Shown one piece after another: positions 1 to 64,000 of a stretch of 64,000 nucleotides of DNA (positions are counted from its first letter, which is position 1; every line of letters begins with the position of its first letter). The notes below the pieces were generated by a model. That model saw only the letters and a program-made list of their open reading frames with translations. It did not search any database and was not told the origin of the DNA. The translations under genes and the position numbers were made by a program. Source of the stretch: Magnetococcales bacterium. Lineage in GTDB: Bacteria > Pseudomonadota > Magnetococcia > Magnetococcales > Magnetaquicoccaceae. The DNA lies in NCBI GenBank assembly GCA_015231915.1, contig JADGAR010000002.1:1-64000 (forward strand), in the 5' to 3' direction.

Positions 1-3000
1 AGGAAGGTGGTGGTCAGGCCCGCCAGAGAGGTGGTGACCAGATTCACGATCTCCGTGGTGGTCATACCCCCGATCTGGGCCGAGGTGAAGCCCGCCAACT
101 GCGTCGTGGTCAGGATTTTCACCTGGGTTGTGGTCAGGTTGCCCACCTCGGTGCTGGTCAGACCAGACACCTGCGTCGTGGAGAGATTGACCAGATGCGT
201 CGTGGTCATGGAACCCAGTTGCGTGGTGTTCAGGGCACCCACATGGGTCGATTTCAGACCGCTCAACTGGGTCGTGGTGAGATAGGCCACATCCGCCACC
301 GCGATATTGCCGGTCTGGGTCGTGGAGAGCACGCCCATCTGGGTCGAGGTCATCTGGCCCACCTGGCTGGTGGTGAGCGTGGCGATCCCGGTGGTGGTCA
401 GGCCGGAGACCATGGTCGTGGTCAGGCCACCCACCTGGGTCGTGGTCAGGGCATTCACCTGGGTGGTGCTCAACGACGCCGCATGGGTCGATTTCAGGCC
501 GCTCAACTGCGTGGTGTTGAGGCTGACAAGCTCGGTGGTGGTCAGGCTCGCCGACTGGGTCGTGTTCAATCGACCCAGGAAGGTCGTGGAGAGACCCGCC
601 ACCGAGGTGGTGACCAGATTCACGATCTCCGTGGTGGTCATGCCCCCAACCTGCGCCGAGGAGAAACCATCCAACTGCGTCGTGGTGAGAATCTTCACCT
701 GGGTCGTGGTCAGATTGCCCACCTCGGTGCTGCTCAGACCCGCCACCTGGGTGGTGGAGAGATTGACCAGGTTCGTCGTGGTCATGGCAACCAGCTGCGT
801 GGTGCTCATCGCCCCCATCTGGGAGGATTTCAAACCACTCACCTGGGTCGTGTTCAGATAACCGACCGCCGTCGTGCTCAGGCTGCCGGTCTGGGTCGAA
901 TTCAGGATCGCCAGCTGCGCGGTGGCCAGGGTGGCCAGCTTCGTGGTGGTCAGCGCCGCCAACGCCGTGGTGGTCAGCCCGCCCGACTGGGTCGCGTCGA
1001 GGGATGCCAGCTGCGTGGTGGTCAGGATGTTGAACTGGTTGATGTCCATCGCCCCCACCTGGGTCGATTTCAGGCCGTCCAACTGCGTCGTGGCGAGCAC
1101 CTGCAACTCGGTGGTGGTCAAAATGGCGAACTGGGTGGTGTTCAGGCTGCCCAGACCGGTCGAGGTCAAACCGCCCAACTGGGTCGTGGTCAGTCTCACC
1201 ACCTCGGTGGTGGTCAGACCGCCCACCTGCGCCGAGGTCAGCGAGGCCACATGGGTCGTGGTCAGGATGATCACCTGGGTCGTGGTCAGATTACCCATCA
1301 TCGTGCTGTTGAGACCAGCCACCTGCGACGTGGAGAGATTGACCAGTTGCGTGGTGGTGACCGCGCCCAACTGCGTGGTGCTCATCGCGGCCACGTGGGT
1401 CGATTTCAGGCCACCGACCTGCGTGGTGGTCAGGTAGGCGACATCCGCCAGACTCAGGTTGGCGGCATGGGTCGTACCCAGCCCGCCCAGCTGCGTGGTG
1501 CTCATCGCCCCCACCTGGCTGGTGCTCAGATTGGCGACGCCCGTGGTGGTCAAGCCTCCCACCTGGGACAGGCTCAAAGAACCCACCTGGGTGGTGGTCA
1601 GGCTCTTCACCTGGGTGGTCTGCATGGCCGCCACATGGGTGGCTTTCAGACCGCCCATCTGGGTCGTGGACAAGGTGACCAGTTCCGTGGTGGTCAGAAT
1701 GACCGACTGGGTCGTGGTCAACGCACCCAGAGTGGTGGTGCTCAGACCGCTCACCTGGGTGGTGGTCAGGTTGACCAGTGACGTGGTGGTCAGCCCGCCC
1801 GTCTGCGCTGCGGAGAAGGTCTCCAACTGCGTCGTGGCGAGAATTTTCACCTGGGTGGTGCTCAGGCTGCCCACCTCGGTGCTGGTCAGGCCCCCCACCT
1901 GCGTGGTGGTGAAACTGGCCAGGTTCGTCGTGGTCATGCCACCCAACTGTGTGGTGTTCAGGGCGCCCACATGGGTCGATTTCAGACCGGTCAGCTGAGT
2001 CGTGGTCAGATAGGCCACGTCCGCCGCAGCGATGTTGGCAGTCTGCGCCGTGGAGAGTCCACCCAACTGGGTCGAGGTCATCTGACGCATCTGGCTGGTG
2101 GTGAGGGTGGCGATGCCGGTGGTGGTCAGGCCGGAGACCACGGTCGTGGTCAGGCCGCCCACCTGGGTCGTGGTCAGGGCGCTCACCAGCGTGGTGCCCA
2201 GCGAAGCCGCATGGGTCGATTTCAGACCGCTCAACTGGGTGGTGTCGAGATTGATGATCGCGGTGGTGGTCAGGTTCGCCGACTGGGTCGTGTTCAACCG
2301 GCCCAGGAAGGTTGTGGAAAGGCCCGCCACCGAGGTGGTGACCAGATTCACGATCTCTGTGGTGGTCAGCCCCCCCATCTGCGCGGAAGTGAAGCCCCCC
2401 AACTGCGTCGTGGTGAGAATCTTCACCTGGGTCGTGGTCAAGCCACCCACCTCGGTGCTGGTCAGACCCGCCACCTGAGTGGTGGCAAGACTGACCAGGT
2501 TCGTGGTGGTCATGGCAACCAGCTGCGTGGTGCTCAACGCCCCGATCTGGGAGGATTTCAGACCGCCCACCTGGGTGGTGTTCAAATAATTGACGGCGGT
2601 CGTGTTCAGGCTGCCGGTCTGAGTCGTGTTCAACACCGCCAACTGCGAGGTGGCCAGATTGGACACCTGCGTGGTGTTCAACGCGACCACTGCCGTGGTG
2701 GTCATCCCGCCCGACTGGGTCGCGTTGAGGGATGCCAGCTGCGTCGTGGTCAGAATATTGAACTGGCTGGTGCTCAACACCCCGACCTGGGTCGATTTCA
2801 GGCCATCCAACTGGGTGGTGGAGAGCACCTGCAGCTCGGTGGTGTTCAGAATGGCGAACTGGGTCGCAGTCAGGCTGCCCAGATTGGTCGAGTTGAGACC
2901 GGTCAGCTGGGTGGTGGTCAGGTTGACCATCTCCGTGGTGGTCAGGCCGCCCACTTGCGCCGCCGTCAGCGAGGCCACCTGGGTCGTATTCAGGATGGTC

Positions 3001-5330
3001 ACCTGGGTCGTGGTCAGGTTGCCCATGCCGGTGCTGGTCAGACCCGCCACCTGTGAGGTGGAAAGATTGACCAGGTTCGTCGTGGTCATGGAACCCAGCT
3101 GCGTGGTGGACAACGCCCCCACTTGGGTCGATTTCAGGCCGCTGGCCTGGGTCGTGGTCAGATAGGCCACGTCCGCCACCGCGATGCTGCCCGCCTGCTT
3201 CGTGGAGAGCGAACCAAGCTGGGCCGAAGTCATCTGGCCCACCTGGGTCGTGGTGAGGATCGCGATCCCGGAGGTGGTCAGGCCGGAAACCATGGTCGTG
3301 GTCAGGCCGCCCATCTGGGTCGTGGTCAGTGCGCTGACCAGCGTGGTGCTCATGACCGCTGCCTGGGTCGATTTCAGGCCGCTCAACTGCGTGGTGTTGA
3401 GGGTGACGATCCCGGTGGTGCTCAGGATCGCCGCCTGGGTCGTGGCCAACTGACCCAGGAAGGTCGTGGTCAGGCCCGCCACGGAGGTGGTGGCCAGATT
3501 CACCACCTCCGTGGTGGTCAGCCCCCCCACCTGCGCGGAAGAGAAGCCAGCCAGATGCGTCGTGGTGAGGACATTCACCTGGGTCGTGGTCAAACCACCC
3601 ACCTCAGTGCTGGTCAGGCCAGCCACCTGGGTGGTGGAGAGATTGACCAGGTTCGTCGTAGTCATGGCACCCAGCTGCGTGGTGGTCATGGCGCCCACCT
3701 GGGTCGATTTCAGGCCGCTCACCTGGGTGGTGGTCAGATAGGCCACGTCCGCCACCGCGATCTTGCCGGCCTGGGCCGTGGAGAGCGCACCCATCTGGGT
3801 TGCGGTCATCTCACCCACCTGGGTCGTGGTGAGGGTCGCGATCCCGGAAGTGGTCAGGCCGGAGACCACGGTCGTGGTCAGGCCGCCCACCTGGGTCGTG
3901 GTCAGTGAACTGACCAACGTGGTGCTCATCACCGCCGCGTGGGTCGATTTCAGGCCGCTCAGCTGCGTGGTGCTGAGGCTGACGATCCCGGTGGTGCTCA
4001 GGATCGCCGACTGGGTCGTGTTCAACTGCCCCAGGAAGGTCGTGGTCAGCCCCGCCACCGAGGTGGTGGCCAGATTCACCACCTCCGTGGTGGTCAGCCC
4101 CCCCACCTGGGCCGAGGTGAAGCGGGCCAGATGCGTCGTGGTGAGAATATTCACCTGGGTCGTGGTCAAACCACCCACCTCGGTGCTGGTCAGACCCGCC
4201 ACCTGCGTCGTGGTCAGATTGACCAGGTTGGTGGTGGTCATGTAACCCAGCTGCGTGGTGGTCATGGCGCCCACATGGGTCGATTTCAGGCCGCTCACCT
4301 GGGTCGTGGTCAGATAGGCCACGTCCGCCACCGCGATCTTGCCGGCCTGGGCCGTGGAGAGCGCGCCCATCTGGGTCGCGGTCATATCACCCACCTGGGT
4401 GGTGGTGAGGGTCGCGATCCCGGTCGTGGTCAGACCGGAGACCATGGTCGTGGTCAGACCGCCCACCTGGGTCGTGGACAGCGCGCTCACCAGGGTGGTG
4501 CTCAGGGCCGCCGCATGGGTCGCTTTCAGGCCGCTCAACTGCGTGGTGTCGAGGGTGATAATCGCCGTGGTCGTCAGGCTCGCCGACTGGGTGGTTTTCA
4601 TCTGACCCAGGAAGGTCGTGGTCAGCCCCGCCACGGAGGTGGTGGCCAGATTCACCACTTCGGTGGTGGTCAGTCCGCCCACCTGCGCTGAGGAGAAGCC
4701 CGCCAACTGGGTCGTGGTGAGTGTGTTCACCTGCGTCGTGGTCAGGTTACCCACCCTGGTGCTGCTCAAACCCGCCACCTGCGTCGTGGCGAGACTCACC
4801 AGTTGCGTGGTGGTCACCTCGGCCAGCTGCGTCTGGGTCAGGGCGCCCAGGTGGGTCGCTTTCAACCCTCCCAACTGCGTCGTGCTCAGGTAATTGACCT
4901 CGGTGGTGGTCAATCCGCCGAACTGGGCGGTGGTCATCGATCCCAGCCGCGTCGCGGAGAACGCCCCGATCTGGGTGGTGGTCAGATTCGACAACCCGGT
5001 GGTGGTCATCCCGGAGAGCATGGTCGCGGTCAGGCCCCCGATCTGCTGCACGTCCAACTGCTGCAACTGGGTGGTGCTCAACGCCCCTGCCTGCGTGGAC
5101 TTCAACCCCCCCATCTGCGTCGTGGTGATCGCCGACAACTGCGTGGTGGAGAGCGTCGGCAACTGCGTCACGGTGAATCCGCCAGCCTGGGTGCTGTTGA
5201 GGTATCCCACCTGGGTAGTGGTCAACGATGCCAACTGCGTCGTCTTGAAATAGCTGATATCCGCAGCCGCGAAGGTGGCGAGCGTCGTGCTCGTCAGCGC
5301 GGCGACCTGCGTCGTCGACAGCAGTTGGAT
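1..5330. repeat. 24-bp tandem repeat array with a 576-bp higher-order period
   Basis: The DNA repeats every 24 bp, matching the 8-residue protein unit. A landmark block (plus-strand text like ataggccacgtccgccacc) starts near 280, 1434, 2008, 3161, 3737 and 4313. A variant block starts near 857, 2585 and 4890. Spacings are 574-577 bp or about 1,152 bp, that is 24 or 48 units. The 3737 and 4313 blocks look more than 90% alike. Stretches near 575 and 2303 match at a 1,728-bp offset (3 x 576). The pattern indicates repeated in-frame amplification of a 24-unit module. Confidence 0.9.
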
Positions 5331-5348
5331 CATGGTAGAGGTTGCCAT
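1..5348 (-). CDS. Giant octapeptide-repeat protein, probable type I-secreted surface protein (C-terminus outside window)
   Basis: The minus-strand frame starts at the ATG at 5346-5348, behind a good GAGGAG ribosome site, and reads to the window edge without a stop wherever I checked it, giving at least 1,782 residues. After a short start (MATSTMIQLLSTTQVAAL) almost everything is an 8-residue unit of the form T-T-Q-(V/L/I/M)-x-x-(L/F/M)-(T/S/K), about 220 units. Every 24 units a marker such as IAVADVAYL returns, so there is a 192-residue higher-order repeat. The protein is very rich in Thr, Ser, Gln, Leu and Gly and poor in charge. No signal peptide is visible, which fits a C-terminal type I secretion signal beyond the edge. 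The HlyB/HlyD genes directly upstream on the same strand are the obvious exporter. The fold is unknown; a solenoid is a guess. Adhesin or surface-layer roles are inference. Confidence 0.85.
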   Translation of the reverse strand, partial: MATSTMIQLLSTTQVAALTSTTLATFAAADISYFKTTQLASLTTTQVGYLNSTQAGGFTVTQLPTLSTTQLSAITTTQMGGLKSTQAGALSTTQLQQLDVQQIGGLTATMLSGMTTTGLSNLTTTQIGAFSATRLGSMTTAQFGGLTTTEVNYLSTTQLGGLKATHLGALTQTQLAEVTTTQLVSLATTQVAGLSSTRVGNLTTTQVNTLTTTQLAGFSSAQVGGLTTTEVVNLATTSVAGLTTTFLGQMKTTQSASLTTTAIITLDTTQLSGLKATHAAALSTTLVSALSTTQVGGLTTTMVSGLTTTGIATLTTTQVGDMTATQMGALSTAQAGKIAVADVAYLTTTQVSGLKSTHVGAMTTTQLGYMTTTNLVNLTTTQVAGLTSTEVGGLTTTQVNILTTTHLARFTSAQVGGLTTTEVVNLATTSVAGLTTTFLGQLNTTQSAILSTTGIVSLSTTQLSGLKSTHAAVMSTTLVSSLTTTQVGGLTTTVVSGLTTSGIATLTTTQVGEMTATQMGALSTAQAGKIAVADVAYLTTTQVSGLKSTQVGAMTTTQLGAMTTTNLVNLSTTQVAGLTSTEVGGLTTTQVNVLTTTHLAGFSSAQVGGLTTTEVVNLATTSVAGLTTTFLGQLATTQAAILSTTGIVTLNTTQLSGLKSTQAAVMSTTLVSALTTTQMGGLTTTMVSGLTTSGIAILTTTQVGQMTSAQLGSLSTKQAGSIAVADVAYLTTTQASGLKSTQVGALSTTQLGSMTTTNLVNLSTSQVAGLTSTGMGNLTTTQVTILNTTQVASLTAAQVGGLTTTEMVNLTTTQLTGLNSTNLGSLTATQFAILNTTELQVLSTTQLDGLKSTQVGVLSTSQFNILTTTQLASLNATQSGGMTTTAVVALNTTQVSNLATSQLAVLNTTQTGSLNTTAVNYLNTTQVGGLKSSQIGALSTTQLVAMTTTNLVSLATTQVAGLTSTEVGGLTTTQVKILTTTQLGGFTSAQMGGLTTTEIVNLVTTSVAGLSTTFLGRLNTTQSANLTTTAIINLDTTQLSGLKSTHAASLGTTLVSALTTTQVGGLTTTVVSGLTTTGIATLTTSQMRQMTSTQLGGLSTAQTANIAAADVAYLTTTQLTGLKSTHVGALNTTQLGGMTTTNLASFTTTQVGGLTSTEVGSLSTTQVKILATTQLETFSAAQTGGLTTTSLVNLTTTQVSGLSTTTLGALTTTQSVILTTTELVTLSTTQMGGLKATHVAAMQTTQVKSLTTTQVGSLSLSQVGGLTTTGVANLSTSQVGAMSTTQLGGLGTTHAANLSLADVAYLTTTQVGGLKSTHVAAMSTTQLGAVTTTQLVNLSTSQVAGLNSTMMGNLTTTQVIILTTTHVASLTSAQVGGLTTTEVVRLTTTQLGGLTSTGLGSLNTTQFAILTTTELQVLATTQLDGLKSTQVGAMDINQFNILTTTQLASLDATQSGGLTTTALAALTTTKLATLATAQLAILNSTQTGSLSTTAVGYLNTTQVSGLKSSQMGAMSTTQLVAMTTTNLVNLSTTQVAGLSSTEVGNLTTTQVKILTTTQLDGFSSAQVGGMTTTEIVNLVTTSVAGLSTTFLGRLNTTQSASLTTTELVSLNTTQLSGLKSTHAASLSTTQVNALTTTQVGGLTTTMVSGLTTTGIATLTTSQVGQMTSTQMGVLSTTQTGNIAVADVAYLTTTQLSGLKSTHVGALNTTQLGSMTTTHLVNLSTTQVSGLTSTEVGNLTTTQVKILTTTQLAGFTSAQIGGMTTTEIVNLVTTSLAGLTTTF

Positions 5349-5696
5349 TGTGTGAAACTCCTCACAAAAAGAGCGGCGCTGAAATATAAATTAACACGAA
5401 AACCTTATAAACAGGTGCATTGCCAAGCAAGCATTTTTTTGTAGCAAATTGTCCGAATTGGTAAAGAAGATCCGGCTTCCGGACGCATCCCCCCCTCGAT
5501 GCGGAATTGCGGCTACTCGCCTCTTTGCCCTTTATCGGAACGTTCCATACCCTTCTATAGCATTTTCTCGCGCACAAGATCAAAAAAAATCCAATGCAAA
5601 AAAAATACCATGCGAGATCACGCGAGCCTCCCCTCCCTCGCACCCCGCACTCCCCCCCTCCATATCGGCAAATTTTACCCCCATGTCGGCAAACCG
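5349..5696. promoter_or_regulatory. 348-bp gap upstream of the giant repeat gene
   Basis: No convincing gene is seen here. The part next to the giant gene (about 5380-5450) is AT-rich compared with its surroundings and is the likely promoter region, read on the minus strand. I could not pick a clear -35/-10 pair. Two runs of A on the plus strand near 5583-5609 become T-runs for minus-strand transcription leaving the HlyD gene and may be part of a terminator, but I found no strong stem before them. Confidence 0.4.
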
Positions 5697-7094
5697 TCAA
5701 CGCTCCCGGAAACTTTCGTCAAAAATACTCGTCATGGTATACAAGAAATAAGTTATCAAACGCCGTGTTCCCACAGGAATATTATAGGTCAGAGTCATGC
5801 CCCGGATCAATTGCGCCCCCTCAGGCAAATCCTTCAGCTCCTTCTTGGTCAACTTCACCCTGCCGACATGAAAGGCCTGGCCACCCGCCGACGCCGTGGC
5901 CTTCGACAAAAAATCGCGATTCAACTCGTTGCCGGACTGAAACGACTCCTGACTGATGAAACTCAACTCCCCCTCCAACACCCCGAACTTCTGATAGGGA
6001 AAGGCGTTCACCTTCATGGTCACCTTGTCCCCGTTCTTCACGTAGCCCACATCCGAGGCGCCGATCATCACGTCGGCGATCATCACCGCATCCGCCGGCA
6101 CCAGGGTGATCAACAGCTCGGCAGGATTCAACACCGAACCCGTGGCCCGCTTGGCCACATCCAGCACCGTCCCGTCCACCGGCGCGGTCATCACCTCCAT
6201 GTCGCTCATGCGCGAAGCCTTGATCACGTTCTCGTTCAATTTGGCCAGTTCGGCGCGGGAGGAGATCAACTGGTCCAGCAACTGCCGCGACCACTCGTCG
6301 ATGAAGGTCTGCCGCTCCGCCTTCTTGGCCTGGAGATTGTGCTTCATCTCCACAAGACGATTGGAAGCCTCCTGATGCGACTGCTCGGTGCGAATCCGCA
6401 CCACCTGCGAATCCTGATGCTGCAACTGACTCCCGGTGCCGGCCTTCTTGAGGGTCTGGCGCATCCCCTCCACCTCCCTGGAAATCTTCAGCAGCTTGCC
6501 CAGCGCCTCCCGGTCATCCTCCGTGGTGCGCATGTTGGCCTGAATGCGCTGAATCTCCTCGCCGAACATCTGCAAACGCGACTTGTATTGCGCCTGCCTC
6601 TGCTCCATCAGGGCGGACTGCAACCGCTCATCCACGTTCGGCGTACCGCCGAGCACGAACGGCGTGTTGTTGATCTCGCTCTCCAGCCGGCGAATCTGCG
6701 CCTGAATGGCCTGCTTCTGCGCCAGGAGGGTCGCCAGGTCCGCATGCACAAAGGTGGAATCCATCGTGGCGAGGATCTGCCCCCTGGTCACATGATCCCC
6801 GGCCTTGACCTTCAACTCCCGCACGATCGCCCGATCCATGGGCTGCAACTGCAAGGGAGGGGTCTCCGTGGTGAGGCGACCGGTCCCCATCACCACCATG
6901 TCCACCTTCATCACCGAGGCCACCAGAACGATCAACCCCAGAAACAGCAACACCAGATAAAACGTGGACATCAGGAACACCGACGGATGCTCGGCGATGA
7001 TGACATCGATGCCCACCTGAAAGGGAATCGCGTCCTTGGCGATCCGCGGCTCGGAGGAAGACCTCGACCGCCACCAGGCCAAAGGCCCCCTCAT
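5697..7094 (-). CDS. HlyD-family type I secretion membrane-fusion (adaptor) protein
   Basis: 465 residues, starting at the ATG at 7092-7094, which overlaps the TGA of the ABC transporter gene (ATGA) and follows a GGAG. An N-terminal cytoplasmic part of about 40 residues precedes one membrane helix (around LVLLFLGLIVLVASV). The lipoyl-like half motif (PMDRAIVRELKVKAGDHV) follows, then a long coiled-coil hairpin rich in Gln, Glu and Arg, the second lipoyl half (APVDGTVLDVAKRATG), and a beta-barrel C-terminus (SFISQESFQSG, GMTLTYNIPVGTRRLITY). This is the standard order for HlyD/LapC-type adaptors that link an inner-membrane ABC exporter to a TolC-like outer-membrane channel. No TolC homologue lies in the window. 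The probable cargo is the giant repeat protein transcribed next on this strand. Confidence 0.93.
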   Translation of the reverse strand: MRGPLAWWRSRSSSEPRIAKDAIPFQVGIDVIIAEHPSVFLMSTFYLVLLFLGLIVLVASVMKVDMVVMGTGRLTTETPPLQLQPMDRAIVRELKVKAGDHVTRGQILATMDSTFVHADLATLLAQKQAIQAQIRRLESEINNTPFVLGGTPNVDERLQSALMEQRQAQYKSRLQMFGEEIQRIQANMRTTEDDREALGKLLKISREVEGMRQTLKKAGTGSQLQHQDSQVVRIRTEQSHQEASNRLVEMKHNLQAKKAERQTFIDEWSRQLLDQLISSRAELAKLNENVIKASRMSDMEVMTAPVDGTVLDVAKRATGSVLNPAELLITLVPADAVMIADVMIGASDVGYVKNGDKVTMKVNAFPYQKFGVLEGELSFISQESFQSGNELNRDFLSKATASAGGQAFHVGRVKLTKKELKDLPEGAQLIRGMTLTYNIPVGTRRLITYFLYTMTSIFDESFRER

Positions 7095-9283
7095 GACTCC
7101 GCCCCTTCCCTGGGCTGGGGTTTGTACTGGTTCTGCTGCTGCCACAAATGCCGATAGATCTCGCACCGTTCCAGCAGCACCTCGTGGGGCGCGAAATCCA
7201 CCACCTCGCCCTTCTCCAGCACCAGGATCGCGTCCGTCGAGACCAGCGAGGAGAGCCGGTGGGAAATGATGAGCATGGTGCGGTTGCGGGCGATCTGATC
7301 CAGGCTGTTGCGGATGATCGCCTCGCTCTCCGGATCCAGGGCGCTGGTGGCCTCGTCGAAAATCAGCAGACGCGGACTCACCAGCAGGGAACGGGCAATC
7401 GCGATGCGCTGCCGCTGCCCACCCGAAAAGTTGGTGGCGCTCTCCTCCACCCAGGTCTCGTAGGAGTGGGGCAGACGGTCGATGAACTCATCGGCGCCCG
7501 CCAGCCGCGCCGCGTCGATCACCTCCACCAGCGAGGCGTCCGGTCGCGCCGCCGCGATGTTCTCCCGGATCGTCCCCCGGAACAGGATGTTCTCCTGCAA
7601 CACCACCCCGATGCTGCGCCGCAAATGGGAAAGATCGAAATGACGGATGTCCGTGCCATTCAAATGGATCAACCCCTCCTGGGCGGTGTGAATCCCCTGG
7701 ATGAGCCGCGTCAAGGTGGTCTTGCCCGAACCGGACCTCCCCACCACCCCGATCACCTGCCCCTCGCGCACCTTGAAATTGACCCGCTTGAGGGCCGGCA
7801 TCACGGTCTTGTCGTAGCGAAAGGTGACGTTGGCAAACTCGATCTCCCCGGTGATGGGAACCCGCAAACCCCGCTGGTTCGGATCCCGTTCCGGAGGATG
7901 GTTCATCACCGAACCGAGCATGCGCACCGCCAGGGCGGTCTGCTGGTATTCGTTGATCAGCCCCACGATCTGCACCAGGGGACCACTGACCCGTCCGGAG
8001 AGCATGTTGAACGCCACCAACCCCCCCACGCTCATGTTGCCATCGAAGACCTCCACGGCCCCCAGCACGATCACCGAGAGCTGCATCCCCGATTGCAGGA
8101 CGTTGGTCAGCACCATGCCGCGAATCCCCAGCATCCCCACATTGGCCCGGCTGAGAATCGCATTCGCCACCTTGCGGTCCCAGGAGGCCTTGCGCAGGGA
8201 CTCCAACGCCATGGATTTGACGGCACGCATGCCATGCAGGGTCTCCACCAGGTCGGCCTGCCGGCTCCCCTCGGCGCTGTACAGCTCTTCCAGTCGCCGG
8301 CGGAAGACCGGCAACATCAGACCGATCACCGCAGCCATCGCCATGGTGAACATCACCACCACAAGGGTCAGCGTCCCGCTGTAAAGCGACAACGCCACCA
8401 ACAAAAACGGCACCGTGATCGAATCCAGCAAGGCATGAAACAGGGTGCCGGTCAGGAAATTGCGCACCACCTCGGTCTGCTGCATGTGGCGAATCAGAAT
8501 CCCGGTGGTGTGGTTCTCGAAGAACGGCATCGGCAGATGCAATAAATGATGGAACGAACGCGAAATCAGACGCGCGTCGATCTTGTTGGTGGCGATCAGC
8601 ATCAGGTTATGTCTTACATAATTGAAGACACCCTCGAAAGCCATGAAAATTACAAGAATCATCGTCAACGTCATCAGGGTCTGGTAACTCTTGTGAGGAA
8701 TCACCTTGTCGATCATGGTATTGAAAAACAGCGGAGGGACCATGCTGGTGAAACTGGAGATGATGACCGCGATGGAGACGTTGCGCAGCAACTTGCCCTG
8801 CTTGAGGATCTCCGGCAAGAACCAGCGCAATCCGAAAGGCCGGGAGGCCTCGACCGTGGCGTCGAAATCACGCTTGCACAGGACGATGCGGCCATTCCAC
8901 ACCGCCTCGAACTGCCGGCGGTCCATCATGACGGGTCCGGCCTGCTCGGTCTGGGGATCCATGACCGTGGCCTGTTCCACCCCCTTGGGGTTCTTGGCCA
9001 CACTGCTCACGATCACCCAGTGGCCACTCTTCTTTTCGGCCATCACCGGATAGGCGCTCCCCAGGGAGGCGAGATCCTTCCAGCGGCGGTTGACCACCAC
9101 CACCCCCTTCAACCCGGCCTCGTGCATCAGGCGCAACACCGAACCCACGATGTCCTGCTCCTGGGCGCCCAGCAACTGCTCCGGGGTCACGTCCGCCCCA
9201 TGATGACGGCATACCAGGAACAGGCAGCGCAAGGCCGACAAAAACGGCGAAATGTTGGTCACCGTCGTGGTCACGAAAAACAA
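7091..9283 (-). CDS. Type I secretion ABC transporter with C39-like (inactive peptidase) domain, HlyB type
   Basis: About 730 residues. Residues 1-135 are a C39 peptidase-like domain. The place of the catalytic Cys is occupied by SALRCLFLVCRHHG, which lacks the Q-x-x-D-C-G pattern, although GHW and MDP remain. This is how HlyB-type transporters look, which recognise but do not cleave cargo. A six-helix membrane domain follows, then an ATPase domain with Walker A GRSGSGKTT (near residue 519), signature NFSGGQRQR and Walker B LLIFDEATSALD. No ATG is in frame: the start is the TTG at 9283 or, with better spacing from GGGGA, the GTG at 9274. Its stop overlaps the HlyD start. Divergent from the glycosyltransferase gene across 71 bp. 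Confidence 0.93.
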   Translation of the reverse strand: MFFVTTTVTNISPFLSALRCLFLVCRHHGADVTPEQLLGAQEQDIVGSVLRLMHEAGLKGVVVVNRRWKDLASLGSAYPVMAEKKSGHWVIVSSVAKNPKGVEQATVMDPQTEQAGPVMMDRRQFEAVWNGRIVLCKRDFDATVEASRPFGLRWFLPEILKQGKLLRNVSIAVIISSFTSMVPPLFFNTMIDKVIPHKSYQTLMTLTMILVIFMAFEGVFNYVRHNLMLIATNKIDARLISRSFHHLLHLPMPFFENHTTGILIRHMQQTEVVRNFLTGTLFHALLDSITVPFLLVALSLYSGTLTLVVVMFTMAMAAVIGLMLPVFRRRLEELYSAEGSRQADLVETLHGMRAVKSMALESLRKASWDRKVANAILSRANVGMLGIRGMVLTNVLQSGMQLSVIVLGAVEVFDGNMSVGGLVAFNMLSGRVSGPLVQIVGLINEYQQTALAVRMLGSVMNHPPERDPNQRGLRVPITGEIEFANVTFRYDKTVMPALKRVNFKVREGQVIGVVGRSGSGKTTLTRLIQGIHTAQEGLIHLNGTDIRHFDLSHLRRSIGVVLQENILFRGTIRENIAAARPDASLVEVIDAARLAGADEFIDRLPHSYETWVEESATNFSGGQRQRIAIARSLLVSPRLLIFDEATSALDPESEAIIRNSLDQIARNRTMLIISHRLSSLVSTDAILVLEKGEVVDFAPHEVLLERCEIYRHLWQQQNQYKPQPREGAES

Positions 9284-9354
9284 TTCCCCATGACATAGAA
9301 GTCCGTTATGATTGCGTCAATGATCTGGTCATCCAGCACTTCGGGAAACCCAAC
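9284..9354. promoter_or_regulatory. Divergent promoter region between exporter and glycosyltransferase
   Basis: These 71 bp are all that separates two genes read away from each other, so both promoters must lie here or inside the opposing genes. A shared control region would couple export and glycosylation. I see no clear hexamers. Confidence 0.4.
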
Positions 9355-12300
9355 ATGAAATCCGGAAAACCACCTGTCCGCACCACGCCCCAACGCACCG
9401 ACCAGGAACGGTCGCTGCTGCAACAAGCCCTCCAAATGCATCAAGCAGGCCAACTGCAAGAGGCCGAAACCCTCTACCGGCGTCTGCTCGAGGAACGGCC
9501 CAACCATCAGGACGGCTTGAACCTGTTGGGCTATCTGCTCTACCAGCGCGGCGAGAAGGAACAGGGGGCCGAATTCGTCCGCAAGGCGATCGCCATCGAT
9601 CCCAACCAGCCGCTGTACTACAACAATCTGGGCATCATCGTCCAGAACATGGGCCAACTCGAGGAGTCCGTCACGCTCTACGAAAAGGCCCTCGCCATCA
9701 ACCCGAACTATCACGCGGCCCACAGCAATCTCGGCACCGTGCTCCAGAACCTGGGCAGAACCGAAGAAGCCCTGGAACGCCACCGCAGGGCACTGGAACT
9801 CCAACCGGAATTCTTCGAGGCCCACTGCAATCTCGGCAACCTGCTGTGCGAACTGGGCCGAATGGAAGAAGCCATCGCCGCCTACCAAAAGGCCCTCGAC
9901 ATCCAGCCCGATTACGTCACCGCCCTGCACAACCTCGGCTACGTAATGCAAAAATTGAGCCGACTCGACGAGGCCCTGCCCCCCCTGCGCAAGGCGCTGG
10001 AAATCAAACCGGATTACCTGGAAGCCTACAACACCATGGGCAATGTCTTCCAGGAAATGGGCCGCTTCACCGATGCCCTCGCCTCCTACCAGCAGGCCCT
10101 CGACATCAATCCCAACTACCACGAGGCCATCTGCAACATGGGCAACGTCCTGTGCGACCAAGGCCGCCTGGACGAATCCATCGCCTGCCATAAACGGGCA
10201 TTGGCCATCAAACCCGATCTGCACGAATCCTATACGCATATGGCCAACGCCCTGCAACTGCAAGGCAACCTCCCCGAAGCCATCCTGAGCTACCGCAAGG
10301 CCCTGGAAATCAAACCCGGCGACGAAACCGCCCTGGAAAACCTCGGCGTCGCCTGCAACGCCATCGGCGACCTGCCCGGGGCCATCGACTGCAACCGGCG
10401 ACTGCTCGCCAAAAAGGACGACAACCCCAATATCCACGTCAACCTGATCAATCTCCTGCGGCAAAGCTGCGACTGGCAGGACATCCCCGCCCTCTTCGAC
10501 CGCATGATGACCCTGTTCGCCTCCGGAGACAAACTGGTCAACCCCTTCGTCTTCCTGACCCTGGATACCACCCCGGAACAACAAAAACGCAGCGGCGCGA
10601 TCTACATGCGGAAAAAATATCCCGTGCCCGCCTCCCTGGTCCATCTGCACCGCTACGACCCCAAGCCGCAACGCATCAAGATCGGCTACCTCTCCTGCGA
10701 CTTCCTCAACCACGCCACCTCCATCCTGATGGCGGAATTGATCGAACTCCACGACCGGGAACGGTTCGAAATCCGTATCTACTCCTACAGCGACAACGAT
10801 GGCCGCGAGATGCGCCAACGCATCAGCGCTGCCAGCGACGCCTTCATCGACATCCTCCACCTCGACCATGCCGCCGCAGCCCGCAAGATCGCCGAGGACG
10901 GCGTCCATATCCTGGTGGAACTGAAAGGCTTCACCAGGGGCGCGCGCCTGGAAATCTCCGCCCTGCGGCCCGCCCCGATCCAGGTCAACTGGCTCGGCTA
11001 TCCCGGCTCCATGGGCGCACCCCACATCGATTACATCCTCGCCGATCCCTTCATCATCCCCCATGGCGCGGAACCCGGCTACTCGGAACAGGTGGTCCGC
11101 CTCCCCCACTGCTACCAGCCCAACGACCGGGAACGGTTCTGGCCGGAACCGGGCGCACCCCGCTCGGCCTACGGCCTGCCGGAACAGGGCCTGGTCTTCT
11201 CCAACTTCAATCAGACCTACAAAATCACCCCGGAGATCTTCGCCGCCTGGATGACCGTCCTGCGCCAGGTCCCGGAGAGCTGTCTGTGGCTGCTGGAGTC
11301 CAATCCTCTGGTCGCCGCCAACCTCGCAAAAGAGATCGCCGCCCACGGCATCGCCCAGGAACGGGTCATCTTCGCGCCCAAGCTGCCGGTTTCGGAACAC
11401 CTCGCCCGTTACCACCTGGTGGACCTGGTGCTGGATACCTACCCGGTCGCCTCCCACACCACCGCCAGCGACTCCCTGTGGATGGGCTGTCCGCTCCTCA
11501 CCCTGGCCGGGGAGACCTTCGTCTCGCGGGTGGCCGGCAGCCTGCTGACCACCGTCGGACTGCCGGAACTGATCACCCGCTCCCTGGAAGAATATACCGC
11601 CCTCGCCATCGAACTGGGCAAAAATCCCCCCCGGCTGCGGGAACTGCGGGAACGTCTGGGCGCCAACCGCCTCTCCTGCCCCCTCTTCGACACCCCGCGC
11701 TTCACCCGCCACCTGGAGGCCGCCTTCGAGGGGATGTGGCAACGCCACGAGGCGGGTCTGCCGCCCCAGGGGTTCGATGTCACCCCGCTGCCCGCCGACG
11801 CGGCGATACCTGCCCCGGCGCGGCCCGCCCCCCGCGCGACACCCGCGCCAGACGCGACTGCGGAACCGAACGGAAAAATCCTGCTGAGCATCTGCATCCC
11901 CACCTTCAACCGCCAGGCCCTGCTCGCCCAGACCCTGGATCACCTGAGCTGGACCCGCGATGCACCGGGAGCCATCGAGATCATCGTCTCCGACGACGCC
12001 TCCTGCGACGCCACCCAGCGGGTCGCCAGGGAGCAAGGCGAGCGCTTTCCCCACTTTCGCCTGATCCGCCAACCCCGCACCCTGGGCGCGGTCAAGAACG
12101 GCCTGGCCGCCCTGCATCAGGCGCGGGGACGTTACTGTCTCCTCCTGTCGGACGACAACCGTCTGCTCCCTGGGCCGCTGATGGCCGAAATCGCCTTTCT
12201 GGAGCAACACCGCGACATCATCGCCTCCCACGCCCCCTGGCGCTACGTCAACGACGTGACCAGCACCGACATGGGCCTCTTCAATGCCCTGGACGAGGCG

Positions 12301-13134
12301 ATCGGCTTCCGTCGCGCGCAAGGCGCGGAATTGTTCAACTTCCTCATGCAGCGTCACATCTTTCCGGAAAAGGGGATCTACCGCACGGAACCCTACCTGC
12401 GGGTATTGATGGAGTGGCCCTCCGCCCATCACCCGTTCGTCGCCACCTTCCGCGCCCTGGAACTGGGCGCCATCCGCTTTCAGCCTGAACCATTCCTCAC
12501 GGTGGTGACCCAATCCCCCATCGCCTGCCTCAACCAGGAGAAACAGGGCATCAAGGAGTTCACCCACCAACTCGACGCCTATCGCGCCGGTCTGGAGATC
12601 GCCACCTCCCTGGCCATGAGCGAGGCCGGCATGACCGATTTCAACCCGGACAACCGCATCCAGGTGCTGGATTCGATCAACGATTTCCTGGCGCGGCGCA
12701 TCCAGGTGGCCGCCAATATCGCCCTGGCCAATCACGATTTCATTCAGGCCGGCACCCTGCTCAAACGGGTGCTGCTCTGGTCCAAGAGCGACGACATCCG
12801 CGCGCGCATCCGGCACATGGAACCGGAGGTGGTCACCGGTGCGGCCTATCAGGCGGTGCGGGAGCGGTTCGCCCTCCTCGGCCCGGCCAAGCGCTGCCTG
12901 CTGTGCGACATCTCCAACCCCGATGTGGTGCGTGACGGATTGGCCCATCTGGCCCCGGACATGCCGGTGACGGAATGCGACCTCGCCGGCGCCCTCGCCG
13001 ATCCGGAACGGGAAGCGTGCCTGATGCTCACGGAAAACGAACCGTCCCGCGCCGCCCTGCTGGCATCCGGCCTCGCCCCGGGACGGGTGATGCTGATCGC
13101 CGATCTGTTGCGCATCTTCCGGATCACCGGCTGA
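9355..13134 (+). CDS. TPR - O-GlcNAc transferase-like (SPINDLY/GT41) - GT2 glycosyltransferase fusion
   Basis: 1,259 residues. Residues about 20-360 are roughly ten TPR units (for example AEFVRKAIAIDPNQPLYYNN). Residues 430-800 match the catalytic part of the O-GlcNAc transferase/SPINDLY family: YLSCDFLNHATS carries the conserved His, FSNFNQTYKITP the conserved Lys, and LDTYPVASHTTASDSLW plus GETFVSRVAGSLL the sugar-nucleotide site. An Ala/Pro-rich linker (about 815-838) leads to a family-2 glycosyltransferase domain from about 840 (SICIPTFNRQ, VSDDASCD, LLSDDNRLL) and a C-terminal helical part. By family knowledge the TPR/GT41 part glycosylates Ser/Thr or Asn of proteins; the GT2 part could extend the glycan. 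The neighbouring Thr-rich giant protein is the natural candidate substrate (inference). The last 212 codons are duplicated at 15213. Confidence 0.92.
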   Translation: MKSGKPPVRTTPQRTDQERSLLQQALQMHQAGQLQEAETLYRRLLEERPNHQDGLNLLGYLLYQRGEKEQGAEFVRKAIAIDPNQPLYYNNLGIIVQNMGQLEESVTLYEKALAINPNYHAAHSNLGTVLQNLGRTEEALERHRRALELQPEFFEAHCNLGNLLCELGRMEEAIAAYQKALDIQPDYVTALHNLGYVMQKLSRLDEALPPLRKALEIKPDYLEAYNTMGNVFQEMGRFTDALASYQQALDINPNYHEAICNMGNVLCDQGRLDESIACHKRALAIKPDLHESYTHMANALQLQGNLPEAILSYRKALEIKPGDETALENLGVACNAIGDLPGAIDCNRRLLAKKDDNPNIHVNLINLLRQSCDWQDIPALFDRMMTLFASGDKLVNPFVFLTLDTTPEQQKRSGAIYMRKKYPVPASLVHLHRYDPKPQRIKIGYLSCDFLNHATSILMAELIELHDRERFEIRIYSYSDNDGREMRQRISAASDAFIDILHLDHAAAARKIAEDGVHILVELKGFTRGARLEISALRPAPIQVNWLGYPGSMGAPHIDYILADPFIIPHGAEPGYSEQVVRLPHCYQPNDRERFWPEPGAPRSAYGLPEQGLVFSNFNQTYKITPEIFAAWMTVLRQVPESCLWLLESNPLVAANLAKEIAAHGIAQERVIFAPKLPVSEHLARYHLVDLVLDTYPVASHTTASDSLWMGCPLLTLAGETFVSRVAGSLLTTVGLPELITRSLEEYTALAIELGKNPPRLRELRERLGANRLSCPLFDTPRFTRHLEAAFEGMWQRHEAGLPPQGFDVTPLPADAAIPAPARPAPRATPAPDATAEPNGKILLSICIPTFNRQALLAQTLDHLSWTRDAPGAIEIIVSDDASCDATQRVAREQGERFPHFRLIRQPRTLGAVKNGLAALHQARGRYCLLLSDDNRLLPGPLMAEIAFLEQHRDIIASHAPWRYVNDVTSTDMGLFNALDEAIGFRRAQGAELFNFLMQRHIFPEKGIYRTEPYLRVLMEWPSAHHPFVATFRALELGAIRFQPEPFLTVVTQSPIACLNQEKQGIKEFTHQLDAYRAGLEIATSLAMSEAGMTDFNPDNRIQVLDSINDFLARRIQVAANIALANHDFIQAGTLLKRVLLWSKSDDIRARIRHMEPEVVTGAAYQAVRERFALLGPAKRCLLCDISNPDVVRDGLAHLAPDMPVTECDLAGALADPEREACLMLTENEPSRAALLASGLAPGRVMLIADLLRIFRITG

Positions 13135-13139
13135 GACCT
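12498..13139 (+). repeat. 642-bp direct repeat, original copy
   Basis: From the cacggtggtgaccc at 12498 to gagacct at 13139 the sequence recurs at 15213-15854 (offset 2,715). The two translations are identical for all 211 shared residues and I saw no base difference. This copy is in its natural place as the 3' end of the glycosyltransferase gene. Confidence 0.9.
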
Positions 13140-13210
13140 TCCGGAGGGCACCGGACCAATAGGCATGATGATCCTCTTTCTCGAAATCGCCTGACAATTT
13201 TCTAGTGTCA

Positions 13211-13320
13211 TGGTGAGCCAAATCTGTTGAACAACGAAGGAAACCATGATGCATTCAGCACCATGATCGAACCTGGAGAATGGTCTTTTGCCCCTGAAAG
13301 ATTGAAACCACCACGGGAGC
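13211..13320 (+). repeat. About 110-bp imperfect direct repeat, copy 1
   Basis: The block from tggtgagcc to accaccacggga resembles 13629-13738 (tggtgggcc ... accaccacgtga), roughly 80% by eye. Shared stretches include aaaccatgat, attcagcaccatga and cttttgccc. Copy 1 lies just before a small antitoxin-like gene; copy 2 lies before decayed toxin-antitoxin genes. It may be a miniature mobile element or a duplicated promoter region. Confidence 0.75.
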
Positions 13321-13325
13321 CTCCC

Positions 13326-13517
13326 ATGCTGACCGTCCGAAAACAACTGGTCACCGACGAGAAACACAGACCCATCGCCGTCCAGACCAACTACGACGAC
13401 TGGTTGAGAATCGAACAGCAACTCAAAATCCAAGCCCCTTCAGACCAAGCCTCTTTGATCCAGGAAGTTGACCTGTCCTGTTATGCGGGCACTGTGAATC
13501 TGACTGAAGCACCCTGA
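13326..13517 (+). CDS. Small antitoxin-like protein
   Basis: 63 residues, beginning MLTVRKQLVTDEKHRPIAVQ, with GGAG about 7 bp before the ATG. The pattern 'short strand, VTDE...PIAVQ, then an acidic amphipathic helix (DDWLRIEQQL)' resembles small Phd/RelB-like antitoxin or antitoxin-like proteins. No toxin gene follows: the next 260 bp hold only degraded repeat sequence. It is therefore either an orphan antitoxin or the survivor of a broken pair. Confidence 0.5.
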   Translation: MLTVRKQLVTDEKHRPIAVQTNYDDWLRIEQQLKIQAPSDQASLIQEVDLSCYAGTVNLTEAP

Positions 13518-13786
13518 TTTTGTCCCTATTTTCATGAGGGAAACAGGTGTGGCGTCCCACGATTTTTGCGGGTTTCGAATTTTTTGGTCCCTATATGTCC
13601 CCAGATTTCCTCGATTTCCTGGTGCCCTGGTGGGCCGACTCCGTTGAACGGTGGAGGAAACCATGATAAATTCAGCACCATGACCGAACCCGGAGCATGG
13701 GCTTTTGCCCTTGTAAAGATTGCAACCACCACGTGAGACTTACGGCCCCCACAACAGCCGACGACGCGCCATGGCCCGGTTGCTGA
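13518..13786. repeat. Degraded intergenic stretch with repeat fragments
   Basis: Contains two degenerate relatives of the dispersed GGGGACA repeat (tttgtccctattttcatgag near 13518 and tatatgtccccagattt near 13592) and the second copy of the 110-bp repeat (13629-13738). I see no gene. Confidence 0.5.
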
Positions 13787-13894
13787 CGAATATTCCTGTG
13801 CAGCGACACCGAGATGGAATCATGGCGCACGGCCAGGAATCACCTGATCGCCAGGGCCTTGCATGAGGGAAGAGCGCCTGATGAAAAGCATTGA
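13787..13894 (+). pseudogene. MntA-like nucleotidyltransferase fragment (C-terminal remnant)
   Basis: A frame ending at 13894 reads FLCSDTEMESWRTARNHL then IARALHEGR. It aligns with the C-terminus of the intact nucleotidyltransferase at 14050 (LLYSQEEVARWRDSLNHV then VGHALREGR). An in-frame stop at 13784 and no start show that only the tail survives. As in the intact pair, its end overlaps the start of the following HEPN gene. Confidence 0.55.
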
Positions 13895-14042
13895 TCACGC
13901 CAGGGAGTTGCTGCACTTGGCACGCACGGAACATCGCGCCATGACTGGCATGCGGAATCATGAGGTGTTCTTTGACGCCATTGTCGGGTTCCTTGCCCAG
14001 CAGGCGGCAGAAAAGGGAGTCAAGGTTGCCTTGCCGATTTGA
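13881..14042 (+). pseudogene. Truncated HEPN-domain protein
   Basis: 53 residues starting MKSIDHARELLHLARTEHRA and holding the HEPN core motif FLAQQAAEKGVKV before a stop. Full HEPN proteins of this type are about 130 residues; the intact neighbour has HVQQAVEKGIKAW at the same place. It is the toxin half of a decayed MNT-HEPN pair directly upstream of the intact one. Confidence 0.6.
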
Positions 14043-14049
14043 CGAGAAT

Positions 14050-14388
14050 ATGCCCCCCATGACGATCACCGAAACCGACCTTACCGCCATGGTGCGCAGC
14101 ATCGTTGCAGCCGTGCAGCCGGAGCAGGTCATCCTGTTCGGCTCGCTGGCCCGAGGGGAGGCCAGCGAGGCGTCAGACATCGACCTTTTGATCGTAGAGC
14201 AGGAGGGATTCACGGGACGGAGCCGTTGGCGTGAGTTGCAGACCATTCGCCAGGCGATTTCCGATTTCCGCATTGCAAAGGACATCCTGCTTTACAGCCA
14301 GGAAGAAGTGGCGCGCTGGCGGGATTCGTTGAACCATGTGGTAGGCCATGCCCTGAGGGAAGGGAGATTGCTTTATGAAAGACCCTGA
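14050..14388 (+). CDS. mntA: MNT-type nucleotidyltransferase, antitoxin of HEPN-MNT pair
   Basis: 112 residues. The minimal nucleotidyltransferase signature is complete: LFGSLARGEASEASDIDLLI gives GS-x(10)-D-x-D. In the HEPN/MNT family such proteins silence the HEPN RNase by adding AMP to it. Two starts are possible (14050 and 14059); I use the first. The 3' end overlaps the HEPN gene by 14 bp, showing translational coupling. A decayed copy of the same pair lies just upstream. Confidence 0.8.
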   Translation: MPPMTITETDLTAMVRSIVAAVQPEQVILFGSLARGEASEASDIDLLIVEQEGFTGRSRWRELQTIRQAISDFRIAKDILLYSQEEVARWRDSLNHVVGHALREGRLLYERP

Positions 14389-14800
14389 TCAGGCCACCAT
14401 GCTTTTGCGCATGGCTGAAAAAGATTACCGCGCCTTGCTGGTGATGCAGGATCCAGAGGCGGTTGCCACGGAAATTTTCGGGCTGCATGTCCAGCAGGCT
14501 GTCGAAAAGGGAATCAAGGCGTGGTTATGCCTGCTTGGTGTGCCTTATCCCGGAAAACATGACCTCGATGAATTGGCCACCCTGCTTGGCAAAGCCGGGG
14601 AATCCATACCCGCTGCATTCGTCCCGCTTCTGACCTACACCGATTTTGCGGTATCCTTCCGGTACGAGGCATTTGACGATTTCGACGACGATATTGACCG
14701 GCAGGCCACAACCACCTTGGTGGCAGGGTTCTTGAAGCATGTGAACCATCTGCTGAAGGGAGCATTCCCCGTTTGTCAACGAGATCGTGTTAGCGTTTAA
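14375..14800 (+). CDS. HEPN-domain toxin of HEPN-MNT pair
   Basis: 141 residues. The helix signature HVQQAVEKGIKAW, the central KHDLDELATLL and the C-terminal FRYEAFDDFDDDID mark a HEPN-domain protein of the kind encoded with MNT nucleotidyltransferases. The canonical RNase motif R-x(4-6)-H is not obvious, so catalysis is uncertain. It overlaps the MNT gene, which is the usual arrangement. It probably acts as a regulated RNase toxin, by family knowledge only. Confidence 0.75.
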   Translation: MKDPDQATMLLRMAEKDYRALLVMQDPEAVATEIFGLHVQQAVEKGIKAWLCLLGVPYPGKHDLDELATLLGKAGESIPAAFVPLLTYTDFAVSFRYEAFDDFDDDIDRQATTTLVAGFLKHVNHLLKGAFPVCQRDRVSV

Positions 14801-14875
14801 ACGTGCATTTCTGATTATTTTTTTTCTGAACATCTCCGTGCAATCCCGCTATATCAAGCTGGGAGGAGGTGTCAA

Positions 14876-15067
14876 ATGACCATATTGACGAGCAGAACAT
14901 TCAGTGGGCGCAGGTTCAGTTATCGAACAGCCGATAGGGGGCAAAGGCATCAAATCATTCTCGAACACAAAAATTTCCTTGCCCTCCGGGAGGGGTCCAT
15001 ATATGTCCCCAGTTTAATTTATAGCCATAAGGGAAATAGGTATAGTGTCCCCAGATTTCAAGTGTAA
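14876..15067 (+). pseudogene. Phd/YefM-like antitoxin remnant
   Basis: A very strong ribosome site (GGGAGGAGG, 7 bp from the ATG) starts MTILTSRTFS, similar to the MTxLTSREFN start of Phd/YefM antitoxins. Later ADRGQRHQIILEHKNFLAL recalls the ITDRG...VLL..xxYxxL segment, with the middle apparently deleted. The frame then runs into copies of the dispersed repeat and ends inside them. A PIN toxin C-terminus survives at 16290, so this may be the 5' end of a split Phd-VapC locus. Confidence 0.35.
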
Positions 15068-15211
15068 GGGAAATAGGTATAGTGTCCCCAGATTTCAAGC
15101 AAGTGTCCCCAGATTTCAAGCACAAGTGTAAGGGAAATAGGTATAGTGTCCCCAGATTTCAATGCACAAGCACAAGTGTAAGGGAAATAGGTATAGTGTC
15201 CCCAGATTTCA
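15028..15211 (+). repeat. Array of four dispersed-repeat copies (GGTATAGTGTCCCC type)
   Basis: Copies of taagggaaataggtatag followed by tgtccccagatttc start at 15028, 15065, 15129 and 15179, with a partial copy at 15100. Short spacers such as aagcacaagtg recur between them. The last copy abuts the 642-bp duplicated glycosyltransferase fragment with no spacer. Variants with tgtcaccggattt occur at 17019-17253, inverted ones at 17982-18142. I suspect a REP-like family moved by a transposase in trans; no such transposase is in the window. Confidence 0.8.
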
Positions 15212-15212
15212 C

Positions 15213-15854
15213 CACGGTGGTGACCCAATCCCCCATCGCCTGCCTCAACCAGGAGAAACAGGGCATCAAGGAGTTCACCCACCAACTCGACGCCTATCGC
15301 GCCGGTCTGGAGATCGCCACCTCCCTGGCCATGAGCGAGGCCGGCATGACCGATTTCAACCCGGACAACCGCATCCAGGTGCTGGATTCGATCAACGATT
15401 TCCTGGCGCGGCGCATCCAGGTGGCCGCCAATATCGCCCTGGCCAATCACGATTTCATTCAGGCCGGCACCCTGCTCAAACGGGTGCTGCTCTGGTCCAA
15501 GAGCGACGACATCCGCGCGCGCATCCGGCACATGGAACCGGAGGTGGTCACCGGTGCGGCCTATCAGGCGGTGCGGGAGCGGTTCGCCCTCCTCGGCCCG
15601 GCCAAGCGCTGCCTGCTGTGCGACATCTCCAACCCCGATGTGGTGCGTGACGGATTGGCCCATCTGGCCCCGGACATGCCGGTGACGGAATGCGACCTCG
15701 CCGGCGCCCTCGCCGATCCGGAACGGGAAGCGTGCCTGATGCTCACGGAAAACGAACCGTCCCGCGCCGCCCTGCTGGCATCCGGCCTCGCCCCGGGACG
15801 GGTGATGCTGATCGCCGATCTGTTGCGCATCTTCCGGATCACCGGCTGAGACCT
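15213..15854 (+). pseudogene. Duplicated 3' fragment of the TPR-GT41-GT2 gene
   Basis: Same 642 bp as 12498-13139, including the stop codon and eight bases beyond it. It lacks a start of its own; the frame is entered only through the upstream repeat array, so it is a non-functional fragment. Its left junction is fused to a dispersed-repeat copy and its right junction to sequence leading into an IS66 remnant. The absence of visible differences points to a recent copy, gene conversion, or an assembly join. Confidence 0.9.
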
Positions 15855-15859
15855 GCCAC

Positions 15860-16258
15860 TTGCCATTGGCCTGGAATGGAGGAGACTTGGCTGCGGATGC
15901 GAACAACTTCGTCCACGTTGACCGGGCAGGCTCTGTGGCCTGCATGCGTGGCCAACGGGGTCGTCTGATCCGTTATCTCGATGGCCGGTTGGAGATCGAC
16001 GACAATGGCGCGGAAAACGCCATCCGACCCTTCGTGGTTGGATGCAAGAACTGGCTGTTTTCAGAACACCGTGCGCGAAAAGCCAAGGTATCCGCCAGCC
16101 TCTACGGCCTGCTTGAGACGGCCAACACCAACGATCTGGCACCTTTCACCTATCTCAGACATCTCTTCGAGCGTATCCCTGCTGCCCGGATACTGGAGGA
16201 GTTCGATGCGCTCCTGCCGTGGAATCGTGTCCCTCGATTGGCGCAAAAATCGGTATAG
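15860..16258 (+). pseudogene. IS66-family transposase C-terminal remnant
   Basis: From about 15947 the frame reads [20 protein letters not shown], then [33 protein letters not shown] and ends EFDALLPWN. This is the C-terminal end of IS66 TnpC transposases (typically about 500 residues), with the catalytic Glu region and the LLPW ending. Everything upstream is missing, and no IS66 ends or accessory genes are seen. It ends in a dispersed-repeat copy. Confidence 0.8.
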
Positions 16259-16272
16259 TGTCCCTCGATTGG
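16226..16272 (+). repeat. Dispersed-repeat copies, divergent
   Basis: Two short related units, cgtgtccctcgattgg at 16226 and cggtatagtgtccctcgatt at 16251, sit between the IS66 remnant and the PIN fragment. They keep the ggtatagtgtcc core of the array at 15028. Confidence 0.6.
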
Positions 16273-16289
16273 TGTACCCCTCACTTGGC

Positions 16290-16544
16290 CAGCCAGAAGA
16301 ATCAGCCATTCGCGCGTTGCTCCGCGATGTCAATGTCATTGATATGATCCATGACATCAATGAGCAAGCTATTAGTTTACGCCGACATCAAAGATTGAAA
16401 TTGCCGGATACCATGATCGCGACCACTTCGTTATCGCTGGACGGAGTCTTGCTGACCAACGATCAGAGAATGACGCGGGTTCCGGGATTACACGGCCAAT
16501 CCGTACCTCTCAAGCGGACCAGTGAGAATATACACTTTATTTAA
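16290..16544 (+). pseudogene. VapC-like PIN-domain toxin, C-terminal fragment
   Basis: The frame encodes about 82 residues: EESAIRALLRDVNVIDMIHD, then RRHQRLKLPDTMIATTSLSL, LLTNDQRM and RVPGLHGQSVPL. This is the C-terminal half of a VapC PIN domain, including the LPD acidic residue and the conserved N/D-x-x-x-F-like loop. The N-terminal half with the first catalytic Asp is missing, replaced by repeat sequence. It may belong with the Phd-like remnant at 14876. Confidence 0.7.
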
Positions 16545-16564
16545 TGTTAAAAACATGATTTTAA

Positions 16565-16852
16565 TCAATCATTATGACGGGCAACAATAGAGATATGGGT
16601 TTCTATGGGAGCATCAACGGGAACGCTCTCCAGATAGAGGGTATCCCAACCGAAATCCTGATCATGGGGCCAAGTCACATAGCCTGACACGGCCCGCACA
16701 CGGCGAAAGTAGGTGGGATCGCGCAGTTCCCTAAAAATGCCTTTATCCAAATAGGGCAAAACGTCGAAACGCCTACGCTCCCCGTTGGCAAAGGCCAATA
16801 CCAGTGATGGAGTATCCTCCGGTTCCACGGCAACGACCTTCGGATTGCTCAT
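16565..16852 (-). CDS. DUF2442 domain protein
   Basis: 95 residues with the family's typical layout: FANGERRRFDVLPYLDKG, IFRELRDPTYFRRVR, then WPHDQDFGWDTLYLES. DUF2442 genes often sit beside a DUF4160 gene and have been linked to toxin-antitoxin-like pairs; the function is unproven. Here the partner's C-terminus is just upstream (16860-16961), with only eight bases between that stop and this ATG, so the two were once an operon. The gene itself looks complete. Confidence 0.85.
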   Translation of the reverse strand: MSNPKVVAVEPEDTPSLVLAFANGERRRFDVLPYLDKGIFRELRDPTYFRRVRAVSGYVTWPHDQDFGWDTLYLESVPVDAPIETHISIVARHND

Positions 16853-16859
16853 GCTCGCC

Positions 16860-16961
16860 TCACTTCAGTGGGTCAATGGGAAACACTTGGTTGCCTTCCA
16901 TCGCCAACGTCCAATCGGACATCAATTCGTCACGATTCCTAATCAGTAAATATATGGACAC
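16860..16961 (-). pseudogene. DUF4160-like gene, C-terminal remnant
   Basis: The minus frame ending at the TGA at 16860-16862 reads LLIRNRDELMSDWTLAMEGN then QVFPIDPLK. This resembles the C-terminal segment (NRDEL..DW....G.....I.PL) of DUF4160 proteins, the usual partner of DUF2442. The rest of the gene is replaced by AT-rich sequence and dispersed repeats. Confidence 0.5.
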
Positions 16962-16994
16962 AAACAAATTTAACTTATGGCTATAAATTTAATC

Positions 16995-17253
16995 GGCATG
17001 GTGTCCCCCTATTTTCTGATAAGGGAAATAGGTATGGTGTCACCGGATTTACGTGTCACCGGATTTACGGGCGTGATAAGGGAAATAGGTATGGTGTCAC
17101 CGGATTTACGGGCGAGGTATGGTGTCACCGGATTTACGGGCGATTCTAGCCATGAGATCATCATATCAGATTATGGCCATAAGGGAAATAGGTATGGTGT
17201 CACCAGATTTTTGCTGGCTATAAGGGAAATAGGTATGGTGTCACCAGATTTTT
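16995..17253 (+). repeat. Dispersed-repeat array, GGTATGGTGTCACC variant
   Basis: A divergent unit (catggtgtccccctatttt) at 16998 is followed by full copies of ataagggaaataggtatgg-tgtcacc starting near 17019, 17075, 17180 and 17220. Partial copies lie at 17053 and 17115, with a gggcg spacer. The array overlaps the 3' end of the low-GC gene at 17218. Inverted copies on the other side of that gene (17982-18142) make an inverted-repeat bracket. Confidence 0.8.
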
Positions 17254-17949
17254 GCGATTTCTATTTGGCCCCCCTATTTTGTGGTGCCCCCCCCCGTAGA
17301 TTAGCGCGTAGGTGTCTCTGGCAAACTCAACAATAGCATTATTGTTCTTTATGATGCTATCGCGGATCTCGTTATAGTTAATTGCTATAACCTCCTTGAA
17401 ATACTCTTGCACTTTAGGATGTTCCCAGCGCCACCCTTGGGACGACTCCATAAAAATCACGAATGTCTCGAACCGATCAGAATGACGTGTGATCTCAGCA
17501 ATAGCATTCCGACATTGATCGTAGTTATCGAATTTGAATACCTGTCCCTTTGTTTCCAGTGACCTGAGCTTGATTGCTGACGGTTGGGAGACTTTTATCA
17601 AGTCGACAAGACGTTTGAATTCTGGTTGAGCGCACTGCTGTAAATAGGTATTATACTTGCTTATTATTTCTGTCATGTCACAACCAAGCAGTGAAATGTT
17701 TAAAGATTCAACTCCTATAGCAGATATCTCTAAGACTTTAACATGCTTATATAATTCTGCGATGTATGTCTGTGCGGCTTCAATAAGCGAATCAAGGAAT
17801 TCTGCTTCCCTTTTAGCTTTGTCCTGACGCTGCCAGTTTCTCAATGCACTAAACGCGATGCCAACCATTGCCACAGAGGCAAACGCCTTTACAACTTCAA
17901 GCAAATCAAATTTGACAATATATTCAATAATATTAAACATCCGCGCCAT
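17218..17949 (-). CDS. Membrane-anchored hypothetical protein in a low-GC island
   Basis: 243 residues. One N-terminal membrane helix (VVKAFASVAMVGIAFSAL) is followed by an Arg/Lys/Gln-rich linker and a mostly helical soluble region with no motif I recognise. The base composition is clearly more AT-rich than all neighbours, suggesting transfer from another genome. The last residues (about 228-243, ending LVTPYLFPL) are encoded by the dispersed repeat, so the natural C-terminus has been replaced or extended. The gene is bracketed by repeats in opposite orientations. Confidence 0.6.
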   Translation of the reverse strand: MARMFNIIEYIVKFDLLEVVKAFASVAMVGIAFSALRNWQRQDKAKREAEFLDSLIEAAQTYIAELYKHVKVLEISAIGVESLNISLLGCDMTEIISKYNTYLQQCAQPEFKRLVDLIKVSQPSAIKLRSLETKGQVFKFDNYDQCRNAIAEITRHSDRFETFVIFMESSQGWRWEHPKVQEYFKEVIAINYNEIRDSIIKNNNAIVEFARDTYALIYGGGHHKIGGPNRNRKNLVTPYLFPL

Positions 17950-17981
17950 TTATAATTGATATTATTGAGAATAAATCCGTT

Positions 17982-18142
17982 GAAATCGGGGAATACCATA
18001 CTAGTTAAATTTATAGCCATAAGAGAAATGGATATGGCTTTCCTGAAATCGGGGGAAATCCGGGGACACCATACCTATTCCGGGGGGAAAATCCGGGGAC
18101 ACCATACCTATTCCGTAAATCGGTGGACACCCGCCTAATTCC
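17982..18142 (-). repeat. Dispersed-repeat array, inverted orientation
   Basis: Read on the minus strand this is the same family as at 15028 and 17019. Clear copies (aaatccggggacaccatacc then tattcc) lie at 18054-18080 and 18089-18116; a diverged one (aaatcggtggacacccgcc) ends at 18142. A degraded pair lies at 17982-18034, where ccataagagaaatggatatg even reads in plus orientation. Confidence 0.75.
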
Positions 18143-18182
18143 ATGGGAAACCCCCACGCATTATTACCAAACCCTTACAACC

Positions 18183-18590
18183 TCACAAACTTTCCCAATC
18201 TTCCACCAGCAAACCATCCACACGCTGGAACTCACTGGTGTTGTGGGTGATCAGGATGGCATTGAGGGAGTGGGCATGGGCGGCAATGAGGGTATCCAAT
18301 GGGCCTATCGGTTGACCTTTGCGCGTCAAGTCGCACCGCAATTCCGCTGCCACTGCCGACTGATGCTCTCCAAAATCCATTACACGGATATAGCCAAGAA
18401 AATGTTCAAGATTTGCGCGGTTCTTTTCCACTTGGCGAGACCGGCACACCCCCACCCGTAACTCATAGTGAACGATTTGCGAGATGGCAACTTCGCCCGG
18501 TGGCACATCCAGCAATCGACGACGCAAAACAGGTGGTGTGCCTTTGATCACCCCAATACAGGCGTTGGTATCCAACATGTAGCGGATCAC
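18183..18590 (-). CDS. vapC: VapC-family PIN-domain ribonuclease toxin
   Basis: 135 residues. The PIN acidic residues are all in place: MLDTNACI (first Asp), HYELRVGV (Glu), GPLDTLIAAHA (second Asp) and the closing THNTSEF loop. VapC toxins are Mg-dependent RNases that cut tRNA or rRNA. The start ATG overlaps the TGA of the antitoxin gene (ATGA), as expected for a coupled pair. Full length for the family. Confidence 0.92.
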   Translation of the reverse strand: MIRYMLDTNACIGVIKGTPPVLRRRLLDVPPGEVAISQIVHYELRVGVCRSRQVEKNRANLEHFLGYIRVMDFGEHQSAVAAELRCDLTRKGQPIGPLDTLIAAHAHSLNAILITHNTSEFQRVDGLLVEDWESL

Positions 18591-18970
18591 TCAAAGGCCT
18601 TTCTGGGAATATCAAGTGATCTTTCTTCACCTGGGCGCATCAAATCGTCCGCAGTATCTTGAAATCCTTCAACAAACCCTTTCCAGGACGCCTTGTATGG
18701 GGTCGATACATCAAGATGAATTTCTTCAGACAACCGTATCTCTTGAGTCTCTTCCCGATAAATCACTTTGGCAATTGCGCTGGCCATATTCAAACAAGCC
18801 GTGACATCTTCCTCAACCAAATCAGGGTTCTCTTCCAGAACTTGCGCGGCAGTCAGACCGTTAGCCAACAGATCCAAAACGTCAGTCACCCGTATACGCA
18901 TTCCCCGAATGCAAGGGCGTCCACCACATTGGCCTGGCGTGACGGTGATACGTTCAAAGTATTGGACCAT
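18587..18970 (-). CDS. DUF433-type antitoxin with VapB-like tail
   Basis: 127 residues from the ATG at 18968-18970. Residues about 5-65 are a DUF433 helix-turn-helix-like domain (TVTPGQCGGRPCIRGMRIRV and DVLDLLANGLTAAQVLEENP). The C-terminal half (WKGFVEGFQDTADDLMRP, ERSLDIPRKAFE) looks like a toxin-binding tail. DUF433 proteins act as antitoxins of PIN toxins in some VapBC-like pairs. Translation is coupled to the VapC gene by a 4-bp overlap. An upstream in-frame start at 19039 is possible but lacks a ribosome site. Confidence 0.75.
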   Translation of the reverse strand: MVQYFERITVTPGQCGGRPCIRGMRIRVTDVLDLLANGLTAAQVLEENPDLVEEDVTACLNMASAIAKVIYREETQEIRLSEEIHLDVSTPYKASWKGFVEGFQDTADDLMRPGEERSLDIPRKAFE

Positions 18971-19077
18971 GCCGATACCCGCATCATGAATCCTGCGTAA
19001 ATTCCAGGCAAACCATGCCAAATTTGTCGTTCGGCACAAAATGACAGAGCTTTCGACGGCACTGCCTAAATGAAAAT

Positions 19078-19442
19078 TGGTGGAGGTGGCGGGAGTTGAA
19101 CCCGCGTCCGAAACACCTAGTCAGTCAAGAAGAATTACGACCATCTGCCAACCTTATGCAGACCCTCGGCCATTACAGGTTGGCTGGCCTTGGGACCTCC
19201 GTATCCTCGCAGTACTGGGCGCCCCTGGATGAAACCGGCCTGCGCATTTCCGGGGTGATCCCGCCTTGCGGCTTCTGTTGCCGGGTCCGGATCAGGACCC
19301 CGCCTGGCGCGGTTTAGGCCGCGGCCAGAGCTGGAGCGTAATGCTCGTCGTTGGCGTTTATAACGCTTTGGTCCATTACGGCGGTACCATTCCGAGTCGC
19401 CTCTTGATCCTTTCGTTGCCCCGTCGAAGCCGTTTCACCCCC
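19078..19442 (-). ncRNA. ssrA: Transfer-messenger RNA (tmRNA), one-piece
   Basis: Read on the minus strand, the 5' end GGGGGTGAAACGGCTTCGAC and the 3' end with T-arm GCGGGTTCAACTCCCGC and ACCTCCACCA form a tRNA-like domain: GGGGGUG pairs with CACCUCC (one G-U), and the CCA is encoded. The tag reading frame (19314-19355) begins after GTTATAAAC and encodes ANDEHYAPALAAA then TAA. It rescues stalled ribosomes and tags the unfinished protein for proteolysis. All parts are in standard order, so this is not the permuted two-piece form common in Alphaproteobacteria. Length is about 365 nt. Confidence 0.95.
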
Positions 19443-19499
19443 AGGCCTGACGCAACTATAGAAAAACATGAAACAAGGAAAAATGCAAGCGAAAAAAAA

Positions 19500-20570
19500 C
19501 TACGCCACAGGTTTCCCCAAATATCCGGCAAACACCTCCATGAAACGCCGCATCTCCGGCAAGGGACCCAGGGTCAGACGAAAGGTCCGCGTGATGGCAG
19601 GGGCCACCATGGGACGCACCAGAATCCCGTTCGCTTTCATGAATTCCACCACACCATCCCGGTCGTCCGGCTCGATCAGCATGAAATTGGCAGCGGCGGG
19701 ATAAAATTTCACCCCGGCCTCCTGCAACGAACGCTCGATAAACGGTTTGCCCTCCTCCATCACCTCCCGGACATACCCTTTCCACAACTCCGGATGGTCC
19801 AACTGCGCACTGGCCACGGCCACGGCGCAGGCGTTCACATCAAACGGGCCGCGCACCTTGTACAACTCCCGAATCAACTCCGGACGCGCGATCACATAAC
19901 CCAAACGCAAACCCGCCATGGCAAACGCCTTGGAAAAGGTCCGAATCAGGATCAGATTGGGATAACGGGCCAGCCAATCCAGACAACTCACCCCGGTGAA
20001 CTCACAATAGGCCTCATCCAAAATAACCGGCAAACCGGGATGACGCATCAAAACGGCCTCGATCACCTCCAACGGCACCACCGAACCGGTGGGATTGTTG
20101 GGGTTGATCAGGACGATCAAACGGGTCGTCTCGTCAATCGCGGACAAGAACGCCTCGGCGGGAAACGTCATGTCGGCATGAAACGGCACCCCTTGCACCT
20201 CGGCCCCGATCACCCGCGCGACGTGAGAAAAAATCGGAAACTCCGGTTGCGCCACCACCATCCCGTCGCCAGGATTCAAATAGGCCCGCAGGACGATTTC
20301 AATCCCCTGATCCGAACCGTTGGTGACAATCAGGTTCTCCTCGGCACACCCCACATGCGCAGCCAGACGCGGCAGGAACGCCTGATACTCCGGATAACGG
20401 GAAGCGGCCCCGCTCGCCCAGAAACGCTCCAATACCGGACGAACCTCTTCCGGCAAGGCACGGGTGTTCTCGTTGAGATCCAAACGCAAATATTGGGTGC
20501 GATCCAGGCCGGTCCACGGCGGGGCATAGGCCGACATGGCGCGAATGTTGGCACGAACAAGCGGAGTCAT
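19500..20570 (-). CDS. hisC: Histidinol-phosphate aminotransferase-like PLP enzyme
   Basis: 356 residues from the ATG at 20568-20570 (GAGGA about 9 bp before). Fold-type I aminotransferase with family marks: LDLNENTRALP, TNGSDQGIEI, INPNNPTGS, LDEAYCEF and the PLP-binding Lys in RTFSKAFAMAGLRLGY, plus the C-terminal Arg motif TFRLTLG. HisC converts imidazole-acetol phosphate to histidinol phosphate, but relatives act on other amino acids and phosphonates. It follows the HAD/IGPD-like fusion gene by 22 bp, so the two are likely co-transcribed; this echoes the HisB-HisC pairing of histidine operons. Whether it is the housekeeping HisC is unknown. Confidence 0.85.
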   Translation of the reverse strand: MTPLVRANIRAMSAYAPPWTGLDRTQYLRLDLNENTRALPEEVRPVLERFWASGAASRYPEYQAFLPRLAAHVGCAEENLIVTNGSDQGIEIVLRAYLNPGDGMVVAQPEFPIFSHVARVIGAEVQGVPFHADMTFPAEAFLSAIDETTRLIVLINPNNPTGSVVPLEVIEAVLMRHPGLPVILDEAYCEFTGVSCLDWLARYPNLILIRTFSKAFAMAGLRLGYVIARPELIRELYKVRGPFDVNACAVAVASAQLDHPELWKGYVREVMEEGKPFIERSLQEAGVKFYPAAANFMLIEPDDRDGVVEFMKANGILVRPMVAPAITRTFRLTLGPLPEMRRFMEVFAGYLGKPVA

Positions 20571-20592
20571 CAAAAACAATCCTCAATAAAAT

Positions 20593-22527
20593 CTATAATA
20601 ACGTTGCCTTGACCCCGGGCGGCATCCCCTTGCGTGCGGGGTTGATGGCGAAGGTCTCCTGCAACGCCATGCCCAAATTCCGGAAAATCAAGGGCCAGCC
20701 CGTGTCCGGGTCCGGAATCTCCGGCAGATGGATCACCAGCGAAGCGGCCATGCCCCCGGCCAGACCGTCCAGAAAATCGTCCAGGTCCTCGGAACGGATG
20801 CCGTGCAAGACATCCTGGCCCACCAGAAACCGTTTGCGCAGATGCTCGCGCCGATCGTTCAACGGGACGATGGAGAGAAATTTCCGCCCCTCCACGCTCA
20901 CCCCCACCCGCACCGGGGAGTCGGTCAGGTCGTCGGGATGGCGGATGCTGCTCCCGGCCCCGTTCACCCCGGTCTCCTCCATGCGCAGCATGAGAATCTC
21001 CAACAGCGCCCGGCCCAGCAGCAGTCCGGTATCCTCCAGCACCACATGGCTGGAACTCAAAGCCAGGGCGCGGCACTCCACCTGCAACGAAAATCCCGCT
21101 TCGTCGGCCAAGGGTTGCAGAAGATCCGGCAGGCTCCCCACACGGATGGAGTCCGCGACATCGAAGACGAAACGACTGGGGATCTGCCGGGAAAAATCCA
21201 CGGTCACCGTCAAAGCGCTCTCTGCGGTGACCCGCACCGCCCGGCAACGGATCAGGCTTTTTTCCTCGATCCGCAGGCGTCCCGCATGGGGCGGCGCAGG
21301 GGGGGGCAGAGGCGCGCCGGGCAGCGCCAGAGGATCCACCACCCGGCCCAGGACGATGCCCAAGGTGCGGAAGATCCCCTCCCAGGCGTGATGGGGATCC
21401 TCGGCGGAACAGGGATGCACCCGAATGCCGGCCTGCATGCCCTGTGCGATGCCGGTCAGAAGATCCCACAGCGGACGACCGGAATCGGCCTGTTCGCAGC
21501 GCAAGCCCAAAAACCACTCCATGTCCAGGTTGCGGCCATGAATCAACTCGGCCCCAGGTTGGGGGGCGGTGAAATCCAGCAAAATCTCGGCGCTGCCGTC
21601 ATCGATCATCCCCAGCGCGGCGGCCCGTTCCTGATGGCGCGGCATGGCCCCGAGCGCCTCCCCCAGCATGCGGCCCAGTTCCAGCCACTGGTCGTTGTTC
21701 CACGCCAGATGGATCCCCATGCCCAACCGCCAGGCGATATGCTCCACCATGTGACTGACGAAATCGTTGGGGGTGACGATCCGCTTGTCCCGCAGCGCGC
21801 CCGGCAGGAATTCGATCCGCAGCGGGGTGAAGGCGGTATAGACCTGGCGGGCCATGCCGCTGCCGGCCAGAATCTCCGCAGCGGTGCCGCCGGTGGCGAC
21901 GGCGATGGCATGACAACCGGCGCGAAATCCCGCTTCCAGCCCCAACAGCGAATCCTCCACCACCAGGCACGCCTCCGGGGCCACCCCCAATTGACGCGCG
22001 GCATGCAGATAGCAGTCCGGGGCCGGTTTCTTGCGGAACCCTTCGATGTCGTTGCCCACGATCAGGTCGAAGGCCGCGTGGAGCCCGGAACGCTGCAAAA
22101 TGGTATGCACGTCGCGGGTCAGGTTGTTGGAGACCACGGCCAGGGCGAGACCTCCGGCGCGGGCCTCGGCGAGGATGGCGGCAATGCCGGGCAGCACCTC
22201 GAAGGCGGTGCCCACCCGCTGTTCCTCGTAGGTGGCCAGCATCCCCTCCTGCTCGGCGGCGTCGCAGGTCACCTGGAACTGTTCGTCCAGATAACGAAAA
22301 ATCCGTTGCCAGAAGGCCGGCGGATGCAGGGCGAAAATGGAACGGATGAACTCCTCCGGAATCCGGATCTCCTCTCCGAACCGCTCGGCCACCAGTTGAT
22401 TGCAGATGCGGATATCCAGACCCAGGGAGTCGATCAGCACGCCGTCCATGTCCCACAGGATGGCCTTGCAGCCCGGAGGCAGCAGCAGACATTGGGCGAG
22501 GCGTTGCGGGGGGGCGTTCGTGGGCAT
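20593..22527 (-). CDS. HAD phosphatase fused to two degenerate IGPD (HisB)-like domains
   Basis: 644 residues from the ATG at 22525-22527 (AGGAAG before it). Residues 1-220 are a beta-phosphoglucomutase-like HAD domain with all motifs (WDMDGVLIDS, VVSNNLT, KKPAPDCY, VVEDSLLGLEAG). Two imidazoleglycerol-phosphate dehydratase-like domains follow. The first (about 235-390) has HMVEHIAWRLG and DPHHAWEGIFRTLG but lacks the first H-H-x-x-E. The second (about 400-640) has SSHVVLEDTGLLLGRAL and DPDTGWPLIFRNLG. Most metal ligands of IGPD are lost, so dehydratase activity is doubtful. E. coli HisB is also phosphatase-IGPD, but with a different HAD subfamily and one IGPD. It lies between an HD-GYP regulator (17 bp upstream) and HisC. 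Confidence 0.8.
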   Translation of the reverse strand: MPTNAPPQRLAQCLLLPPGCKAILWDMDGVLIDSLGLDIRICNQLVAERFGEEIRIPEEFIRSIFALHPPAFWQRIFRYLDEQFQVTCDAAEQEGMLATYEEQRVGTAFEVLPGIAAILAEARAGGLALAVVSNNLTRDVHTILQRSGLHAAFDLIVGNDIEGFRKKPAPDCYLHAARQLGVAPEACLVVEDSLLGLEAGFRAGCHAIAVATGGTAAEILAGSGMARQVYTAFTPLRIEFLPGALRDKRIVTPNDFVSHMVEHIAWRLGMGIHLAWNNDQWLELGRMLGEALGAMPRHQERAAALGMIDDGSAEILLDFTAPQPGAELIHGRNLDMEWFLGLRCEQADSGRPLWDLLTGIAQGMQAGIRVHPCSAEDPHHAWEGIFRTLGIVLGRVVDPLALPGAPLPPPAPPHAGRLRIEEKSLIRCRAVRVTAESALTVTVDFSRQIPSRFVFDVADSIRVGSLPDLLQPLADEAGFSLQVECRALALSSSHVVLEDTGLLLGRALLEILMLRMEETGVNGAGSSIRHPDDLTDSPVRVGVSVEGRKFLSIVPLNDRREHLRKRFLVGQDVLHGIRSEDLDDFLDGLAGGMAASLVIHLPEIPDPDTGWPLIFRNLGMALQETFAINPARKGMPPGVKATLL

Positions 22528-22544
22528 GGGCGCTTCCTGGTTTT

Positions 22545-23600
22545 TCAGTCGCAAATGGATCGTTTGATCGTCAAAATGGTCTCCATCCCTGCCATGAAGG
22601 CATCCACCACCTGGGGGTCGAAATGGGCGCCCCGCTCTCCGACGATCAGGGCCACCGCCTGCTCCACCGGCCAGGCATCCTTGTAGGGGCGTCGGGAGGT
22701 CAGGGCGTCGAAGACATCCGCCACCGCGCAGATGCGGCTTTCGATGGGGATCTCCTCGCGGCTCAGCCCGGCAGGATAGCCGCCGCCGTTCCATTTTTCG
22801 TGGTGGGTCAGGGCGATCCGTTGGGCGGTGACCAGGGGTTCGTCGTGATACCCGGCCAGGATGTTGCCGCCGATGGTGGTATGGGTCTTGATGACCGAGA
22901 ACTCTTCCGGGGTCAGCCGTCCGGGCTTGAGCAGGATCGCGTCGGGAACGCCGATCTTGCCCACGTCGTGCATCGGGGTGGCGTTGAGGATCACGTCGCA
23001 GTGGTCGTCCCGCAGGCCCATTTGTTGGGCGATGCAGGCGGCGAACTGGCCCATGCGGATCACGTGCTGTCCGGTTTCGTTGTCCCGGTATTCGGCGGCG
23101 CGGCCCAGACAGCGGATCACCTCGAGGCGGGTTTCGTGCAACTGACGGGTCCGCTCGATGATCTTTTCCTCCATGCGCTTGTAAAGCAGGCGCACCGTCA
23201 GCATGTTGCGGATGCGCGACAACACCTCCGAGGGATTGAAGGGCTTGTTGAGAAAATCCTGCGCCCCGTGGGCCAGGGCTTCCAGGCGGGTGGACTCTTC
23301 GGTATTGGCGGTGATGACCAGAATGGGCAGATAGGCGGCCCGTTCGCACCGTTCCAGGATTTTCATCACTTCGATGCCGCTCAGGTGGGGCATTTCCAGG
23401 TCCAGCAGCATCAGGTCGAACCGTTGCGCCCGCCAGGCTTGCTCCACCTCGCGCGGGTCCTCCAGGGTGACGACGTTGACGTAGCCGTGCTGACGCAGCA
23501 GCCCCTTGAGCACGATCAGATTCAGCTTCTGATCATCGACGATCAGGATGCGGGCCTGGTTGCGTTCGGAATCCAGGCTGGAATCGATCGGATTGGACAT
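22545..23600 (-). CDS. Response regulator with HD-GYP cyclic-di-GMP phosphodiesterase domain
   Basis: 351 residues. A receiver domain (VDDQKLN, phospho-acceptor Asp in LMLLDLEMPHLSG, Lys in LNKPFNPSE) is joined by a helical linker to an HD-GYP domain with HDVGKIGVPDAIL and HHEKWNGGGYPAGL, so catalytic residues are complete. It should hydrolyse c-di-GMP when phosphorylated by an unidentified kinase. The gene is the first of a probable three-gene minus-strand unit with the HAD/IGPD-like and HisC-like genes and is divergent from the glycan cluster at 23707. Confidence 0.93.
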   Translation of the reverse strand: MSNPIDSSLDSERNQARILIVDDQKLNLIVLKGLLRQHGYVNVVTLEDPREVEQAWRAQRFDLMLLDLEMPHLSGIEVMKILERCERAAYLPILVITANTEESTRLEALAHGAQDFLNKPFNPSEVLSRIRNMLTVRLLYKRMEEKIIERTRQLHETRLEVIRCLGRAAEYRDNETGQHVIRMGQFAACIAQQMGLRDDHCDVILNATPMHDVGKIGVPDAILLKPGRLTPEEFSVIKTHTTIGGNILAGYHDEPLVTAQRIALTHHEKWNGGGYPAGLSREEIPIESRICAVADVFDALTSRRPYKDAWPVEQAVALIVGERGAHFDPQVVDAFMAGMETILTIKRSICD

Positions 23601-23706
23601 GGTATAAGGACTCCGGACGCGCTAGACTCGGTTCGATGGAACAATATAATCGACACCCAACCGGGTATTCAAGTTTTTCCATCACGATCACCGAGGGGGA
23701 GAGGCC

Positions 23707-24816
23707 ATGCTGGACAGGCAACGAACGGAGTGGCTGACAGGGCTGCGGGACGATGTGGAGGAATTCCTGGCGTCGCTGCGCATGCCAGGGATGCCGGGCC
23801 GCTATCTCCCCTGCCGACGGGGGGCCACGGCGACGGGGCGCCGGGCAGGTCTGGGATTTGCCTGCTTTGCCGCCAAGATCCATTACACCATCGGCACCTG
23901 GGAGAGGGTGCCGGCGGGAGAACGCCGGGAGTGGCTGGACGGCATCCGCGCCTATCAGATGGACCGGCCCGCTGTGTGGCTGCCACCCTTGCCGGGCGGC
24001 TTTGCCGACGTGCCGCTGTTGGCGGCCATCGTCCCCCCGTGGGAGAGCGGTTGGCGCAGGCTTGCCCGTCTGCTGGGCGGGGGAACACCGCCCACGCCGG
24101 TGACGGATGCCATGCTGGCCGAGACCAAACAGGCCATCGCCACCCTGGCCCAGTTCGACACCACGCCGTGGCGACCGTTTCTCGGTTATCCCAATACGCC
24201 TCGGACCCTCGAAAACCGCTTGCGGCGGTTCGACTGGACACAGCCCTGGAGCGCCGGGGCCAGGAGCGCCCTGCTGGCGGTCTTCCTGAAAACCGCCAGG
24301 GAGGAGAATCTGGCCGGCGTGTTGGCCGATTTCCTCGACGCCAGGGCGGATGCCGCCACCGGCGGCTATTGCCTCGCGGGTCATGCCCCCGAGCGTGGCC
24401 AGCTGATCAATGGCGCCATGAAGGTCCTCAATGCCCTGGATTGGCTGGGCAGACCGATCCACTATCCGGAGGCGCTGCTGGATACCTGTCTCACCCAGGG
24501 ACCGCCTCCGGCTGGCTGTCATGTGGTGGACTGGGTGTATGTGGCCCATCGCTGCCTGATGCAAACCGATCATCGCCGGGCGGAGACCCAGCGCCAATGC
24601 CTGGAGATCCTCTCTTTGATCCGGACCCATCAGGCCGGGGATCGGGGCTTTTCCTATCAGCCGGGACGGGCGCAGAACGGTTATTATGGCGCGGTCATCT
24701 CGCGCGGGCTGGACGAGGGGGATCTGCACGGCACCTGTCTTCTGACCTGGGCCATTGCCATGATTCTGGAGATACTCGAGGAGAATCGGTTCGGTTGGAG
24801 GGTGATCCGGCCATGA
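23707..24816 (+). CDS. Hypothetical protein of a glycan cluster, possible alpha/alpha-barrel fold
   Basis: 369 residues, not assigned to a family. The C-terminal half has short helical repeats with GGYCLAGHAPERGQLINGA, HVVDWVYVAHRCL, then GFSYQPGRAQNGYYGAVISR and DLHGTCLLTWAIAMI. That spacing recalls prenyltransferase/terpene-cyclase-like alpha-alpha barrels, where 'DxxHG...W' lines the centre; this is only a resemblance. No signal peptide. Its TGA overlaps the ATG of the glycosyltransferase at 24813, so it is translated with two glycosyltransferases and probably serves the same glycan pathway. Confidence 0.65.
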   Translation: MLDRQRTEWLTGLRDDVEEFLASLRMPGMPGRYLPCRRGATATGRRAGLGFACFAAKIHYTIGTWERVPAGERREWLDGIRAYQMDRPAVWLPPLPGGFADVPLLAAIVPPWESGWRRLARLLGGGTPPTPVTDAMLAETKQAIATLAQFDTTPWRPFLGYPNTPRTLENRLRRFDWTQPWSAGARSALLAVFLKTAREENLAGVLADFLDARADAATGGYCLAGHAPERGQLINGAMKVLNALDWLGRPIHYPEALLDTCLTQGPPPAGCHVVDWVYVAHRCLMQTDHRRAETQRQCLEILSLIRTHQAGDRGFSYQPGRAQNGYYGAVISRGLDEGDLHGTCLLTWAIAMILEILEENRFGWRVIRP

Positions 24817-25928
24817 TGGAGACGCGTCTGGTGTTGTTCTTCACCCAGGGGATGTCTTTGCGGAAATGGGAGCAGGGCGGTCTCTTCGAGCGGGAGGTGG
24901 CCTTGTATCGCCAACTGCGGCCCCATCTGGGGGGGATCACCTTCGTCACCCACGGGGACCGGCGCGATCTGGAGTTCGCCCCTCGTCTGCCGGGGATCGA
25001 CATCGTCTGCAACCGCTGGAATCTCCCCCCGGACTGGTATCGCCGGTATCTCTCCTGGATCCCGGCGCACTGGAAGTCGGGCAACGTGGTCTTCAAGAGC
25101 AATCAGGTGCGGGGCGCGGATTGGGGGTTGTCCCTGGCCCGGCAGATCGGTTGCCCCTTCATCGCCCGTTGCGGGTATCTGCTCTCCGATCATGTCAAGT
25201 GGCGGGATGGCGCCGACTCCTTTGCGGCCCGCCAGGCCGATGCACTGGAAAAAGCCATTTTCGTCGGGGCCGACCGGGTGGTGGTCACCACCGGGGCCAT
25301 GCAACGGATCGCGGTGGAAGGGCACGGCCTGGCGGCGGAAAAGATCCGGGTGATTCCCAATTACGTGGACACCGAACGGTTCGCGCCCGCCGACTCCCCT
25401 GCCCCACCCAACCGGCTGATCAGCGTCGGCAGGCTGGAACCGCAAAAGAATCTGCTGGCGTTGGTGGAGGCCCTGGCGGGTCTGGATGTCGAGTTGTGGC
25501 TGGCCGGCGAGGGGAGCCTGCGGGAACCGATCCGGCAACTGGCGGATTCCCTGCGGGTTCCGCTGCGCCTGTTCGGCGTGGTGCCCCACGCCCGGCTGCC
25601 CGAACTGCTCCATCAATGCGCCCTGATGATCCTGCCTTCTTTGTGGGAGGGGCATCCCAAGACCCTGCTGGAGGCCATGGCCTGCGGTCTGCCGGTCATC
25701 GCCGGACGGATTCCCGCCTTGCACGGCGTGGTGACCCATCGGGAAAACGGCTTCCTGTGCGGCACCACCCCGCAGGAGATCCGCGCCGCAGTCCTGGAAG
25801 TGCTGGGGGATGCCGGGCTGCGGGAGCACATGGGCGGGAGGGCCAGGCAACACGCCGTGGAGCAGTTGTCCCTCGCCCGGATCGTGGAGCGGGAGTTGGC
25901 CTTGTTGCGCGAGTTGGCCGGGCGATGA
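24813..25928 (+). CDS. Glycosyltransferase family 4 (GT-B)
   Basis: 371 residues. Family marks: a start region with LVLFFTQGMSLRKW, the linker VIPNYVDTERFAP, then ISVGRLEPQKNLLALVEAL, LAGEGSLREPI and the donor-binding PSLWEGHPKTLLEAMACG with its E-x7-E pair. It should transfer a sugar from a nucleotide donor onto a lipid or glycan acceptor in the cytoplasm. It is tied by ATGA overlaps to the genes before (23707) and after (25925). Acceptor and sugar cannot be told from sequence. Confidence 0.92.
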   Translation: MMETRLVLFFTQGMSLRKWEQGGLFEREVALYRQLRPHLGGITFVTHGDRRDLEFAPRLPGIDIVCNRWNLPPDWYRRYLSWIPAHWKSGNVVFKSNQVRGADWGLSLARQIGCPFIARCGYLLSDHVKWRDGADSFAARQADALEKAIFVGADRVVVTTGAMQRIAVEGHGLAAEKIRVIPNYVDTERFAPADSPAPPNRLISVGRLEPQKNLLALVEALAGLDVELWLAGEGSLREPIRQLADSLRVPLRLFGVVPHARLPELLHQCALMILPSLWEGHPKTLLEAMACGLPVIAGRIPALHGVVTHRENGFLCGTTPQEIRAAVLEVLGDAGLREHMGGRARQHAVEQLSLARIVERELALLRELAGR

Positions 25929-26995
25929 ATGGCGTTCCGGTGACGGTTCTGACCGCAGTTTACAACGGGGCGGACCATCTGGACGCCGCCATCACAAGCA
26001 TTCTGGCGCAGCGTTTCACCGATTTCGAATTTCTGCTCATCGACGACGGTTCCACCGATGCGACCCCCGATCTGCTGGCCGACTGGGCGCGCCGGGACTC
26101 CCGGATCGTCCTGGTGCGCAACGCGGACAACCTGGGGCTGACCCGTTCCCTGAACCGGGGCATTGCCCTGGCGCGGGGGGAGTGGATCGCCCGCCAGGAT
26201 GCGGACGACATCTCCATGCCGGAACGGCTGACCAGACAGATGGCCTTCCTGGCAGCCCATCCGGAGGTGGGGCTGCTGGGCACCGGGATGGTGGTGATCG
26301 ATGCACGGGGCATTGCCGACCCGGTGCCACGACTCGCGCCGGAAAATCACACGGAGATTTGCTGGACCCTGTTGACCGACAATCCTTTTTTTCACACGGC
26401 GGTGATGTTCCGCCGGGAACTGGCGATGCGGCACCCCTATGACGAAACCTGGCGTTATGGACAGGATTTCGATCTGTGGGGGCGTTTGCTGACGGTCACC
26501 AGGGGGGCCAATCTCGCCGAACCGCTGATCGGATCCCGGCGTCATGCCGGTCGGGTGAGTGAATTGCACGGTCAGCAGCAACAGGAAACCGCTGTGCGCA
26601 TTGCACGGCGCCGTTTCGAGCAACTGGTGCCCGGACATGCCTGGTCCATGCAAGAGGTGTTCGATGTCCGCCGGATGGTGCGCTCGGAGTGGCCCGCGCC
26701 GGAGGAGACCTGGCGGACGCTGGATCTGGCATTGGTGTTGTTCGATGCCTTCCGCCGCCAGGAGGGGATGGATCACGCAATCAGCCAACAGTTGCAAATC
26801 AAATTGTTCAGGCGTCTCTGGCGCTCGGCGCTTGCCCTGATGCCAGGTCGGGAGGGTTGGCGGGCTGCCGGGAGCTTGTGGCGTCACGGTGGCCGGCAGG
26901 CCATGATCGCCCTGGAAAAAGAGGTCGTGCGCGCCTTGCGCGGACGTTTCGTCGGACAGACTACCGTTGCAGCGCCTTGCGGATCGTGCCGATGA
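25925..26995 (+). CDS. Glycosyltransferase family 2 (GT-A)
   Basis: 356 residues. Classic GT2 start VTVLTAVYNGADHLDAAI, FLLIDDGSTDATPD, then the DxD-type RQDADDISMPERL and the acceptor-side HPYDETWRYGQDFDLWGR. The C-terminal 120 residues are basic and may sit on the membrane. It is the last gene of a three-gene overlapping unit. Its last 35 bp overlap the convergent radical SAM gene, so the two transcripts meet end to end. Confidence 0.92.
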   Translation: MNGVPVTVLTAVYNGADHLDAAITSILAQRFTDFEFLLIDDGSTDATPDLLADWARRDSRIVLVRNADNLGLTRSLNRGIALARGEWIARQDADDISMPERLTRQMAFLAAHPEVGLLGTGMVVIDARGIADPVPRLAPENHTEICWTLLTDNPFFHTAVMFRRELAMRHPYDETWRYGQDFDLWGRLLTVTRGANLAEPLIGSRRHAGRVSELHGQQQQETAVRIARRRFEQLVPGHAWSMQEVFDVRRMVRSEWPAPEETWRTLDLALVLFDAFRRQEGMDHAISQQLQIKLFRRLWRSALALMPGREGWRAAGSLWRHGGRQAMIALEKEVVRALRGRFVGQTTVAAPCGSCR

Positions 26996-28454
26996 AGCCC
27001 CGTTCCCGCAGGCTCCAGTGGATTCTGCGCCACAATCGCTCCCCTTTGCGCCAGACCGTTTCCCGCCCTTGACGCGCCGCAACGCGGGCCGCGTGTTGCA
27101 CCAGTTGCCGGAACCGTTCCGGGGCAATCCGGGCGGTGAAGCAGTTTTCCGGGCTTTGGTGGTTGAAACGGGCATGATCGAACGTTGCGCCGATGATACC
27201 CAGTTCCTGACAGCGGACGAACAGCCTGGAGCCGGGATAAGGGGTGAAGATGCTCAGGATCACCCGATCCGCGTCGGTGGCGGAGATGGCCCGCATGGTT
27301 GCCTCCATGCTGGCCTCGGTTTCGTCCGGAAAGCCGACCATGAAGAAGGCGTGGATGCGCAGATAGGGTCCCCCGTGGCGTCGCAGGGTGGCGATGGCGG
27401 CCTTGACCTGCTGCATGGTGATATTCTTGCGAATGATTTTCAACATTGCGTCATCCCCGGATTCGATCCCCAGCAGCAGCGTGACGCAACCGGCGCGTTG
27501 CATGGCGGTGACGTTTTCCGGATCGATGAGGTGCACAGAGGTTTCGCAACCGAACCGCAACCCGGGGAGTTCCCGTTCCATGGCCCGGCACAGGGCGAGC
27601 AGATGGCTTTTCTTGACGCCGAACGTATCGTCGTCGAAATGGATGTTGCGGATGCCTCGCGCCTGCAGTTTCCGGAGTTCGGCCAGGACGTTTTCCACCG
27701 AGCGGAAGCGCACCTTGCGACTCCACATCGACGCCGAGCCGCAAAAGGTGCAGCCATAGGGACACCCGCGGGTGGCAAACACATAGCGGAATGCCATTTG
27801 CGGAAAATGTTCGTAGTGGAGCAGGCACTGTTCGGCCACGTCGGCGGGGAACGGCAAGGCATCCAGATCGGTCAGGAAGGGGCGGGACGGGGTTCGTATC
27901 ACCCGGCCCTCCCGGCGCAGCAGCAGGCCGGGCACCTCATCGACCGGGGCATCCCGTTCGAAACAGCGCAGCAGTTCCACCAGGGTCGCTTCCCCCTCGC
28001 CCACCACCCCGAGGTCGATATCCGGCGTGTCGAGGGCCACCTCGCCGGCCATGGTGGGGTGGGGGCCGCCCAGGATCACCCGGATGGCCGGGTCGCATTG
28101 TTTGACGATGCGTGCCACGCGCAACGCCGAGGCGTAGTTCTGGGTTTTGGCGCTGATGCCCACCACGGTCGGGCGGACGGTGCGCACGTTGTCGGCCACC
28201 TCGCGCCAGATGGGGGCGTCCTCCTCCTGGAGCAGACGGCGATAGTTCGCGAACCCCTCATGGAGCAGAAAGGCGTCATCGAAGGCGCGGCTGCCACGAA
28301 TATTGAAATCGGCGTTGAGGATCCGCACGTTCCAGGTGGTGTCGCGCAGCACGGCCCCGGCCAGGTATGCCAGCCCAAGGGGAAAACGCACCAGACAGTT
28401 CTGGTCGTGGTAGAGCCGATAGAAGGGGGGTTCAATGAGCAGCAGGCGAGTCAT
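26961..28454 (-). CDS. B12-binding domain radical SAM enzyme
   Basis: 497 residues. An N-terminal cobalamin-binding domain (about 5-160; GISAKTQNYASAL, ILGGPHPTMAGE, GVVGEGEATL) is followed by a radical SAM core with TRGCPYGCTFCG giving C-x3-C-x2-C, then the SAM-binding and substrate regions (GIRNIHFDDDTFGV, GIESGDDAMLKIIRKN, FMVGFPDETEAS). Family members methylate or rearrange unactivated carbons in hopanoids, antibiotics and bacteriochlorophyll. The substrate here is unknown; the neighbouring glycosyltransferases suggest a lipid or glycan. Confidence 0.92.
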   Translation of the reverse strand: MTRLLLIEPPFYRLYHDQNCLVRFPLGLAYLAGAVLRDTTWNVRILNADFNIRGSRAFDDAFLLHEGFANYRRLLQEEDAPIWREVADNVRTVRPTVVGISAKTQNYASALRVARIVKQCDPAIRVILGGPHPTMAGEVALDTPDIDLGVVGEGEATLVELLRCFERDAPVDEVPGLLLRREGRVIRTPSRPFLTDLDALPFPADVAEQCLLHYEHFPQMAFRYVFATRGCPYGCTFCGSASMWSRKVRFRSVENVLAELRKLQARGIRNIHFDDDTFGVKKSHLLALCRAMERELPGLRFGCETSVHLIDPENVTAMQRAGCVTLLLGIESGDDAMLKIIRKNITMQQVKAAIATLRRHGGPYLRIHAFFMVGFPDETEASMEATMRAISATDADRVILSIFTPYPGSRLFVRCQELGIIGATFDHARFNHQSPENCFTARIAPERFRQLVQHAARVAARQGRETVWRKGERLWRRIHWSLRERGFIGTIRKALQR

Positions 28455-28526
28455 CGGTTCTCTCTGGTCGGGTGGAGAAGGCGAATCTAACTGGCCAGGG
28501 CTGGCTTGTCAAGCGTCGGACGCCGA

Positions 28527-28549
28527 ACTCCCCGGCGGCATGGGGGAGT
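28527..28549 (-). terminator. Inverted repeat downstream of the secreted-protein gene
   Basis: actcccc (28527-28533) pairs with ggggagt (28543-28549) around a 9-nt loop, just after the stop of the gene ending at 28566 on the minus strand. An outer cggac...gtccg can extend it. No T-run follows, so if it ends transcription it probably needs a factor. Confidence 0.4.
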
Positions 28550-28565
28550 CCGGCAACGGCAAGGG

Positions 28566-29819
28566 TCAATGCGCCTGGTGTGGCGCCAGGTGTTCGAAAT
28601 GGCCGAACTTGTCCCAGGGGGCCTTGTCATCCGATTCGGGCGGTTCCGGGGCGGCGGTGGCCGTGGCGGGCGCGGGTTTGGAGGGAGGCGGATTCTGGCA
28701 GAACTTCTTGGCCTCCTCCTCGCTCTTGCCCAACGCCTGCGTCTCCACCAGCATGCAGACCTGATATTGTTTGTCCGGTTGATTCCATGTAGCGACGCAT
28801 TGGTTCACGGTGGTGGCGGGATCCAGGGTGGGATCGTTGCCCATTTTGGCCTGCCAGCAGGCCGACGCCAGGTCCTGTTTCATGACGGACACGCCGGTCT
28901 TGTAGGGATCCTTGGCACTCTGCACCGCGTACCAGATATAGCTCGGGTGGTTGGCCCCCAGCACCGGGACCTTGGCCCCCGAATCCGGCAGGGTGATCAA
29001 CCCGGTGCCCAGGACATTCAGGGAGAGTTTATAATAGCTCTTCAGCCAATCCCGCACCGGGGCGCCATAGGCCACCATGGGCCGCGGGGCGGTTGGGGTC
29101 TTGCCCTTCAGCAGGCGCAGGGGGAGCATGGCGTTGACGTAATCCTTGTAATAACCGTATGTGCCGGCAAGAGCACTGCCGGCATCTGCCGGGGCGGCAA
29201 TGGGCGCGATGTCGATGATCGCCTCGTAGAGGGCCACATCGTCGGCCTTCACCCCGTTTTGCACCAGAAGATCTTCCCACCGTTTGGAGGTCTTGGAATT
29301 GAGGTAGTCCTGGACCTGTTCCAGGGAGTAATCCGGCGGAAAATGAAGCAGTTGCACGCTTTTCTGGTTGTACATCGCCAGGCCGACCGGCAGGAAGAAG
29401 CGCCAGTTGTACGCCCATTTCTTGTCCGCGAGCAGCCGGCTGGAGGCCTCGTAAGCCTTGTCGCCATCGAAGAAAAAACTCTGCAGCACCGGGGCATAGC
29501 CGGCTGGCAGGGGATCGCCGCTGTAATGGGCCATCAGCACGTCGTGATCGGCGTTGGAGCACTCCTGACTGGAGGATACGGTGACTTGAGTATTGGAAAA
29601 ACCGTCGCGTTGCAAGCTTTGCGTCAGGTATTTTGTCACCGTTGTTTCCAGGGTTTCATCTATATAACATATATTATTGCAATTGTTCGGATAGGAGAAC
29701 AAACTCTCCACCCGCTTGCGTGGCCCCAACGGGATGTCCTGGTCTGCCCACAGTGGGGTGACCGTGCTGGCAAACAACAGCCCACACAGGCCTGCCAGCA
29801 ACGTAACGTGCTTTTTCAT
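28566..29819 (-). CDS. Secreted hypothetical protein
   Basis: 417 residues with a clear Sec signal peptide (MKKHVTLLAGLCGLLFASTV, cleavage likely after PLWA). The mature part is soluble with several Cys (NNCNNICY, SSSQECS, LASACWQAK, VNQCVATW, VCMLVETQAL, KKFCQNPPP), suggesting disulfides in the periplasm. Segments such as FFFDGDKAYEASSRLLADKK and GTYGYYKDYVNAMLP match no family I know. The tail is Pro/Ala/Glu-rich. It is flanked by hairpins on both sides and looks like a single-gene transcript. Confidence 0.8.
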   Translation of the reverse strand: MKKHVTLLAGLCGLLFASTVTPLWADQDIPLGPRKRVESLFSYPNNCNNICYIDETLETTVTKYLTQSLQRDGFSNTQVTVSSSQECSNADHDVLMAHYSGDPLPAGYAPVLQSFFFDGDKAYEASSRLLADKKWAYNWRFFLPVGLAMYNQKSVQLLHFPPDYSLEQVQDYLNSKTSKRWEDLLVQNGVKADDVALYEAIIDIAPIAAPADAGSALAGTYGYYKDYVNAMLPLRLLKGKTPTAPRPMVAYGAPVRDWLKSYYKLSLNVLGTGLITLPDSGAKVPVLGANHPSYIWYAVQSAKDPYKTGVSVMKQDLASACWQAKMGNDPTLDPATTVNQCVATWNQPDKQYQVCMLVETQALGKSEEEAKKFCQNPPPSKPAPATATAAPEPPESDDKAPWDKFGHFEHLAPHQAH

Positions 29820-29910
29820 GGGAGATTGCCCTTTTTTCTGAAGGTGGATTAACGTGATCCTGAAAACAGGATATCAGAAAATCGGGGGAAGGCAATGATT
29901 GTTGGACACA

Positions 29911-29957
29911 GGGTGATGGCCGTGCCGATGGTCCCGGCGGCGGGTCGGCCATCACCC
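29911..29957. terminator. 12-bp perfect inverted repeat after hisD
   Basis: gggtgatggccg (29911-29922) and cggccatcaccc (29946-29957) are perfect complements around a 23-nt GC-rich loop. It lies 20 bp past the hisD stop on the minus strand and before the start of the secreted-protein gene. There is no T-run on either side. It could end hisD transcription with a factor, or stabilise its 3' end. Confidence 0.55.
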
Positions 29958-29976
29958 ATGAGGCATGCGAGCAGGC

Positions 29977-31278
29977 TCAGATGTCCCGTTTCAGGATGGC
30001 ATTGGCATGGGACGGAAACCCTTCATATTGTGCAAAGCGCAGGGCGGTATCCTTGATATCGTTGTACCCTTGTTGTGTCAACCAACCGAGGGAGGAGCGC
30101 TTGAGAAAATCGAACACGGTGACGCAGGAGTAGGTCTTGGCAAAGCCACCGGTGGGCAGGATGGCGTTGACCCCCAGGGAGAAATTGCCGATGGTGATCG
30201 GGGTGTGGTGGCCCAGCAGGATCTCTCCGGCGTTGGTGATGCGGTTGGCCACGAAGAGGGGATCGGCGGTCATCACCTCCAGGTGTTCCGGGGCGAAGTC
30301 GTTGGTGAAGGCGATGGAGTCCTCCAGGCTGCGGGTGAGGACGATGCCGCCGTAGTTGCTCAGGACATGGGTGCAGAAACTCCTGCGCGGCTCCGGCAAA
30401 TCGGCGATCAGGGCGGGCAGCCGTTCCCGCACCGCCAGGGCCAGTTCCCGGTGATGGGTGACCAGCATGGCCGTGGAGTCGGTGCCGTGTTCCGCCTCGA
30501 TGAGCAGGTCGATGGCGGCGTTGTGGGGATTGGCGGTCTCGTCGCACAGGATGATCGATTCGCTGGGTCCAGCCGGGGCGCCCCCGTCGATCTTGCTGGT
30601 GAGCAGCCGCTTGGCCGCCGCGACATAGCTGCTGCCAGGCCCGCTGGTCTTGACCACCTTGGGCACGGTTTCGGTGCCGTAGGCCATGGCCGCGATGGCC
30701 TGGGCGCCGCCGGTCTTGTAGACCTCGCGGATGCCGCACAGCTCGGCGGCGAACAGGGTGGCGTCGTCCACCCCGCCGCCAGGGGCCGGCGGGGTGCAGA
30801 CGATGATGCGCCCCACCCCGGCGATCACCGCCGGCAGGCCCAGCATCAGCATCACCGACGGAAACGATCCCTTGCCGCGCGGGACATAGAGGCCCACCGA
30901 GGGGATCGGCGAGATCTTCTCCCCTGCCATGATCCCAGGCTGAATCTCCTTGAACCACATCGCCTCGGGCATTTGTGCCTCGTGAAACGCGCGGATGTTG
31001 GCAGCCGATTTGCGGATCACTTCGCAGACATCGGCGGGCAGGTTGCGGCGCGCCTGGGCGAACTCCTCTTCGCTGGCCTTCAATTGGGAGATGTCCATGG
31101 TCACTTTGTCGAATTTCGCGTTGAAATCGACCAGCGCCGCGTCTCCTTCGTTCTTGACCCGTTCGATGATGGGCATCACCACCGGCAGCAGGTTTTCGAT
31201 ATCGGTTTCGGAACGGGTCAACAGATTGCGCACCTGAACGCCATCCATTTCATCCAGGACAAACAAATTGATAGTCAT
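29977..31278 (-). CDS. hisD: Histidinol dehydrogenase
   Basis: 433 residues, normal length. Catalyses the last two oxidations of histidine synthesis, histidinol to histidine, with NAD and zinc. Family motifs are all present: VGLYVPRGKGSFPS, KTGGAQAIAAMAYGTETVPK, GPGSSYVAAAKRLL, GGAPAGPSES, EAEHGTDSTAM and FAPEHLEVM, where the Glu-His pair is catalytic. No other canonical his gene is adjacent; the HisC-like gene is about 9 kb away. It is divergent from the chemoreceptor at 31476. Confidence 0.95.
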   Translation of the reverse strand: MTINLFVLDEMDGVQVRNLLTRSETDIENLLPVVMPIIERVKNEGDAALVDFNAKFDKVTMDISQLKASEEEFAQARRNLPADVCEVIRKSAANIRAFHEAQMPEAMWFKEIQPGIMAGEKISPIPSVGLYVPRGKGSFPSVMLMLGLPAVIAGVGRIIVCTPPAPGGGVDDATLFAAELCGIREVYKTGGAQAIAAMAYGTETVPKVVKTSGPGSSYVAAAKRLLTSKIDGGAPAGPSESIILCDETANPHNAAIDLLIEAEHGTDSTAMLVTHHRELALAVRERLPALIADLPEPRRSFCTHVLSNYGGIVLTRSLEDSIAFTNDFAPEHLEVMTADPLFVANRITNAGEILLGHHTPITIGNFSLGVNAILPTGGFAKTYSCVTVFDFLKRSSLGWLTQQGYNDIKDTALRFAQYEGFPSHANAILKRDI

Positions 31279-31333
31279 GCAGCCTCTCCATAAGCCAGCT
31301 TGATGTTTGTTGCGACCAATTGTATGTGTTGCA

Positions 31334-31355
31334 GATATAAATGTGCGTTTATATC
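31334..31355. promoter_or_regulatory. AT-rich palindrome between hisD and a chemoreceptor gene
   Basis: gatataaa, a 6-nt spacer (tgtgcg), then tttatatc: perfect 8-bp arms. It is in the centre of the 197-bp divergent region 31279-31475, which is very AT-rich with poly-T and poly-A runs. Its place suggests an operator for one or both genes. The chemoreceptor has a strong GGAGGAAG ribosome site near 31463. Confidence 0.5.
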
Positions 31356-31475
31356 ATAATTTTTTGCAAGCAACACAAAAAATAATTGCAATTTCATATT
31401 TTTTTTTCAATCATCATGTCATGCGAACGTATCGACCAGGGCATGGGCCATTAGCGAATTCCGGAGGAAGACATA

Positions 31476-33497
31476 ATGAAAGATCTTAAATTGGGTGTCA
31501 AGCTTGGGCTTGGCTTCGGCATCGTGTTGCTGCTGACCGTCCTGGTGGCCTTCATCAGCTGGCAGAGCATGGGGCACGTGGAAGACCGGGTCGGCAACGT
31601 CGCGGACATCCAGTCCATCAACGATCAGGCCAAGGAAGCCTTGCGGGCGGAACGCAACTTCCTGGGCAGCAAGGATTTCGGCCTCAAGGAAAAGGGCGGC
31701 AAGGCCGTGGACGCGGTCAAAAAACAGGCCGGCGACCTGCGCGACCTCAAGTTCAAGGATCCGGCCAACAAGAAGCAGATGGACGACATCATCGCTGCGG
31801 CGGATCACTATGGCAAGGCCTTTACCGGATACATCGACCTCGAACGACAGGTCAGCGAGGCCATCGCGCGCATCCGCGCCTCCTCCGAGGTGGTGAAGCA
31901 GGAAATCAACACCCTGGTTGAAAGCCAGATCAGCAAATATCGCGAACAGATCGGGACGCTGGCCAATGGCGTGGACGCCGCCAAGGGCAAGGAGACGCAG
32001 GCGAGTCTGGCGGATCGCATGGAGAAGATCGACGGTGTCCAGGACGCCCTGACCACCTATACGGATGCCCGCATCGGCGAAAAGGAGATCCTCATCTCGC
32101 GAGGCAAGGACGAAAAACAGATGCAACGGGCACGGGAACAGAGCGCCAAGGCCAGGAAAAGCATCGAGGTTCTGCTGCCGACCTTCAAGGCTCCGGCCAA
32201 CATCGAACAGTGCAAGAAAGTGATCGCCGCCATGGACGCCTACCAGAAAGATCTGGAAGGAATGATCCAGGCCATCGGCAAACAGGCCGCCATGGAAAAC
32301 GAAATGATCCAGGCCCGCCGCAAGGTGGATGAAATCGGCGATGCCGCCAAAAAGGATCAGGACCACAAGATGGAGACGGAAATCACCTCGGCCAACAGCC
32401 TGGTATTGGGCGGCAGCGGCCTGGCGCTGGTGTTGGGCATTCTGGTGACCATCATCATCACCCGCGTGATCGTCGGCGCCCTGACCAGGGGGGTGACATT
32501 CGCCCAGGCGATTGCCGGGGGCGATTTGACCGCCACCATCGATCTGGATCAAAAGGACGAACTGGGCCAATTGGCCAGCGCCCTGAAGGGGATGGCGGAA
32601 AAACTGCGAGAAGTGATCGGCGAGGTCAGCAGCGCGGCGCAACAGGTCTCCATCGGCAGCAACGAAATCTCCAACACGGCGCAAAGCCTCTCCCAGGGCG
32701 CCACCGAGCAGGCCGCCTCCATCGAGGAGACCTCCTCGGCCATGGAAGAGATGACCAGCAACATCCAACAAAACACCGACAATGCCAGCACCACGCAAAA
32801 CATCTCCCAGAAGGCGTCCAAGGATGCCGAAGAGGGAGGCCAGGCGGTGATGCAGGCGGTCCACGCCATGAAGGAGATCGCCTCCAAGATCGGCATCATC
32901 GAGGAGATCGCCCGCCAGACCAATCTTTTGGCATTGAATGCCGCCATCGAAGCGGCGCGGGCCGGAGAACATGGCAAGGGATTCGCCGTGGTGGCCGCCG
33001 AAGTGAGAAAACTGGCGGAACGCAGCCAGACCGCCGCCGGGGAGATCAGCCATCTGTCGGCCACCAGCGTGGGGGTGGCGGAACGGGCCGGCGGGATCAT
33101 CAACAAGCTGGTCCCCGACATCCAGAAGACCGCCGAGTTGATCCAGGAGATCGCCGCCGGCAGCCAGGAGCAGAATCAGGGGGCGTCGCAGATCAACCAG
33201 GCGATTCAGCAGTTGGATCAGGTGATCCAGCAGAATGCGGGCACCTCCGAAGAGATGGCCGCCACCGCCGAGCAGTTGAGCGCACAGGCCGACTTGATGG
33301 CCCAGTCCATCTCCTTCTTCAATATCGGGCACACCGGCTCAGCCACGGCGACCAGAAGCCGGCCAGCCTCCCGCAAGCCCGCCGCCAAACCGGCCCCCTC
33401 GCTCAAGGCGCTCCCTGCTCCGACAGGCAAAGCCGGCGACGGGGCGAAACTCGACATGGGCGGCGGCCATGCGGACGACGAGTTCGAAACCTTTTAA
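31476..33497 (+). CDS. Methyl-accepting chemotaxis protein with C-terminal CheR-tether
   Basis: 673 residues. First membrane helix about 8-28, a long helical periplasmic sensor (30-305), second helix about 310-335, HAMP to about 385, then a cytoplasmic signalling hairpin whose tip [20 protein letters not shown] is near 475-500. After an Ala/Pro-rich linker the protein ends in EFETF. This matches the aromatic-x-x-aromatic pentapeptide that tethers the methyltransferase CheR (NWETF in E. coli Tar). The ligand is unknown. CheV follows after a hairpin. Confidence 0.93.
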
Positions 33498-33540
33498 CGA
33501 AAAAAACCGTTGCAAATTGTCGCCAATCGCGCGGACAATG

Positions 33541-33569
33541 GGTGGTCCCCGAACTTAACGGGGACCACC
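33541..33569 (+). terminator. Strong hairpin between chemoreceptor and cheV
   Basis: ggtggtccccg (33541-33551) and cggggaccacc (33559-33569) form an 11-bp perfect stem with a 7-nt loop, 43 bp after the chemoreceptor stop and 28 bp before the cheV start. Only a weak T-rich stretch (atttcttg) follows. It may end the first transcript, or lower read-through into cheV. Confidence 0.6.
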
Positions 33570-33597
33570 GGATTTCTTGCCCACAAGGGGGGACACC

Positions 33598-34542
33598 ATG
33601 CAGCAGGATCAGTTGTTCGCCGAGATCGACAAACGGACCCAGCTGGCCTTGAGCAACGAGATGGAAATGCTGACCTTCTATCTCAGCGACAAGCAGCTCT
33701 ATGGTCTGAATGTGTTCAAAATCATCGAAATCGTGGAAACCCCCAAGGAAATTGCCCGCATTCCCCGCTCCCATCCCACCATCAAGGGCGAGATCAATTT
33801 TCGCGGTCATCCCATCAACCTGATCGACCTGAGCGAATACCTGGGCCTGGAGTCGGTGGATTACCGCAATAAGATAAGTTATACATTGATTTGCGAATAC
33901 AGCGGCACCACCCAGGGCTTTCTCGTCTCCCAACCCAACATCCTGATCACCAAGGGGTGGGAGGAGATCATCAAACCGGCGGGCAACATCTATGAAAGCA
34001 GTTGCCTGACCGCCATCACCTACCACGAGGGCACGCCGATCCAATTGCTGGACGTGGAAAAGGTGCTCAACGACATCGTGGGCATCGACATCCAGATCTC
34101 CCGCGAACTGGTGGAAAAAGGCAAACAGGTGGTTGCAAAAACCCATCACATCCTGGCCGTGGACGACTCCAAGGCCGCCTGCCTGCTGATCACGGCGGTC
34201 CTCGGCCAGATGGGCATCATCCACACCGTGGTGGACGAGGCCCCCAAGGCCCTGGAACTCCTGGAAAAATCCATTCGCCCCGACGGCTCCACCCCCTATA
34301 CCATGGTCTTCACCGATATCGAGATGCCGGTCATGGATGGCTTCACCTTCACCAGAAAGGTCAAAAACCATCCACAACTCGGCAAGACCTACGTGGCGAT
34401 CAACAGCTCGCTCAGCAACAAGTCCAATCAGGAAAAGGCCCGCCAGATGGGCGCGGACGACTTCATCCCCAAGTTCACGCCGGACAACATGGCCCGCATC
34501 GTGATCGAACAGATCGAAAAGGCCAACCAGCACACCGCCTGA
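33598..34542 (+). CDS. cheV: Chemotaxis coupling protein CheV (CheW-receiver)
   Basis: 314 residues from the ATG at 33598 behind AGGGGGG. A CheW-like domain (about 25-165; MLTFYLSDKQLYGLNVFKI, GEINFRGHPINLIDL) couples receptors to CheA. A receiver domain follows (HHILAVDDSKAA; phospho-acceptor Asp in VFTDIEMPVMDGF), whose phosphorylation adapts the response. It lies right after a chemoreceptor and next to a second receptor operon on the other strand. No cheA is in the window. Confidence 0.95.
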   Translation: MQQDQLFAEIDKRTQLALSNEMEMLTFYLSDKQLYGLNVFKIIEIVETPKEIARIPRSHPTIKGEINFRGHPINLIDLSEYLGLESVDYRNKISYTLICEYSGTTQGFLVSQPNILITKGWEEIIKPAGNIYESSCLTAITYHEGTPIQLLDVEKVLNDIVGIDIQISRELVEKGKQVVAKTHHILAVDDSKAACLLITAVLGQMGIIHTVVDEAPKALELLEKSIRPDGSTPYTMVFTDIEMPVMDGFTFTRKVKNHPQLGKTYVAINSSLSNKSNQEKARQMGADDFIPKFTPDNMARIVIEQIEKANQHTA

Positions 34543-34571
34543 CCGGCCCGCGCGGCGGAGAGACGGAAGGA

Positions 34572-36956
34572 CTACGCCTCCGCGCCCACCGTCCACCCCT
34601 CGCGACTCTTGCGCAGGGCATCGCTCGACGCGTTCAGCTTCTCGGTCAAACGGCTGGCCTGGGCCACGGAATCGATCAGGCGATCCATGTGATCCATGGT
34701 CATCAGCATCATCCTCTGCACCTCGGCGGAAGCGGCGAAGATCTCGCTGGCCACGTTGCGCATCGACTCCGCCTTGTCCCTGGTCACGCTGCTGTCCTCG
34801 GCCACCGCAGCGGCGTGAGAGGCGATCACCCCGGACGCACGGGCGACCTCTCCGGTCCCCAGGGCCGCCTCCTGCGCCCCGCGCGCCACCTCCCGGGAGG
34901 CGTGACCCAGCTCCCCGGCATTGCGGGTCACCTCCTGGGCGGCCTCCGCGACCCGATCCATGGAGCGCCCGATCTCCTCCACGGCCATGCGCTGATGATC
35001 CACGGCATCCCCGATGGCCTGGTTGCCACTGCTGATGCGTTCGATCAGGTCGTTCACCCCGCGGGTGGCCTCCACCACCTGGAGGGTCTGCTCCCGGATC
35101 TCGCAGGTCTTGCCGGCGATCAAACGGGTGGCTTCCGCAGTCTGGCGCGCCAGATCCTTGACCTCCCCGGCCACCACCGCGAACCCCTTGCCCACCTCCC
35201 CTGCCCCGGCTGCCTCGATGGCGGCGTTCAGGGCCAGCATGTTGGTCTGATCGGCAATCGTATTGATCAATTTCACCACATCGCCGATCTCGTCCGCAGA
35301 GACCGCCAGGGTCTCGATGGTGACAAGGGTGGCCCGCACCGACTCGCTGGCCCGCACCGACAAATCCTCTGCCGTGCGGCACTGTTCCTGGATCTCCTCG
35401 GAAAGGGTATCCAGGTTGTCCACCGCCTGCGAAACCTTCTCCACGGCCAGGGTGACCTGACCCAGATGATCGTTGACCTGGTTCAGATTGGCGTTCATCT
35501 CCTCGGCTGCAGCGGCCATGGCCGCCACATTGGCGCTCGCCTGCTCCGAGGCCGCCGCGCTCCCGGTCACGTTGCCCGCCAGATCCTCTGCCGCGTGGGA
35601 AACCCGGTCGATCCGCTCCACCGCCGCGTCGATATCTTCCTTCAATTGTTGCAACTCCCCATCCAACCGGCTGTTTTCCTCCACCACCTTCCCGGCCAGG
35701 GCATGGGTGGCGTGCGCCTCGCGATCCAGATGTTCCCGCAAGGTCACGAACTCCCCGGCCACCCCGGAGACGGCATCGGCCTGCCTGCGCACGGTGCGCA
35801 GATTGCCCGCCATGGCCGCAGCCAGGGTATTGATCCCCCCGGCGATGGCAGCCAGTTCATCCTGCCGCGCATCCTCGGCAATCCGGCTGGTCAGGTCCCC
35901 CTGGCGCAAACCCGCCAGTCCGTCCAGCATCCGTTGCACCCGCCGCGCCACCGTCCGCATGCCATACACCATCAGCACCAGCAATCCCCCCACCACCACC
36001 ACGGTGCCGGAGAGATAAAACCAGAAGGCGGTGGATGCGGTTTTGCGCATCCCCTCGGCCTCACCGGCCAGATCCTGGGCCAAATGTTCTTCCACATCCT
36101 TCAACACATCGATCCGTCTGGTGGCCATCTCGAACCATTTGGCCGGATCCACGCCAAACCCCCCGGTCAGGGCACGCTCGAAAATCTGCTTGCGGACCTG
36201 ACGCACCGCCGTCTCCTCCGGCGAATCGAGCCACCGCTGGATGCGCTCCATCTGCGAAGCGGTAACGAAATCCCGCAAAATTTTAAAATAGGTCGCCTGC
36301 CCGCCCACCAGTTCGCTGAATCGGGTCAAACGCGCCTCGTCGAAACGATCCTCTGTAAACAACCCCATCAACAAAGCGCGCTCCTGTCCCGCCAGCTCCT
36401 TGCCGGCCACCAGATTGGCGAAGGCCAAGGCACGCACGGCAAGGACCACCTCCCGCGAGTGCCTGGGCAGTTCGACGATCAATCCCAGCAGGGTGGTGAT
36501 ATTGCCCGTATATTTGGCCACCATCTCCCTGGCCACCGCCTTTTCGCCATCCACCTCCTGGCGAATGAGATCCAGTCCCTCGCCGCTGGCCTGATTCGCC
36601 TGCTCCACCTGTTTTCTCAAGGCCACATCCAGCCCATGCCACGCCCCCCGCGCCTGCCAGGCCTGCCAGACGGCGCGCTTCTCGTCGGTCAGGGCGCGCT
36701 GGGCCTCCAGCTCCGGACGAAAACGCTTGCGGCCACTGGCCAGATGGCCGGAGGTCAACCCCCGTTCCTTCTGCACCTCGTGGACCAGGGCGCCGGTCAG
36801 CACCGCCACCTCCGCCAGGCCGGCGTGCAGCGCCGCTTCCCGGGACTGGGCCAGCTTGCCCAGGGTGGTCTGTCCGCTCAGCCCGACCAGCACCAGCAGC
36901 GTGCCGACCAACAGCAGCATCACCTTGAAGCGCAATTCCAATGCAAGCCCCTTCAT
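34572..36956 (-). CDS. Chemoreceptor with NIT (nitrate/nitrite-sensing type) sensor domain
   Basis: 794 residues; GGGAGG lies before the ATG. One membrane helix (about 13-33), a periplasmic helical domain with the NIT signature [30 protein letters not shown] and [14 protein letters not shown], a second helix (about 308-332), HAMP, and a signalling domain with tip [23 protein letters not shown] domains are named for nitrate/nitrite sensing. No CheR-tether motif at the C-terminus. It is the last gene of a three-gene unit with two c-di-GMP proteins. Confidence 0.92.
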
Positions 36957-36977
36957 GCCCCGCCTCCCGTACCCGCA

Positions 36978-38285
36978 TCAATATTTCAACGGCATGGCGA
37001 ACGACTCGCCCGCGAAAAGATGACACGCATTGCGGCCCGCCTTTTTGGAGCGGTACATGGCCTCGTCGGCGCACTTGAGCAGACCGTTCATGTCCCCGGC
37101 ATCCCCCGGAAAAAAGGCCACCCCCAGCGAGCCGGAAATCTGCACCTCTTCCCCGCCCAGGGGAAAGCCGTCGTTGAGGCATTCCAGAATGCGACGGGCG
37201 ATGGCCGTCGCCTCTGCCCGATCGATCTGTGGCAGAATCACGGTGAACTCGTCCCCGCCCAGACGGGCCGGGGTATCCCCCTCCCGCACGGACTCACGGA
37301 TGCGATTGGCGGACAGGCGCAACAGGTCGTCCCCGGCCCCGTGTCCCAGGGTGTCGTTCACCCATTTGAACCGGTCCAGATCCACGAACAGCAGCGCCAG
37401 TTCCTGCTCCCGCCGCTTGGCCACGGCGATCGCCTCGCCCAGGGTGCGCAGAAAGAGCGAACGGTTGGCAAGACCGGTGAGCACGTCGTAATTGGCCTGA
37501 AAATAAATCTGCCGTTCCGCCTCCTTGCGTTCCGTGATGTCTCGCAGAATCCCGGTGAACAGGACCCGGTCGCGCAGCTTCACCTCGCTGATGGTCAGTT
37601 CCACCGGAAAGATCCGGCCATCCTTGCGGCAGGCCGCGAGTTCCTGTTTCAGGCCCAACACCCGGCTCTTGCCGGAGTTCCGATAGGCGCTCAGATAGCC
37701 GTCATGCTGCTCGCGATGCGGCGAGGGCATGAGCATGGAGACGTTGCGTCCCACCATCTCGCTCATGGAGTAGCCGAACATCCGCACCGCCGCCAGATTC
37801 ACGGACTCCATGATCCCTTCCGCATTGATCACGACGATGGCATCCGCAGCCGAATTGACGATGGCCTCCATGCGGGCGCGCCCCTCGGCCACCTCCTCCT
37901 GTGCCCGCCGCTTGTCCAGGGCGAGGCGGATCCGCTTTTTCAGCACGACCCAGTGGATCGGCTTGGTGATGTACTCATCGGCACCGGCGGCAAAGGCCTT
38001 CTCCACCGATTCGTCATCGTCCGAGGCGGTGGCCATGAGGATCTCCACCTCCCGCCCGTTGGGTTGCTTCCGGAGTTCGGCACAGGCCCGGTAGCCGTCC
38101 ACCACCGGCATGTTGGCATCCATCACCACCAGGTCGCACGCCTCTTCCCGGAACTTCCTGACCGCCTCCCTGCCGTCACTGGCCAGGATCACGGCATACC
38201 CCTCCTGTTCCAGATGGGTCCTGATCAACTCGCGGGCGGAGCGGGAATCGTCCACCACCAGGATGCTTGATCTCTTGATTGTCAT
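36978..38285 (-). CDS. REC-PAS-GGDEF diguanylate cyclase response regulator
   Basis: 435 residues. The receiver (LVVDDSRSA, phospho-acceptor Asp in LVVMDANMPVVDG), a PAS domain (about 140-255, INAEGIMESVNLAAVRMFGY) and a GGDEF domain with intact RLGGDEFTVIL. The R-E-G-D five residues before it is an RxxD inhibitory site, so the cyclase should be active and product-inhibited. It starts 4 bp after the NIT-GGDEF-EAL gene and ends 21 bp before the NIT chemoreceptor. Confidence 0.95.
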   Translation of the reverse strand: MTIKRSSILVVDDSRSARELIRTHLEQEGYAVILASDGREAVRKFREEACDLVVMDANMPVVDGYRACAELRKQPNGREVEILMATASDDDESVEKAFAAGADEYITKPIHWVVLKKRIRLALDKRRAQEEVAEGRARMEAIVNSAADAIVVINAEGIMESVNLAAVRMFGYSMSEMVGRNVSMLMPSPHREQHDGYLSAYRNSGKSRVLGLKQELAACRKDGRIFPVELTISEVKLRDRVLFTGILRDITERKEAERQIYFQANYDVLTGLANRSLFLRTLGEAIAVAKRREQELALLFVDLDRFKWVNDTLGHGAGDDLLRLSANRIRESVREGDTPARLGGDEFTVILPQIDRAEATAIARRILECLNDGFPLGGEEVQISGSLGVAFFPGDAGDMNGLLKCADEAMYRSKKAGRNACHLFAGESFAMPLKY

Positions 38286-38289
38286 GATT

Positions 38290-41200
38290 TCATTCCCGCA
38301 TCAAATGATTCAGATTTTTGCCATCTTGCAACAGCGCGCTCATCCCCTCGGCGGGCAGCGGCCTGCTGAAGAAATATCCCTGCATTTCATGACATCCCCT
38401 TTCCTTGAGGATGACCACCTGCTCCCGCGACTCCACCCCCTCGGCCACGATGTCGAGGCCCAGGGCCTGCCCCAGGGAGATGATGGCCAACACGATGGCC
38501 AGATCCCCCTGCGCCCGACTCAGGTCACGCACGAAGGACTGGTCGATTTTGAGGGTATCGATTGGAAAACGCTTGAGATAATTCAACGAGGAGTAGCCGG
38601 TGCCAAAATCGTCCACCGCCAGGGTCAGCCCCAGGGATTTCAGGCCGTTCATCCGCTCGATGGATTTTTCCACATTGCCCATCACCATGCTCTCGGTGAT
38701 CTCCAATTCCAATGCCTCGGGCGGGAGACCGGTCTCGGCCAGCACGGTCTGCACCACCTCCACCAGATCGCTTTTCTGAAACTGCATGGCGGACAGGTTC
38801 ACGGCCATCTTGACCGGATGTCCCTGCCGTCGCCAGCTGGCGGCCTTCTCGCACGCCTCGCGCAGGATCCAGGTGCCCAGGGCCAGGATCAGACCGGTCT
38901 CCTCGGCCAGGGGAATGAACTGGGCCGGCGACACCATGGGGCCGTCCCGGGGGACCCAGCGCACCAGGGACTCCATGCCGGAAATCGCGCCGGTGGCGAG
39001 GTCCACCTTGGGCTGATAATAAACGACGAATTCGTCGTTCTTCAAACCCTGGCGCAGCTTGTTCTCCAGGGCGAGCTGATTCTGCACGCCGGCGTCGATG
39101 GCATCGACGAAGAACTTGATCACCCCGCGACCGCTCTCCTTGGCCTTGTACATGGCGATGTCGGCGTGCTTGGTGAGGGTTTCGAAATCCTCGCCATCGA
39201 CGGGAAAGATGCTGATGCCGATACTGCCGCCGATGAACACTTCATGGCCGCTCAGCATGAAGGAAGCCTTGAGGGAGTCGATGATCTTGCGCGCCACCGG
39301 GGCGGCATCGCGTCCGCTCTTCAGGCCGGTGATGATCGCGGCGAATTCGTCCCCGCCCAACCGGGCGGCGGTGTCGTACTTGCGCAGGCATTTCCGGATC
39401 CGCTCCGCCACCTCCACCAGGAGCTGATCCCCGGCGGAATGACCCAGCGAATCGTTGACATGCTTGAAACGATCCAGATCGATGAACAGGACCGCCACCT
39501 GGAAATCGTGCCGGGTCTTCTTGTCCAGCTCGTGCTGCAGGCGGTCCCGGAACAAGAGCCGGTTGGGCAACTGGGTGAGGGCGTCGAAATAGGCCATCCT
39601 CTCCAGACGCCGCTCGGTCTCCTTGAGATGGGAGATGTCGGCGAAGATCCCCACATAGTGGGTCAATTCGTCCTGGGCATTCCAGACCGTCGAGATGGAG
39701 AGACGCTGCGGAAAGACCTCGCCGTTCTTGCGGCGGTTCCAGATCTCCCCGGACCAGGAGCCGGTCTCGCGGATGCCCTGCCACATGGCCCGATAGAATT
39801 CGGCGTCGTGATGACCGGATTGCATGCGCCGGGGATTGGCGCCCACCAACTCCTCGGCGGAATACCCGCTGATGGCGGTGAAGGCCTGGTTGACCTTGAT
39901 GATCCTGACCTGGTCATCCGTGATCAGGATCCCCTCGGCGGCGGTCTCGAACACCTTGGCGGCCAGCACGAGTCCCTGCTCGGCGCGGATCCGCTCGTCG
40001 ATTTCGGCGAACAGGCGCTGGTTGGTCATTTCCAGTTCCCTGGTCCGCTCGCGCACCCGCTCCTCCAGTTCGGCATAGGCCTTGGCGAGGGCGTTCTTGA
40101 CCTGCTTGCGCTCGGTGATGTCCTTGACGATCAGGGTGAAACGGGGATTCCCCACTTCGTCCGTGAAACGGCTCAAGGAGATTTCCACCGGAAAGGTCCC
40201 CTCGTCCTGGCAGACCCCTTCCATTTCGATGTTCAGGTGCTCCCTGCCGGGCTGCTTCCTTTCCGGGCGGAAGCCGGGAATCAGGACATCGATGGAATGA
40301 CCGGGCAGGGAACCCGGATAATAACCGAACAAATTTTCTCCAACGGGATTGATCGTCTCGATCACCCCTTCCCGGTTCAGGGCGAGGATGGCATCCGGGG
40401 CGGTATCCACCACGGAGCGGAATTGGTTCTCCCTGACCGTCAGCGCCCGCATGGCGTTCTCCAGCCCGCCCACCATGAGGTTCAAGGAGTCGGCGATGCG
40501 ATCGAGTTCATCCAGGCTGGCATCCTGCCCCAGGGGGATGCGGGCGGTCAGGTCGCCGGCGGAGACCCGCTCGTTGAGCGCCAGAATCCGATCGGTCTTG
40601 TCGCGCAAGTCCCGGACCATGACCAGTCCGAAGCCGGTCGCCAGACCGGCGCAAGCCAGACAGAACAACGAATAACCGAGAAAACTCCGTTTGGCCGCCT
40701 TCCTGGCCTCGGCGCTGCGGGCCAGCAGATCCCCGGCCAGCCGATCCTCCAGGTTCTTGAAGTGGTCGATCTTCATGGTGACCACGTCGAACCACGCCTG
40801 GGCATCGATCTCGGCAGGGCCATGGGGGGGACCGACGGCGATGAGGAGTTCCCGCATCCGCTCCACCTCCTGGACCTCCGGAGTCTCCATGATCTCGTCG
40901 AACTGGGCCAACTGCTCCGGAGAGGCCAGGTCGCGAAACATCCCGAACAGGGTCGCCTGCCCGGCGACAAGGCCGTTGAAGCGGTGTTGGATCCGCGCCG
41001 AAAAACGCCGGGTGGACAAGGCATTGGTGATGATGGCCCGCTCCTGCCCGGCCTGCTCCTTGCCCTGCAGAAAGGTGTGATAGTTGCGTGTCTGGGTGGC
41101 GATTTCGACCGTGGACGCGAGTGAGGAGAGATGCGGAACCGTCTGCAGGAGATGCTCGGTGATGCCGTTGTAGGCGTTCAGGATGGGATTGACATCCGTT

Positions 41201-41616
41201 TCCAGGCCATCCACCCGCTCACGGGCGACGGACAGCCCATCGAGTGCGTCCAGGGCGGCCTGCAAACGCTGCCCGGCATCCCGCCCGATCTCCCCATGGT
41301 CGGCAACGCCCGCCACCGGGCGGATGCGCGCCACCCGTTCGTCCACCAACCCCCTCTGCCGCACCAGATCGGTCTGGAAACGGCTGCCGCCGCTGCCCAG
41401 ATAACCGGCGGACATGCCCCGTTCCTTCTGGAGGTCATGCACCAGATCGCTGATCCGGATGACCAGGCCGGTAAAGCGGTTCATCCGTTCCATGCGCTCC
41501 ATCAGAAGCCGTTTCTCATGGATGCCGGCCCCCCCCAACGCCAGAAGTCCGACCAGGGGGATGAGCAGGATCAGCAGCAGCTTGATCCGGAAGGAGAGGG
41601 AATCGAGAAATTTCAT
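38290..41616 (-). CDS. NIT-HAMP-PAS-PAS-GGDEF-EAL membrane protein
   Basis: 1,108 residues from the ATG at 41614-41616. Two membrane helices enclose a NIT-like sensor (HDLQKERGMSAGYLGSGGSR, GKEQAGQERAII). Then HAMP, two PAS domains (SVVDTAPDAILALNREGVIE; TAAEGILITDDQVRIIKV), GGDEF (RLGGDEFAAII) and EAL with the variant GMESLVRW, plus NLSAMQFQ, ITESMVMG, DDFGTGYSSL and EGVES. Both c-di-GMP domains look catalytically competent, so the net direction is unclear. It heads the three-gene unit and shares its sensor type with the chemoreceptor two genes on. Confidence 0.95.
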   Translation of the reverse strand: MKFLDSLSFRIKLLLILLIPLVGLLALGGAGIHEKRLLMERMERMNRFTGLVIRISDLVHDLQKERGMSAGYLGSGGSRFQTDLVRQRGLVDERVARIRPVAGVADHGEIGRDAGQRLQAALDALDGLSVARERVDGLETDVNPILNAYNGITEHLLQTVPHLSSLASTVEIATQTRNYHTFLQGKEQAGQERAIITNALSTRRFSARIQHRFNGLVAGQATLFGMFRDLASPEQLAQFDEIMETPEVQEVERMRELLIAVGPPHGPAEIDAQAWFDVVTMKIDHFKNLEDRLAGDLLARSAEARKAAKRSFLGYSLFCLACAGLATGFGLVMVRDLRDKTDRILALNERVSAGDLTARIPLGQDASLDELDRIADSLNLMVGGLENAMRALTVRENQFRSVVDTAPDAILALNREGVIETINPVGENLFGYYPGSLPGHSIDVLIPGFRPERKQPGREHLNIEMEGVCQDEGTFPVEISLSRFTDEVGNPRFTLIVKDITERKQVKNALAKAYAELEERVRERTRELEMTNQRLFAEIDERIRAEQGLVLAAKVFETAAEGILITDDQVRIIKVNQAFTAISGYSAEELVGANPRRMQSGHHDAEFYRAMWQGIRETGSWSGEIWNRRKNGEVFPQRLSISTVWNAQDELTHYVGIFADISHLKETERRLERMAYFDALTQLPNRLLFRDRLQHELDKKTRHDFQVAVLFIDLDRFKHVNDSLGHSAGDQLLVEVAERIRKCLRKYDTAARLGGDEFAAIITGLKSGRDAAPVARKIIDSLKASFMLSGHEVFIGGSIGISIFPVDGEDFETLTKHADIAMYKAKESGRGVIKFFVDAIDAGVQNQLALENKLRQGLKNDEFVVYYQPKVDLATGAISGMESLVRWVPRDGPMVSPAQFIPLAEETGLILALGTWILREACEKAASWRRQGHPVKMAVNLSAMQFQKSDLVEVVQTVLAETGLPPEALELEITESMVMGNVEKSIERMNGLKSLGLTLAVDDFGTGYSSLNYLKRFPIDTLKIDQSFVRDLSRAQGDLAIVLAIISLGQALGLDIVAEGVESREQVVILKERGCHEMQGYFFSRPLPAEGMSALLQDGKNLNHLMRE

Positions 41617-41633
41617 GATGCACCCTGGCGTGA

Positions 41634-43058
<1,425 letters not shown>

Positions 43059-43072
43059 AATGCAACGATAGC

Positions 43073-46000
43073 ATGACCACCAGAGACAACACCTCCCCAC
43101 GAGACGCCCGCTCCGATTACGCGCTGCTCGACCCGGTCGAACAGCGCGTGCTGCAATTCCTGTCGATCCTGAGGGAACCCACCCACCGCACCCAACTGGC
43201 GAAATGCCTGCGTCTGGCCGGGGTCATGGGCCACAATGGCAAGGCCATGGGCACGACCGATCTTTCCCCCATGATCGAACGGATGCAGCAACTGCAACTG
43301 CTTGCGGTCTATCCCTACGCCACCGTGATGTTTTCCTGCGCCCCCCGCATCGCCTGCCACGCCACCCGGGACGCCATCCGGGAGAAACGGTTCACCGCCA
43401 TGGTCGAGGCGATCCGTGGGGAATTTCCATATTATAAAATAATTACTCAAAAACGATCAATAGTTATCCAAGACTCCTCAGGGAAATCCGCATCACACTT
43501 TTCGGCCACGATCCGACAAGAATGGCGAAACTGCTGCAAGAGTGCCAAAACAACTATCAGGAGAATGTGGCACACCAGCACCCCCTGATCACGCTCTGCG
43601 ACTCGCCCTGCGACCCGGAGTGGCTGGGCACCCTCCCCCCCGCCATCCAGGTCGAGGCCATGGAGGCCATGGTGCCGCACCGTCTGGATCAACTCGCCGG
43701 CGTCACGGACCTGCTGCCCCTGCTGGAGGAGGGAGGACAAAACCCGGACCAGGACCTGGCCGCGCGTTTTCGCAAATCACTGGTGACGATCCTGCTCTGC
43801 CAGGGCCGCCTCGCCGAGGCGCACGCCATCCTGAACGATGGTCGGCCCTGCGCGGATGTCCCGATCCTGCAAGGGTGGCTCCACTTCCTGCGCGGAGAGC
43901 ACCAAACCACCCTTTACCTCCTCGAGGAACTGCTGAAACCGCTGCGCAAGATCACGGAAAAACGCCACCTCCTGTTCGAGGAGCCGGGCGGCGTCTTCTT
44001 CCTGCTCGCCCTGCTGCAAAGCGACGACCCGACCCGACGCGCCCGGCTGGAAGAGTTGCTGGACCTGCTCGCCAAAAAACCCAGGCACTTCCTGACGTTC
44101 CGCTTCACCTGGCTGACGGCCACGCTGCTGGCCGCGCGCAACCAGACGCAACCGGCAAAGAGTCTGATCGATCCCGTTGCGCAAGGGGTTCACGAAGTCG
44201 ATCCGCCGCTGACGCTCCTGTTCAAGGCAGTGGCCCGCTTCTGGATCGACAAGGAATACGCCATCCAGAAGAATTCCACCGTGAGATCGCTGTTCCAGGA
44301 GGCAAGCCGGCACGGTCATCGCTGGGCGGCCATGGAACTGGCAACGCTGCTGGCCGCCATGGGAACCGATGCCGCAGACAACGCGGCATATGCCCAAACC
44401 ATCAGCCGAGAGTGCGGCATGACCGGCATGTTCTCGATCATGACCCCGGAGGAGAACTGGGAACGCGCCTTGAAAGCGATGATCCAACTGGGCGCCACCG
44501 CCAGGCCGGAGAGCCGCACCGCCAGTACCAGCGCCAGCCGACTGGTCTGGATGCTCGCGACCAGCGGCAAATACCTGAGCTACATCCAGCCCCGGGAACA
44601 GACCCGCAACGCGGCGGGCAACTGGTCCAAGGGACGCCCGGTAGCCCTGAAACGGCTGGCGCTGCAATCCGACATCCCCGATTTTCTCACCGAACAGGAC
44701 CGCCGCATCTGCGCGACCCTCCATCGCGACATGGAATATTACAAAGAATCCTACTCGTTTCACCTCTCCCAGGCCATGCTGGCCATGGTGGGCCATCCCC
44801 TGGTCTTCTGGGCGGATTCGCTGTCATCCACCCCCGTGGAGGTGGTCAAGGAGGAGCCGGTGCTGATCGTGACACGCAAGGGGGGCCAGATCGACATACG
44901 TTTTTCCGACCCTGTGATGACGGAAGGGATCTTCGCCTCCCTGGAACCTCCCGCCCGCTGCAAACTCGTGGAGGTCACCAAGGAACACACCCGCATTGCC
45001 GAAATTCTGGGCAACAAGACCCTGCAAATCCCCTCTGCCGCCAGCGAACGGGTCATGGAGGCGCTGCGGGCGATCGCGCCGCTGGTGACCATCCATTCCG
45101 GGATGGAGGGTGGCGTGGCGGATGTCGAGGAGCTCCCGGCGGATCCACGACCCCACCTCCTCCTGTGGCCCCATGGCGAGGGACTCCGGGTGGGAATCCA
45201 GGTGCTCCCGTTCGGCGAGGGTCCCGGCTTCCAGCCCGGCAAGGGGGGCAGGACCATCATCGCCGAAGTGGGCGGCAGACGGGCGCAGACCCTGCGGGAT
45301 CTCAAGGAGGAAACGGCGCGCGCCCGGCGCGTCATCGATGCCTGCCCCACCCTCGCCGCCAAAGAGGACGAATGGCTGTTCGAGGATCCGGAAACCTGCC
45401 TGGAGCTGTTGCTGGAACTGCAGGCGCTCCCGACGGAAGAGGTGATCGTGGCATGGCCGGAGGGCGAAAAGCTCCGGGTCAGCCGTCCCATGGACATGGA
45501 TGGCCTGCGGGTGCGGATCCAGCGGGAGGAGGATTGGTTCGCCCTCGACGGCGAACTGGTCGTGGACGAGGAACTGGTCCTGAAAATGGGTCGGCTGCTC
45601 AAGCTGGCCAGGGGCCTGGAAAGCCGCTTCCTGCCCCTTGGGGAGGGGCGCTTTCTGGCCCTGACCGAGAGCTTCCGCAAACGCCTGGCGGAAATCGACG
45701 CCTTTTCCGATCCCCACGGCGACGGCCAACGTTTTCACCCGCTGGCCGCCCCGATCCTGCGGGAGGTGTTGGAGCAGCCCGGCCTGGTCGTGGAGGCCGA
45801 CGAACGCTGGCGGGAACAACTGCAACGGATCGACCTGGCGCAGGAAGCCGACCCGGCTCCCCCCTCCACGCTCCAGGCGGAGTTGCGGGAGTATCAACTG
45901 GCCGGCTTCCGTTGGCTGGCGCGGCTGGCGACCTGGGGGGTGGGGGGCTGCCTGGCGGACGACATGGGACTGGGCAAGACCCTGCAAGCCCTCTGCCTGT

Positions 46001-47259
46001 TGCTGCATCGCGCCCCGCAAGGGGCGTCGCTGGTGGTGGCCCCGGTCTCCGTGGGGATGAACTGGTTGAATGAAATCGAACGGTTCGCCCCCACCCTGAA
46101 CGGCATTCTCTTCGGCGGCGGCCAGCGGCAGAAGACCCTGGATGCCCTGCAACCCTTCGATGTGGTGATCAGCAGTTACGGCCTTTTGCAACAGGAGGCG
46201 GAGTTGCTGGCGAGCGTGCGCTGGAACGTCATCGTGCTGGACGAGGCGCAGGCCATCAAAAACCGCCTGACCAAACGCTCCCAGGCGGCCATGGCCCTGA
46301 ACGGCTCCCTGCGCATCGTCACCACGGGCACCCCCATGGAAAACCATCTGGGCGAACTTTGGAACCTCTTCCAGTTTCTCAATCCCGGGCTGCTCGGCTC
46401 GCTGGAACGGTTCAACGAGAGGTTCGCCACTCCCATCGAACGCAACCGCGACAAGGGGGCGCAAAAGCGGCTGCGCCGGTTGATCCGGCCCTTTTTGTTG
46501 CGGCGCGTCAAGAGCCAGGTGCTGGAGGAACTCCCCCCCCGCACCGAAATCGTCCTGCAGGTCGAGTTGAGCGACGAGGAACGGGCCTTCTACGAGACCC
46601 TGCGCCGCCAGGCCCTGGCAGAGTTGGAAAACTTCGCCGGTCCTGCGGAACAGCAACGGTTCCGGATCCTGGCCGAAATCATGCGCCTGCGCCGCGCCTG
46701 CTGCCACAGCCGTCTGGTGCTCCCCGACAGCCCCATCGACAGCAGCAAGCTGACGCTGTTCCGTGAGGTGCTGGAAGAACTGCTGGACAATCAGCACAAG
46801 GCGCTGGTCTTCAGCCAGTTCGTGGATCACCTTGCCCTCATCCGCGCCCTGCTGGAGGAGAAAGGGATCCCCTTTCAATACCTGGACGGCAGCACCCCCG
46901 CCCGGGAGCGACAACGCCGGGTGGAGGCCTTCCAGGCCGGAGAGGGAGAGGTGTTTCTCATCAGCCTGAAGGCCGGCGGGGTGGGGATCAACCTGACGGC
47001 TGCGGATTACGTGATCCACATGGACCCGTGGTGGAACCCGGCGGTGGAGGATCAGGCCTCGGATCGCGCCCACCGCATCGGGCAGCAGCGCCCGGTGACG
47101 ATCTACCGCCTGGTGGCCAAGGGGACGATCGAGGAGAAGATCGTGGCCCTGCATCGCCACAAGCGGGATCTGGCCGACGGGCTGCTGGAAGACGGCGACA
47201 TGAGCGGGAAATTGTCCCTGGCGGAGCTGTTCGATCTGATCCGGGGCGAGGGTGCCTGA
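43073..47259 (+). pseudogene. SNF2-family helicase gene with an apparent frameshift near 43436
   Basis: Codons from 43073 (MTTRDNTSPRDARSDYALLD) run about 120 residues, to FPYYKI. Coding then seems to continue one frame earlier from about 43438: PRLLREIRITLFGHDPTRMA leads straight into MAKLLQEC at 43522. The long second frame ends at 47259 and holds the whole helicase: DDMGLGKTLQAL, VLDEAQAIKN, TTGTPMENHLGELW, FSQFVDHLALIR, LKAGGVGINLTAAD and DRAHRIGQQRPV. SNF2 ATPases translocate on DNA to remodel protein-DNA complexes. A start at 43522 would still give 1,245 residues with an intact motor, so the protein may be functional. It could be a mutation, a sequencing error or programmed. Confidence 0.8.
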
Positions 47260-47285
47260 AAGAGCGGGAAACGACATTTCCGGAA

Positions 47286-47369
47286 GGCGGCATGATCCCT
47301 ATGGACGGGATCGACCATGATCGGATAAAATACTCTGGAATTGTGTTCCGCCCGCCAGGAGGAAACTTC
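47286..47369 (+). promoter_or_regulatory. Leader shared by the two DUF1640-like genes, copy 1
   Basis: This 84-bp stretch before the ATG matches the region 55343-55426 (minus strand) at roughly 80%, including atggacgggatcgacc, gatcggata and gccaggaggaaac. An ATG-led frame stays open through both copies, but most differences fall on second codon positions, so it behaves like a control region rather than coding DNA. The AGGAGG is an excellent ribosome site. Confidence 0.6.
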
Positions 47370-47897
47370 ATGAGCACACCGCTTTCACTCACGTTTGACG
47401 CCATTGAGTGCATTGACCAACTCAAAGCGGTTGGTGTTCCCGAAGATCAGGCCAAAAGACATGTGAAGATGCTGTCCATGGTTGTCATGCAGGTAGAAGC
47501 CCGCATGGAAGATATCGCGGCCAAGCGTGACAAGCAATCGGAAGAACGATTCGACTCCCTGGCAGATCGGAGTGAGCAACAAGTGAAAGGACGCCTGGAT
47601 GGCTTGGCCACCAGGCAGGAATTGGATATCCGACTGACCACCGTGGAAGCCAACCTGAGGCGGGACATCAAGGAGTTGGACGCCAGGATCGAAACCACAA
47701 AGGCCGAACTGAAACGGGACATCAAGGAACTCGAACTCCGCATGGTGATCAAAACGGGCGCCATGATCCTTGGTGGAATCGGCCTGCTTTTCGGACTCAT
47801 GCGGGCATGGCCCCTCCCCGTGCAGTATGTCCCCACCACCCAGGGGATGCACATGCCGATGCCATCTGGCCAGGGAGTGCCTGCCCCCTCCAGGTGA
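47370..47897 (+). CDS. DUF1640-like coiled-coil protein with C-terminal membrane helix
   Basis: 175 residues. The N-terminus (SLTFDAIECIDQLKAVGVPE, DQAKRHVKML) matches the CCDC90/DUF1640 family. A long coiled coil follows (KQSEERFDSLADRSEQQVKG, then Lys/Glu/Asp-rich heptads), and near the end a membrane helix (TGAMILGGIGLLFGLMRAWP) with a Pro/Met-rich tail. Related proteins sit in bacterial membranes and in mitochondria with unknown molecular role. A close paralogue lies at 54869; this one has an extra 18-residue coiled-coil segment. Confidence 0.8.
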   Translation: MSTPLSLTFDAIECIDQLKAVGVPEDQAKRHVKMLSMVVMQVEARMEDIAAKRDKQSEERFDSLADRSEQQVKGRLDGLATRQELDIRLTTVEANLRRDIKELDARIETTKAELKRDIKELELRMVIKTGAMILGGIGLLFGLMRAWPLPVQYVPTTQGMHMPMPSGQGVPAPSR

Positions 47898-47915
47898 TGA
47901 TCACCCCTGCGTGAT

Positions 47916-48494
47916 TCAGCGGATCACCGATCCCGCCAGGATCAGAAACATCGCGCCGCACGCCGCCCCCAGCCAGAGGGCACGCGCCAGGGGCAGGCCG
48001 AAGATCGAACGCAGACCGGCAGCGGTGAACAGGCTCTCGGCGGCCACGATGGTCACATGCCAGGGGACGATCACCTCCGGCCCGCCGAAACCCAGCATGA
48101 TGAGAAAACTGTCCACACACAGACTGGGCAGCCAGGGACCGAAAAAACAAAAACCGATCAATGTCCAGGCCCGGCGCATGGTCAGGGGGCTGATGACCGC
48201 CCAGGAAGCCCCATGCACATGGACTACATAGGCCATGATGGTGATGATCAGCAGGCCGTATGGCCCGTACAGAAAAATCTCGAAATAGCGGTAGGTGTCG
48301 GGGTCGATGCCGAACGGCACCGGCAGGAGCATGGCGCTGCGCTCCCGATAGAGGGTCACCATGGTGGTCAAGGCCGTGGATTCCCAACGGATGCATTGCA
48401 GAACGAATGCCCAGCGAAAGAGGTCATAGGCGCGCAGCCGGGTGAACAACCCCTCCGGCATGAAGAGAATGAAAAACAGCAGATTCCGGATCAT
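47916..48494 (-). CDS. Multi-pass inner-membrane protein, possibly Yip1-like
   Basis: 192 residues from the ATG at 48492-48494, which overlaps the stop of the cNMP-binding gene. About five hydrophobic segments (for example YGLLIITIMAYVVHVHG, LIGFCFFGPWLPSLCVD, FLIMLGF, LWLGAACGAMFLILAG). The start MIRNLLFFILFMPEGLFTRL and the spacing of helices recall Yip1-domain proteins; I am not certain. Last gene of a coupled four-gene unit. Confidence 0.65.
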   Translation of the reverse strand: MIRNLLFFILFMPEGLFTRLRAYDLFRWAFVLQCIRWESTALTTMVTLYRERSAMLLPVPFGIDPDTYRYFEIFLYGPYGLLIITIMAYVVHVHGASWAVISPLTMRRAWTLIGFCFFGPWLPSLCVDSFLIMLGFGGPEVIVPWHVTIVAAESLFTAAGLRSIFGLPLARALWLGAACGAMFLILAGSVIR

Positions 48495-48901
48495 GTCCCG
48501 GACCGCTCCCGCAACACCCCGCGCAACCGCACCACCTCGGCCAACAGCAGGCGTATCCGCTCCGCCATCTTCACCATGATGCGCAGGCTGAAGGAAGGAT
48601 CCTCCCCCAGCCAACGCAGAAAACCGCGCTTGTCCACGGACATGACCCGCACCGGCCCCAGCGCCCGCACCGTGGCCACGCGCGGAAAGTCGGCGAACAT
48701 GGCCATCTCGCCGAAAAAGGCATCCTTTTCCATCACCGCCAGACGAAAGGGGGTGGCGCTGCCGTCATCCACCAGCACCTCGACCCGGCCCTCCAGGATC
48801 ACGTACAGGCAATCCCCCTGCTCCCCCTCGCGCAGGATCACCTCGCCATCGGCGAACTCTTTGCCCAGGACGGGTTTTTCGTCATGAAACAACAGGCTCA
48901 T
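48491..48901 (-). CDS. Cyclic nucleotide-binding domain protein
   Basis: 136 residues, a single Crp-like beta-roll: EFADGEVILREGEQGDCLYV, ILEGRVEV, DAFFGEMAMFADFPRVATVR. FFGEMAMF...PRVATV is the phosphate-binding cassette. There is no DNA-binding domain, so it should act by protein contact. Start and stop overlap the neighbouring genes, suggesting it senses cAMP or cGMP for this operon's flavoprotein or membrane protein. Confidence 0.88.
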   Translation of the reverse strand: MSLLFHDEKPVLGKEFADGEVILREGEQGDCLYVILEGRVEVLVDDGSATPFRLAVMEKDAFFGEMAMFADFPRVATVRALGPVRVMSVDKRGFLRWLGEDPSFSLRIMVKMAERIRLLLAEVVRLRGVLRERSGT

Positions 48902-50268
48902 GCTCGACTCCGCAAAAAGACCGCCCGCAAAAAGGCCATGCCCAGGCGATACATGTTCAAAGGATGGGCCGCACGCCGGAAAATGTCGATGTAGGTCGCG
49001 CTGCCGGTAAACGTATCCCACAAGGCAGAGCCGAGGCGACGAGGATCCGCCGGGTCCTGCTGTTCGGCGTCCACCACGGCCAGCATGGCCTTGCGGAACG
49101 GCGGGACATGACGCATCAGGCCGTCCATGGAAAACATCAAATGGCCCAACAGGTTGTCCCGATCCAGACGGCGGCAGGCCGGCCAGTAGCCCTGGCGGAA
49201 ATCCTCCGCGCCGACGCCGCGCGTCATCACGGTGAGGGCGCACGCCTTGGCCATGCGATAGGCGGCACCAATGCCATCCTTGTAAAGCCGCGAAGAGGCG
49301 CAATCCCCCACCAGGACCACCCGGTCGGCAAACGGTTGATGGGGAGCGCCCAGGTTGATGCGCGGCTGACAATGGCAAGGCCGCACCGGGGTTTGCCAAC
49401 CCACGGGCAGCAACGCCTGCATCTCCGGAGAACGCAAAACCTGATCGGCCAACGCTTCGTCCACATCCTGGCCCAGGATGATCAATGTGGCGTAATGCCC
49501 CTTGGGGGTCAAGGCCGCGAATTTCAGACGCGGGATGTTCAACAGGAAGACATGCATGGCATTGCCGAGCCGGCGATGGACCTCCTCGTCCCCCATATAG
49601 AGTTCCCCGATCCAGGCCCGGTCGCTGGGGGGCGGACGGTAGCCGAACGCCAGATCGTCGAACAGCTTGACCCCGGAGCCGTTGAGGCCCACGCACCCCA
49701 CCAGCAGATCATACGGCCCCTCCTGCAGGAGTTCCCCTTCCCCTCTGCGGGGCGCGCCCCGTTCGGGTTGCAGGAACAGCAAAAGCCTGTTGCCGGCATC
49801 CCGGGCGAGACCCCGCACCCGGCGCGGAACATGGCGCGCCCCTGCCCCCTTGGCCAGTTCCAACAGATGGCGGTCGAAGCTGAGCCACGGCAGGGGTTGC
49901 TGACTCTCCGCGCCTGCCGGGCCAGCGCCGCGAAAGATCGAGGCGATGCGCATCTCGTCGCGCCCGGGACGGATGGCCACCGACCCGGACCCGGTATGCA
50001 GCACGTAGGAGTCGATGGCGTCCAGCAGCACCTCCCTGGGCAACTGGATCCCCTCCGTGGCCATTTTCTGCATGAGGGACTCGGAGATCACCCCGCCGCA
50101 CATGTTGCACCCCGGCGGGCCGGTCAGGGAGAAGTCACGCGGCTCGAAGATCTCCACCTGCAGCGTCTGCCCCATCTCCCTGGCCAGCCTGAGCAGAAAG
50201 AAGGCGGTCAGCGAACCGGCGGGACCACCGCCGATGATGGCCACGCGGGCGTAATTTTCCAATTCCAC
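48898..50268 (-). CDS. FAD-dependent oxidoreductase of geranylgeranyl-reductase type
   Basis: 456 residues from a GTG at 50266-50268, two bases after the hydrolase stop. N-terminal FAD fold VAIIGGGPAGSLTAFFLLRL, then GPPGCNMCGGVISESLMQ, a Cys motif typical of this flavoprotein group, and the second FAD contact DRVVLVGDCASSRLYKDGIG. Relatives reduce isoprenoid chains or act on lipids. Substrate unknown. Its 3' end overlaps the cNMP-binding gene. Confidence 0.85.
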   Translation of the reverse strand: MELENYARVAIIGGGPAGSLTAFFLLRLAREMGQTLQVEIFEPRDFSLTGPPGCNMCGGVISESLMQKMATEGIQLPREVLLDAIDSYVLHTGSGSVAIRPGRDEMRIASIFRGAGPAGAESQQPLPWLSFDRHLLELAKGAGARHVPRRVRGLARDAGNRLLLFLQPERGAPRRGEGELLQEGPYDLLVGCVGLNGSGVKLFDDLAFGYRPPPSDRAWIGELYMGDEEVHRRLGNAMHVFLLNIPRLKFAALTPKGHYATLIILGQDVDEALADQVLRSPEMQALLPVGWQTPVRPCHCQPRINLGAPHQPFADRVVLVGDCASSRLYKDGIGAAYRMAKACALTVMTRGVGAEDFRQGYWPACRRLDRDNLLGHLMFSMDGLMRHVPPFRKAMLAVVDAEQQDPADPRRLGSALWDTFTGSATYIDIFRRAAHPLNMYRLGMAFLRAVFLRSRA

Positions 50269-50270
50269 GG

Positions 50271-51212
50271 CTATTGTCCCCGACGGGCCATGCGCTTTTT
50301 CCAGAGGGCCAGGCCCTGGGCATTGAGCGTCATGTCCTCGCGCAGCCAGGCCAGGGTCTGGTCGGCGCCACCGAGTTGGGCCATGCGTTCGCGGGTCAGG
50401 GCCGTCAAGGCGGCGACCCACGCCTCCTGGGGGAGGGATTCGTCCAGGGTCATGGCCAGATCCCGGTAGCGCGCCACCATCTCCTCCAGATCCCCGACCA
50501 GGGCATCGCTCCAGGGCAGGGGACCGAAATGGGTCAGGCAGAGCCATTCCGGACGCAAGTCCGCCAACCGGCGCACCGAGGCGACATACTGTTCGGGATC
50601 GAACTGGGTGGGGGTGGTGGCGGGAAAAAGGAAGGGTCGATCGCCTGCGGCGCACGCCGGATAGGCGATGCCGCAGGCATCGCCGGAAAAGAGGCAGCGG
50701 GAGGCTTCGTCCCAGACGCACAGGTGATTCAGGCTGTGACCAGGGGTATGCAACAGGGTCAATCGACGCTCCCCGAGCCGGAAGCACTCCCCGTCCGGGA
50801 CGGCATCGATGCGCGCCGGATCCACCGGCACGGCCCCGGCCAGGGTGGCCAGGAAAAGCGCCTCTCCATAGACCTCCATGGCCCCCGCGACCAGCCGGGA
50901 GGGGTCGGTCAGATGGGCCACCCCCGCCGGATGGGTCAGCAGCCGGGCATTGGGGAGATGGTGCAGCAACGCCCCTGCCCCACCCGCGTGATCCAGATGG
51001 ACATGGGTGACGATGACCGCCTCCACGGCGTCCGGGGCGAGGGCCTTCGCCCGCAGACACGCCAGCAGCCTGGGGACGGAGGGCAGCGGGCCGGTCTCCA
51101 CGAAAACGGCCCGCTCCCCCTCCCGGATCAGCCAGGCGGCGGCGAAACCGGGACGCACGTAGCCGACATCGATACAGGTGACACCGGCATGGATTTCCTG
51201 GTATCCTGACAT
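50271..51212 (-). CDS. Metallo-beta-lactamase-fold hydrolase
   Basis: 313 residues. The metal site is complete: THVHLDHAGGAGAL, the His in LLHTPGHSLNHL, and the Asp in LFSGDACGIAY, with LTHFGPLP as the last His. This group includes thioesterases, glyoxalase-II-like and lactonase-like enzymes. It is the first gene of a tight unit with the flavoprotein, the cNMP-binding protein and the membrane protein. Confidence 0.9.
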   Translation of the reverse strand: MSGYQEIHAGVTCIDVGYVRPGFAAAWLIREGERAVFVETGPLPSVPRLLACLRAKALAPDAVEAVIVTHVHLDHAGGAGALLHHLPNARLLTHPAGVAHLTDPSRLVAGAMEVYGEALFLATLAGAVPVDPARIDAVPDGECFRLGERRLTLLHTPGHSLNHLCVWDEASRCLFSGDACGIAYPACAAGDRPFLFPATTPTQFDPEQYVASVRRLADLRPEWLCLTHFGPLPWSDALVGDLEEMVARYRDLAMTLDESLPQEAWVAALTALTRERMAQLGGADQTLAWLREDMTLNAQGLALWKKRMARRGQ

Positions 51213-51256
51213 ATCGAAAAACGAACGACTCCTTTTTGAGGGCCAACGAGCGCCGA

Positions 51257-51790
51257 ATGACGATGCTCAAACTGGAATCCAGAACCGCCGAAGGCCCGCG
51301 CCGGTTGCTCCGCGCCCTGGGACGGCTCGCGGAACCGCTGGCGGATGCCGTGCGGGAGAGATGGCCCGCACGCACCCCGGAGCGGGAGAGCCGCTGGCCC
51401 CGGTTTTCCTTTCGCCTGGCCATCTCCCGCAAGGGGGCGATCCGCGCCTGGCTGCTGGGCAGGATGGCGCCCCCCATCCCGGAAACGGAGGCAGAGGCCC
51501 TGGCACTCTATGCCAAAACGGGCGAGCGACGCAAGCCCGCGCCCGCGCGACGCGGCTGGCGCGACCCCCAGGAGAACTCTCCCGCCTGGCGCGTGGAACT
51601 GAGCCAGGCCGGCCAACTGGCCGGAGGGGCTTATGCGAGCGTCGTGGCCGCACCCGGAGAGATGGACCGTTTCGTGGAACGGATCCGGCTGGCCAAGCGG
51701 GACGGATACTTTCAGGCCGAGACGTTCCAACAGGCGCGCCGGCTGTTGCGCCGCGCCGAGGAGGTCACACCCGCGCCTGCGTCGGAGTGA
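51257..51790 (+). CDS. Hypothetical protein
   Basis: 177 residues if the ATG at 51257 is used; a TTG at 51236 would add seven. Very rich in Arg, Ala and Glu, without membrane segments or a known motif (SFRLAISRKGAIRAWLLGRM; MDRFVERIRLAKRDGYFQAE). Divergent from the hydrolase gene; its 3' end overlaps the convergent gene at 51765 by 26 bp. Confidence 0.5.
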   Translation: MTMLKLESRTAEGPRRLLRALGRLAEPLADAVRERWPARTPERESRWPRFSFRLAISRKGAIRAWLLGRMAPPIPETEAEALALYAKTGERRKPAPARRGWRDPQENSPAWRVELSQAGQLAGGAYASVVAAPGEMDRFVERIRLAKRDGYFQAETFQQARRLLRRAEEVTPAPASE

Positions 51791-52247
51791 ACCTGCCCAC
51801 CTCCTGTTGCAGAAGCGTGTTGAACTCCGCAGCGGACAGCCTGCCTTCGGACTCCACCACGAGCAGGCGGTCCCAGGTTTCGAGGGGAGCGCCCATCCAG
51901 AGATGGAAGAACCACTCCTGCTGACGCCAGTGCCGCACGCGGGGGACCGCGCCATGGATGAGGCCATCCACCAGACGGTGCAGATTGTCCGGTTCGGACA
52001 AGGGCACGCGGCTCACCAAATGACTTTTGCGCAGACGCGGATTCCAGTAAGCTACCACGGCGATGGGCAAGGTCGCGGAGAGACTCTGGAAAATCGCGTC
52101 GGCCAGTTCCTCTTCCCATGGCGGGGCGCAGGGCGCCTCCTGATGGCGGGATTCGGAACCGGCAAACCGGCTCGCCAGTTCCAGCGCGGATTGCGCGTCC
52201 CGCTGCGGGAGTTCGGAAAGAGAGATCATGTCCATGTGCCCTGTCAA
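51765..52247 (-). CDS. Hypothetical protein
   Basis: 160 residues; an inner ATG (MISLSEL) is also possible. Soluble, with segments IAVVAYWNPRLRKSHLVSRV, DNLHRLVDGLIHGAVPRVRH and EWFFHLWMGAPLETWDRLLV. No family recognised and no signal peptide. It is divergent from lolA and overlaps the end of the opposite gene. Confidence 0.6.
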   Translation of the reverse strand: MTGHMDMISLSELPQRDAQSALELASRFAGSESRHQEAPCAPPWEEELADAIFQSLSATLPIAVVAYWNPRLRKSHLVSRVPLSEPDNLHRLVDGLIHGAVPRVRHWRQQEWFFHLWMGAPLETWDRLLVVESEGRLSAAEFNTLLQQEVGRFTPTQARV

Positions 52248-52309
52248 GGTGCTGGTTGCGGACGTCGGAAGCCATTCCGGTATAAACCACTATTAACGAA
52301 GCGAAATTC

Positions 52310-53002
52310 ATGCCAAAATCAACACGATCGATTTACGGAATTCTGGGCCTGGCGTTGGCGCTCTGGCTGGGGTGTGGAAGCGGCACCACGAGCGCAACGG
52401 CTGCCGAAAAACCCCCCATGCCCCCGGAAGTGCAACGCCTGCAAGCCTTTTTGGACAAGCTGAAGAGTTTGCGGGCGGATTTTGTCCAGCACATGCCGGA
52501 TGCTGCGGGGGATCAACCCCGGGAAAGTCGCGGTCAATTTTCCGCCGCTCGTCCGGGGCGATTCCGTTGGGATTACACCGCGCCCTACGAACAACTCATC
52601 CTGGCGGACGGCGAGACGGTGTGGTTCTACGAACCCGATCTCAAGCAGGTGACCCGCTCGCCCGCAGGCCGTTTGGAGAAGACCCCGGCAGGATTCCTCA
52701 CCTCCGGCAAGCGACTGGAGGAGAGCTTCACCTGGGAGGTGAAACCCGGCCCGGATCCGAAACTGCCGGCAGTGGAGTTGCGTCCCTTGCAGGAAGGCTC
52801 GGTCAAGCGGATTTCGATCACGCTGTGGCCGGATCGGGAGGAGATCCGGGATTTCATCGTGGAGGATTCGTTGCAACACCGCTCCCTGTTCACCTTCCAG
52901 AACTGGCAGCCCAATGCCGCGATTCCGGCGGAACGGTTCCGGTTCGTGGTGCCCAAGGGGGTGGACGTGATCGAACACAAAGAGATGAACGAACAACCAT
53001 AG
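52310..53002 (+). CDS. lolA: Outer-membrane lipoprotein carrier LolA
   Basis: 230 residues with a Sec signal (about 1-31, ending SATAA). Periplasmic shuttle that takes lipoproteins from LolCDE to the outer membrane. Family marks: LKSLRADFVQHM, GQFSAARPGRFRWDYTAPYE, LILADGETVWFYEPDLKQVT and FRFVVPKGVDVIE near the end. Its presence shows a diderm cell. YajQ follows after 9 bp. Confidence 0.9.
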   Translation: MPKSTRSIYGILGLALALWLGCGSGTTSATAAEKPPMPPEVQRLQAFLDKLKSLRADFVQHMPDAAGDQPRESRGQFSAARPGRFRWDYTAPYEQLILADGETVWFYEPDLKQVTRSPAGRLEKTPAGFLTSGKRLEESFTWEVKPGPDPKLPAVELRPLQEGSVKRISITLWPDREEIRDFIVEDSLQHRSLFTFQNWQPNAAIPAERFRFVVPKGVDVIEHKEMNEQP

Positions 53003-53011
53003 GAGAGAGAC

Positions 53012-53497
53012 ATGCCTTCTTTTGACGTGGTGTCCGAGGTGGACATGCAGGAAGTGGACAATGCCCTCGGCCAGGTGACCAAGGAGATCGCCACCCGCTA
53101 CGACTTTCGCGGGTCGAAATGCAAGGTGGAGCGGGAAGAGGCGGTCATCAAGGTGCATGCCGACGACGACTACAAGCTCAACCAGGTGCTGGAGGTGCTG
53201 CGCGAGAAGCTGACCAGGCGCAAGGTGGAGATCAAGGTGCTGGAGTACGGCACGGTGGAGACCGCCTCCGGGGGGACGAAGCGTCAGCAGATCACGGTGC
53301 GACAGGGGGTGAACGCCGACCTGGCGAAAAAGATCGTGGCCGGGATCAAGACCAGCAAGCTGAAAGTGCAGGCGGCGATTCAGGGGGAGCAGGTGCGGGT
53401 GACGGGCAAGCAGCGGGACGACCTGCAGGCGGCCATCACCCACATCAAGGGGGCGGGTTACGACCTGCCGTTGCAATTCATCAACTTCCGGGAGTAG
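53012..53497 (+). CDS. yajQ: YajQ-family nucleotide-binding protein
   Basis: 161 residues, usual length. MPSFDVVSEVDMQEVDNALG, RYDFRGSKCKVE, the repeat VLREKLTRRKVEIKVL and the end YDLPLQFINFRE are diagnostic. Some homologues bind cyclic-di-GMP and affect transcription. That fits the c-di-GMP-rich gene content, but binding here is not shown. Lies between lolA and rimO. Confidence 0.95.
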   Translation: MPSFDVVSEVDMQEVDNALGQVTKEIATRYDFRGSKCKVEREEAVIKVHADDDYKLNQVLEVLREKLTRRKVEIKVLEYGTVETASGGTKRQQITVRQGVNADLAKKIVAGIKTSKLKVQAAIQGEQVRVTGKQRDDLQAAITHIKGAGYDLPLQFINFRE

Positions 53498-53501
53498 GCA
53501 A

Positions 53502-54851
53502 TTGCGCGGCAAGGGCAGGCAGTTGGCGAAGAGGAAATTGCGGGTCGGGCTGCTGGCGTTGGGGTGTCCCAAGAACGTGGTGGACGCGGAACGGCTGCTG
53601 GGCCGTTTTCTGGAGGGGGGCTACGAACCCACCACGGATCCGGCGCAGGCCGACCTGCTGGTGGTGAACACTTGCGGCTTCAAGGCCGACGCCGAGGCGG
53701 AGTCCCGGGAGGTGATCCGGGAGATGGCGGCCATCAAGGCGGCCCATCCCGGCAAGCGGCTGGTGGTGACGGGGTGTCTGGCGCAGCGTTACGGGGAGCG
53801 GTTGCGGGAGGAGATGCCGGCCATCGACGTGTTGCTGGGGACCACCGGGCACGACCGTCTGCTGGAGCTGGTCCAGGCCCCCTCTCCCGCCATGCCGGAG
53901 GCGGATTTCGGCACTGCCTCGGAGCGGGCGCCACGGATCATCACCACCCTGCCCCACACCGCCTATCTGAAGATCGCGGAGGGGTGCGGCAATCCGTGTT
54001 CGTTTTGCATCATTCCCAGGCTGCGCGGCCCGTTCCGTTCCCGCCCTCTGGACGAGGTGGTCGGGGAGGCCAGGGCGTTGGCCGACGGCGGGGTCCGGGA
54101 GTTGCAGGTGGTCTCCCAGGACACGACGCTCTATGGTCGGGATCTGCGCCCCCGTATCGATCTGACGACCTTGCTGAACCGGCTGACGACCATTAAGAAA
54201 ATCCGCTGGATCCGGCTGTTGTACCTCTACCCCACCCTGATCACCGACGCCCTGCTGGATCACATCGCCGCTTCGGAAAAGGTGCTGCCTTATTTCGACC
54301 TTCCCTTGCAGCATGCCCATGACGCCGTGCTGCAACGCATGCAACGGGCCGAGCGGGAGCGGGATCTGCTGGATTTGGTGACGCGCATCCGCGCCCGCAT
54401 GCCGGAGGCGACCCTGCGTGCGGTCTTCATCACCGGTTTTCCCGGTGAGAGCGAAGAGGAGTTTCAATGCCTGTATGACTTCGTGGCCAAGGTTCGTTTC
54501 GATCATGTCGGGGTGTTCCCCTATTCCGACGAACCGGAGGCCGCCTCGTATCAACTCCCCGGCAAGATCCCATCCGAGATGGCGGAGGAGCGCCGGGGCC
54601 GGCTGATGGCATTGCAGCAGACGATCAGCCGGGAGAAGCTGGCCACCCTGGTGGGCCGGACCCTCCCGGTGCTGGTGGACGACGACAAGAGCGGTCGCAC
54701 CCGTGGCCAGGCCCTGGAGATCGATGGATTCACCCATTTGCAGGGCCACATCCCGCGTCCCGGCTCCATCGTACCGGTCAGGATCACCCGGGCGGACGAG
54801 TATGATCTGCATGGCAAGGTGTATAGTACCACCATACATAACATTAGCTGA
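53502..54851 (+). CDS. rimO: Ribosomal protein S12 methylthiotransferase RimO
   Basis: 449 residues from a TTG at 53502, seven bases after GGGAG; no ATG is in frame near the start. N-terminal UPF0004 domain (LGCPKNVVDAE, VVNTCGF, VTGCLAQRYGE) binds one Fe-S cluster; the radical SAM centre is CGNPCSFCIIP (C-x3-C-x2-C); the C-terminal TRAM domain has GRTLPVLVDD. The enzyme adds a methylthio group to an Asp of S12. Confidence 0.95.
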   Translation: MRGKGRQLAKRKLRVGLLALGCPKNVVDAERLLGRFLEGGYEPTTDPAQADLLVVNTCGFKADAEAESREVIREMAAIKAAHPGKRLVVTGCLAQRYGERLREEMPAIDVLLGTTGHDRLLELVQAPSPAMPEADFGTASERAPRIITTLPHTAYLKIAEGCGNPCSFCIIPRLRGPFRSRPLDEVVGEARALADGGVRELQVVSQDTTLYGRDLRPRIDLTTLLNRLTTIKKIRWIRLLYLYPTLITDALLDHIAASEKVLPYFDLPLQHAHDAVLQRMQRAERERDLLDLVTRIRARMPEATLRAVFITGFPGESEEEFQCLYDFVAKVRFDHVGVFPYSDEPEAASYQLPGKIPSEMAEERRGRLMALQQTISREKLATLVGRTLPVLVDDDKSGRTRGQALEIDGFTHLQGHIPRPGSIVPVRITRADEYDLHGKVYSTTIHNIS

Positions 54852-54868
54852 TTAAAGTCGCATACACC

Positions 54869-55342
54869 TCACCTGGAGGGGGCAGGTACTCCTTGACCAA
54901 GGGCAGGCATGCGCATCTCCTGACCGGGAGGGACATACTGCACGGGGAGGGGCCATGCCCGCATGAGTCCAATAAGCAGGCCGATCCCGCCAAGGATCAT
55001 GGCACCCATCTTGATCACCATGCGAAGTTCCAGTTCCTTCATGTCTCTTTTCAGGTTGGCTTCCGTGGCGGCCAGGCGGGCGTCCAGTTCCTGCCTGGTG
55101 GCCAAGCCGTCCAACCGGCCTTTCACCTGCTGCTCGTTTCGATCCGCCAGAGAGTCGAACCGTTCTGCTGTCTCCTTTTCGCGCTTGGCTGCGAGATCAT
55201 CCACCCGGCTATCCATCTGCCGAACAATGGCGGTCAACACCTTCACATGACCCTTTGCCTGCTCTTCCGGGACGCCGGAAGCCTTCAACTGTTCTATGAA
55301 TTCAAGGGCGTCGAAAGCGAGTGATAACGATGGTGTGGCCAT
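54869..55342 (-). CDS. DUF1640-like coiled-coil protein, paralogue 2
   Basis: 157 residues from the ATG at 55340-55342, behind CCAGGAGGAAAC. Nearly the same layout as the protein at 47370: LSLAFDALEFIEQLKASGVP, coiled coil with KETAERFDSLADRNEQQVKG, membrane helix MGAMILGGIGLLIGLMRAWP and the identical ending GQGVPAPSR, minus one 18-residue heptad block. Convergent with rimO. Confidence 0.8.
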   Translation of the reverse strand: MATPSLSLAFDALEFIEQLKASGVPEEQAKGHVKVLTAIVRQMDSRVDDLAAKREKETAERFDSLADRNEQQVKGRLDGLATRQELDARLAATEANLKRDMKELELRMVIKMGAMILGGIGLLIGLMRAWPLPVQYVPPGQEMRMPALGQGVPAPSR

Positions 55343-55426
55343 GGTGTTTCCTCCTGGCAGGCGGTACGCAGTTACAGAATACTCTATCCGATCCGGGTCG
55401 ATCCCGTCCATAGGAATGATGCTGTC
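55343..55426 (-). promoter_or_regulatory. Leader shared by the two DUF1640-like genes, copy 2
   Basis: On the minus strand this matches 47286-47369: ctatggacgggatcgacc, ggatcggata and gccaggaggaaac are shared at the same distance from the ATG. Retention of about 84 bp suggests common regulation of both paralogues, or a recent duplication that took the leader along. Confidence 0.6.
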
Positions 55427-55628
55427 GTTCCGTGATTCCGGCCAAGAGGCTACGGGCGAATGGTGTCAAGCGTTCTCATGTCCCTGAGGATGATGTGGAT
55501 CCATGTATCGTGGCATCCCGATGTATCCAGAACGCTCTTTCTTCCCCACCTGTCAGGAAAATGTCAGGCAACCGGGTTAAGCTGACCCTCACGGCTCAAC
55601 CCTTATTGCCGCGCCATGGAGGTGCCCC

Positions 55629-56126
55629 ATGCCCATATCCGGTCGTTCATTCGCTCCACTGCTCATCGCCCTGCTGACCTGGCTGCCCGCAGCCCACGCG
55701 CAGGAACCGCCGCCCCGGACCAAGAACGGAACGGTGTACGTGCCGGTCTACTCCTCGGTATGGCACGGCAATCTCAACGACCGGGGCAATCCGGAAAAAG
55801 CCCTGCTCTCGGTCATGCTCAGCGTGCGCAATACCGATTCGCGCCATGCCATGACCATCACGTCGGTGCGCTACCACGATTCGGATGGCCGCCTGCTGCG
55901 CGACTACCTCGAACAACCGCGCTCCCTGCCACCCATCTCCTCGCAAGCCTTCTTCGTGGAAAACCGGGAGACCAGAGGCGGGGCCGGCGCCAGTTTCCTC
56001 GTCTCCTGGCGGGCCGAACAGCCGATCAACCAGCCCATCATCGAATCGGTGCATGTCTATCACTGGGGCACACAGGCACAGGCATTCACCAGCCGGGGAC
56101 AACCGATCCAGTCCGACGATCCATAA
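55629..56126 (+). CDS. DUF3124 domain exported protein
   Basis: 165 residues with a signal peptide (about 1-24, ending AAHA). The DUF3124 pattern is clear: GTVYVPVYSSVWHG, LLSVMLSVRNTDSRHAMTIT, VRYHDSDGRLLRDYL, GGAGASFLVSWRAEQPINQP and SVHVYHWGTQAQAFTSRG. Function unknown; periplasmic or membrane-tethered. It opens the same-strand run into trkA, 11 bp downstream. Confidence 0.85.
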   Translation: MPISGRSFAPLLIALLTWLPAAHAQEPPPRTKNGTVYVPVYSSVWHGNLNDRGNPEKALLSVMLSVRNTDSRHAMTITSVRYHDSDGRLLRDYLEQPRSLPPISSQAFFVENRETRGGAGASFLVSWRAEQPINQPIIESVHVYHWGTQAQAFTSRGQPIQSDDP

Positions 56127-56137
56127 AAGGAACCGCC

Positions 56138-57505
56138 ATGTCCAACAGCCCCATGAAAGTCGTGATCTTCGGCGCCGGACTGGTCGGCGAGGCGGTCGGA
56201 CGACACATCGCCGAGCAGGGACACGACCTGTGCTTCATCGAATCCGACATCAACACCGTCCGCAAGGTGCGCGAACAGATGGACGTGCAGATCGTCCACG
56301 GCACGGGTGAAGATCAGGATGTCCTGCGGGAGGCGCGCATCCAGGACGCCGACCTCATCCTGGCGCTCACAAATCAAGACAAAAGCAACATCATCCTCAC
56401 CCTCATCTCCCGCAGCCTCAACCCCAGTGCCAGGATCGTCCTCCGGGTGAAAGACGACGCCTTTCTCAACAACCATCAACTCTGGCAGTTCCGCGACCTC
56501 AACGATACCATGATCATCAGCCCGGAACGGGCGGTGATCGCAAAGGCCATCCACATCCTGGAGGTCCAACACGCCTTCGACCTGGTCAACTTCCCGGACA
56601 ACAACGTGCGCGTCGCCGGCTTCCGCCTCGGCCCCGACAACGTCCTGGCCGGTCGCCCCCTGCGCGAGGCCATCCCGGCACTGCCCTCGGAACAGCTCCT
56701 CGTGGTCGGCGCGCAACGGGGAGAAGAGGTCTTCATCCCCACCGGGGATACCGTTCTGCAAAGCGGTGACCGCATCTGCATGACCCTCCCCCCCGGCATC
56801 TCCCTGCCGATCATGCTGCCCTTGCTGGGCAAGTCATACAGCCAACAACAGAAATTCGTCATCGTCGGCGGGGGTCCCATCGCCGTCAACATCGCCCGGC
56901 AACTGGAACGGCGTGGCCGCCAGGTGGTGATGATCGAGTCGGATTACGATCACTGCCAGACCCTCGCGGAAATGCTCTCCAAAACCGTGGTCCTGCATGG
57001 CGACGCCACCGATGCCAACCTGCTCGGTCGCGCCATCACCCCTCAGACTGTGTTTCTGGCGCTGACCGACCAGCAGGAGGTCAACTTCTTCATCGCCCTG
57101 CTGGCCCGCAAGCGCGGCGCCATGCAGGTGGTCAGCATGATGGACAACGAGGCCTATTTCTCCCTCGCCCCAGAACTGGGTGTGGACGCCATCCTCAGTC
57201 CCCGCGCCGCTGCGGTGGGGTCGATCCTGCGCTTTGCCCGCGCCGGCAGGGTCCTGGACGCCGACATCCTCCTGGGCGGCAGGCTGAATCTGTTCCTGGC
57301 AGAGGTGGAAGAGGGATCGCGTCTGGACGGCTCGCTGCTCAAGGATCTCAACCTGCCCAAGGGCATGATCGTGGCCGCCTCCATGCGCGGCAACCGGGTC
57401 TCGGTCCCCCATGGCAACCTGCGTCTCAACAAAGGGGACCGGGCGCTCCTCGTCCTGCAACAGGGCAAGGCAAGCCTCCTGGACAAATGGATCGCGCAAG
57501 CCTGA
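56138..57505 (+). CDS. trkA: Trk potassium transporter NAD-binding regulatory subunit TrkA
   Basis: 455 residues, full length. Two RCK-N nucleotide-binding folds (KVVIFGAGLVGEAVGRHIAE near 7; KFVIVGGGPIAVNIARQLER near 235), each followed by an RCK-C part. TrkA forms the gating ring under TrkH and opens it by binding nucleotides. ATG at 56138 behind AAAAGGAA. TrkH starts 25 bp downstream. Confidence 0.96.
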   Translation: MSNSPMKVVIFGAGLVGEAVGRHIAEQGHDLCFIESDINTVRKVREQMDVQIVHGTGEDQDVLREARIQDADLILALTNQDKSNIILTLISRSLNPSARIVLRVKDDAFLNNHQLWQFRDLNDTMIISPERAVIAKAIHILEVQHAFDLVNFPDNNVRVAGFRLGPDNVLAGRPLREAIPALPSEQLLVVGAQRGEEVFIPTGDTVLQSGDRICMTLPPGISLPIMLPLLGKSYSQQQKFVIVGGGPIAVNIARQLERRGRQVVMIESDYDHCQTLAEMLSKTVVLHGDATDANLLGRAITPQTVFLALTDQQEVNFFIALLARKRGAMQVVSMMDNEAYFSLAPELGVDAILSPRAAAVGSILRFARAGRVLDADILLGGRLNLFLAEVEEGSRLDGSLLKDLNLPKGMIVAASMRGNRVSVPHGNLRLNKGDRALLVLQQGKASLLDKWIAQA

Positions 57506-57530
57506 CGCCAATCACCCCATGGAGCCGCCC

Positions 57531-58988
57531 ATGAACCTCTTCCTGCTCTACCTGCGCATCATTGCGGTGATCGCCGCCATGCTGGCCCTGTTCCAGATCC
57601 CCACCCTGGCCCTGGCATGGCACTTCGGCGAGCAGACGACCCCGTTCCTCATGACCATGCTGATCACCCTCGCCATCGCCATGCTGTTCTACTTCACACG
57701 CGGCATCGTTTTCGCCGGGTTGCGCGCCCGCGACGGGGTGGTGGCCGTGGTGCTGGGTTGGTTCGTGATGATCGTGCTCGGCTCCCTGCCCTACCAGCTC
57801 GCCGGGGCAATGCGCGGCGTGGACGCGATCTTCGAATCCGCCTCCGGCTTCACCACCACCGGTTCCACCGTGCTGGGCGACATCGAGGCTCTGCCCCAGG
57901 GACTCCTGTTCTGGCGCAGCACCACCCAATGGATCGGCGGCATGGGGATTTTACTTCTGGCAGTTGCCATTTTGCCCTATCTGGGCGTGGGCGGCGCCCA
58001 GATCATGAAGGCGGAAATGCCGGGCTTCAAAAAGGACAAACTGGCCCCGCGCGTGGCCGACTCCGCACGCATCCTCTGGGGCATCTACGTCCTGCTGACC
58101 GTGCTGTGCGGCCTGGGCTATCTGCTGGCGGGCATGTCCCCCCTGGACGCGGTGCATCACGCCTTCACCACCATCTCCATCGGCGGATTTTCGCCGAAAA
58201 ACGCCAGTCTGGGGGCCTATGCGCCGGCTGTGCAATGGTGTTCCATTGTGTTCATGATTGCAGCCGGGATCAATTACGTCCTCTACTACCGGGTGCTGGT
58301 CACCCGGGAATGGCACACCCTGCGCGACGAGGAACTGAAATGGTACGGCATCGTCATCCTGGGGGTCGCCATGTTCACCACGCTGGAGGCCTTTGCCTCC
58401 ACCGCCTCGGCCAATCATCACGACGCCCTGCTGCACGGCCTGTTCCAGGCGGTCAGCCTGGTCACCAACACCGGCTACGCCAACGTGGACTGGGAGACCT
58501 GGCCACTTTACGTCCAGCTCATCCTGATGACCATCGCCATCACCGGGGCCATGTCCGGTTCCACCACCGGCGGCATCAAGATGGTGCGCGCCATCGTCCT
58601 GTTCAAGGTGCTCACTGCGGTGATCAACCGGATGCTCACCCAGGAGCGCGTCATCACGGTCAAGATCAACGGCAAGCGCATTCCATCGGAACTCCTGGAC
58701 GGGGTCATGGCCCTGGGCTTCGCCATCACCCTGACCATCGCCCTGGCCACCATCACCCTGGCCTCCATGGGCGTGGACCTGCCCACGGCCTTTTCCGCTG
58801 CCCTCACCACCCTGATCAATGTGGGACCGGGCATTGGCCTGGTTGGCCCAATGGACAATTTCGGCGCCATACCGGACAATGGCAAATGGCTTCTGGTCAT
58901 ATTGATGGTGACAGGACGCCTGGAGGTATTCACCGTACTCATTCTGTTCGTGCCGCACTTCTGGAAACCGCATGCCATCCTGACATGA
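57531..58988 (+). CDS. trkH: Potassium uptake protein TrkH
   Basis: 485 residues from the second ATG (57531), which has GGAG six bases before it. The four pore-loop repeats of the SKT family are visible: ASGFTTTGSTVL, AFTTISIGGFSP, SLVTNTGYANVD and LINVGPGIGLVG, each with a Gly at the selectivity filter. With TrkA it makes a K+ (or Na+/K+) channel-like uptake system. Confidence 0.96.
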   Translation: MNLFLLYLRIIAVIAAMLALFQIPTLALAWHFGEQTTPFLMTMLITLAIAMLFYFTRGIVFAGLRARDGVVAVVLGWFVMIVLGSLPYQLAGAMRGVDAIFESASGFTTTGSTVLGDIEALPQGLLFWRSTTQWIGGMGILLLAVAILPYLGVGGAQIMKAEMPGFKKDKLAPRVADSARILWGIYVLLTVLCGLGYLLAGMSPLDAVHHAFTTISIGGFSPKNASLGAYAPAVQWCSIVFMIAAGINYVLYYRVLVTREWHTLRDEELKWYGIVILGVAMFTTLEAFASTASANHHDALLHGLFQAVSLVTNTGYANVDWETWPLYVQLILMTIAITGAMSGSTTGGIKMVRAIVLFKVLTAVINRMLTQERVITVKINGKRIPSELLDGVMALGFAITLTIALATITLASMGVDLPTAFSAALTTLINVGPGIGLVGPMDNFGAIPDNGKWLLVILMVTGRLEVFTVLILFVPHFWKPHAILT

Positions 58989-59019
58989 ACCCAACCCGCT
59001 CGACACCGGAGGAACCCGC

Positions 59020-59769
59020 ATGCTCATCAAACTGATTGTCTGGCTGTTGGCCCGCCTGAAGGAGGCCGCCCGCGACTTCCTGCCGGTCGTCGTGGTGATC
59101 GCCGTGTTCCAATACGCGGTCATCCGCCAGCCCCTGCCCAACCTGGACGAGATCCTGCTGGGAGGGATACTGGTCCTGATCGGCCTGGCCCTGTTCGTCG
59201 AGGGGCTGAAGATCGGCCTCTTCCCCATCGGCGAGGCCATGGCGTACAACTTTGCCCGGCGCAACAGCCTGTTCTGGCTGCTGGCCTTTGCCTTCGGTCT
59301 CGGCTTTTCCACCACGGTGGCCGAACCGGCCCTGATCGCGGTGGCCGACGAGGCGGCCAAGGTCGCAAGCGCAGCCGGGCTGCTCACGTCAGGGGACCAG
59401 GGTATGGAAGAATACGCTTACGGCATGCGCATCGCGGTCGCCCTCTCCGTGGGGTTCGCCATCGCCATCGGCGCCTTGCGCATCATCAAGGGGTGGCCGG
59501 TTCAATACCTGATCATCGGCGGATACATCGCCGTCATGATCGTCACCATGATGGCCCCCAAAGAGATCATCGGCATCGCCTACGACTCCGGCGGCATCAC
59601 CACCTCCACCATTACGGTCCCGCTGGTCACCGCCCTGGGGATCGGGCTGGCCACCTCCATCCGGGGCCGCAACCCCATGATCGACGGATTCGGCCTCATC
59701 GCCTTCGCCTCCCTCACCCCCATGATCTTCGTGATGGCCTACGGCGTCATGGTCTTCGGGATCAAATAG
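59020..59769 (+). CDS. DUF1538 membrane protein 1
   Basis: 249 residues, about six to seven membrane helices. Two polar motifs inside helices stand out: FSTTVAEPALIAVADEA and YDSGGITTSTITVPLVTALG. The next gene has the same pair, so they are paralogues that probably form a two-subunit transporter. The substrate is not known; position after trkAH suggests an ion. Confidence 0.85.
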   Translation: MLIKLIVWLLARLKEAARDFLPVVVVIAVFQYAVIRQPLPNLDEILLGGILVLIGLALFVEGLKIGLFPIGEAMAYNFARRNSLFWLLAFAFGLGFSTTVAEPALIAVADEAAKVASAAGLLTSGDQGMEEYAYGMRIAVALSVGFAIAIGALRIIKGWPVQYLIIGGYIAVMIVTMMAPKEIIGIAYDSGGITTSTITVPLVTALGIGLATSIRGRNPMIDGFGLIAFASLTPMIFVMAYGVMVFGIK

Positions 59770-59778
59770 GAGTTGACC

Positions 59779-60564
59779 ATGAATACCCTGAACTTGATGC
59801 TCGACACCTTTCTGGATACCATCATCGATGTCGCGCCCATTGTGGTCCTGATTGTCTTTTTCCAGCTCTTCATCCTCAAGGACGCGCTGCCCCATCCCAA
59901 ACGCCTGGCGTTGGGCATCCTGTTCGTTTTGATCGGCATCACCCTGTTTCTGGTGGGATTGGAGAAGGCCTTGTTCCCGATCGGCAAACTCATGGCGACT
60001 CAGCTTTCCGCCCCGGAATTCCTTTTCGGTTCCCGGGAAGTCCCGCCCGGCAGCGACTGGCGCGCCTACGGATGGCTCTATCTCTTCGGTGCCCTGATCG
60101 GTTTCGCCACCACCATCGCCGAGCCGGCCCTCATCGCCGTGGCCTACAAGGCCAATCAGGTCTCGCGCGGAACCGTCCGGGAGTTCCCCTTGCGCATGGC
60201 GGTCGCCATCGGGGTGGCCATCGGCATCTCTTTGGGGTGTTTCCGCATCGTCACCGGCACCTCGCTGGCCCTCTACATCGTGGTGGGCTATGTGATCGTC
60301 GTGATTCAAACCTGGTTCGCCCCCAAATTCATCGTCTCCCTCGCCTACGACTCCGGGGGGGTGACCACCTCCACGGTCACCGTGCCTCTGGTCACGGCCC
60401 TGGGCATCGGCCTCTCTTCCACGGTGCCGGGACGCAACCCGGCCATCGACGGCTTTGGCCTGATCGCCTTCGCCAGTCTTTTCCCAATGATGACGGTGAT
60501 GGGCTACGCCCAACTGGCGACCTGGATGACCCACCGCAAACCGATCCCCCCTCACAACGCTTAA
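59779..60564 (+). CDS. DUF1538 membrane protein 2
   Basis: 261 residues from the ATG at 59779 (AGGAG before it). Paralogue of the preceding protein: FATTIAEPALIAVAYKA and YDSGGVTTSTVTVPLVTALG. It starts nine bases after the first DUF1538 gene, and the P-II-like gene starts 13 bases after its end, so all three are co-transcribed. Confidence 0.85.
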   Translation: MNTLNLMLDTFLDTIIDVAPIVVLIVFFQLFILKDALPHPKRLALGILFVLIGITLFLVGLEKALFPIGKLMATQLSAPEFLFGSREVPPGSDWRAYGWLYLFGALIGFATTIAEPALIAVAYKANQVSRGTVREFPLRMAVAIGVAIGISLGCFRIVTGTSLALYIVVGYVIVVIQTWFAPKFIVSLAYDSGGVTTSTVTVPLVTALGIGLSSTVPGRNPAIDGFGLIAFASLFPMMTVMGYAQLATWMTHRKPIPPHNA

Positions 60565-60577
60565 GGAGGAACGCCCC

Positions 60578-60952
60578 ATGGAATTTCAACTGATCTTCTG
60601 CATGGTGAAGACGGAATTGACGGACAAGATCATCCGCGCGGCCAAGGCGGCTGGGGCCACCGGTTCCACCGTGATCAACGCCCAGGGGACCGGGATCAAC
60701 GAGGCCAAGACCTTCTTCGGCCTGGACCTCAATCTGCAAACCGACGTGATCATCTTCTTTCTGGAAGCGGGACTGGCCGACCACATCCTGGAGGTCATCC
60801 GTCAGACCGGTGAGTTCGACAAACACGGCACCGGCATCGCCATGAGCGTTCCCGTGCTGCGTGCCGTCGGCATCGAACCCCAGTTGGCCCACTTCCAGCG
60901 GCTCACCAAACATCCGAGCGTCATGGGCAAGCAGCAACCCGCATCCAAATGA
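60578..60952 (+). CDS. P-II-like signalling protein linked to DUF1538 transporters
   Basis: 124 residues with a ferredoxin-like P-II core (FQLIFCMVKTELTDKIIRAA, KAAGATGSTVINAQGTGINE, TGEFDKHGTGIAMSVPVL). The standard T-loop uridylylation Tyr is not seen and the T-loop region is short (AKTFFGLDLNLQTD). P-II proteins bind nucleotides and plug or modulate transporters; here the likely partners are the two DUF1538 proteins just upstream. Confidence 0.85.
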   Translation: MEFQLIFCMVKTELTDKIIRAAKAAGATGSTVINAQGTGINEAKTFFGLDLNLQTDVIIFFLEAGLADHILEVIRQTGEFDKHGTGIAMSVPVLRAVGIEPQLAHFQRLTKHPSVMGKQQPASK

Positions 60953-60962
60953 GTCGGACGCC

Positions 60963-61640
60963 ATGCGCATCCTGTTGATCGAGGACAATCCGCAACTGTG
61001 TGCCTCGATCGGCCAACACCTGGCCTCCGAGGGGTTCGTCGTGGATGTCGTCCATGAGGGGCAGGCCGGAGAAGAAATGGGGCGCGAACCCCATTATGCC
61101 GCCGCCATCCTGGATCTGGGTCTGCCGGGGGGCTGCTCCGGTCTGGAGATCCTCGCCCGCTGGCGCCGCGCCCGCAACACCCTGCCGGTGATCATCCTGA
61201 CCGCCCGCAACTCCTGGAAGGAGCGGGTGGAAGGGATCGAGGCGGGGGCGGACGACTATCTGGGAAAACCGTTCCACATGCCGGAACTGACCAGCCGTTT
61301 GCGCGCCCTGTTGCGACGCAGCCGCACCCAGACCCAGGGGCTTCTGAGCGTCGGTGATCTCACCCTGGACGAACCGCGTCGTCTGGCCCGACTCGCCGGC
61401 GACCACGAGGTGACGTTGAGCGCCATGGAGTTCAAGCTGCTGCGTTGTCTGATGCTCAACCGCAACCAGGTGCTCTCCAAGGAGACCCTGCTGGCCCATC
61501 TGTACGACGGGGCGAGCGACACGGACATCAACGTCATCGAAACCCATGTGATGCGCCTGCGCAAGAAGATCGGCGAAGCGTGGATCCGCACGGTGCGGGG
61601 GCATGGCTATCGATTGTGGACGCCGGAGTCCGCAACGTGA
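60963..61640 (+). CDS. OmpR/PhoP-family response regulator
   Basis: 225 residues. Receiver domain (ILLIEDNPQL, phospho-acceptor Asp in AAILDLGLPGG, Lys in YLGKPFHMPEL) and winged-helix DNA-binding domain (LSAMEFKLLRCLMLNRNQVL, VIETHVMRLRKKIG, VRGHGYRLW). It starts 10 bp after the P-II-like gene; its TGA overlaps the GTG of the sensor kinase. Confidence 0.95.
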   Translation: MRILLIEDNPQLCASIGQHLASEGFVVDVVHEGQAGEEMGREPHYAAAILDLGLPGGCSGLEILARWRRARNTLPVIILTARNSWKERVEGIEAGADDYLGKPFHMPELTSRLRALLRRSRTQTQGLLSVGDLTLDEPRRLARLAGDHEVTLSAMEFKLLRCLMLNRNQVLSKETLLAHLYDGASDTDINVIETHVMRLRKKIGEAWIRTVRGHGYRLWTPESAT

Positions 61641-62968
61641 GATCGGTCGCCCGTCAACTCCAGGCAGGCATGGCGGCGTTGCTGTTCACCATCTTTTTGC
61701 TCCTGTTCGTCATCAACGACCATCTGGCCAAACGTCAGGCCGAAGCGACGAGCTGGCGGGAGATCGGCCACAAGGCGGAATGGCTCCTGGCCAGCCTGAC
61801 CGAAGGCCGGGATGGCATGGCGGAGTCCCACTGCCGCGAGCCAGCCGGTTCCGGCTTCTATTGTCAGTGGGGCTGGCGCAAGGAGGGACGCTGGGAGTGG
61901 CGCCTCTCGCCGTCGTTGGCCGGACGACCCATCGCGCTCCCGGAGTTGCCCGCAGGCGGGCGTAGGGAGTGGAGAGTGCCGGAGCCGGGGGGCGGGGAGA
62001 TGATGGTGGTGGCGCTCTCGTCACGGCTCGCGCAAGGGGAATTGATGCTGGCCGTGGGCCAGTCGCGCGCCCTGCAAAGGGAGCAACAGCGCAAGTGGCG
62101 TTATTATCATCTGCTCTTTTCTCTGACGGTGGCGGCGCTGGGCGCTGCGCTCGCCTTCTGGCTGGTGGGCCTGATGTTCGAGCCGTTCGACCAACAGAAT
62201 CGCCTGGTGACGCGCTGGCAGGCCGGCGAGGTCCCCCATCCCCCCCACGCGGAACTGGAGGAAACCCGCCCCCTGGTGATGGCCATCGAGCGCCAGATGA
62301 AGGCCGGCAACCGCCACATGCAACGGGTGCGACGCACTCTCGCCCACATCGGCCACACCATGCGGATTCCGATGACCGTGCTCCTCCACCTCGCGGAATC
62401 CCCCGACCTGCGTGGCATGCCAGGGGTCAAGGCGATCCTGGCGGAGCAGACCGGACTGCTGGAACGGATGCTCGAACGCCATCTGCGCCGGGCGTCGCTG
62501 AGCGGACCCGACGTTCACGACGAATGGTTCCGTCCCGGCGAGGATCTCCCCGCCATGGTCCGGACCCTCGACCGGCTGCATTACGACAAGGGACTCGACA
62601 TCCTCCTCCAGGTCCCGGAGGCGTTGCGCTGTCCGGGCAACCGGGATGATTTCCTTGAACTCATCGGCAACCTGGCAGACAATGCCTGCAAGTGGGCGCG
62701 CTCCAGGGTGATCCTTTCCGTTGGCAACGAGGGGGGATTCTGGCTGACCATCGAAGACGACGGTCCTGGCGTCGAGGAGCCGCAACTGGCCATCCTGCGC
62801 CAATGGACCGGAAAACGTCTGGATGAGAACCGGGAGGGCCACGGCATGGGCCTGATCATTGCCAGAGAGATCGTCGAACTGTACGGCGGTGAGATCACCT
62901 TGGGGCGTTCACCGGCGTTGGGGGGCTTCATGGTCTCCATCCGGCTCTTTCCTCCCAACCATGTATGA
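61637..62968 (+). CDS. Sensor histidine kinase
   Basis: 443 residues from the GTG at 61637. Helix 1 about 12-30, a small periplasmic sensor (30-150) with two Cys (ESHCREPAGSGFYCQWG), helix 2 about 155-180, then H-box RRTLAHIGHTMRIPMTVLLH, N-box ELIGNLADNACKWAR and G-boxes IEDDGPGV and GHGMGLIIA. It should phosphorylate the overlapping response regulator. A paralogous C-terminus is at 63764. Confidence 0.93.
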   Translation: MRSVARQLQAGMAALLFTIFLLLFVINDHLAKRQAEATSWREIGHKAEWLLASLTEGRDGMAESHCREPAGSGFYCQWGWRKEGRWEWRLSPSLAGRPIALPELPAGGRREWRVPEPGGGEMMVVALSSRLAQGELMLAVGQSRALQREQQRKWRYYHLLFSLTVAALGAALAFWLVGLMFEPFDQQNRLVTRWQAGEVPHPPHAELEETRPLVMAIERQMKAGNRHMQRVRRTLAHIGHTMRIPMTVLLHLAESPDLRGMPGVKAILAEQTGLLERMLERHLRRASLSGPDVHDEWFRPGEDLPAMVRTLDRLHYDKGLDILLQVPEALRCPGNRDDFLELIGNLADNACKWARSRVILSVGNEGGFWLTIEDDGPGVEEPQLAILRQWTGKRLDENREGHGMGLIIAREIVELYGGEITLGRSPALGGFMVSIRLFPPNHV

Positions 62969-63130
62969 TGCGTTGCCGGGCGGTTTCCAACCCGATCACG
63001 CCAATCTGCAGCCTGATGCCGTTTTTTTTTATAAAGCGCATCGCGTTCAGCTTGAATTCAACTGGCTGCGCTACAGTGCAGAGCCTGTGGATGTGACGGA
63101 TGGCACAAACACCTATGAAAAGGATTTGAC
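62969..63130. promoter_or_regulatory. Gap upstream of the TerC-family gene
   Basis: 162 bp. A run of T (about 63020-63029) may end the kinase transcript, though I see no strong stem. TerC-like genes often carry a manganese riboswitch of the yybP-ykoY type; I looked for its conserved pieces and did not find them. Confidence 0.3.
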
Positions 63131-63751
63131 ATGGAACCGAATGCAGAACTGATGAGTCAATTGACGGCCTTCGTGCAAGTGGTGTTCATCGACCTGGTGC
63201 TGGCAGGCGACAATGCCATCGTCGTGGGGATGGCTGCGGCTTCCGTCCCCCCGGAACAACGCCAACGCGTGGTGTTCTGGGGCACCGCCGCTGCCATCGT
63301 GTTGCGCATCTTCTTTGCCCTGGTCACGACCCAATTGCTGCAAATCATCGGCCTGACCCTGGCCGGAGGCTTGCTGCTGCTGTTCGTGGCCTGGCAGATG
63401 TTCCGGGAACTGCGGACCCACGGCCAAGACGAGGTCACACCGGAAGAGGCCATGGCGCAAGGTGCCTCCGCCAACCCCAAGACCGTGACAGCCGCCGTCT
63501 GGCAGGTGGCCATGGCGGACCTGTCCATGTCCCTGGACAATGTCCTGGCCGTGGCCGGCGCCGCCAAGGATCACCCCTACATCATGGTGATCGGGCTTGG
63601 GCTTGCCATTGTCATGATGGCATTCGCCGCCAATTACATCGCCAAAATGATCCATAAATTCCGATGGGTCGCCTGGATCGGTCTCGCCATCATCACCTAT
63701 GTGGCCATCGACATGATCTATCGCGGCTACTTGCAGGTGGTTGCCGCCTGA
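63131..63751 (+). CDS. TerC-family membrane protein (YjbE/YkoY type)
   Basis: 206 residues, about six to seven helices. The family's acidic motifs are present: VVFIDLVLAGDNAIVVGMAA and MADLSMSLDNVLAVAGAAKD. Members move or handle metal ions such as Mn2+ and Ca2+, sometimes for exported metalloproteins. Single gene by spacing, with AAAAGGA before the ATG. Confidence 0.92.
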   Translation: MEPNAELMSQLTAFVQVVFIDLVLAGDNAIVVGMAAASVPPEQRQRVVFWGTAAAIVLRIFFALVTTQLLQIIGLTLAGGLLLLFVAWQMFRELRTHGQDEVTPEEAMAQGASANPKTVTAAVWQVAMADLSMSLDNVLAVAGAAKDHPYIMVIGLGLAIVMMAFAANYIAKMIHKFRWVAWIGLAIITYVAIDMIYRGYLQVVAA

Positions 63752-63763
63752 CGCCACACCCCC

Positions 63764-64000
63764 TCAGACCACCCGTGTTCCGGGAATGGGTGAAGTCGGC
63801 AGCCGGATCTCCACCCGGAATCCGCCCAGGTCCGGGGAACGGTTCAGGAGCATGGTTCCCGCGTAATGCTCCACCGTCTCCCGGACAATGGCCAGGCCCA
63901 ACCCATGGCCGGAGCGGGATTCGTCCAGCCGCACGCCCCGCGCGTTCAGCAACTCCCCTTCCTCAGGCCGGATGCCGGGTCCGTCGTCCTCCACCAGCAT
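63764..64000 (-). CDS. Sensor histidine kinase, C-terminal ATPase part (5' end outside window)
   Basis: The last 78 residues of a kinase that runs off the right edge. G-boxes VEDDGPGIRPEEGEL and SGHGLGLAIVRETVEHY are intact, ending LGGFRVEIRLPTSP. It resembles the C-terminus of the kinase at 61637 (EDDGPG, RLDE, GHG-GL, SP-LGGF-V-IRL), so the two are related. Convergent with the TerC gene. Confidence 0.9.
   Translation of the reverse strand: MLVEDDGPGIRPEEGELLNARGVRLDESRSGHGLGLAIVRETVEHYAGTMLLNRSPDLGGFRVEIRLPTSPIPGTRVV

Follow-up and report, generated by a model that had tools for sequence, protein, structure and literature searches.

An ALTTAQ octad-repeat protein of a Magnetococcales bacterium: a predicted alpha-solenoid encoded beside type I exporter and TPR-GT41 glycosyltransferase genes

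Organization of the locus

The region analysed here (the window) is a stretch of 64,000 nucleotides from a Magnetococcales bacterium (GenBank assembly GCA_015231915.1) and starts at base 1 of contig JADGAR010000002.1 (C56). A repeat gene runs off this end on the minus strand. Its frame starts with an ATG (position 5348) immediately preceded by an AGGAG ribosome site, is free of stops and is open at its 3' end. ABC transporter and HlyD adaptor genes lie directly upstream on the same strand, and a TPR-GT41 glycosyltransferase gene is divergent to them (Table 1). The leader of the repeat gene holds only weak promoter-like matches in a consensus scan. A plus-strand open frame over the array (3..1781) mirrors the repeat and was rejected as a gene, and an Rfam search gave no match within the array. 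Elsewhere, the window carries two likely toxin-antitoxin pairs, nucleotidyltransferase/HEPN (13960-14800, plus strand) and PIN/DUF433 (18183-19039, minus strand), and a tmRNA match (RF00023, 114 bits) overlapping a permuted-tmRNA match (RF04321, 51.6 bits) at 19078-19561 on the minus strand.

Table 1. Positions of the features of the repeat locus within the window
Feature	Position	Strand	Basis
Giant ALTTAQ octad-repeat protein, N-terminal 1,782 aa	3..5348	-	PF20080; octad frame; AF2 (predicted solenoid)
Eight consecutive 192-aa (576-bp) super-repeats, blocks 0-7	162..4769	-	Block identities; dN/dS
Super-repeat blocks listed	4194-4769, 3618-4193, 3042-3617, 2466-3041, 1890-2465, 1314-1889, 738-1313, 162-737	-	
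Leader region between HlyD gene and repeat gene	5349..5696	-	Sequence; consensus scan
HlyD-family type I secretion adaptor	5697..7166	-	TIGR01843 match of 254 bits
Type I secretion ABC transporter with C39-like domain	7091..9283	-	ABC_membrane; ABC_tran; Peptidase_C39
TPR-GT41 (O-GlcNAc-transferase/SPINDLY-like) glycosyltransferase with GT2 domain	9355..13134	+	PF13844; TPR; PF00535

The missing C-terminus was located on contig C69, which opens with 786 residues of ALTTAQ repeat followed by a stop. The end of C56 and the start of C69 have 25 bp in common, present once in each, and the two join in frame and in 24-octad phase. The genes 3' of the array on C69, which from their reading we take to be ElyC-, XerC-, DUF484-, rhodanese- and threonine-synthase-like, also follow the ALTTAQ gene in the sister genome G002 (loci L038/L076). 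Collapsed repeat copies at the junction are possible. The joined protein has at least 2,561 residues (258 kDa, about 320 octads) and consists of octads almost from residue one to a short hydrophobic tail. Of its residues, 923 are Ser or Thr, a single one is Trp and none is Cys; Asp and Glu together make up 2.3%.

Levels of repetition

The window frame comprises 222 octads (consensus L-T-T-T-Q-V-G-G) without a slip of the eight-residue register, as expected from the preliminary description, which had reported at least 1,782 residues of octad units on this strand. Amino acid identity at lag 8 is 0.36, compared with 0.13 (maximum 0.15) when residues are shuffled. At lags of 192 and 576 residues it rises to 0.65 and 0.68, respectively, and shuffling of whole octads gives 0.40 (maximum 0.44) at these lags; the 24-octad order (192 residues, 576 bp) is therefore a second, real level of organization. 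Autocorrelation of the array DNA is highest at 1,728 bp (0.76) and next at 576 bp (0.74), so that both periods previously noted, a 576-bp super-repeat and a further match at 1,728 bp, were recovered. The longer one accompanies block pairs three apart (3 with 6, 4 with 7), which are 80-84% identical. Pairwise identity of the 192-residue blocks is 54-88% at the amino acid level. Since dS is about 0.2-0.4 among close copies and reaches about 1.1 elsewhere, and dN/dS between blocks is mostly 0.24-0.6 (about 0.24-0.5 for close copies), the copies are old and constrained. Sister genomes carry uninterrupted versions of 1,968-2,942 residues with the identical 24-octad period; in-array stops occur among the sister genomes in G001 alone (locus L078), on a draft contig.

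Family membership and distribution

The unit had been described as matching no RTX nonapeptide, pentapeptide repeat or familiar adhesin module. To place it outside the known families is incorrect, because the window protein matches Pfam PF20080 (ALTTAQ repeat, ALTTAQ_rpt) at E=4e-184, with 596.4 bits over 60 significant stretches and a curated cut-off of 26.4 bits; the C69 part scores 302 bits. Thus the octad belongs to a known family, yet one without a described role, the Pfam entry being a repeat name only. No NCBIfam model matched the repeat protein, and weak Pfam matches to Gp5_trimer_C and DUF6955 were rejected as compositional. A literature search, thin on subscription papers, did not turn up any paper on ALTTAQ, PF20080 or HeliScrew, or anything of use concerning giant repeat proteins in magnetic cocci.

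An ALTTAQ gene is present in 9 of the 11 genomes of the genus (window genome counted). Relatives occur in Caulobacter, Phenylobacterium, Methylobacterium, Rhizobium, Bradyrhizobium, Niveispirillum, Paramagnetospirillum, Nitrosomonadales, Burkholderiales and others; among the viral contigs searched there were no confirmed ones. They range in length from about 640 to 5,700 residues, which argues against selection for a fixed length. The earlier proposal of a three-level order produced by in-frame amplification of long modules, under selection for length and register, consequently stands for the three levels, for amplification and for register and fails for length. The octad frame is retained, as is the angular register that the predicted solenoid would have (see below).

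The window genome also encodes a second ALTTAQ protein, of which the C-terminal 333 residues adjoin an NtrC-type regulator gene on contig C128 (L010, 8515-9516, minus strand; cut by the contig end), and a 971-residue tail-fibre-like protein on contig C58 (L011, 5416-8331, minus strand), in which a few ALTTAQ octads lie within a phage-type fibre that also has a carbohydrate-binding module 5/12 and ends in a Peptidase_S74 chaperone. In a second genus of the family (G011; contigs C40, C29, C28 and C62, L080-L085) there are several still larger ALTTAQ proteins, of up to 5,675 residues, with fewer Thr and no adjoining GT41 gene within the fetched stretches.

Membership of the host in the Magnetococcales brings to mind the sheath of the flagellar bundle of MO-1, a calcium-assembled glycoprotein of >350 kDa with a left-handed helical structure (PMC7175107). 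Compared by description, the repeat protein could be such a sheath. However, acidic residues are so scarce that calcium binding is disfavoured, a search for RTX and other calcium motifs gave none, and many of the bacteria over which the ALTTAQ family is spread are not magnetotactic; a role as sheath is thus highly improbable.

Predicted fold

AlphaFold2 modelling of two super-repeats with 36 further sequences (pLDDT 89.5, pTM 0.75) places a helix, mostly of 5-6 residues, in nearly every octad. Another super-repeat pair, modelled from single sequence, has the register unchanged at lower confidence (66.4). The structure prediction called for at the outset accordingly gives an alpha-solenoid with one short helix per octad. 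The octad sequence agrees with this fold, since a helix capping box can be made by Thr or Ser at position 2, as the cap, together with Gln at position 5, which would close it. Leu at position 1 would face the core, and positions 3 and 4 would expose their hydroxyls.

The sole specific match among solved sequences is PDB 9zem 'HeliScrew4', which has LTPEQIAA-type octads and aligns over 101 residues in a profile search (E=6.6e-19). The octads are alike, although the 9zem chain, which may be designed or natural, has just 120 residues. Leucine-rich-repeat PDB matches ranking below it look compositional and were rejected. Foldseek against the PDB and viral models gave loose superhelix matches only. 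None of the solved folds in its list is close; the best PDB match was mesothelin (TM about 0.25), and 9zem was absent from the list.

Super-repeat length and solenoid pitch

Residue size and hydropathy oscillate significantly along the octads at 0.290-0.2975 cycles per octad, that is 3.36-3.45 octads per turn, in 19 of 20 ALTTAQ proteins. This peak is the strongest in most of the 20, a stronger rival being present in L040 and L058; in L077 it is weak and not significant. It is independent of super-repeat length, which is 24, 31, 17, 10, 7 or 55 octads, and further spectral peaks near 0.4175 and 0.125 lie where the aliased second and third harmonics are expected. At about 3.43 octads per turn, 24 octads would make seven turns. 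Across the family, super-repeats of 7, 10, 17, 24, 31 and 55 octads come close to whole multiples of 24/7 octads. The preferred lags (7, 10, 14, 17, 24, 31, 34, 38, 41, 45, 48, 55 and 58 octads) correspond to 2.04, 2.92, 4.08, 4.96, 7.00, 9.04 ... units of 24/7, and on average they deviate from whole turns by 0.058, compared with 0.25 for random lags. This figure is descriptive, as the data themselves supplied the lags and some lags are sums of others.

The satellite-like order of the array therefore looks like the pitch of the putative solenoid. It is proposed that the array resembles a satellite because recombination duplicated blocks of near-whole turns: duplications keeping the angular register would be tolerated, and others not. 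Common alpha-solenoids rise by roughly 1 nm per turn, and 93 turns would give, as a rough estimate, a rod near 90 nm.

The wide length variation among relatives could also suggest selfish or neutral satellite-like expansion with a functionless product. Such an origin is extremely improbable in view of the 320 octads without a stop or frame slip, the dN/dS of close copies, a conserved gene neighbourhood and a pitch common to distant proteins.

Type I exporter genes

The HlyD gene is recognized above the cut-off of its model. The best NCBIfam model for the ABC transporter is TIGR01846, at 596 bits, below its cut-off of 726. The Peptidase_C39 match of the ABC protein begins at profile position 14, past the catalytic Cys region, and by eye the C39-like domain has no Cys at the expected position. 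The ABC-HlyD pair upstream of the ALTTAQ gene is kept in five sister genomes and at L039, L054, L057 and L064; a type I exporter is absent from the fetched flanks of many alphaproteobacterial ALTTAQ loci. No GG leader was found in the repeat protein, and its short hydrophobic C-terminal tail is a shared feature. From these sequence features it seems probable that the protein is exported uncleaved by ABC-HlyD via its C-terminal tail.

Linkage to TPR-GT41 glycosyltransferase genes

The glycosyltransferase matches PF13844 (E=6e-101) and PF00535 (E=9e-18) and has about nine TPR units. GT41, ABC, HlyD and ALTTAQ genes occur together in unchanged order in G002, G003, G005, G008 and G010. In the window genome, 58 match pieces represent at least 25 GT41 genes. 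Many of these stand in tandem on contig C133, and C78, C22, C33, C86 and other contigs carry more (L106-L111); several sisters have about 3-6. Proximity in the window genome alone is thus weak evidence. Within the window, the 3' end of the GT41 gene (12498-13142) is duplicated 2.7 kb away at 15213-15857 (645 bp, 99.8% identical), and short AAGGGAAATAGGTATAGTGTCCCCAGATTT-like interspersed repeats at 15017-15211, 16969-17255 and 18051-18131 bound the copy.

Adjoining GT41 and ALTTAQ genes recur across Proteobacteria. Among 37 ALTTAQ loci from public genomes, several of the GT41-negative ones being cut contigs, 18 have a GT41 gene, mostly just downstream of the ALTTAQ gene. A census over sixteen genomes identified six in which GT41 is represented by one gene (each time as two match pieces), and this gene lies within about 0.4 kb of an ALTTAQ gene in five (G209, G211, G212, G213 and G217; binomial tail about 1e-12, a rough value that assumes a chance of 0.3% per genome and ignores relatedness). 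The sixth, the Burkholderiaceae genome G218, has no such linkage; there and in Roseateles G221 the GT41 genes are elsewhere in the genome. ALTTAQ-linked GT41 genes span several subclades, and well-supported branches force at least 6 label changes. GT41-linked ALTTAQ proteins exceed unlinked ones in Thr (23% vs 13.6%) and in the share of Ser/Thr at octad position 4 (0.76 vs 0.45), where several unlinked proteins have Asp/Glu. Phylogeny and the use of a Thr-rich query both confound this contrast.

These observations bear on whether the octads are glycosylated at all. The repeat protein might be secreted by the type I pathway without sugars, GT41 adjacency reflecting shared surface-gene islands, the enzyme modifying flagellin or other proteins, and Thr serving for capping. 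Thr/Ser at position 2 would cap the predicted helix anyway, some ALTTAQ proteins have no GT41 neighbour, and FlmG-type TPR glycosyltransferases act on flagellins (PMC7591256). However, the immediate adjacency in the five single-GT41 genomes, the recurrence of linkage in several GT41 subclades and the extra Thr at the non-capping position 4 of GT41-linked proteins make this explanation unlikely. It is quite improbable that the enzyme is instead an HMW1C-type N-glycosyltransferase acting on Asn-X-Ser/Thr of the octads rather than on Thr/Ser. HMW1C does belong to GT41 and attaches N-linked sugar to a giant adhesin that is secreted (PMC3012730, PMC3983070), and the 2,561-residue protein has 51 N-x-S/T sites, but these are few beside its Ser/Thr content, and the enzyme bears TPR units, as do OGT, SPINDLY and FlmG.

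Proposed role

The reading we favour, and consider somewhat better supported than all others together, is that of a giant surface rod, an alpha-solenoid glycosylated in the cytoplasm and exported by the type I pathway. Each octad of the Thr-rich protein would form one short helix, with about 3.43 octads per turn, and recombination would duplicate blocks with a near-whole number of turns, generating the satellite-like array. The protein would be made in the cytoplasm, where the product of the adjoining TPR-GT41 gene may add sugars to exposed Thr/Ser. The ABC-HlyD exporter would then release it uncleaved through its short C-terminal signal, giving a long glycosylated surface rod, presumably an adhesin or matrix fibre. 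Against this, about half of the ALTTAQ loci lack a GT41 gene (some being cut contigs).

A broader and more tentative possibility, to which we give rather less than an even chance, is that such proteins form a class of giant surface glycoproteins that is widespread yet undescribed. They would be alpha-solenoids with one helix per octad and super-repeats set by pitch, whose hydroxyl-rich surface receives sugars from dedicated TPR-GT41 enzymes ahead of type I export. The action of TPR-GT41 on octads would then be a case of one solenoid reading another.

The ALTTAQ family, so far a repeat name, gains a concrete and testable role. It would probably add a new kind to the secreted proteins that cytoplasmic GT41 enzymes modify. 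Moreover, near-whole turns of about 3.43 octads each provide a simple physical rule for higher-order periods in long coding arrays. To the knowledge of PF20080 the analysis adds a pitch rule of 24/7, the link to a type I exporter and the partnership with GT41.

Comparison with known systems

The giant type I adhesins of the RTX and Bap/LapA types are repeat proteins encoded beside ABC-HlyD exporters with a non-cleaving C39-like domain. The window locus resembles them in its giant repeat protein and ABC-HlyD genes, and perhaps in its C39-like domain. In contrast to them, the window protein has no match to an RTX motif or Ig-like domain and consists of octads almost throughout; GGxGxD and GxGxD have 0 matches in the joined 2,561 residues, which hence contain no GGxGxDxxx nonapeptides of the RTX kind.

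In the HMW1/HMW1C system of Haemophilus influenzae, a cytoplasmic GT41 enzyme is the third partner of the secretion system of a giant surface protein (PMC3983070, PMC3012730). The likeness lies in the pairing of a giant secreted protein with a GT41 partner, known here from genes and prediction. HMW1 uses two-partner secretion (type Vb) and carries an N-linked sugar, whereas the window locus has ABC-HlyD genes, a TPR-bearing GT41 and a predicted alpha-solenoid. The repeat protein gave no Pfam match to a TpsA secretion domain, beta-helix or TpsB pore, and its predicted fold is all-alpha. FlmG of Caulobacter crescentus is a cytoplasmic O-glycosyltransferase with TPR and GT-B domains that acts on an extracellular structural protein (PMC7591256). 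Its substrates are flagellins, whereas the proposed substrate of the window GT41 is the octad solenoid.

Follow-up and report, generated by a model that had tools for sequence, protein, structure and literature searches.

The HisB protein of Escherichia coli (HisNB) is, in function and in layout, the nearest system to the protein analysed here. In the available part of its description (PMC1963479), a phosphatase of the DDDD (HAD-IIIA) type is combined with a single complete IGP dehydratase (IGPD) domain. The monofunctional IGPDs, such as M. tuberculosis HisB, plant HISN5 and yeast His3, are homomeric 24-mers with 24 equal sites. In the studied IGPDs two Mn are held per site by ligands from two subunits, H141, H142, E145 and H213 (Medicago numbering) coming from one subunit and H115, H237, H238 and E241 from the other, according to the accessible text of PMC10978614; the Mn2 part of this division was partly deduced from H238* and the chain labels in the accessible text of PMC4509728. 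The latter text also proposes E21 of A. thaliana IGPD2 as the acid/base, the E21Q mutant being inactive. The HHxxE motif was reported in both halves of the IGPD domain in all 535 sequences of PMC7284861. For the histidinol-phosphatase (HolPase) step, phosphoserine-phosphatase-like enzymes have been recruited elsewhere, as stated in the available portion of PMC5764234.

A fusion gene of a Magnetococcales bacterium was compared with these systems. The window, that is the whole stretch of 64,000 nucleotides that was analysed, had been read in the original prediction as carrying a HAD phosphatase fused to two IGPD-like domains beside a HisC-like aminotransferase, an architecture resembling bifunctional HisB. 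This resemblance was borne out by the phosphatase and IGPD folds. The fusion shares with the E. coli protein an N-terminal HAD phosphatase, an IGPD-fold dehydratase and, at one locus (L011), a place in a his operon, and the same two steps are predicted for it; it differs from the enzyme described in PMC1963479 in that its HAD is beta-phosphoglucomutase-like (beta-PGM-like) and its IGPD domains are two and diverged. The fusion is probably the HisB of this organism in an alternative, bifunctional form that would combine IGP dehydratase and HolPase activities. The architecture, the folds, the complementary invariant ligands, the exclusion of ordinary IGPD and the his-gene context are the observed part of this best explanation; catalysis, metals, assembly and the substrate of the HAD we infer. 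The coordinates of the features are summarized in Table 1.

Table 1. Positions in the window of the fusion gene, its domains and motifs, and nearby genes
Feature	Coordinates	Strand	Remark
Fusion gene, HAD phosphatase + IGPD-like domain 1 + IGPD-like domain 2	20593..22527	minus	644 aa
HAD domain	21898..22467	minus	residues 21-210; HAD_2 match
IGPD-like domain 1	21328..21822	minus	residues 236-400; hhalign E 1.5e-7
IGPD-like domain 2	20596..21258	minus	residues 424-644; hhalign E 4.2e-13
Domain 1 H259..H263	21739..21753	minus	H259 equivalent to ligand H115
Domain 1 DPHHAWE, residues 377-383	21379..21399	minus	second HHxxE motif: H379, H380, E383
Domain 2 RxTxE, residues 432-436	21220..21234	minus	E436 at E21 position of A. 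thaliana IGPD2
Domain 2 SSHVVLED, residues 492-499	21031..21054	minus	first-motif ligands H494, E498
Domain 2 D584	20776..20778	minus	at H213 ligand position
Domain 2 C-terminal GVKATL, residues 638-643	20599..20616	minus	K640 aligns with C-loop Lys
hisC (histidinol-phosphate aminotransferase), adjoining downstream	19500..20579	minus	best NCBIfam match
Receiver + HD-GYP response regulator, upstream of fusion	22545..23600	minus	profile match
hisD (histidinol dehydrogenase)	29977..31278	minus	sole hisD in genome

Domains and predicted folds of the fusion protein

The fusion gene, which opens with an ATG codon, was searched against Pfam at the protein level. HAD_2 was matched at residues 23-210 (E 8.9e-26) and IGPD (PF00475) in two separate stretches (E 3.7e-12), in accordance with the predicted fusion. 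Thirty-three relatives align across the IGPD part, the HAD being included in 31 of those, and a chance or artefactual fusion was therefore rejected. The alignments of these relatives comprised a 35-row set, which includes the window protein and a shortened L012 (genome G009), in which the fusion gene is broken by a frame change, and a 34-row set from which L012 was omitted.

The folds were analysed on AlphaFold models built with 34 aligned sequences, for the full-length protein (pLDDT 89.5, pTM 0.88) and for domain 1 alone (pLDDT 93.0, pTM 0.90). Domain 2, taken from the full model, matched M. tuberculosis HisB (6khh) with Z 22.1 and rmsd 2.3 over 182 aligned positions, and the separate model of domain 1 matched S. 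aureus IGPD (2ae8) with Z 18.2 and rmsd 2.6 over 156, the best unrelated fold reaching only Z 6.1 for this domain. The identity of both domains to the solved IGPDs is about 12-25%. In these predicted structures both halves of the IGPD part are of the IGPD fold, the fold whose absence had been named as the result that would speak against the original prediction.

Putative metal ligands of the two IGPD domains

The motifs of the two domains were found to be complementary. Domain 1 has only the second HHxxE motif, while domain 2 has an altered first motif (HVVLE) and lacks the second; thus no single domain of the fusion carries both, unlike the ordinary IGPDs. Domain 1 retains H259, H379, H380 and E383, which is the half-site given by one IGPD subunit, and domain 2 retains H494, E498 and D584, which is the half-site of the neighbouring subunit minus one ligand. 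The H142 ligand of the Medicago enzyme is replaced by V495 in domain 2, with Val in 34/34 rows, and the H213 position is Asp (D584) in domain 2 as against Glu in 26 of the 27 ordinary IGPDs compared. When the two domains are pooled, 7/8 di-metal ligand positions are filled, identically in 34/34 rows, and the mirror site, with domain 1 as the first set and domain 2 as the second, retains 0/8. The predicted lack of most metal ligands does not hold for the pair, in which each domain keeps one half-site.

Further residues of the proposed site were conserved to the same extent. H263, R267 and R387 of domain 1 lie where the A. thaliana enzyme has the phosphate-binding Q51, H55 and K177, and domain 2 keeps the SGR-motif residue R548 and, as the C-loop Lys, K640; each of these is identical in 34/34 rows. 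Pooled in this way, the domains agree with the monofunctional IGPDs in fold, in seven of eight ligand positions, in the phosphate pocket and in the C-loop Lys; they differ in forming a predicted unequal domain pair, in which one site would be live and the other dead. The simplest reading of the aligned residues is that each chain would have one live composite di-metal site. The two IGPD domains would act as specialised subunits within one chain, domain 1 giving H259, H379, H380 and E383 with the basic phosphate pocket (H263, R267, R387) and domain 2 giving H494, E498, D584 and R548 with the C-terminal Lys loop. Together they would build one di-metal IGP-dehydratase site, the mirror-image site having decayed.

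The acid/base residue departs from this pattern. In domain 1, the half expected to supply it, the E21 position is F233 by sequence register and structural range, and the E21 equivalent is kept only in domain 2, as E436 of RxTxE. The acid/base must therefore be placed differently from the studied IGPDs; either the assembly may bring E436 to the live site, or its role may fall to a different acid, for example the invariant D309/D310. For the plant residues D108 and R99 no clear counterpart was found in domain 2. The absence of the proposed acid/base from domain 1 and a ligand set that is short by one would also fit a dead or regulatory IGPD-like protein, dehydration being carried out by an unrelated, not yet known enzyme. 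This is very unlikely, as the seven ligand positions, the phosphate-pocket residues and the C-loop Lys are conserved in every one of the 34 rows and the operon of L011 indicates no alternative enzyme.

Genomic context and occurrence of the fusion

The neighbouring genes were examined to place the fusion, read as a HisB, in the histidine pathway. In the window hisC is the only his gene adjoining the fusion, at a frame gap of 13 bases. As predicted, its product is HisC-like, hisC (TIGR01141) being its best NCBIfam match at 267.6 bits against a cut-off of 276.55. A second canonical hisC was sought elsewhere in the genome, and the next best match reached just 114 bits, so the gene of the window is the sole strong hisC. 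On the other side the ATG of the fusion lies 17 bases past the stop of the HD-GYP gene. The HD-GYP regulator is a neighbour, as described, and it adjoins the fusion directly at 7/7 Magnetococcales loci but at 0/27 elsewhere; since this adjacency is conserved only in Magnetococcales, the HD-GYP neighbour is a local feature and not part of the system.

At L011, a MAG, a hisD fragment is followed by the fusion, hisC, hisH, hisA, hisF and hisI, consecutive genes overlapping or lying less than 50 bases apart, and the fusion occupies the hisB slot of this tight operon. hisC or hisD lies within 200 bases of the fusion at 17/34 loci and anywhere in the examined flanks at 23/34; neither was found in the examined flanks of the other 11, some of which are short. 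A tree was built from 36 HisD sequences. A single branch (100/97) separates the 18 HisD of carriers, from three phyla, from the ordinary-hisB rows, which come from 14 Magnetococcales, one archaeon and E. coli. Next to the carriers lies the HisD of the HAD-less pair. The grouping across phyla suggests transfer as a module, in a tree where long branches join and the root position is unsure.

The occurrence of ordinary IGPD was then compared with that of the fusion. In the window genome (100% complete) a whole-genome PF00475 search recovered the fusion as the only IGPD homologue, and no canonical hisB elsewhere. The genome also encodes HisG, adjacent HisA and HisF, HisI, a single HisD and a single strong HisC, and the pathway is complete as far as these were searched. 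Among the 41 genomes of the order Magnetococcales 26 have an ordinary IGPD (E 1.1e-62 or better), distributed as 0/9 among the fusion carriers, all of the window's genus, and 26/32 among the non-carriers. The absence of IGPD alone is not decisive, because the remaining 6 of these 32 non-carriers have no IGPD match at all. Two members of the genus, G002 and G006, gave no IGPD match in the genome search; the contig of G002 stops 150 bases past hisD, and the fusion would be expected further on in that direction; G006 is 57% complete, and both absences may be gaps.

A scan of 84,980 species genomes yielded 39 related loci, 34 of them with both IGPD domains; the true spread may be wider, because the short scan patterns derive from the window protein alone. 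By record names 19 of the 34 loci are from Pseudomonadota, 7 of these being Magnetococcales and most of the others large sulfur bacteria; 11 are from Thermodesulfobacteriota, including cable bacteria, and 4 from Actinomycetota. From the 39 loci 36 genomes were searched. Ordinary IGPD was found in 0/32 genomes with the HAD fusion, 7 of which are apparently the same as genus members of the Magnetococcales set, so that the two sets overlap. Two further genomes have a HAD-less form together with an ordinary IGPD (E 1e-58 or better), and two archaea have an ordinary single-domain IGPD. In 101 genomes of the actinobacterial order to which Paraconexibacter belongs, 94 showed ordinary IGPD, 3 showed weak matches in long frames and 4 showed none. 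Ordinary IGPD is thus present in 0/3 carriers (G073, with G515 and G530 assigned from weak match and frame length) against 94/98 others, and no carrier has both. A fusion profile (E 1e-30) matched 9 of 398 genomes sampled from the window's phylum, all of the window's genus, the large sulfur bacteria of the locus scan lying outside this sample.

The other pathway genes were surveyed in the same manner. HisA/HisF family proteins were present in 38/38 genomes (one only at E 4e-5), HisD in 31/32 (one a fragment), HisI in 31/35 and HisG in 28/38. HisG was not found in 9/25 HAD-fusion carriers outside the window's genus, mostly MAGs, and these account for all but one of the ten HisG misses, the tenth being G006.

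These data bear on the proposal of a side pathway or a repurposed scaffold. The side-pathway reading is unsupported, because the only IGPD, the only hisD and the only strong hisC of the genome lie in the window, and for the HAD-bearing form it was rejected, ordinary IGPD being absent from all carriers examined. It is highly improbable that a repurposed IGPD scaffold serves such a pathway while histidine is imported or a true hisB was missed by the assemblies. The degenerate motifs would suit it, as would the HAD-less L030 and L033; against it, gaps in the assemblies of every HAD-fusion carrier searched are implausible, the carrier L034 is recorded as a complete genome, and the invariant ligands, which complement each other across the two domains, speak for a single working site of the IGPD type. 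Repurposing fits the two HAD-less relatives, which have the same two domains and the same invariant residues, lack the HAD and coexist with ordinary hisB; L030 lies beside ABC-transporter genes, with SDR and HisD-like neighbours.

Phosphatase step and proposed function

The HAD domain was assigned to a subfamily by profile and by structure. Among the NCBIfam subfamilies it scored best with the beta-phosphoglucomutase family, at 90 bits and below the cut-off of that family, and the predicted beta-PGM type was upheld to this extent; the match to HAD-IIIA was 31.9 bits, under the cut-off of 44.6. Structure matches were to phosphatases of the beta-PGM/CbbY/MtlD type, the best with Z 23.7 and rmsd 2.6 over 211 aligned positions. 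D26, D28, S133, K167, E191 and D192, which we take to form the HAD catalytic motifs DxD, S/T, K and ED, are identical in 33/33 HAD-bearing rows. SerB also belongs to the HAD class. The SerB-like HolPases in the accessible part of PMC5764234 match the role predicted for the fusion, being HAD-type HolPases outside the DDDD family; they are unfused, whereas the HAD of the fusion is closest to beta-PGM/CbbY-type hydrolases. Histidinol phosphate is the probable substrate, to judge from the fusion itself, its place in the operon and, by analogy, E. coli HisB.

It is conceivable, and rather unlikely, that the IGPD part carries out the ordinary dehydratase step while the HAD acts on another phosphate, for example in repair or detoxification, the HolPase being an IMPase-like protein of the genome. 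HolPase families vary widely in the available parts of PMC5516325 and PMC5764234, the HAD subclass is beta-PGM-like whereas E. coli HisB has the DDDD type, and the window genome has two HisN-like proteins, both below cut-off. Against this, the fusion is fixed, with its HAD motifs invariant in all HAD-bearing rows, across three phyla, and at L011 the stretch from the hisD fragment to hisI shows no further phosphatase gene. HisN was surveyed with the TIGR02067 profile in the Magnetococcales set and the actinobacterial order, and no genome of either set had a match above cut-off. In Magnetococcales HisN-like proteins occur in fusion carriers and non-carriers alike, and in the actinobacterial order they are rarer in carriers, being found in 3/6 carriers against 29/30 non-carriers (Fisher p 0.010, at a 100-bit threshold chosen after the scores were seen; 30 of the order's 98 non-carriers compared). 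This scarcity weakly favours the HAD as the HolPase.

With the N-terminal beta-PGM-type HAD as a putative histidinol-phosphate phosphatase, the HAD-IGPD fusion would have arisen independently of E. coli HisB and would work alike, and it would have spread between phyla together with its own hisC and hisD. The evidence leans moderately towards a bifunctional HisB that evolved a second time and independently. It would be the first IGP dehydratase to have its two-subunit di-metal site divided between two specialised, half-dead domains in a single chain, the acid/base coming from elsewhere than in the studied IGPDs, and it would be encoded in a hisB-hisC-hisD module that moved among Pseudomonadota, Thermodesulfobacteriota and Actinomycetota. 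No published description of the fusion was recognised in a literature search that covered few subscription papers.

With this fusion it can be asked whether an IGPD subunit can do without one of its half-sites, and whether the chemistry of E21 is essential or can be replaced. If the bifunctional reading is true, the enzyme could supply the HolPase of its carriers, a frequent gap (PMC7311316), and it would explain the missing ordinary hisB in a genus of Magnetococcales, large sulfur bacteria, cable bacteria and some Actinobacteria.

Repeats in the window

Dispersed repeats built around AAGGGAAATAGGTATGGTGTCACCAGATTT were located in a low G+C stretch (0.50 at 16-20 kb of the window), and these may be either REP-like elements or transposon remnants. 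In addition, a 300-base segment from the 3' portion of a long, TPR-like gene recurs almost unchanged 2.7 kb downstream, behind an array of short repeats.

Coordinates of repeats and HisB-related genes
Feature	Location	Strand	Match
300-base repeat pair	window 12493-12792 and 15208-15507		99% identity
Dispersed repeats around AAGGGAAATAGGTATGGTGTCACCAGATTT	window 15004-15211, 16996-17253, 18051-18131		
E. coli HisB-like protein	L032:2894-3319	(-)	29%, E 6e-19
HAD-less IGPD-IGPD protein	L030:9995-11242		
HAD-less IGPD-IGPD protein	L033:9989-11242		

Histidine genes in carriers and Magnetococcales

The fusion gene of the congeneric MAG G009 (contig C223; loci L012, L079, L080) is split by a frame change, reflecting sequencing error or decay. 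The genome profile search gave no IGPD match at all in the Magnetococcales genomes G023 and G024 (93% and 99% complete), for which assembly gaps, auxotrophy or a further replacement may account.

In seven Thermodesulfobacteriota carriers (G060, G061, G062, G063, G071, G072, G074) the His_biosynth matches fall within HisHF-like frames of ~530-570 aa; HisHF is described from delta-proteobacteria in PMC1963479. Four of them, G060, G062, G063 and G071, also carry a second, remote match to the HisA/HisF family (E 1e-24 to 1e-27). The HisB-like protein encoded 7 kb from the Electronema fusion is probably a HisB-N/GmhB-type phosphatase, because the fusion is the sole PF00475 match in that genome.

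HAD-less IGPD-IGPD relatives

Both genomes encoding a HAD-less IGPD-IGPD protein also possess an ordinary hisB. The L030 gene is neighboured by genes for ABC-transporter components (solute-binding protein, permease, ATPase) as well as by SDR and HisD-like genes, and its product is a possible case of true repurposing, perhaps to a catabolic role.
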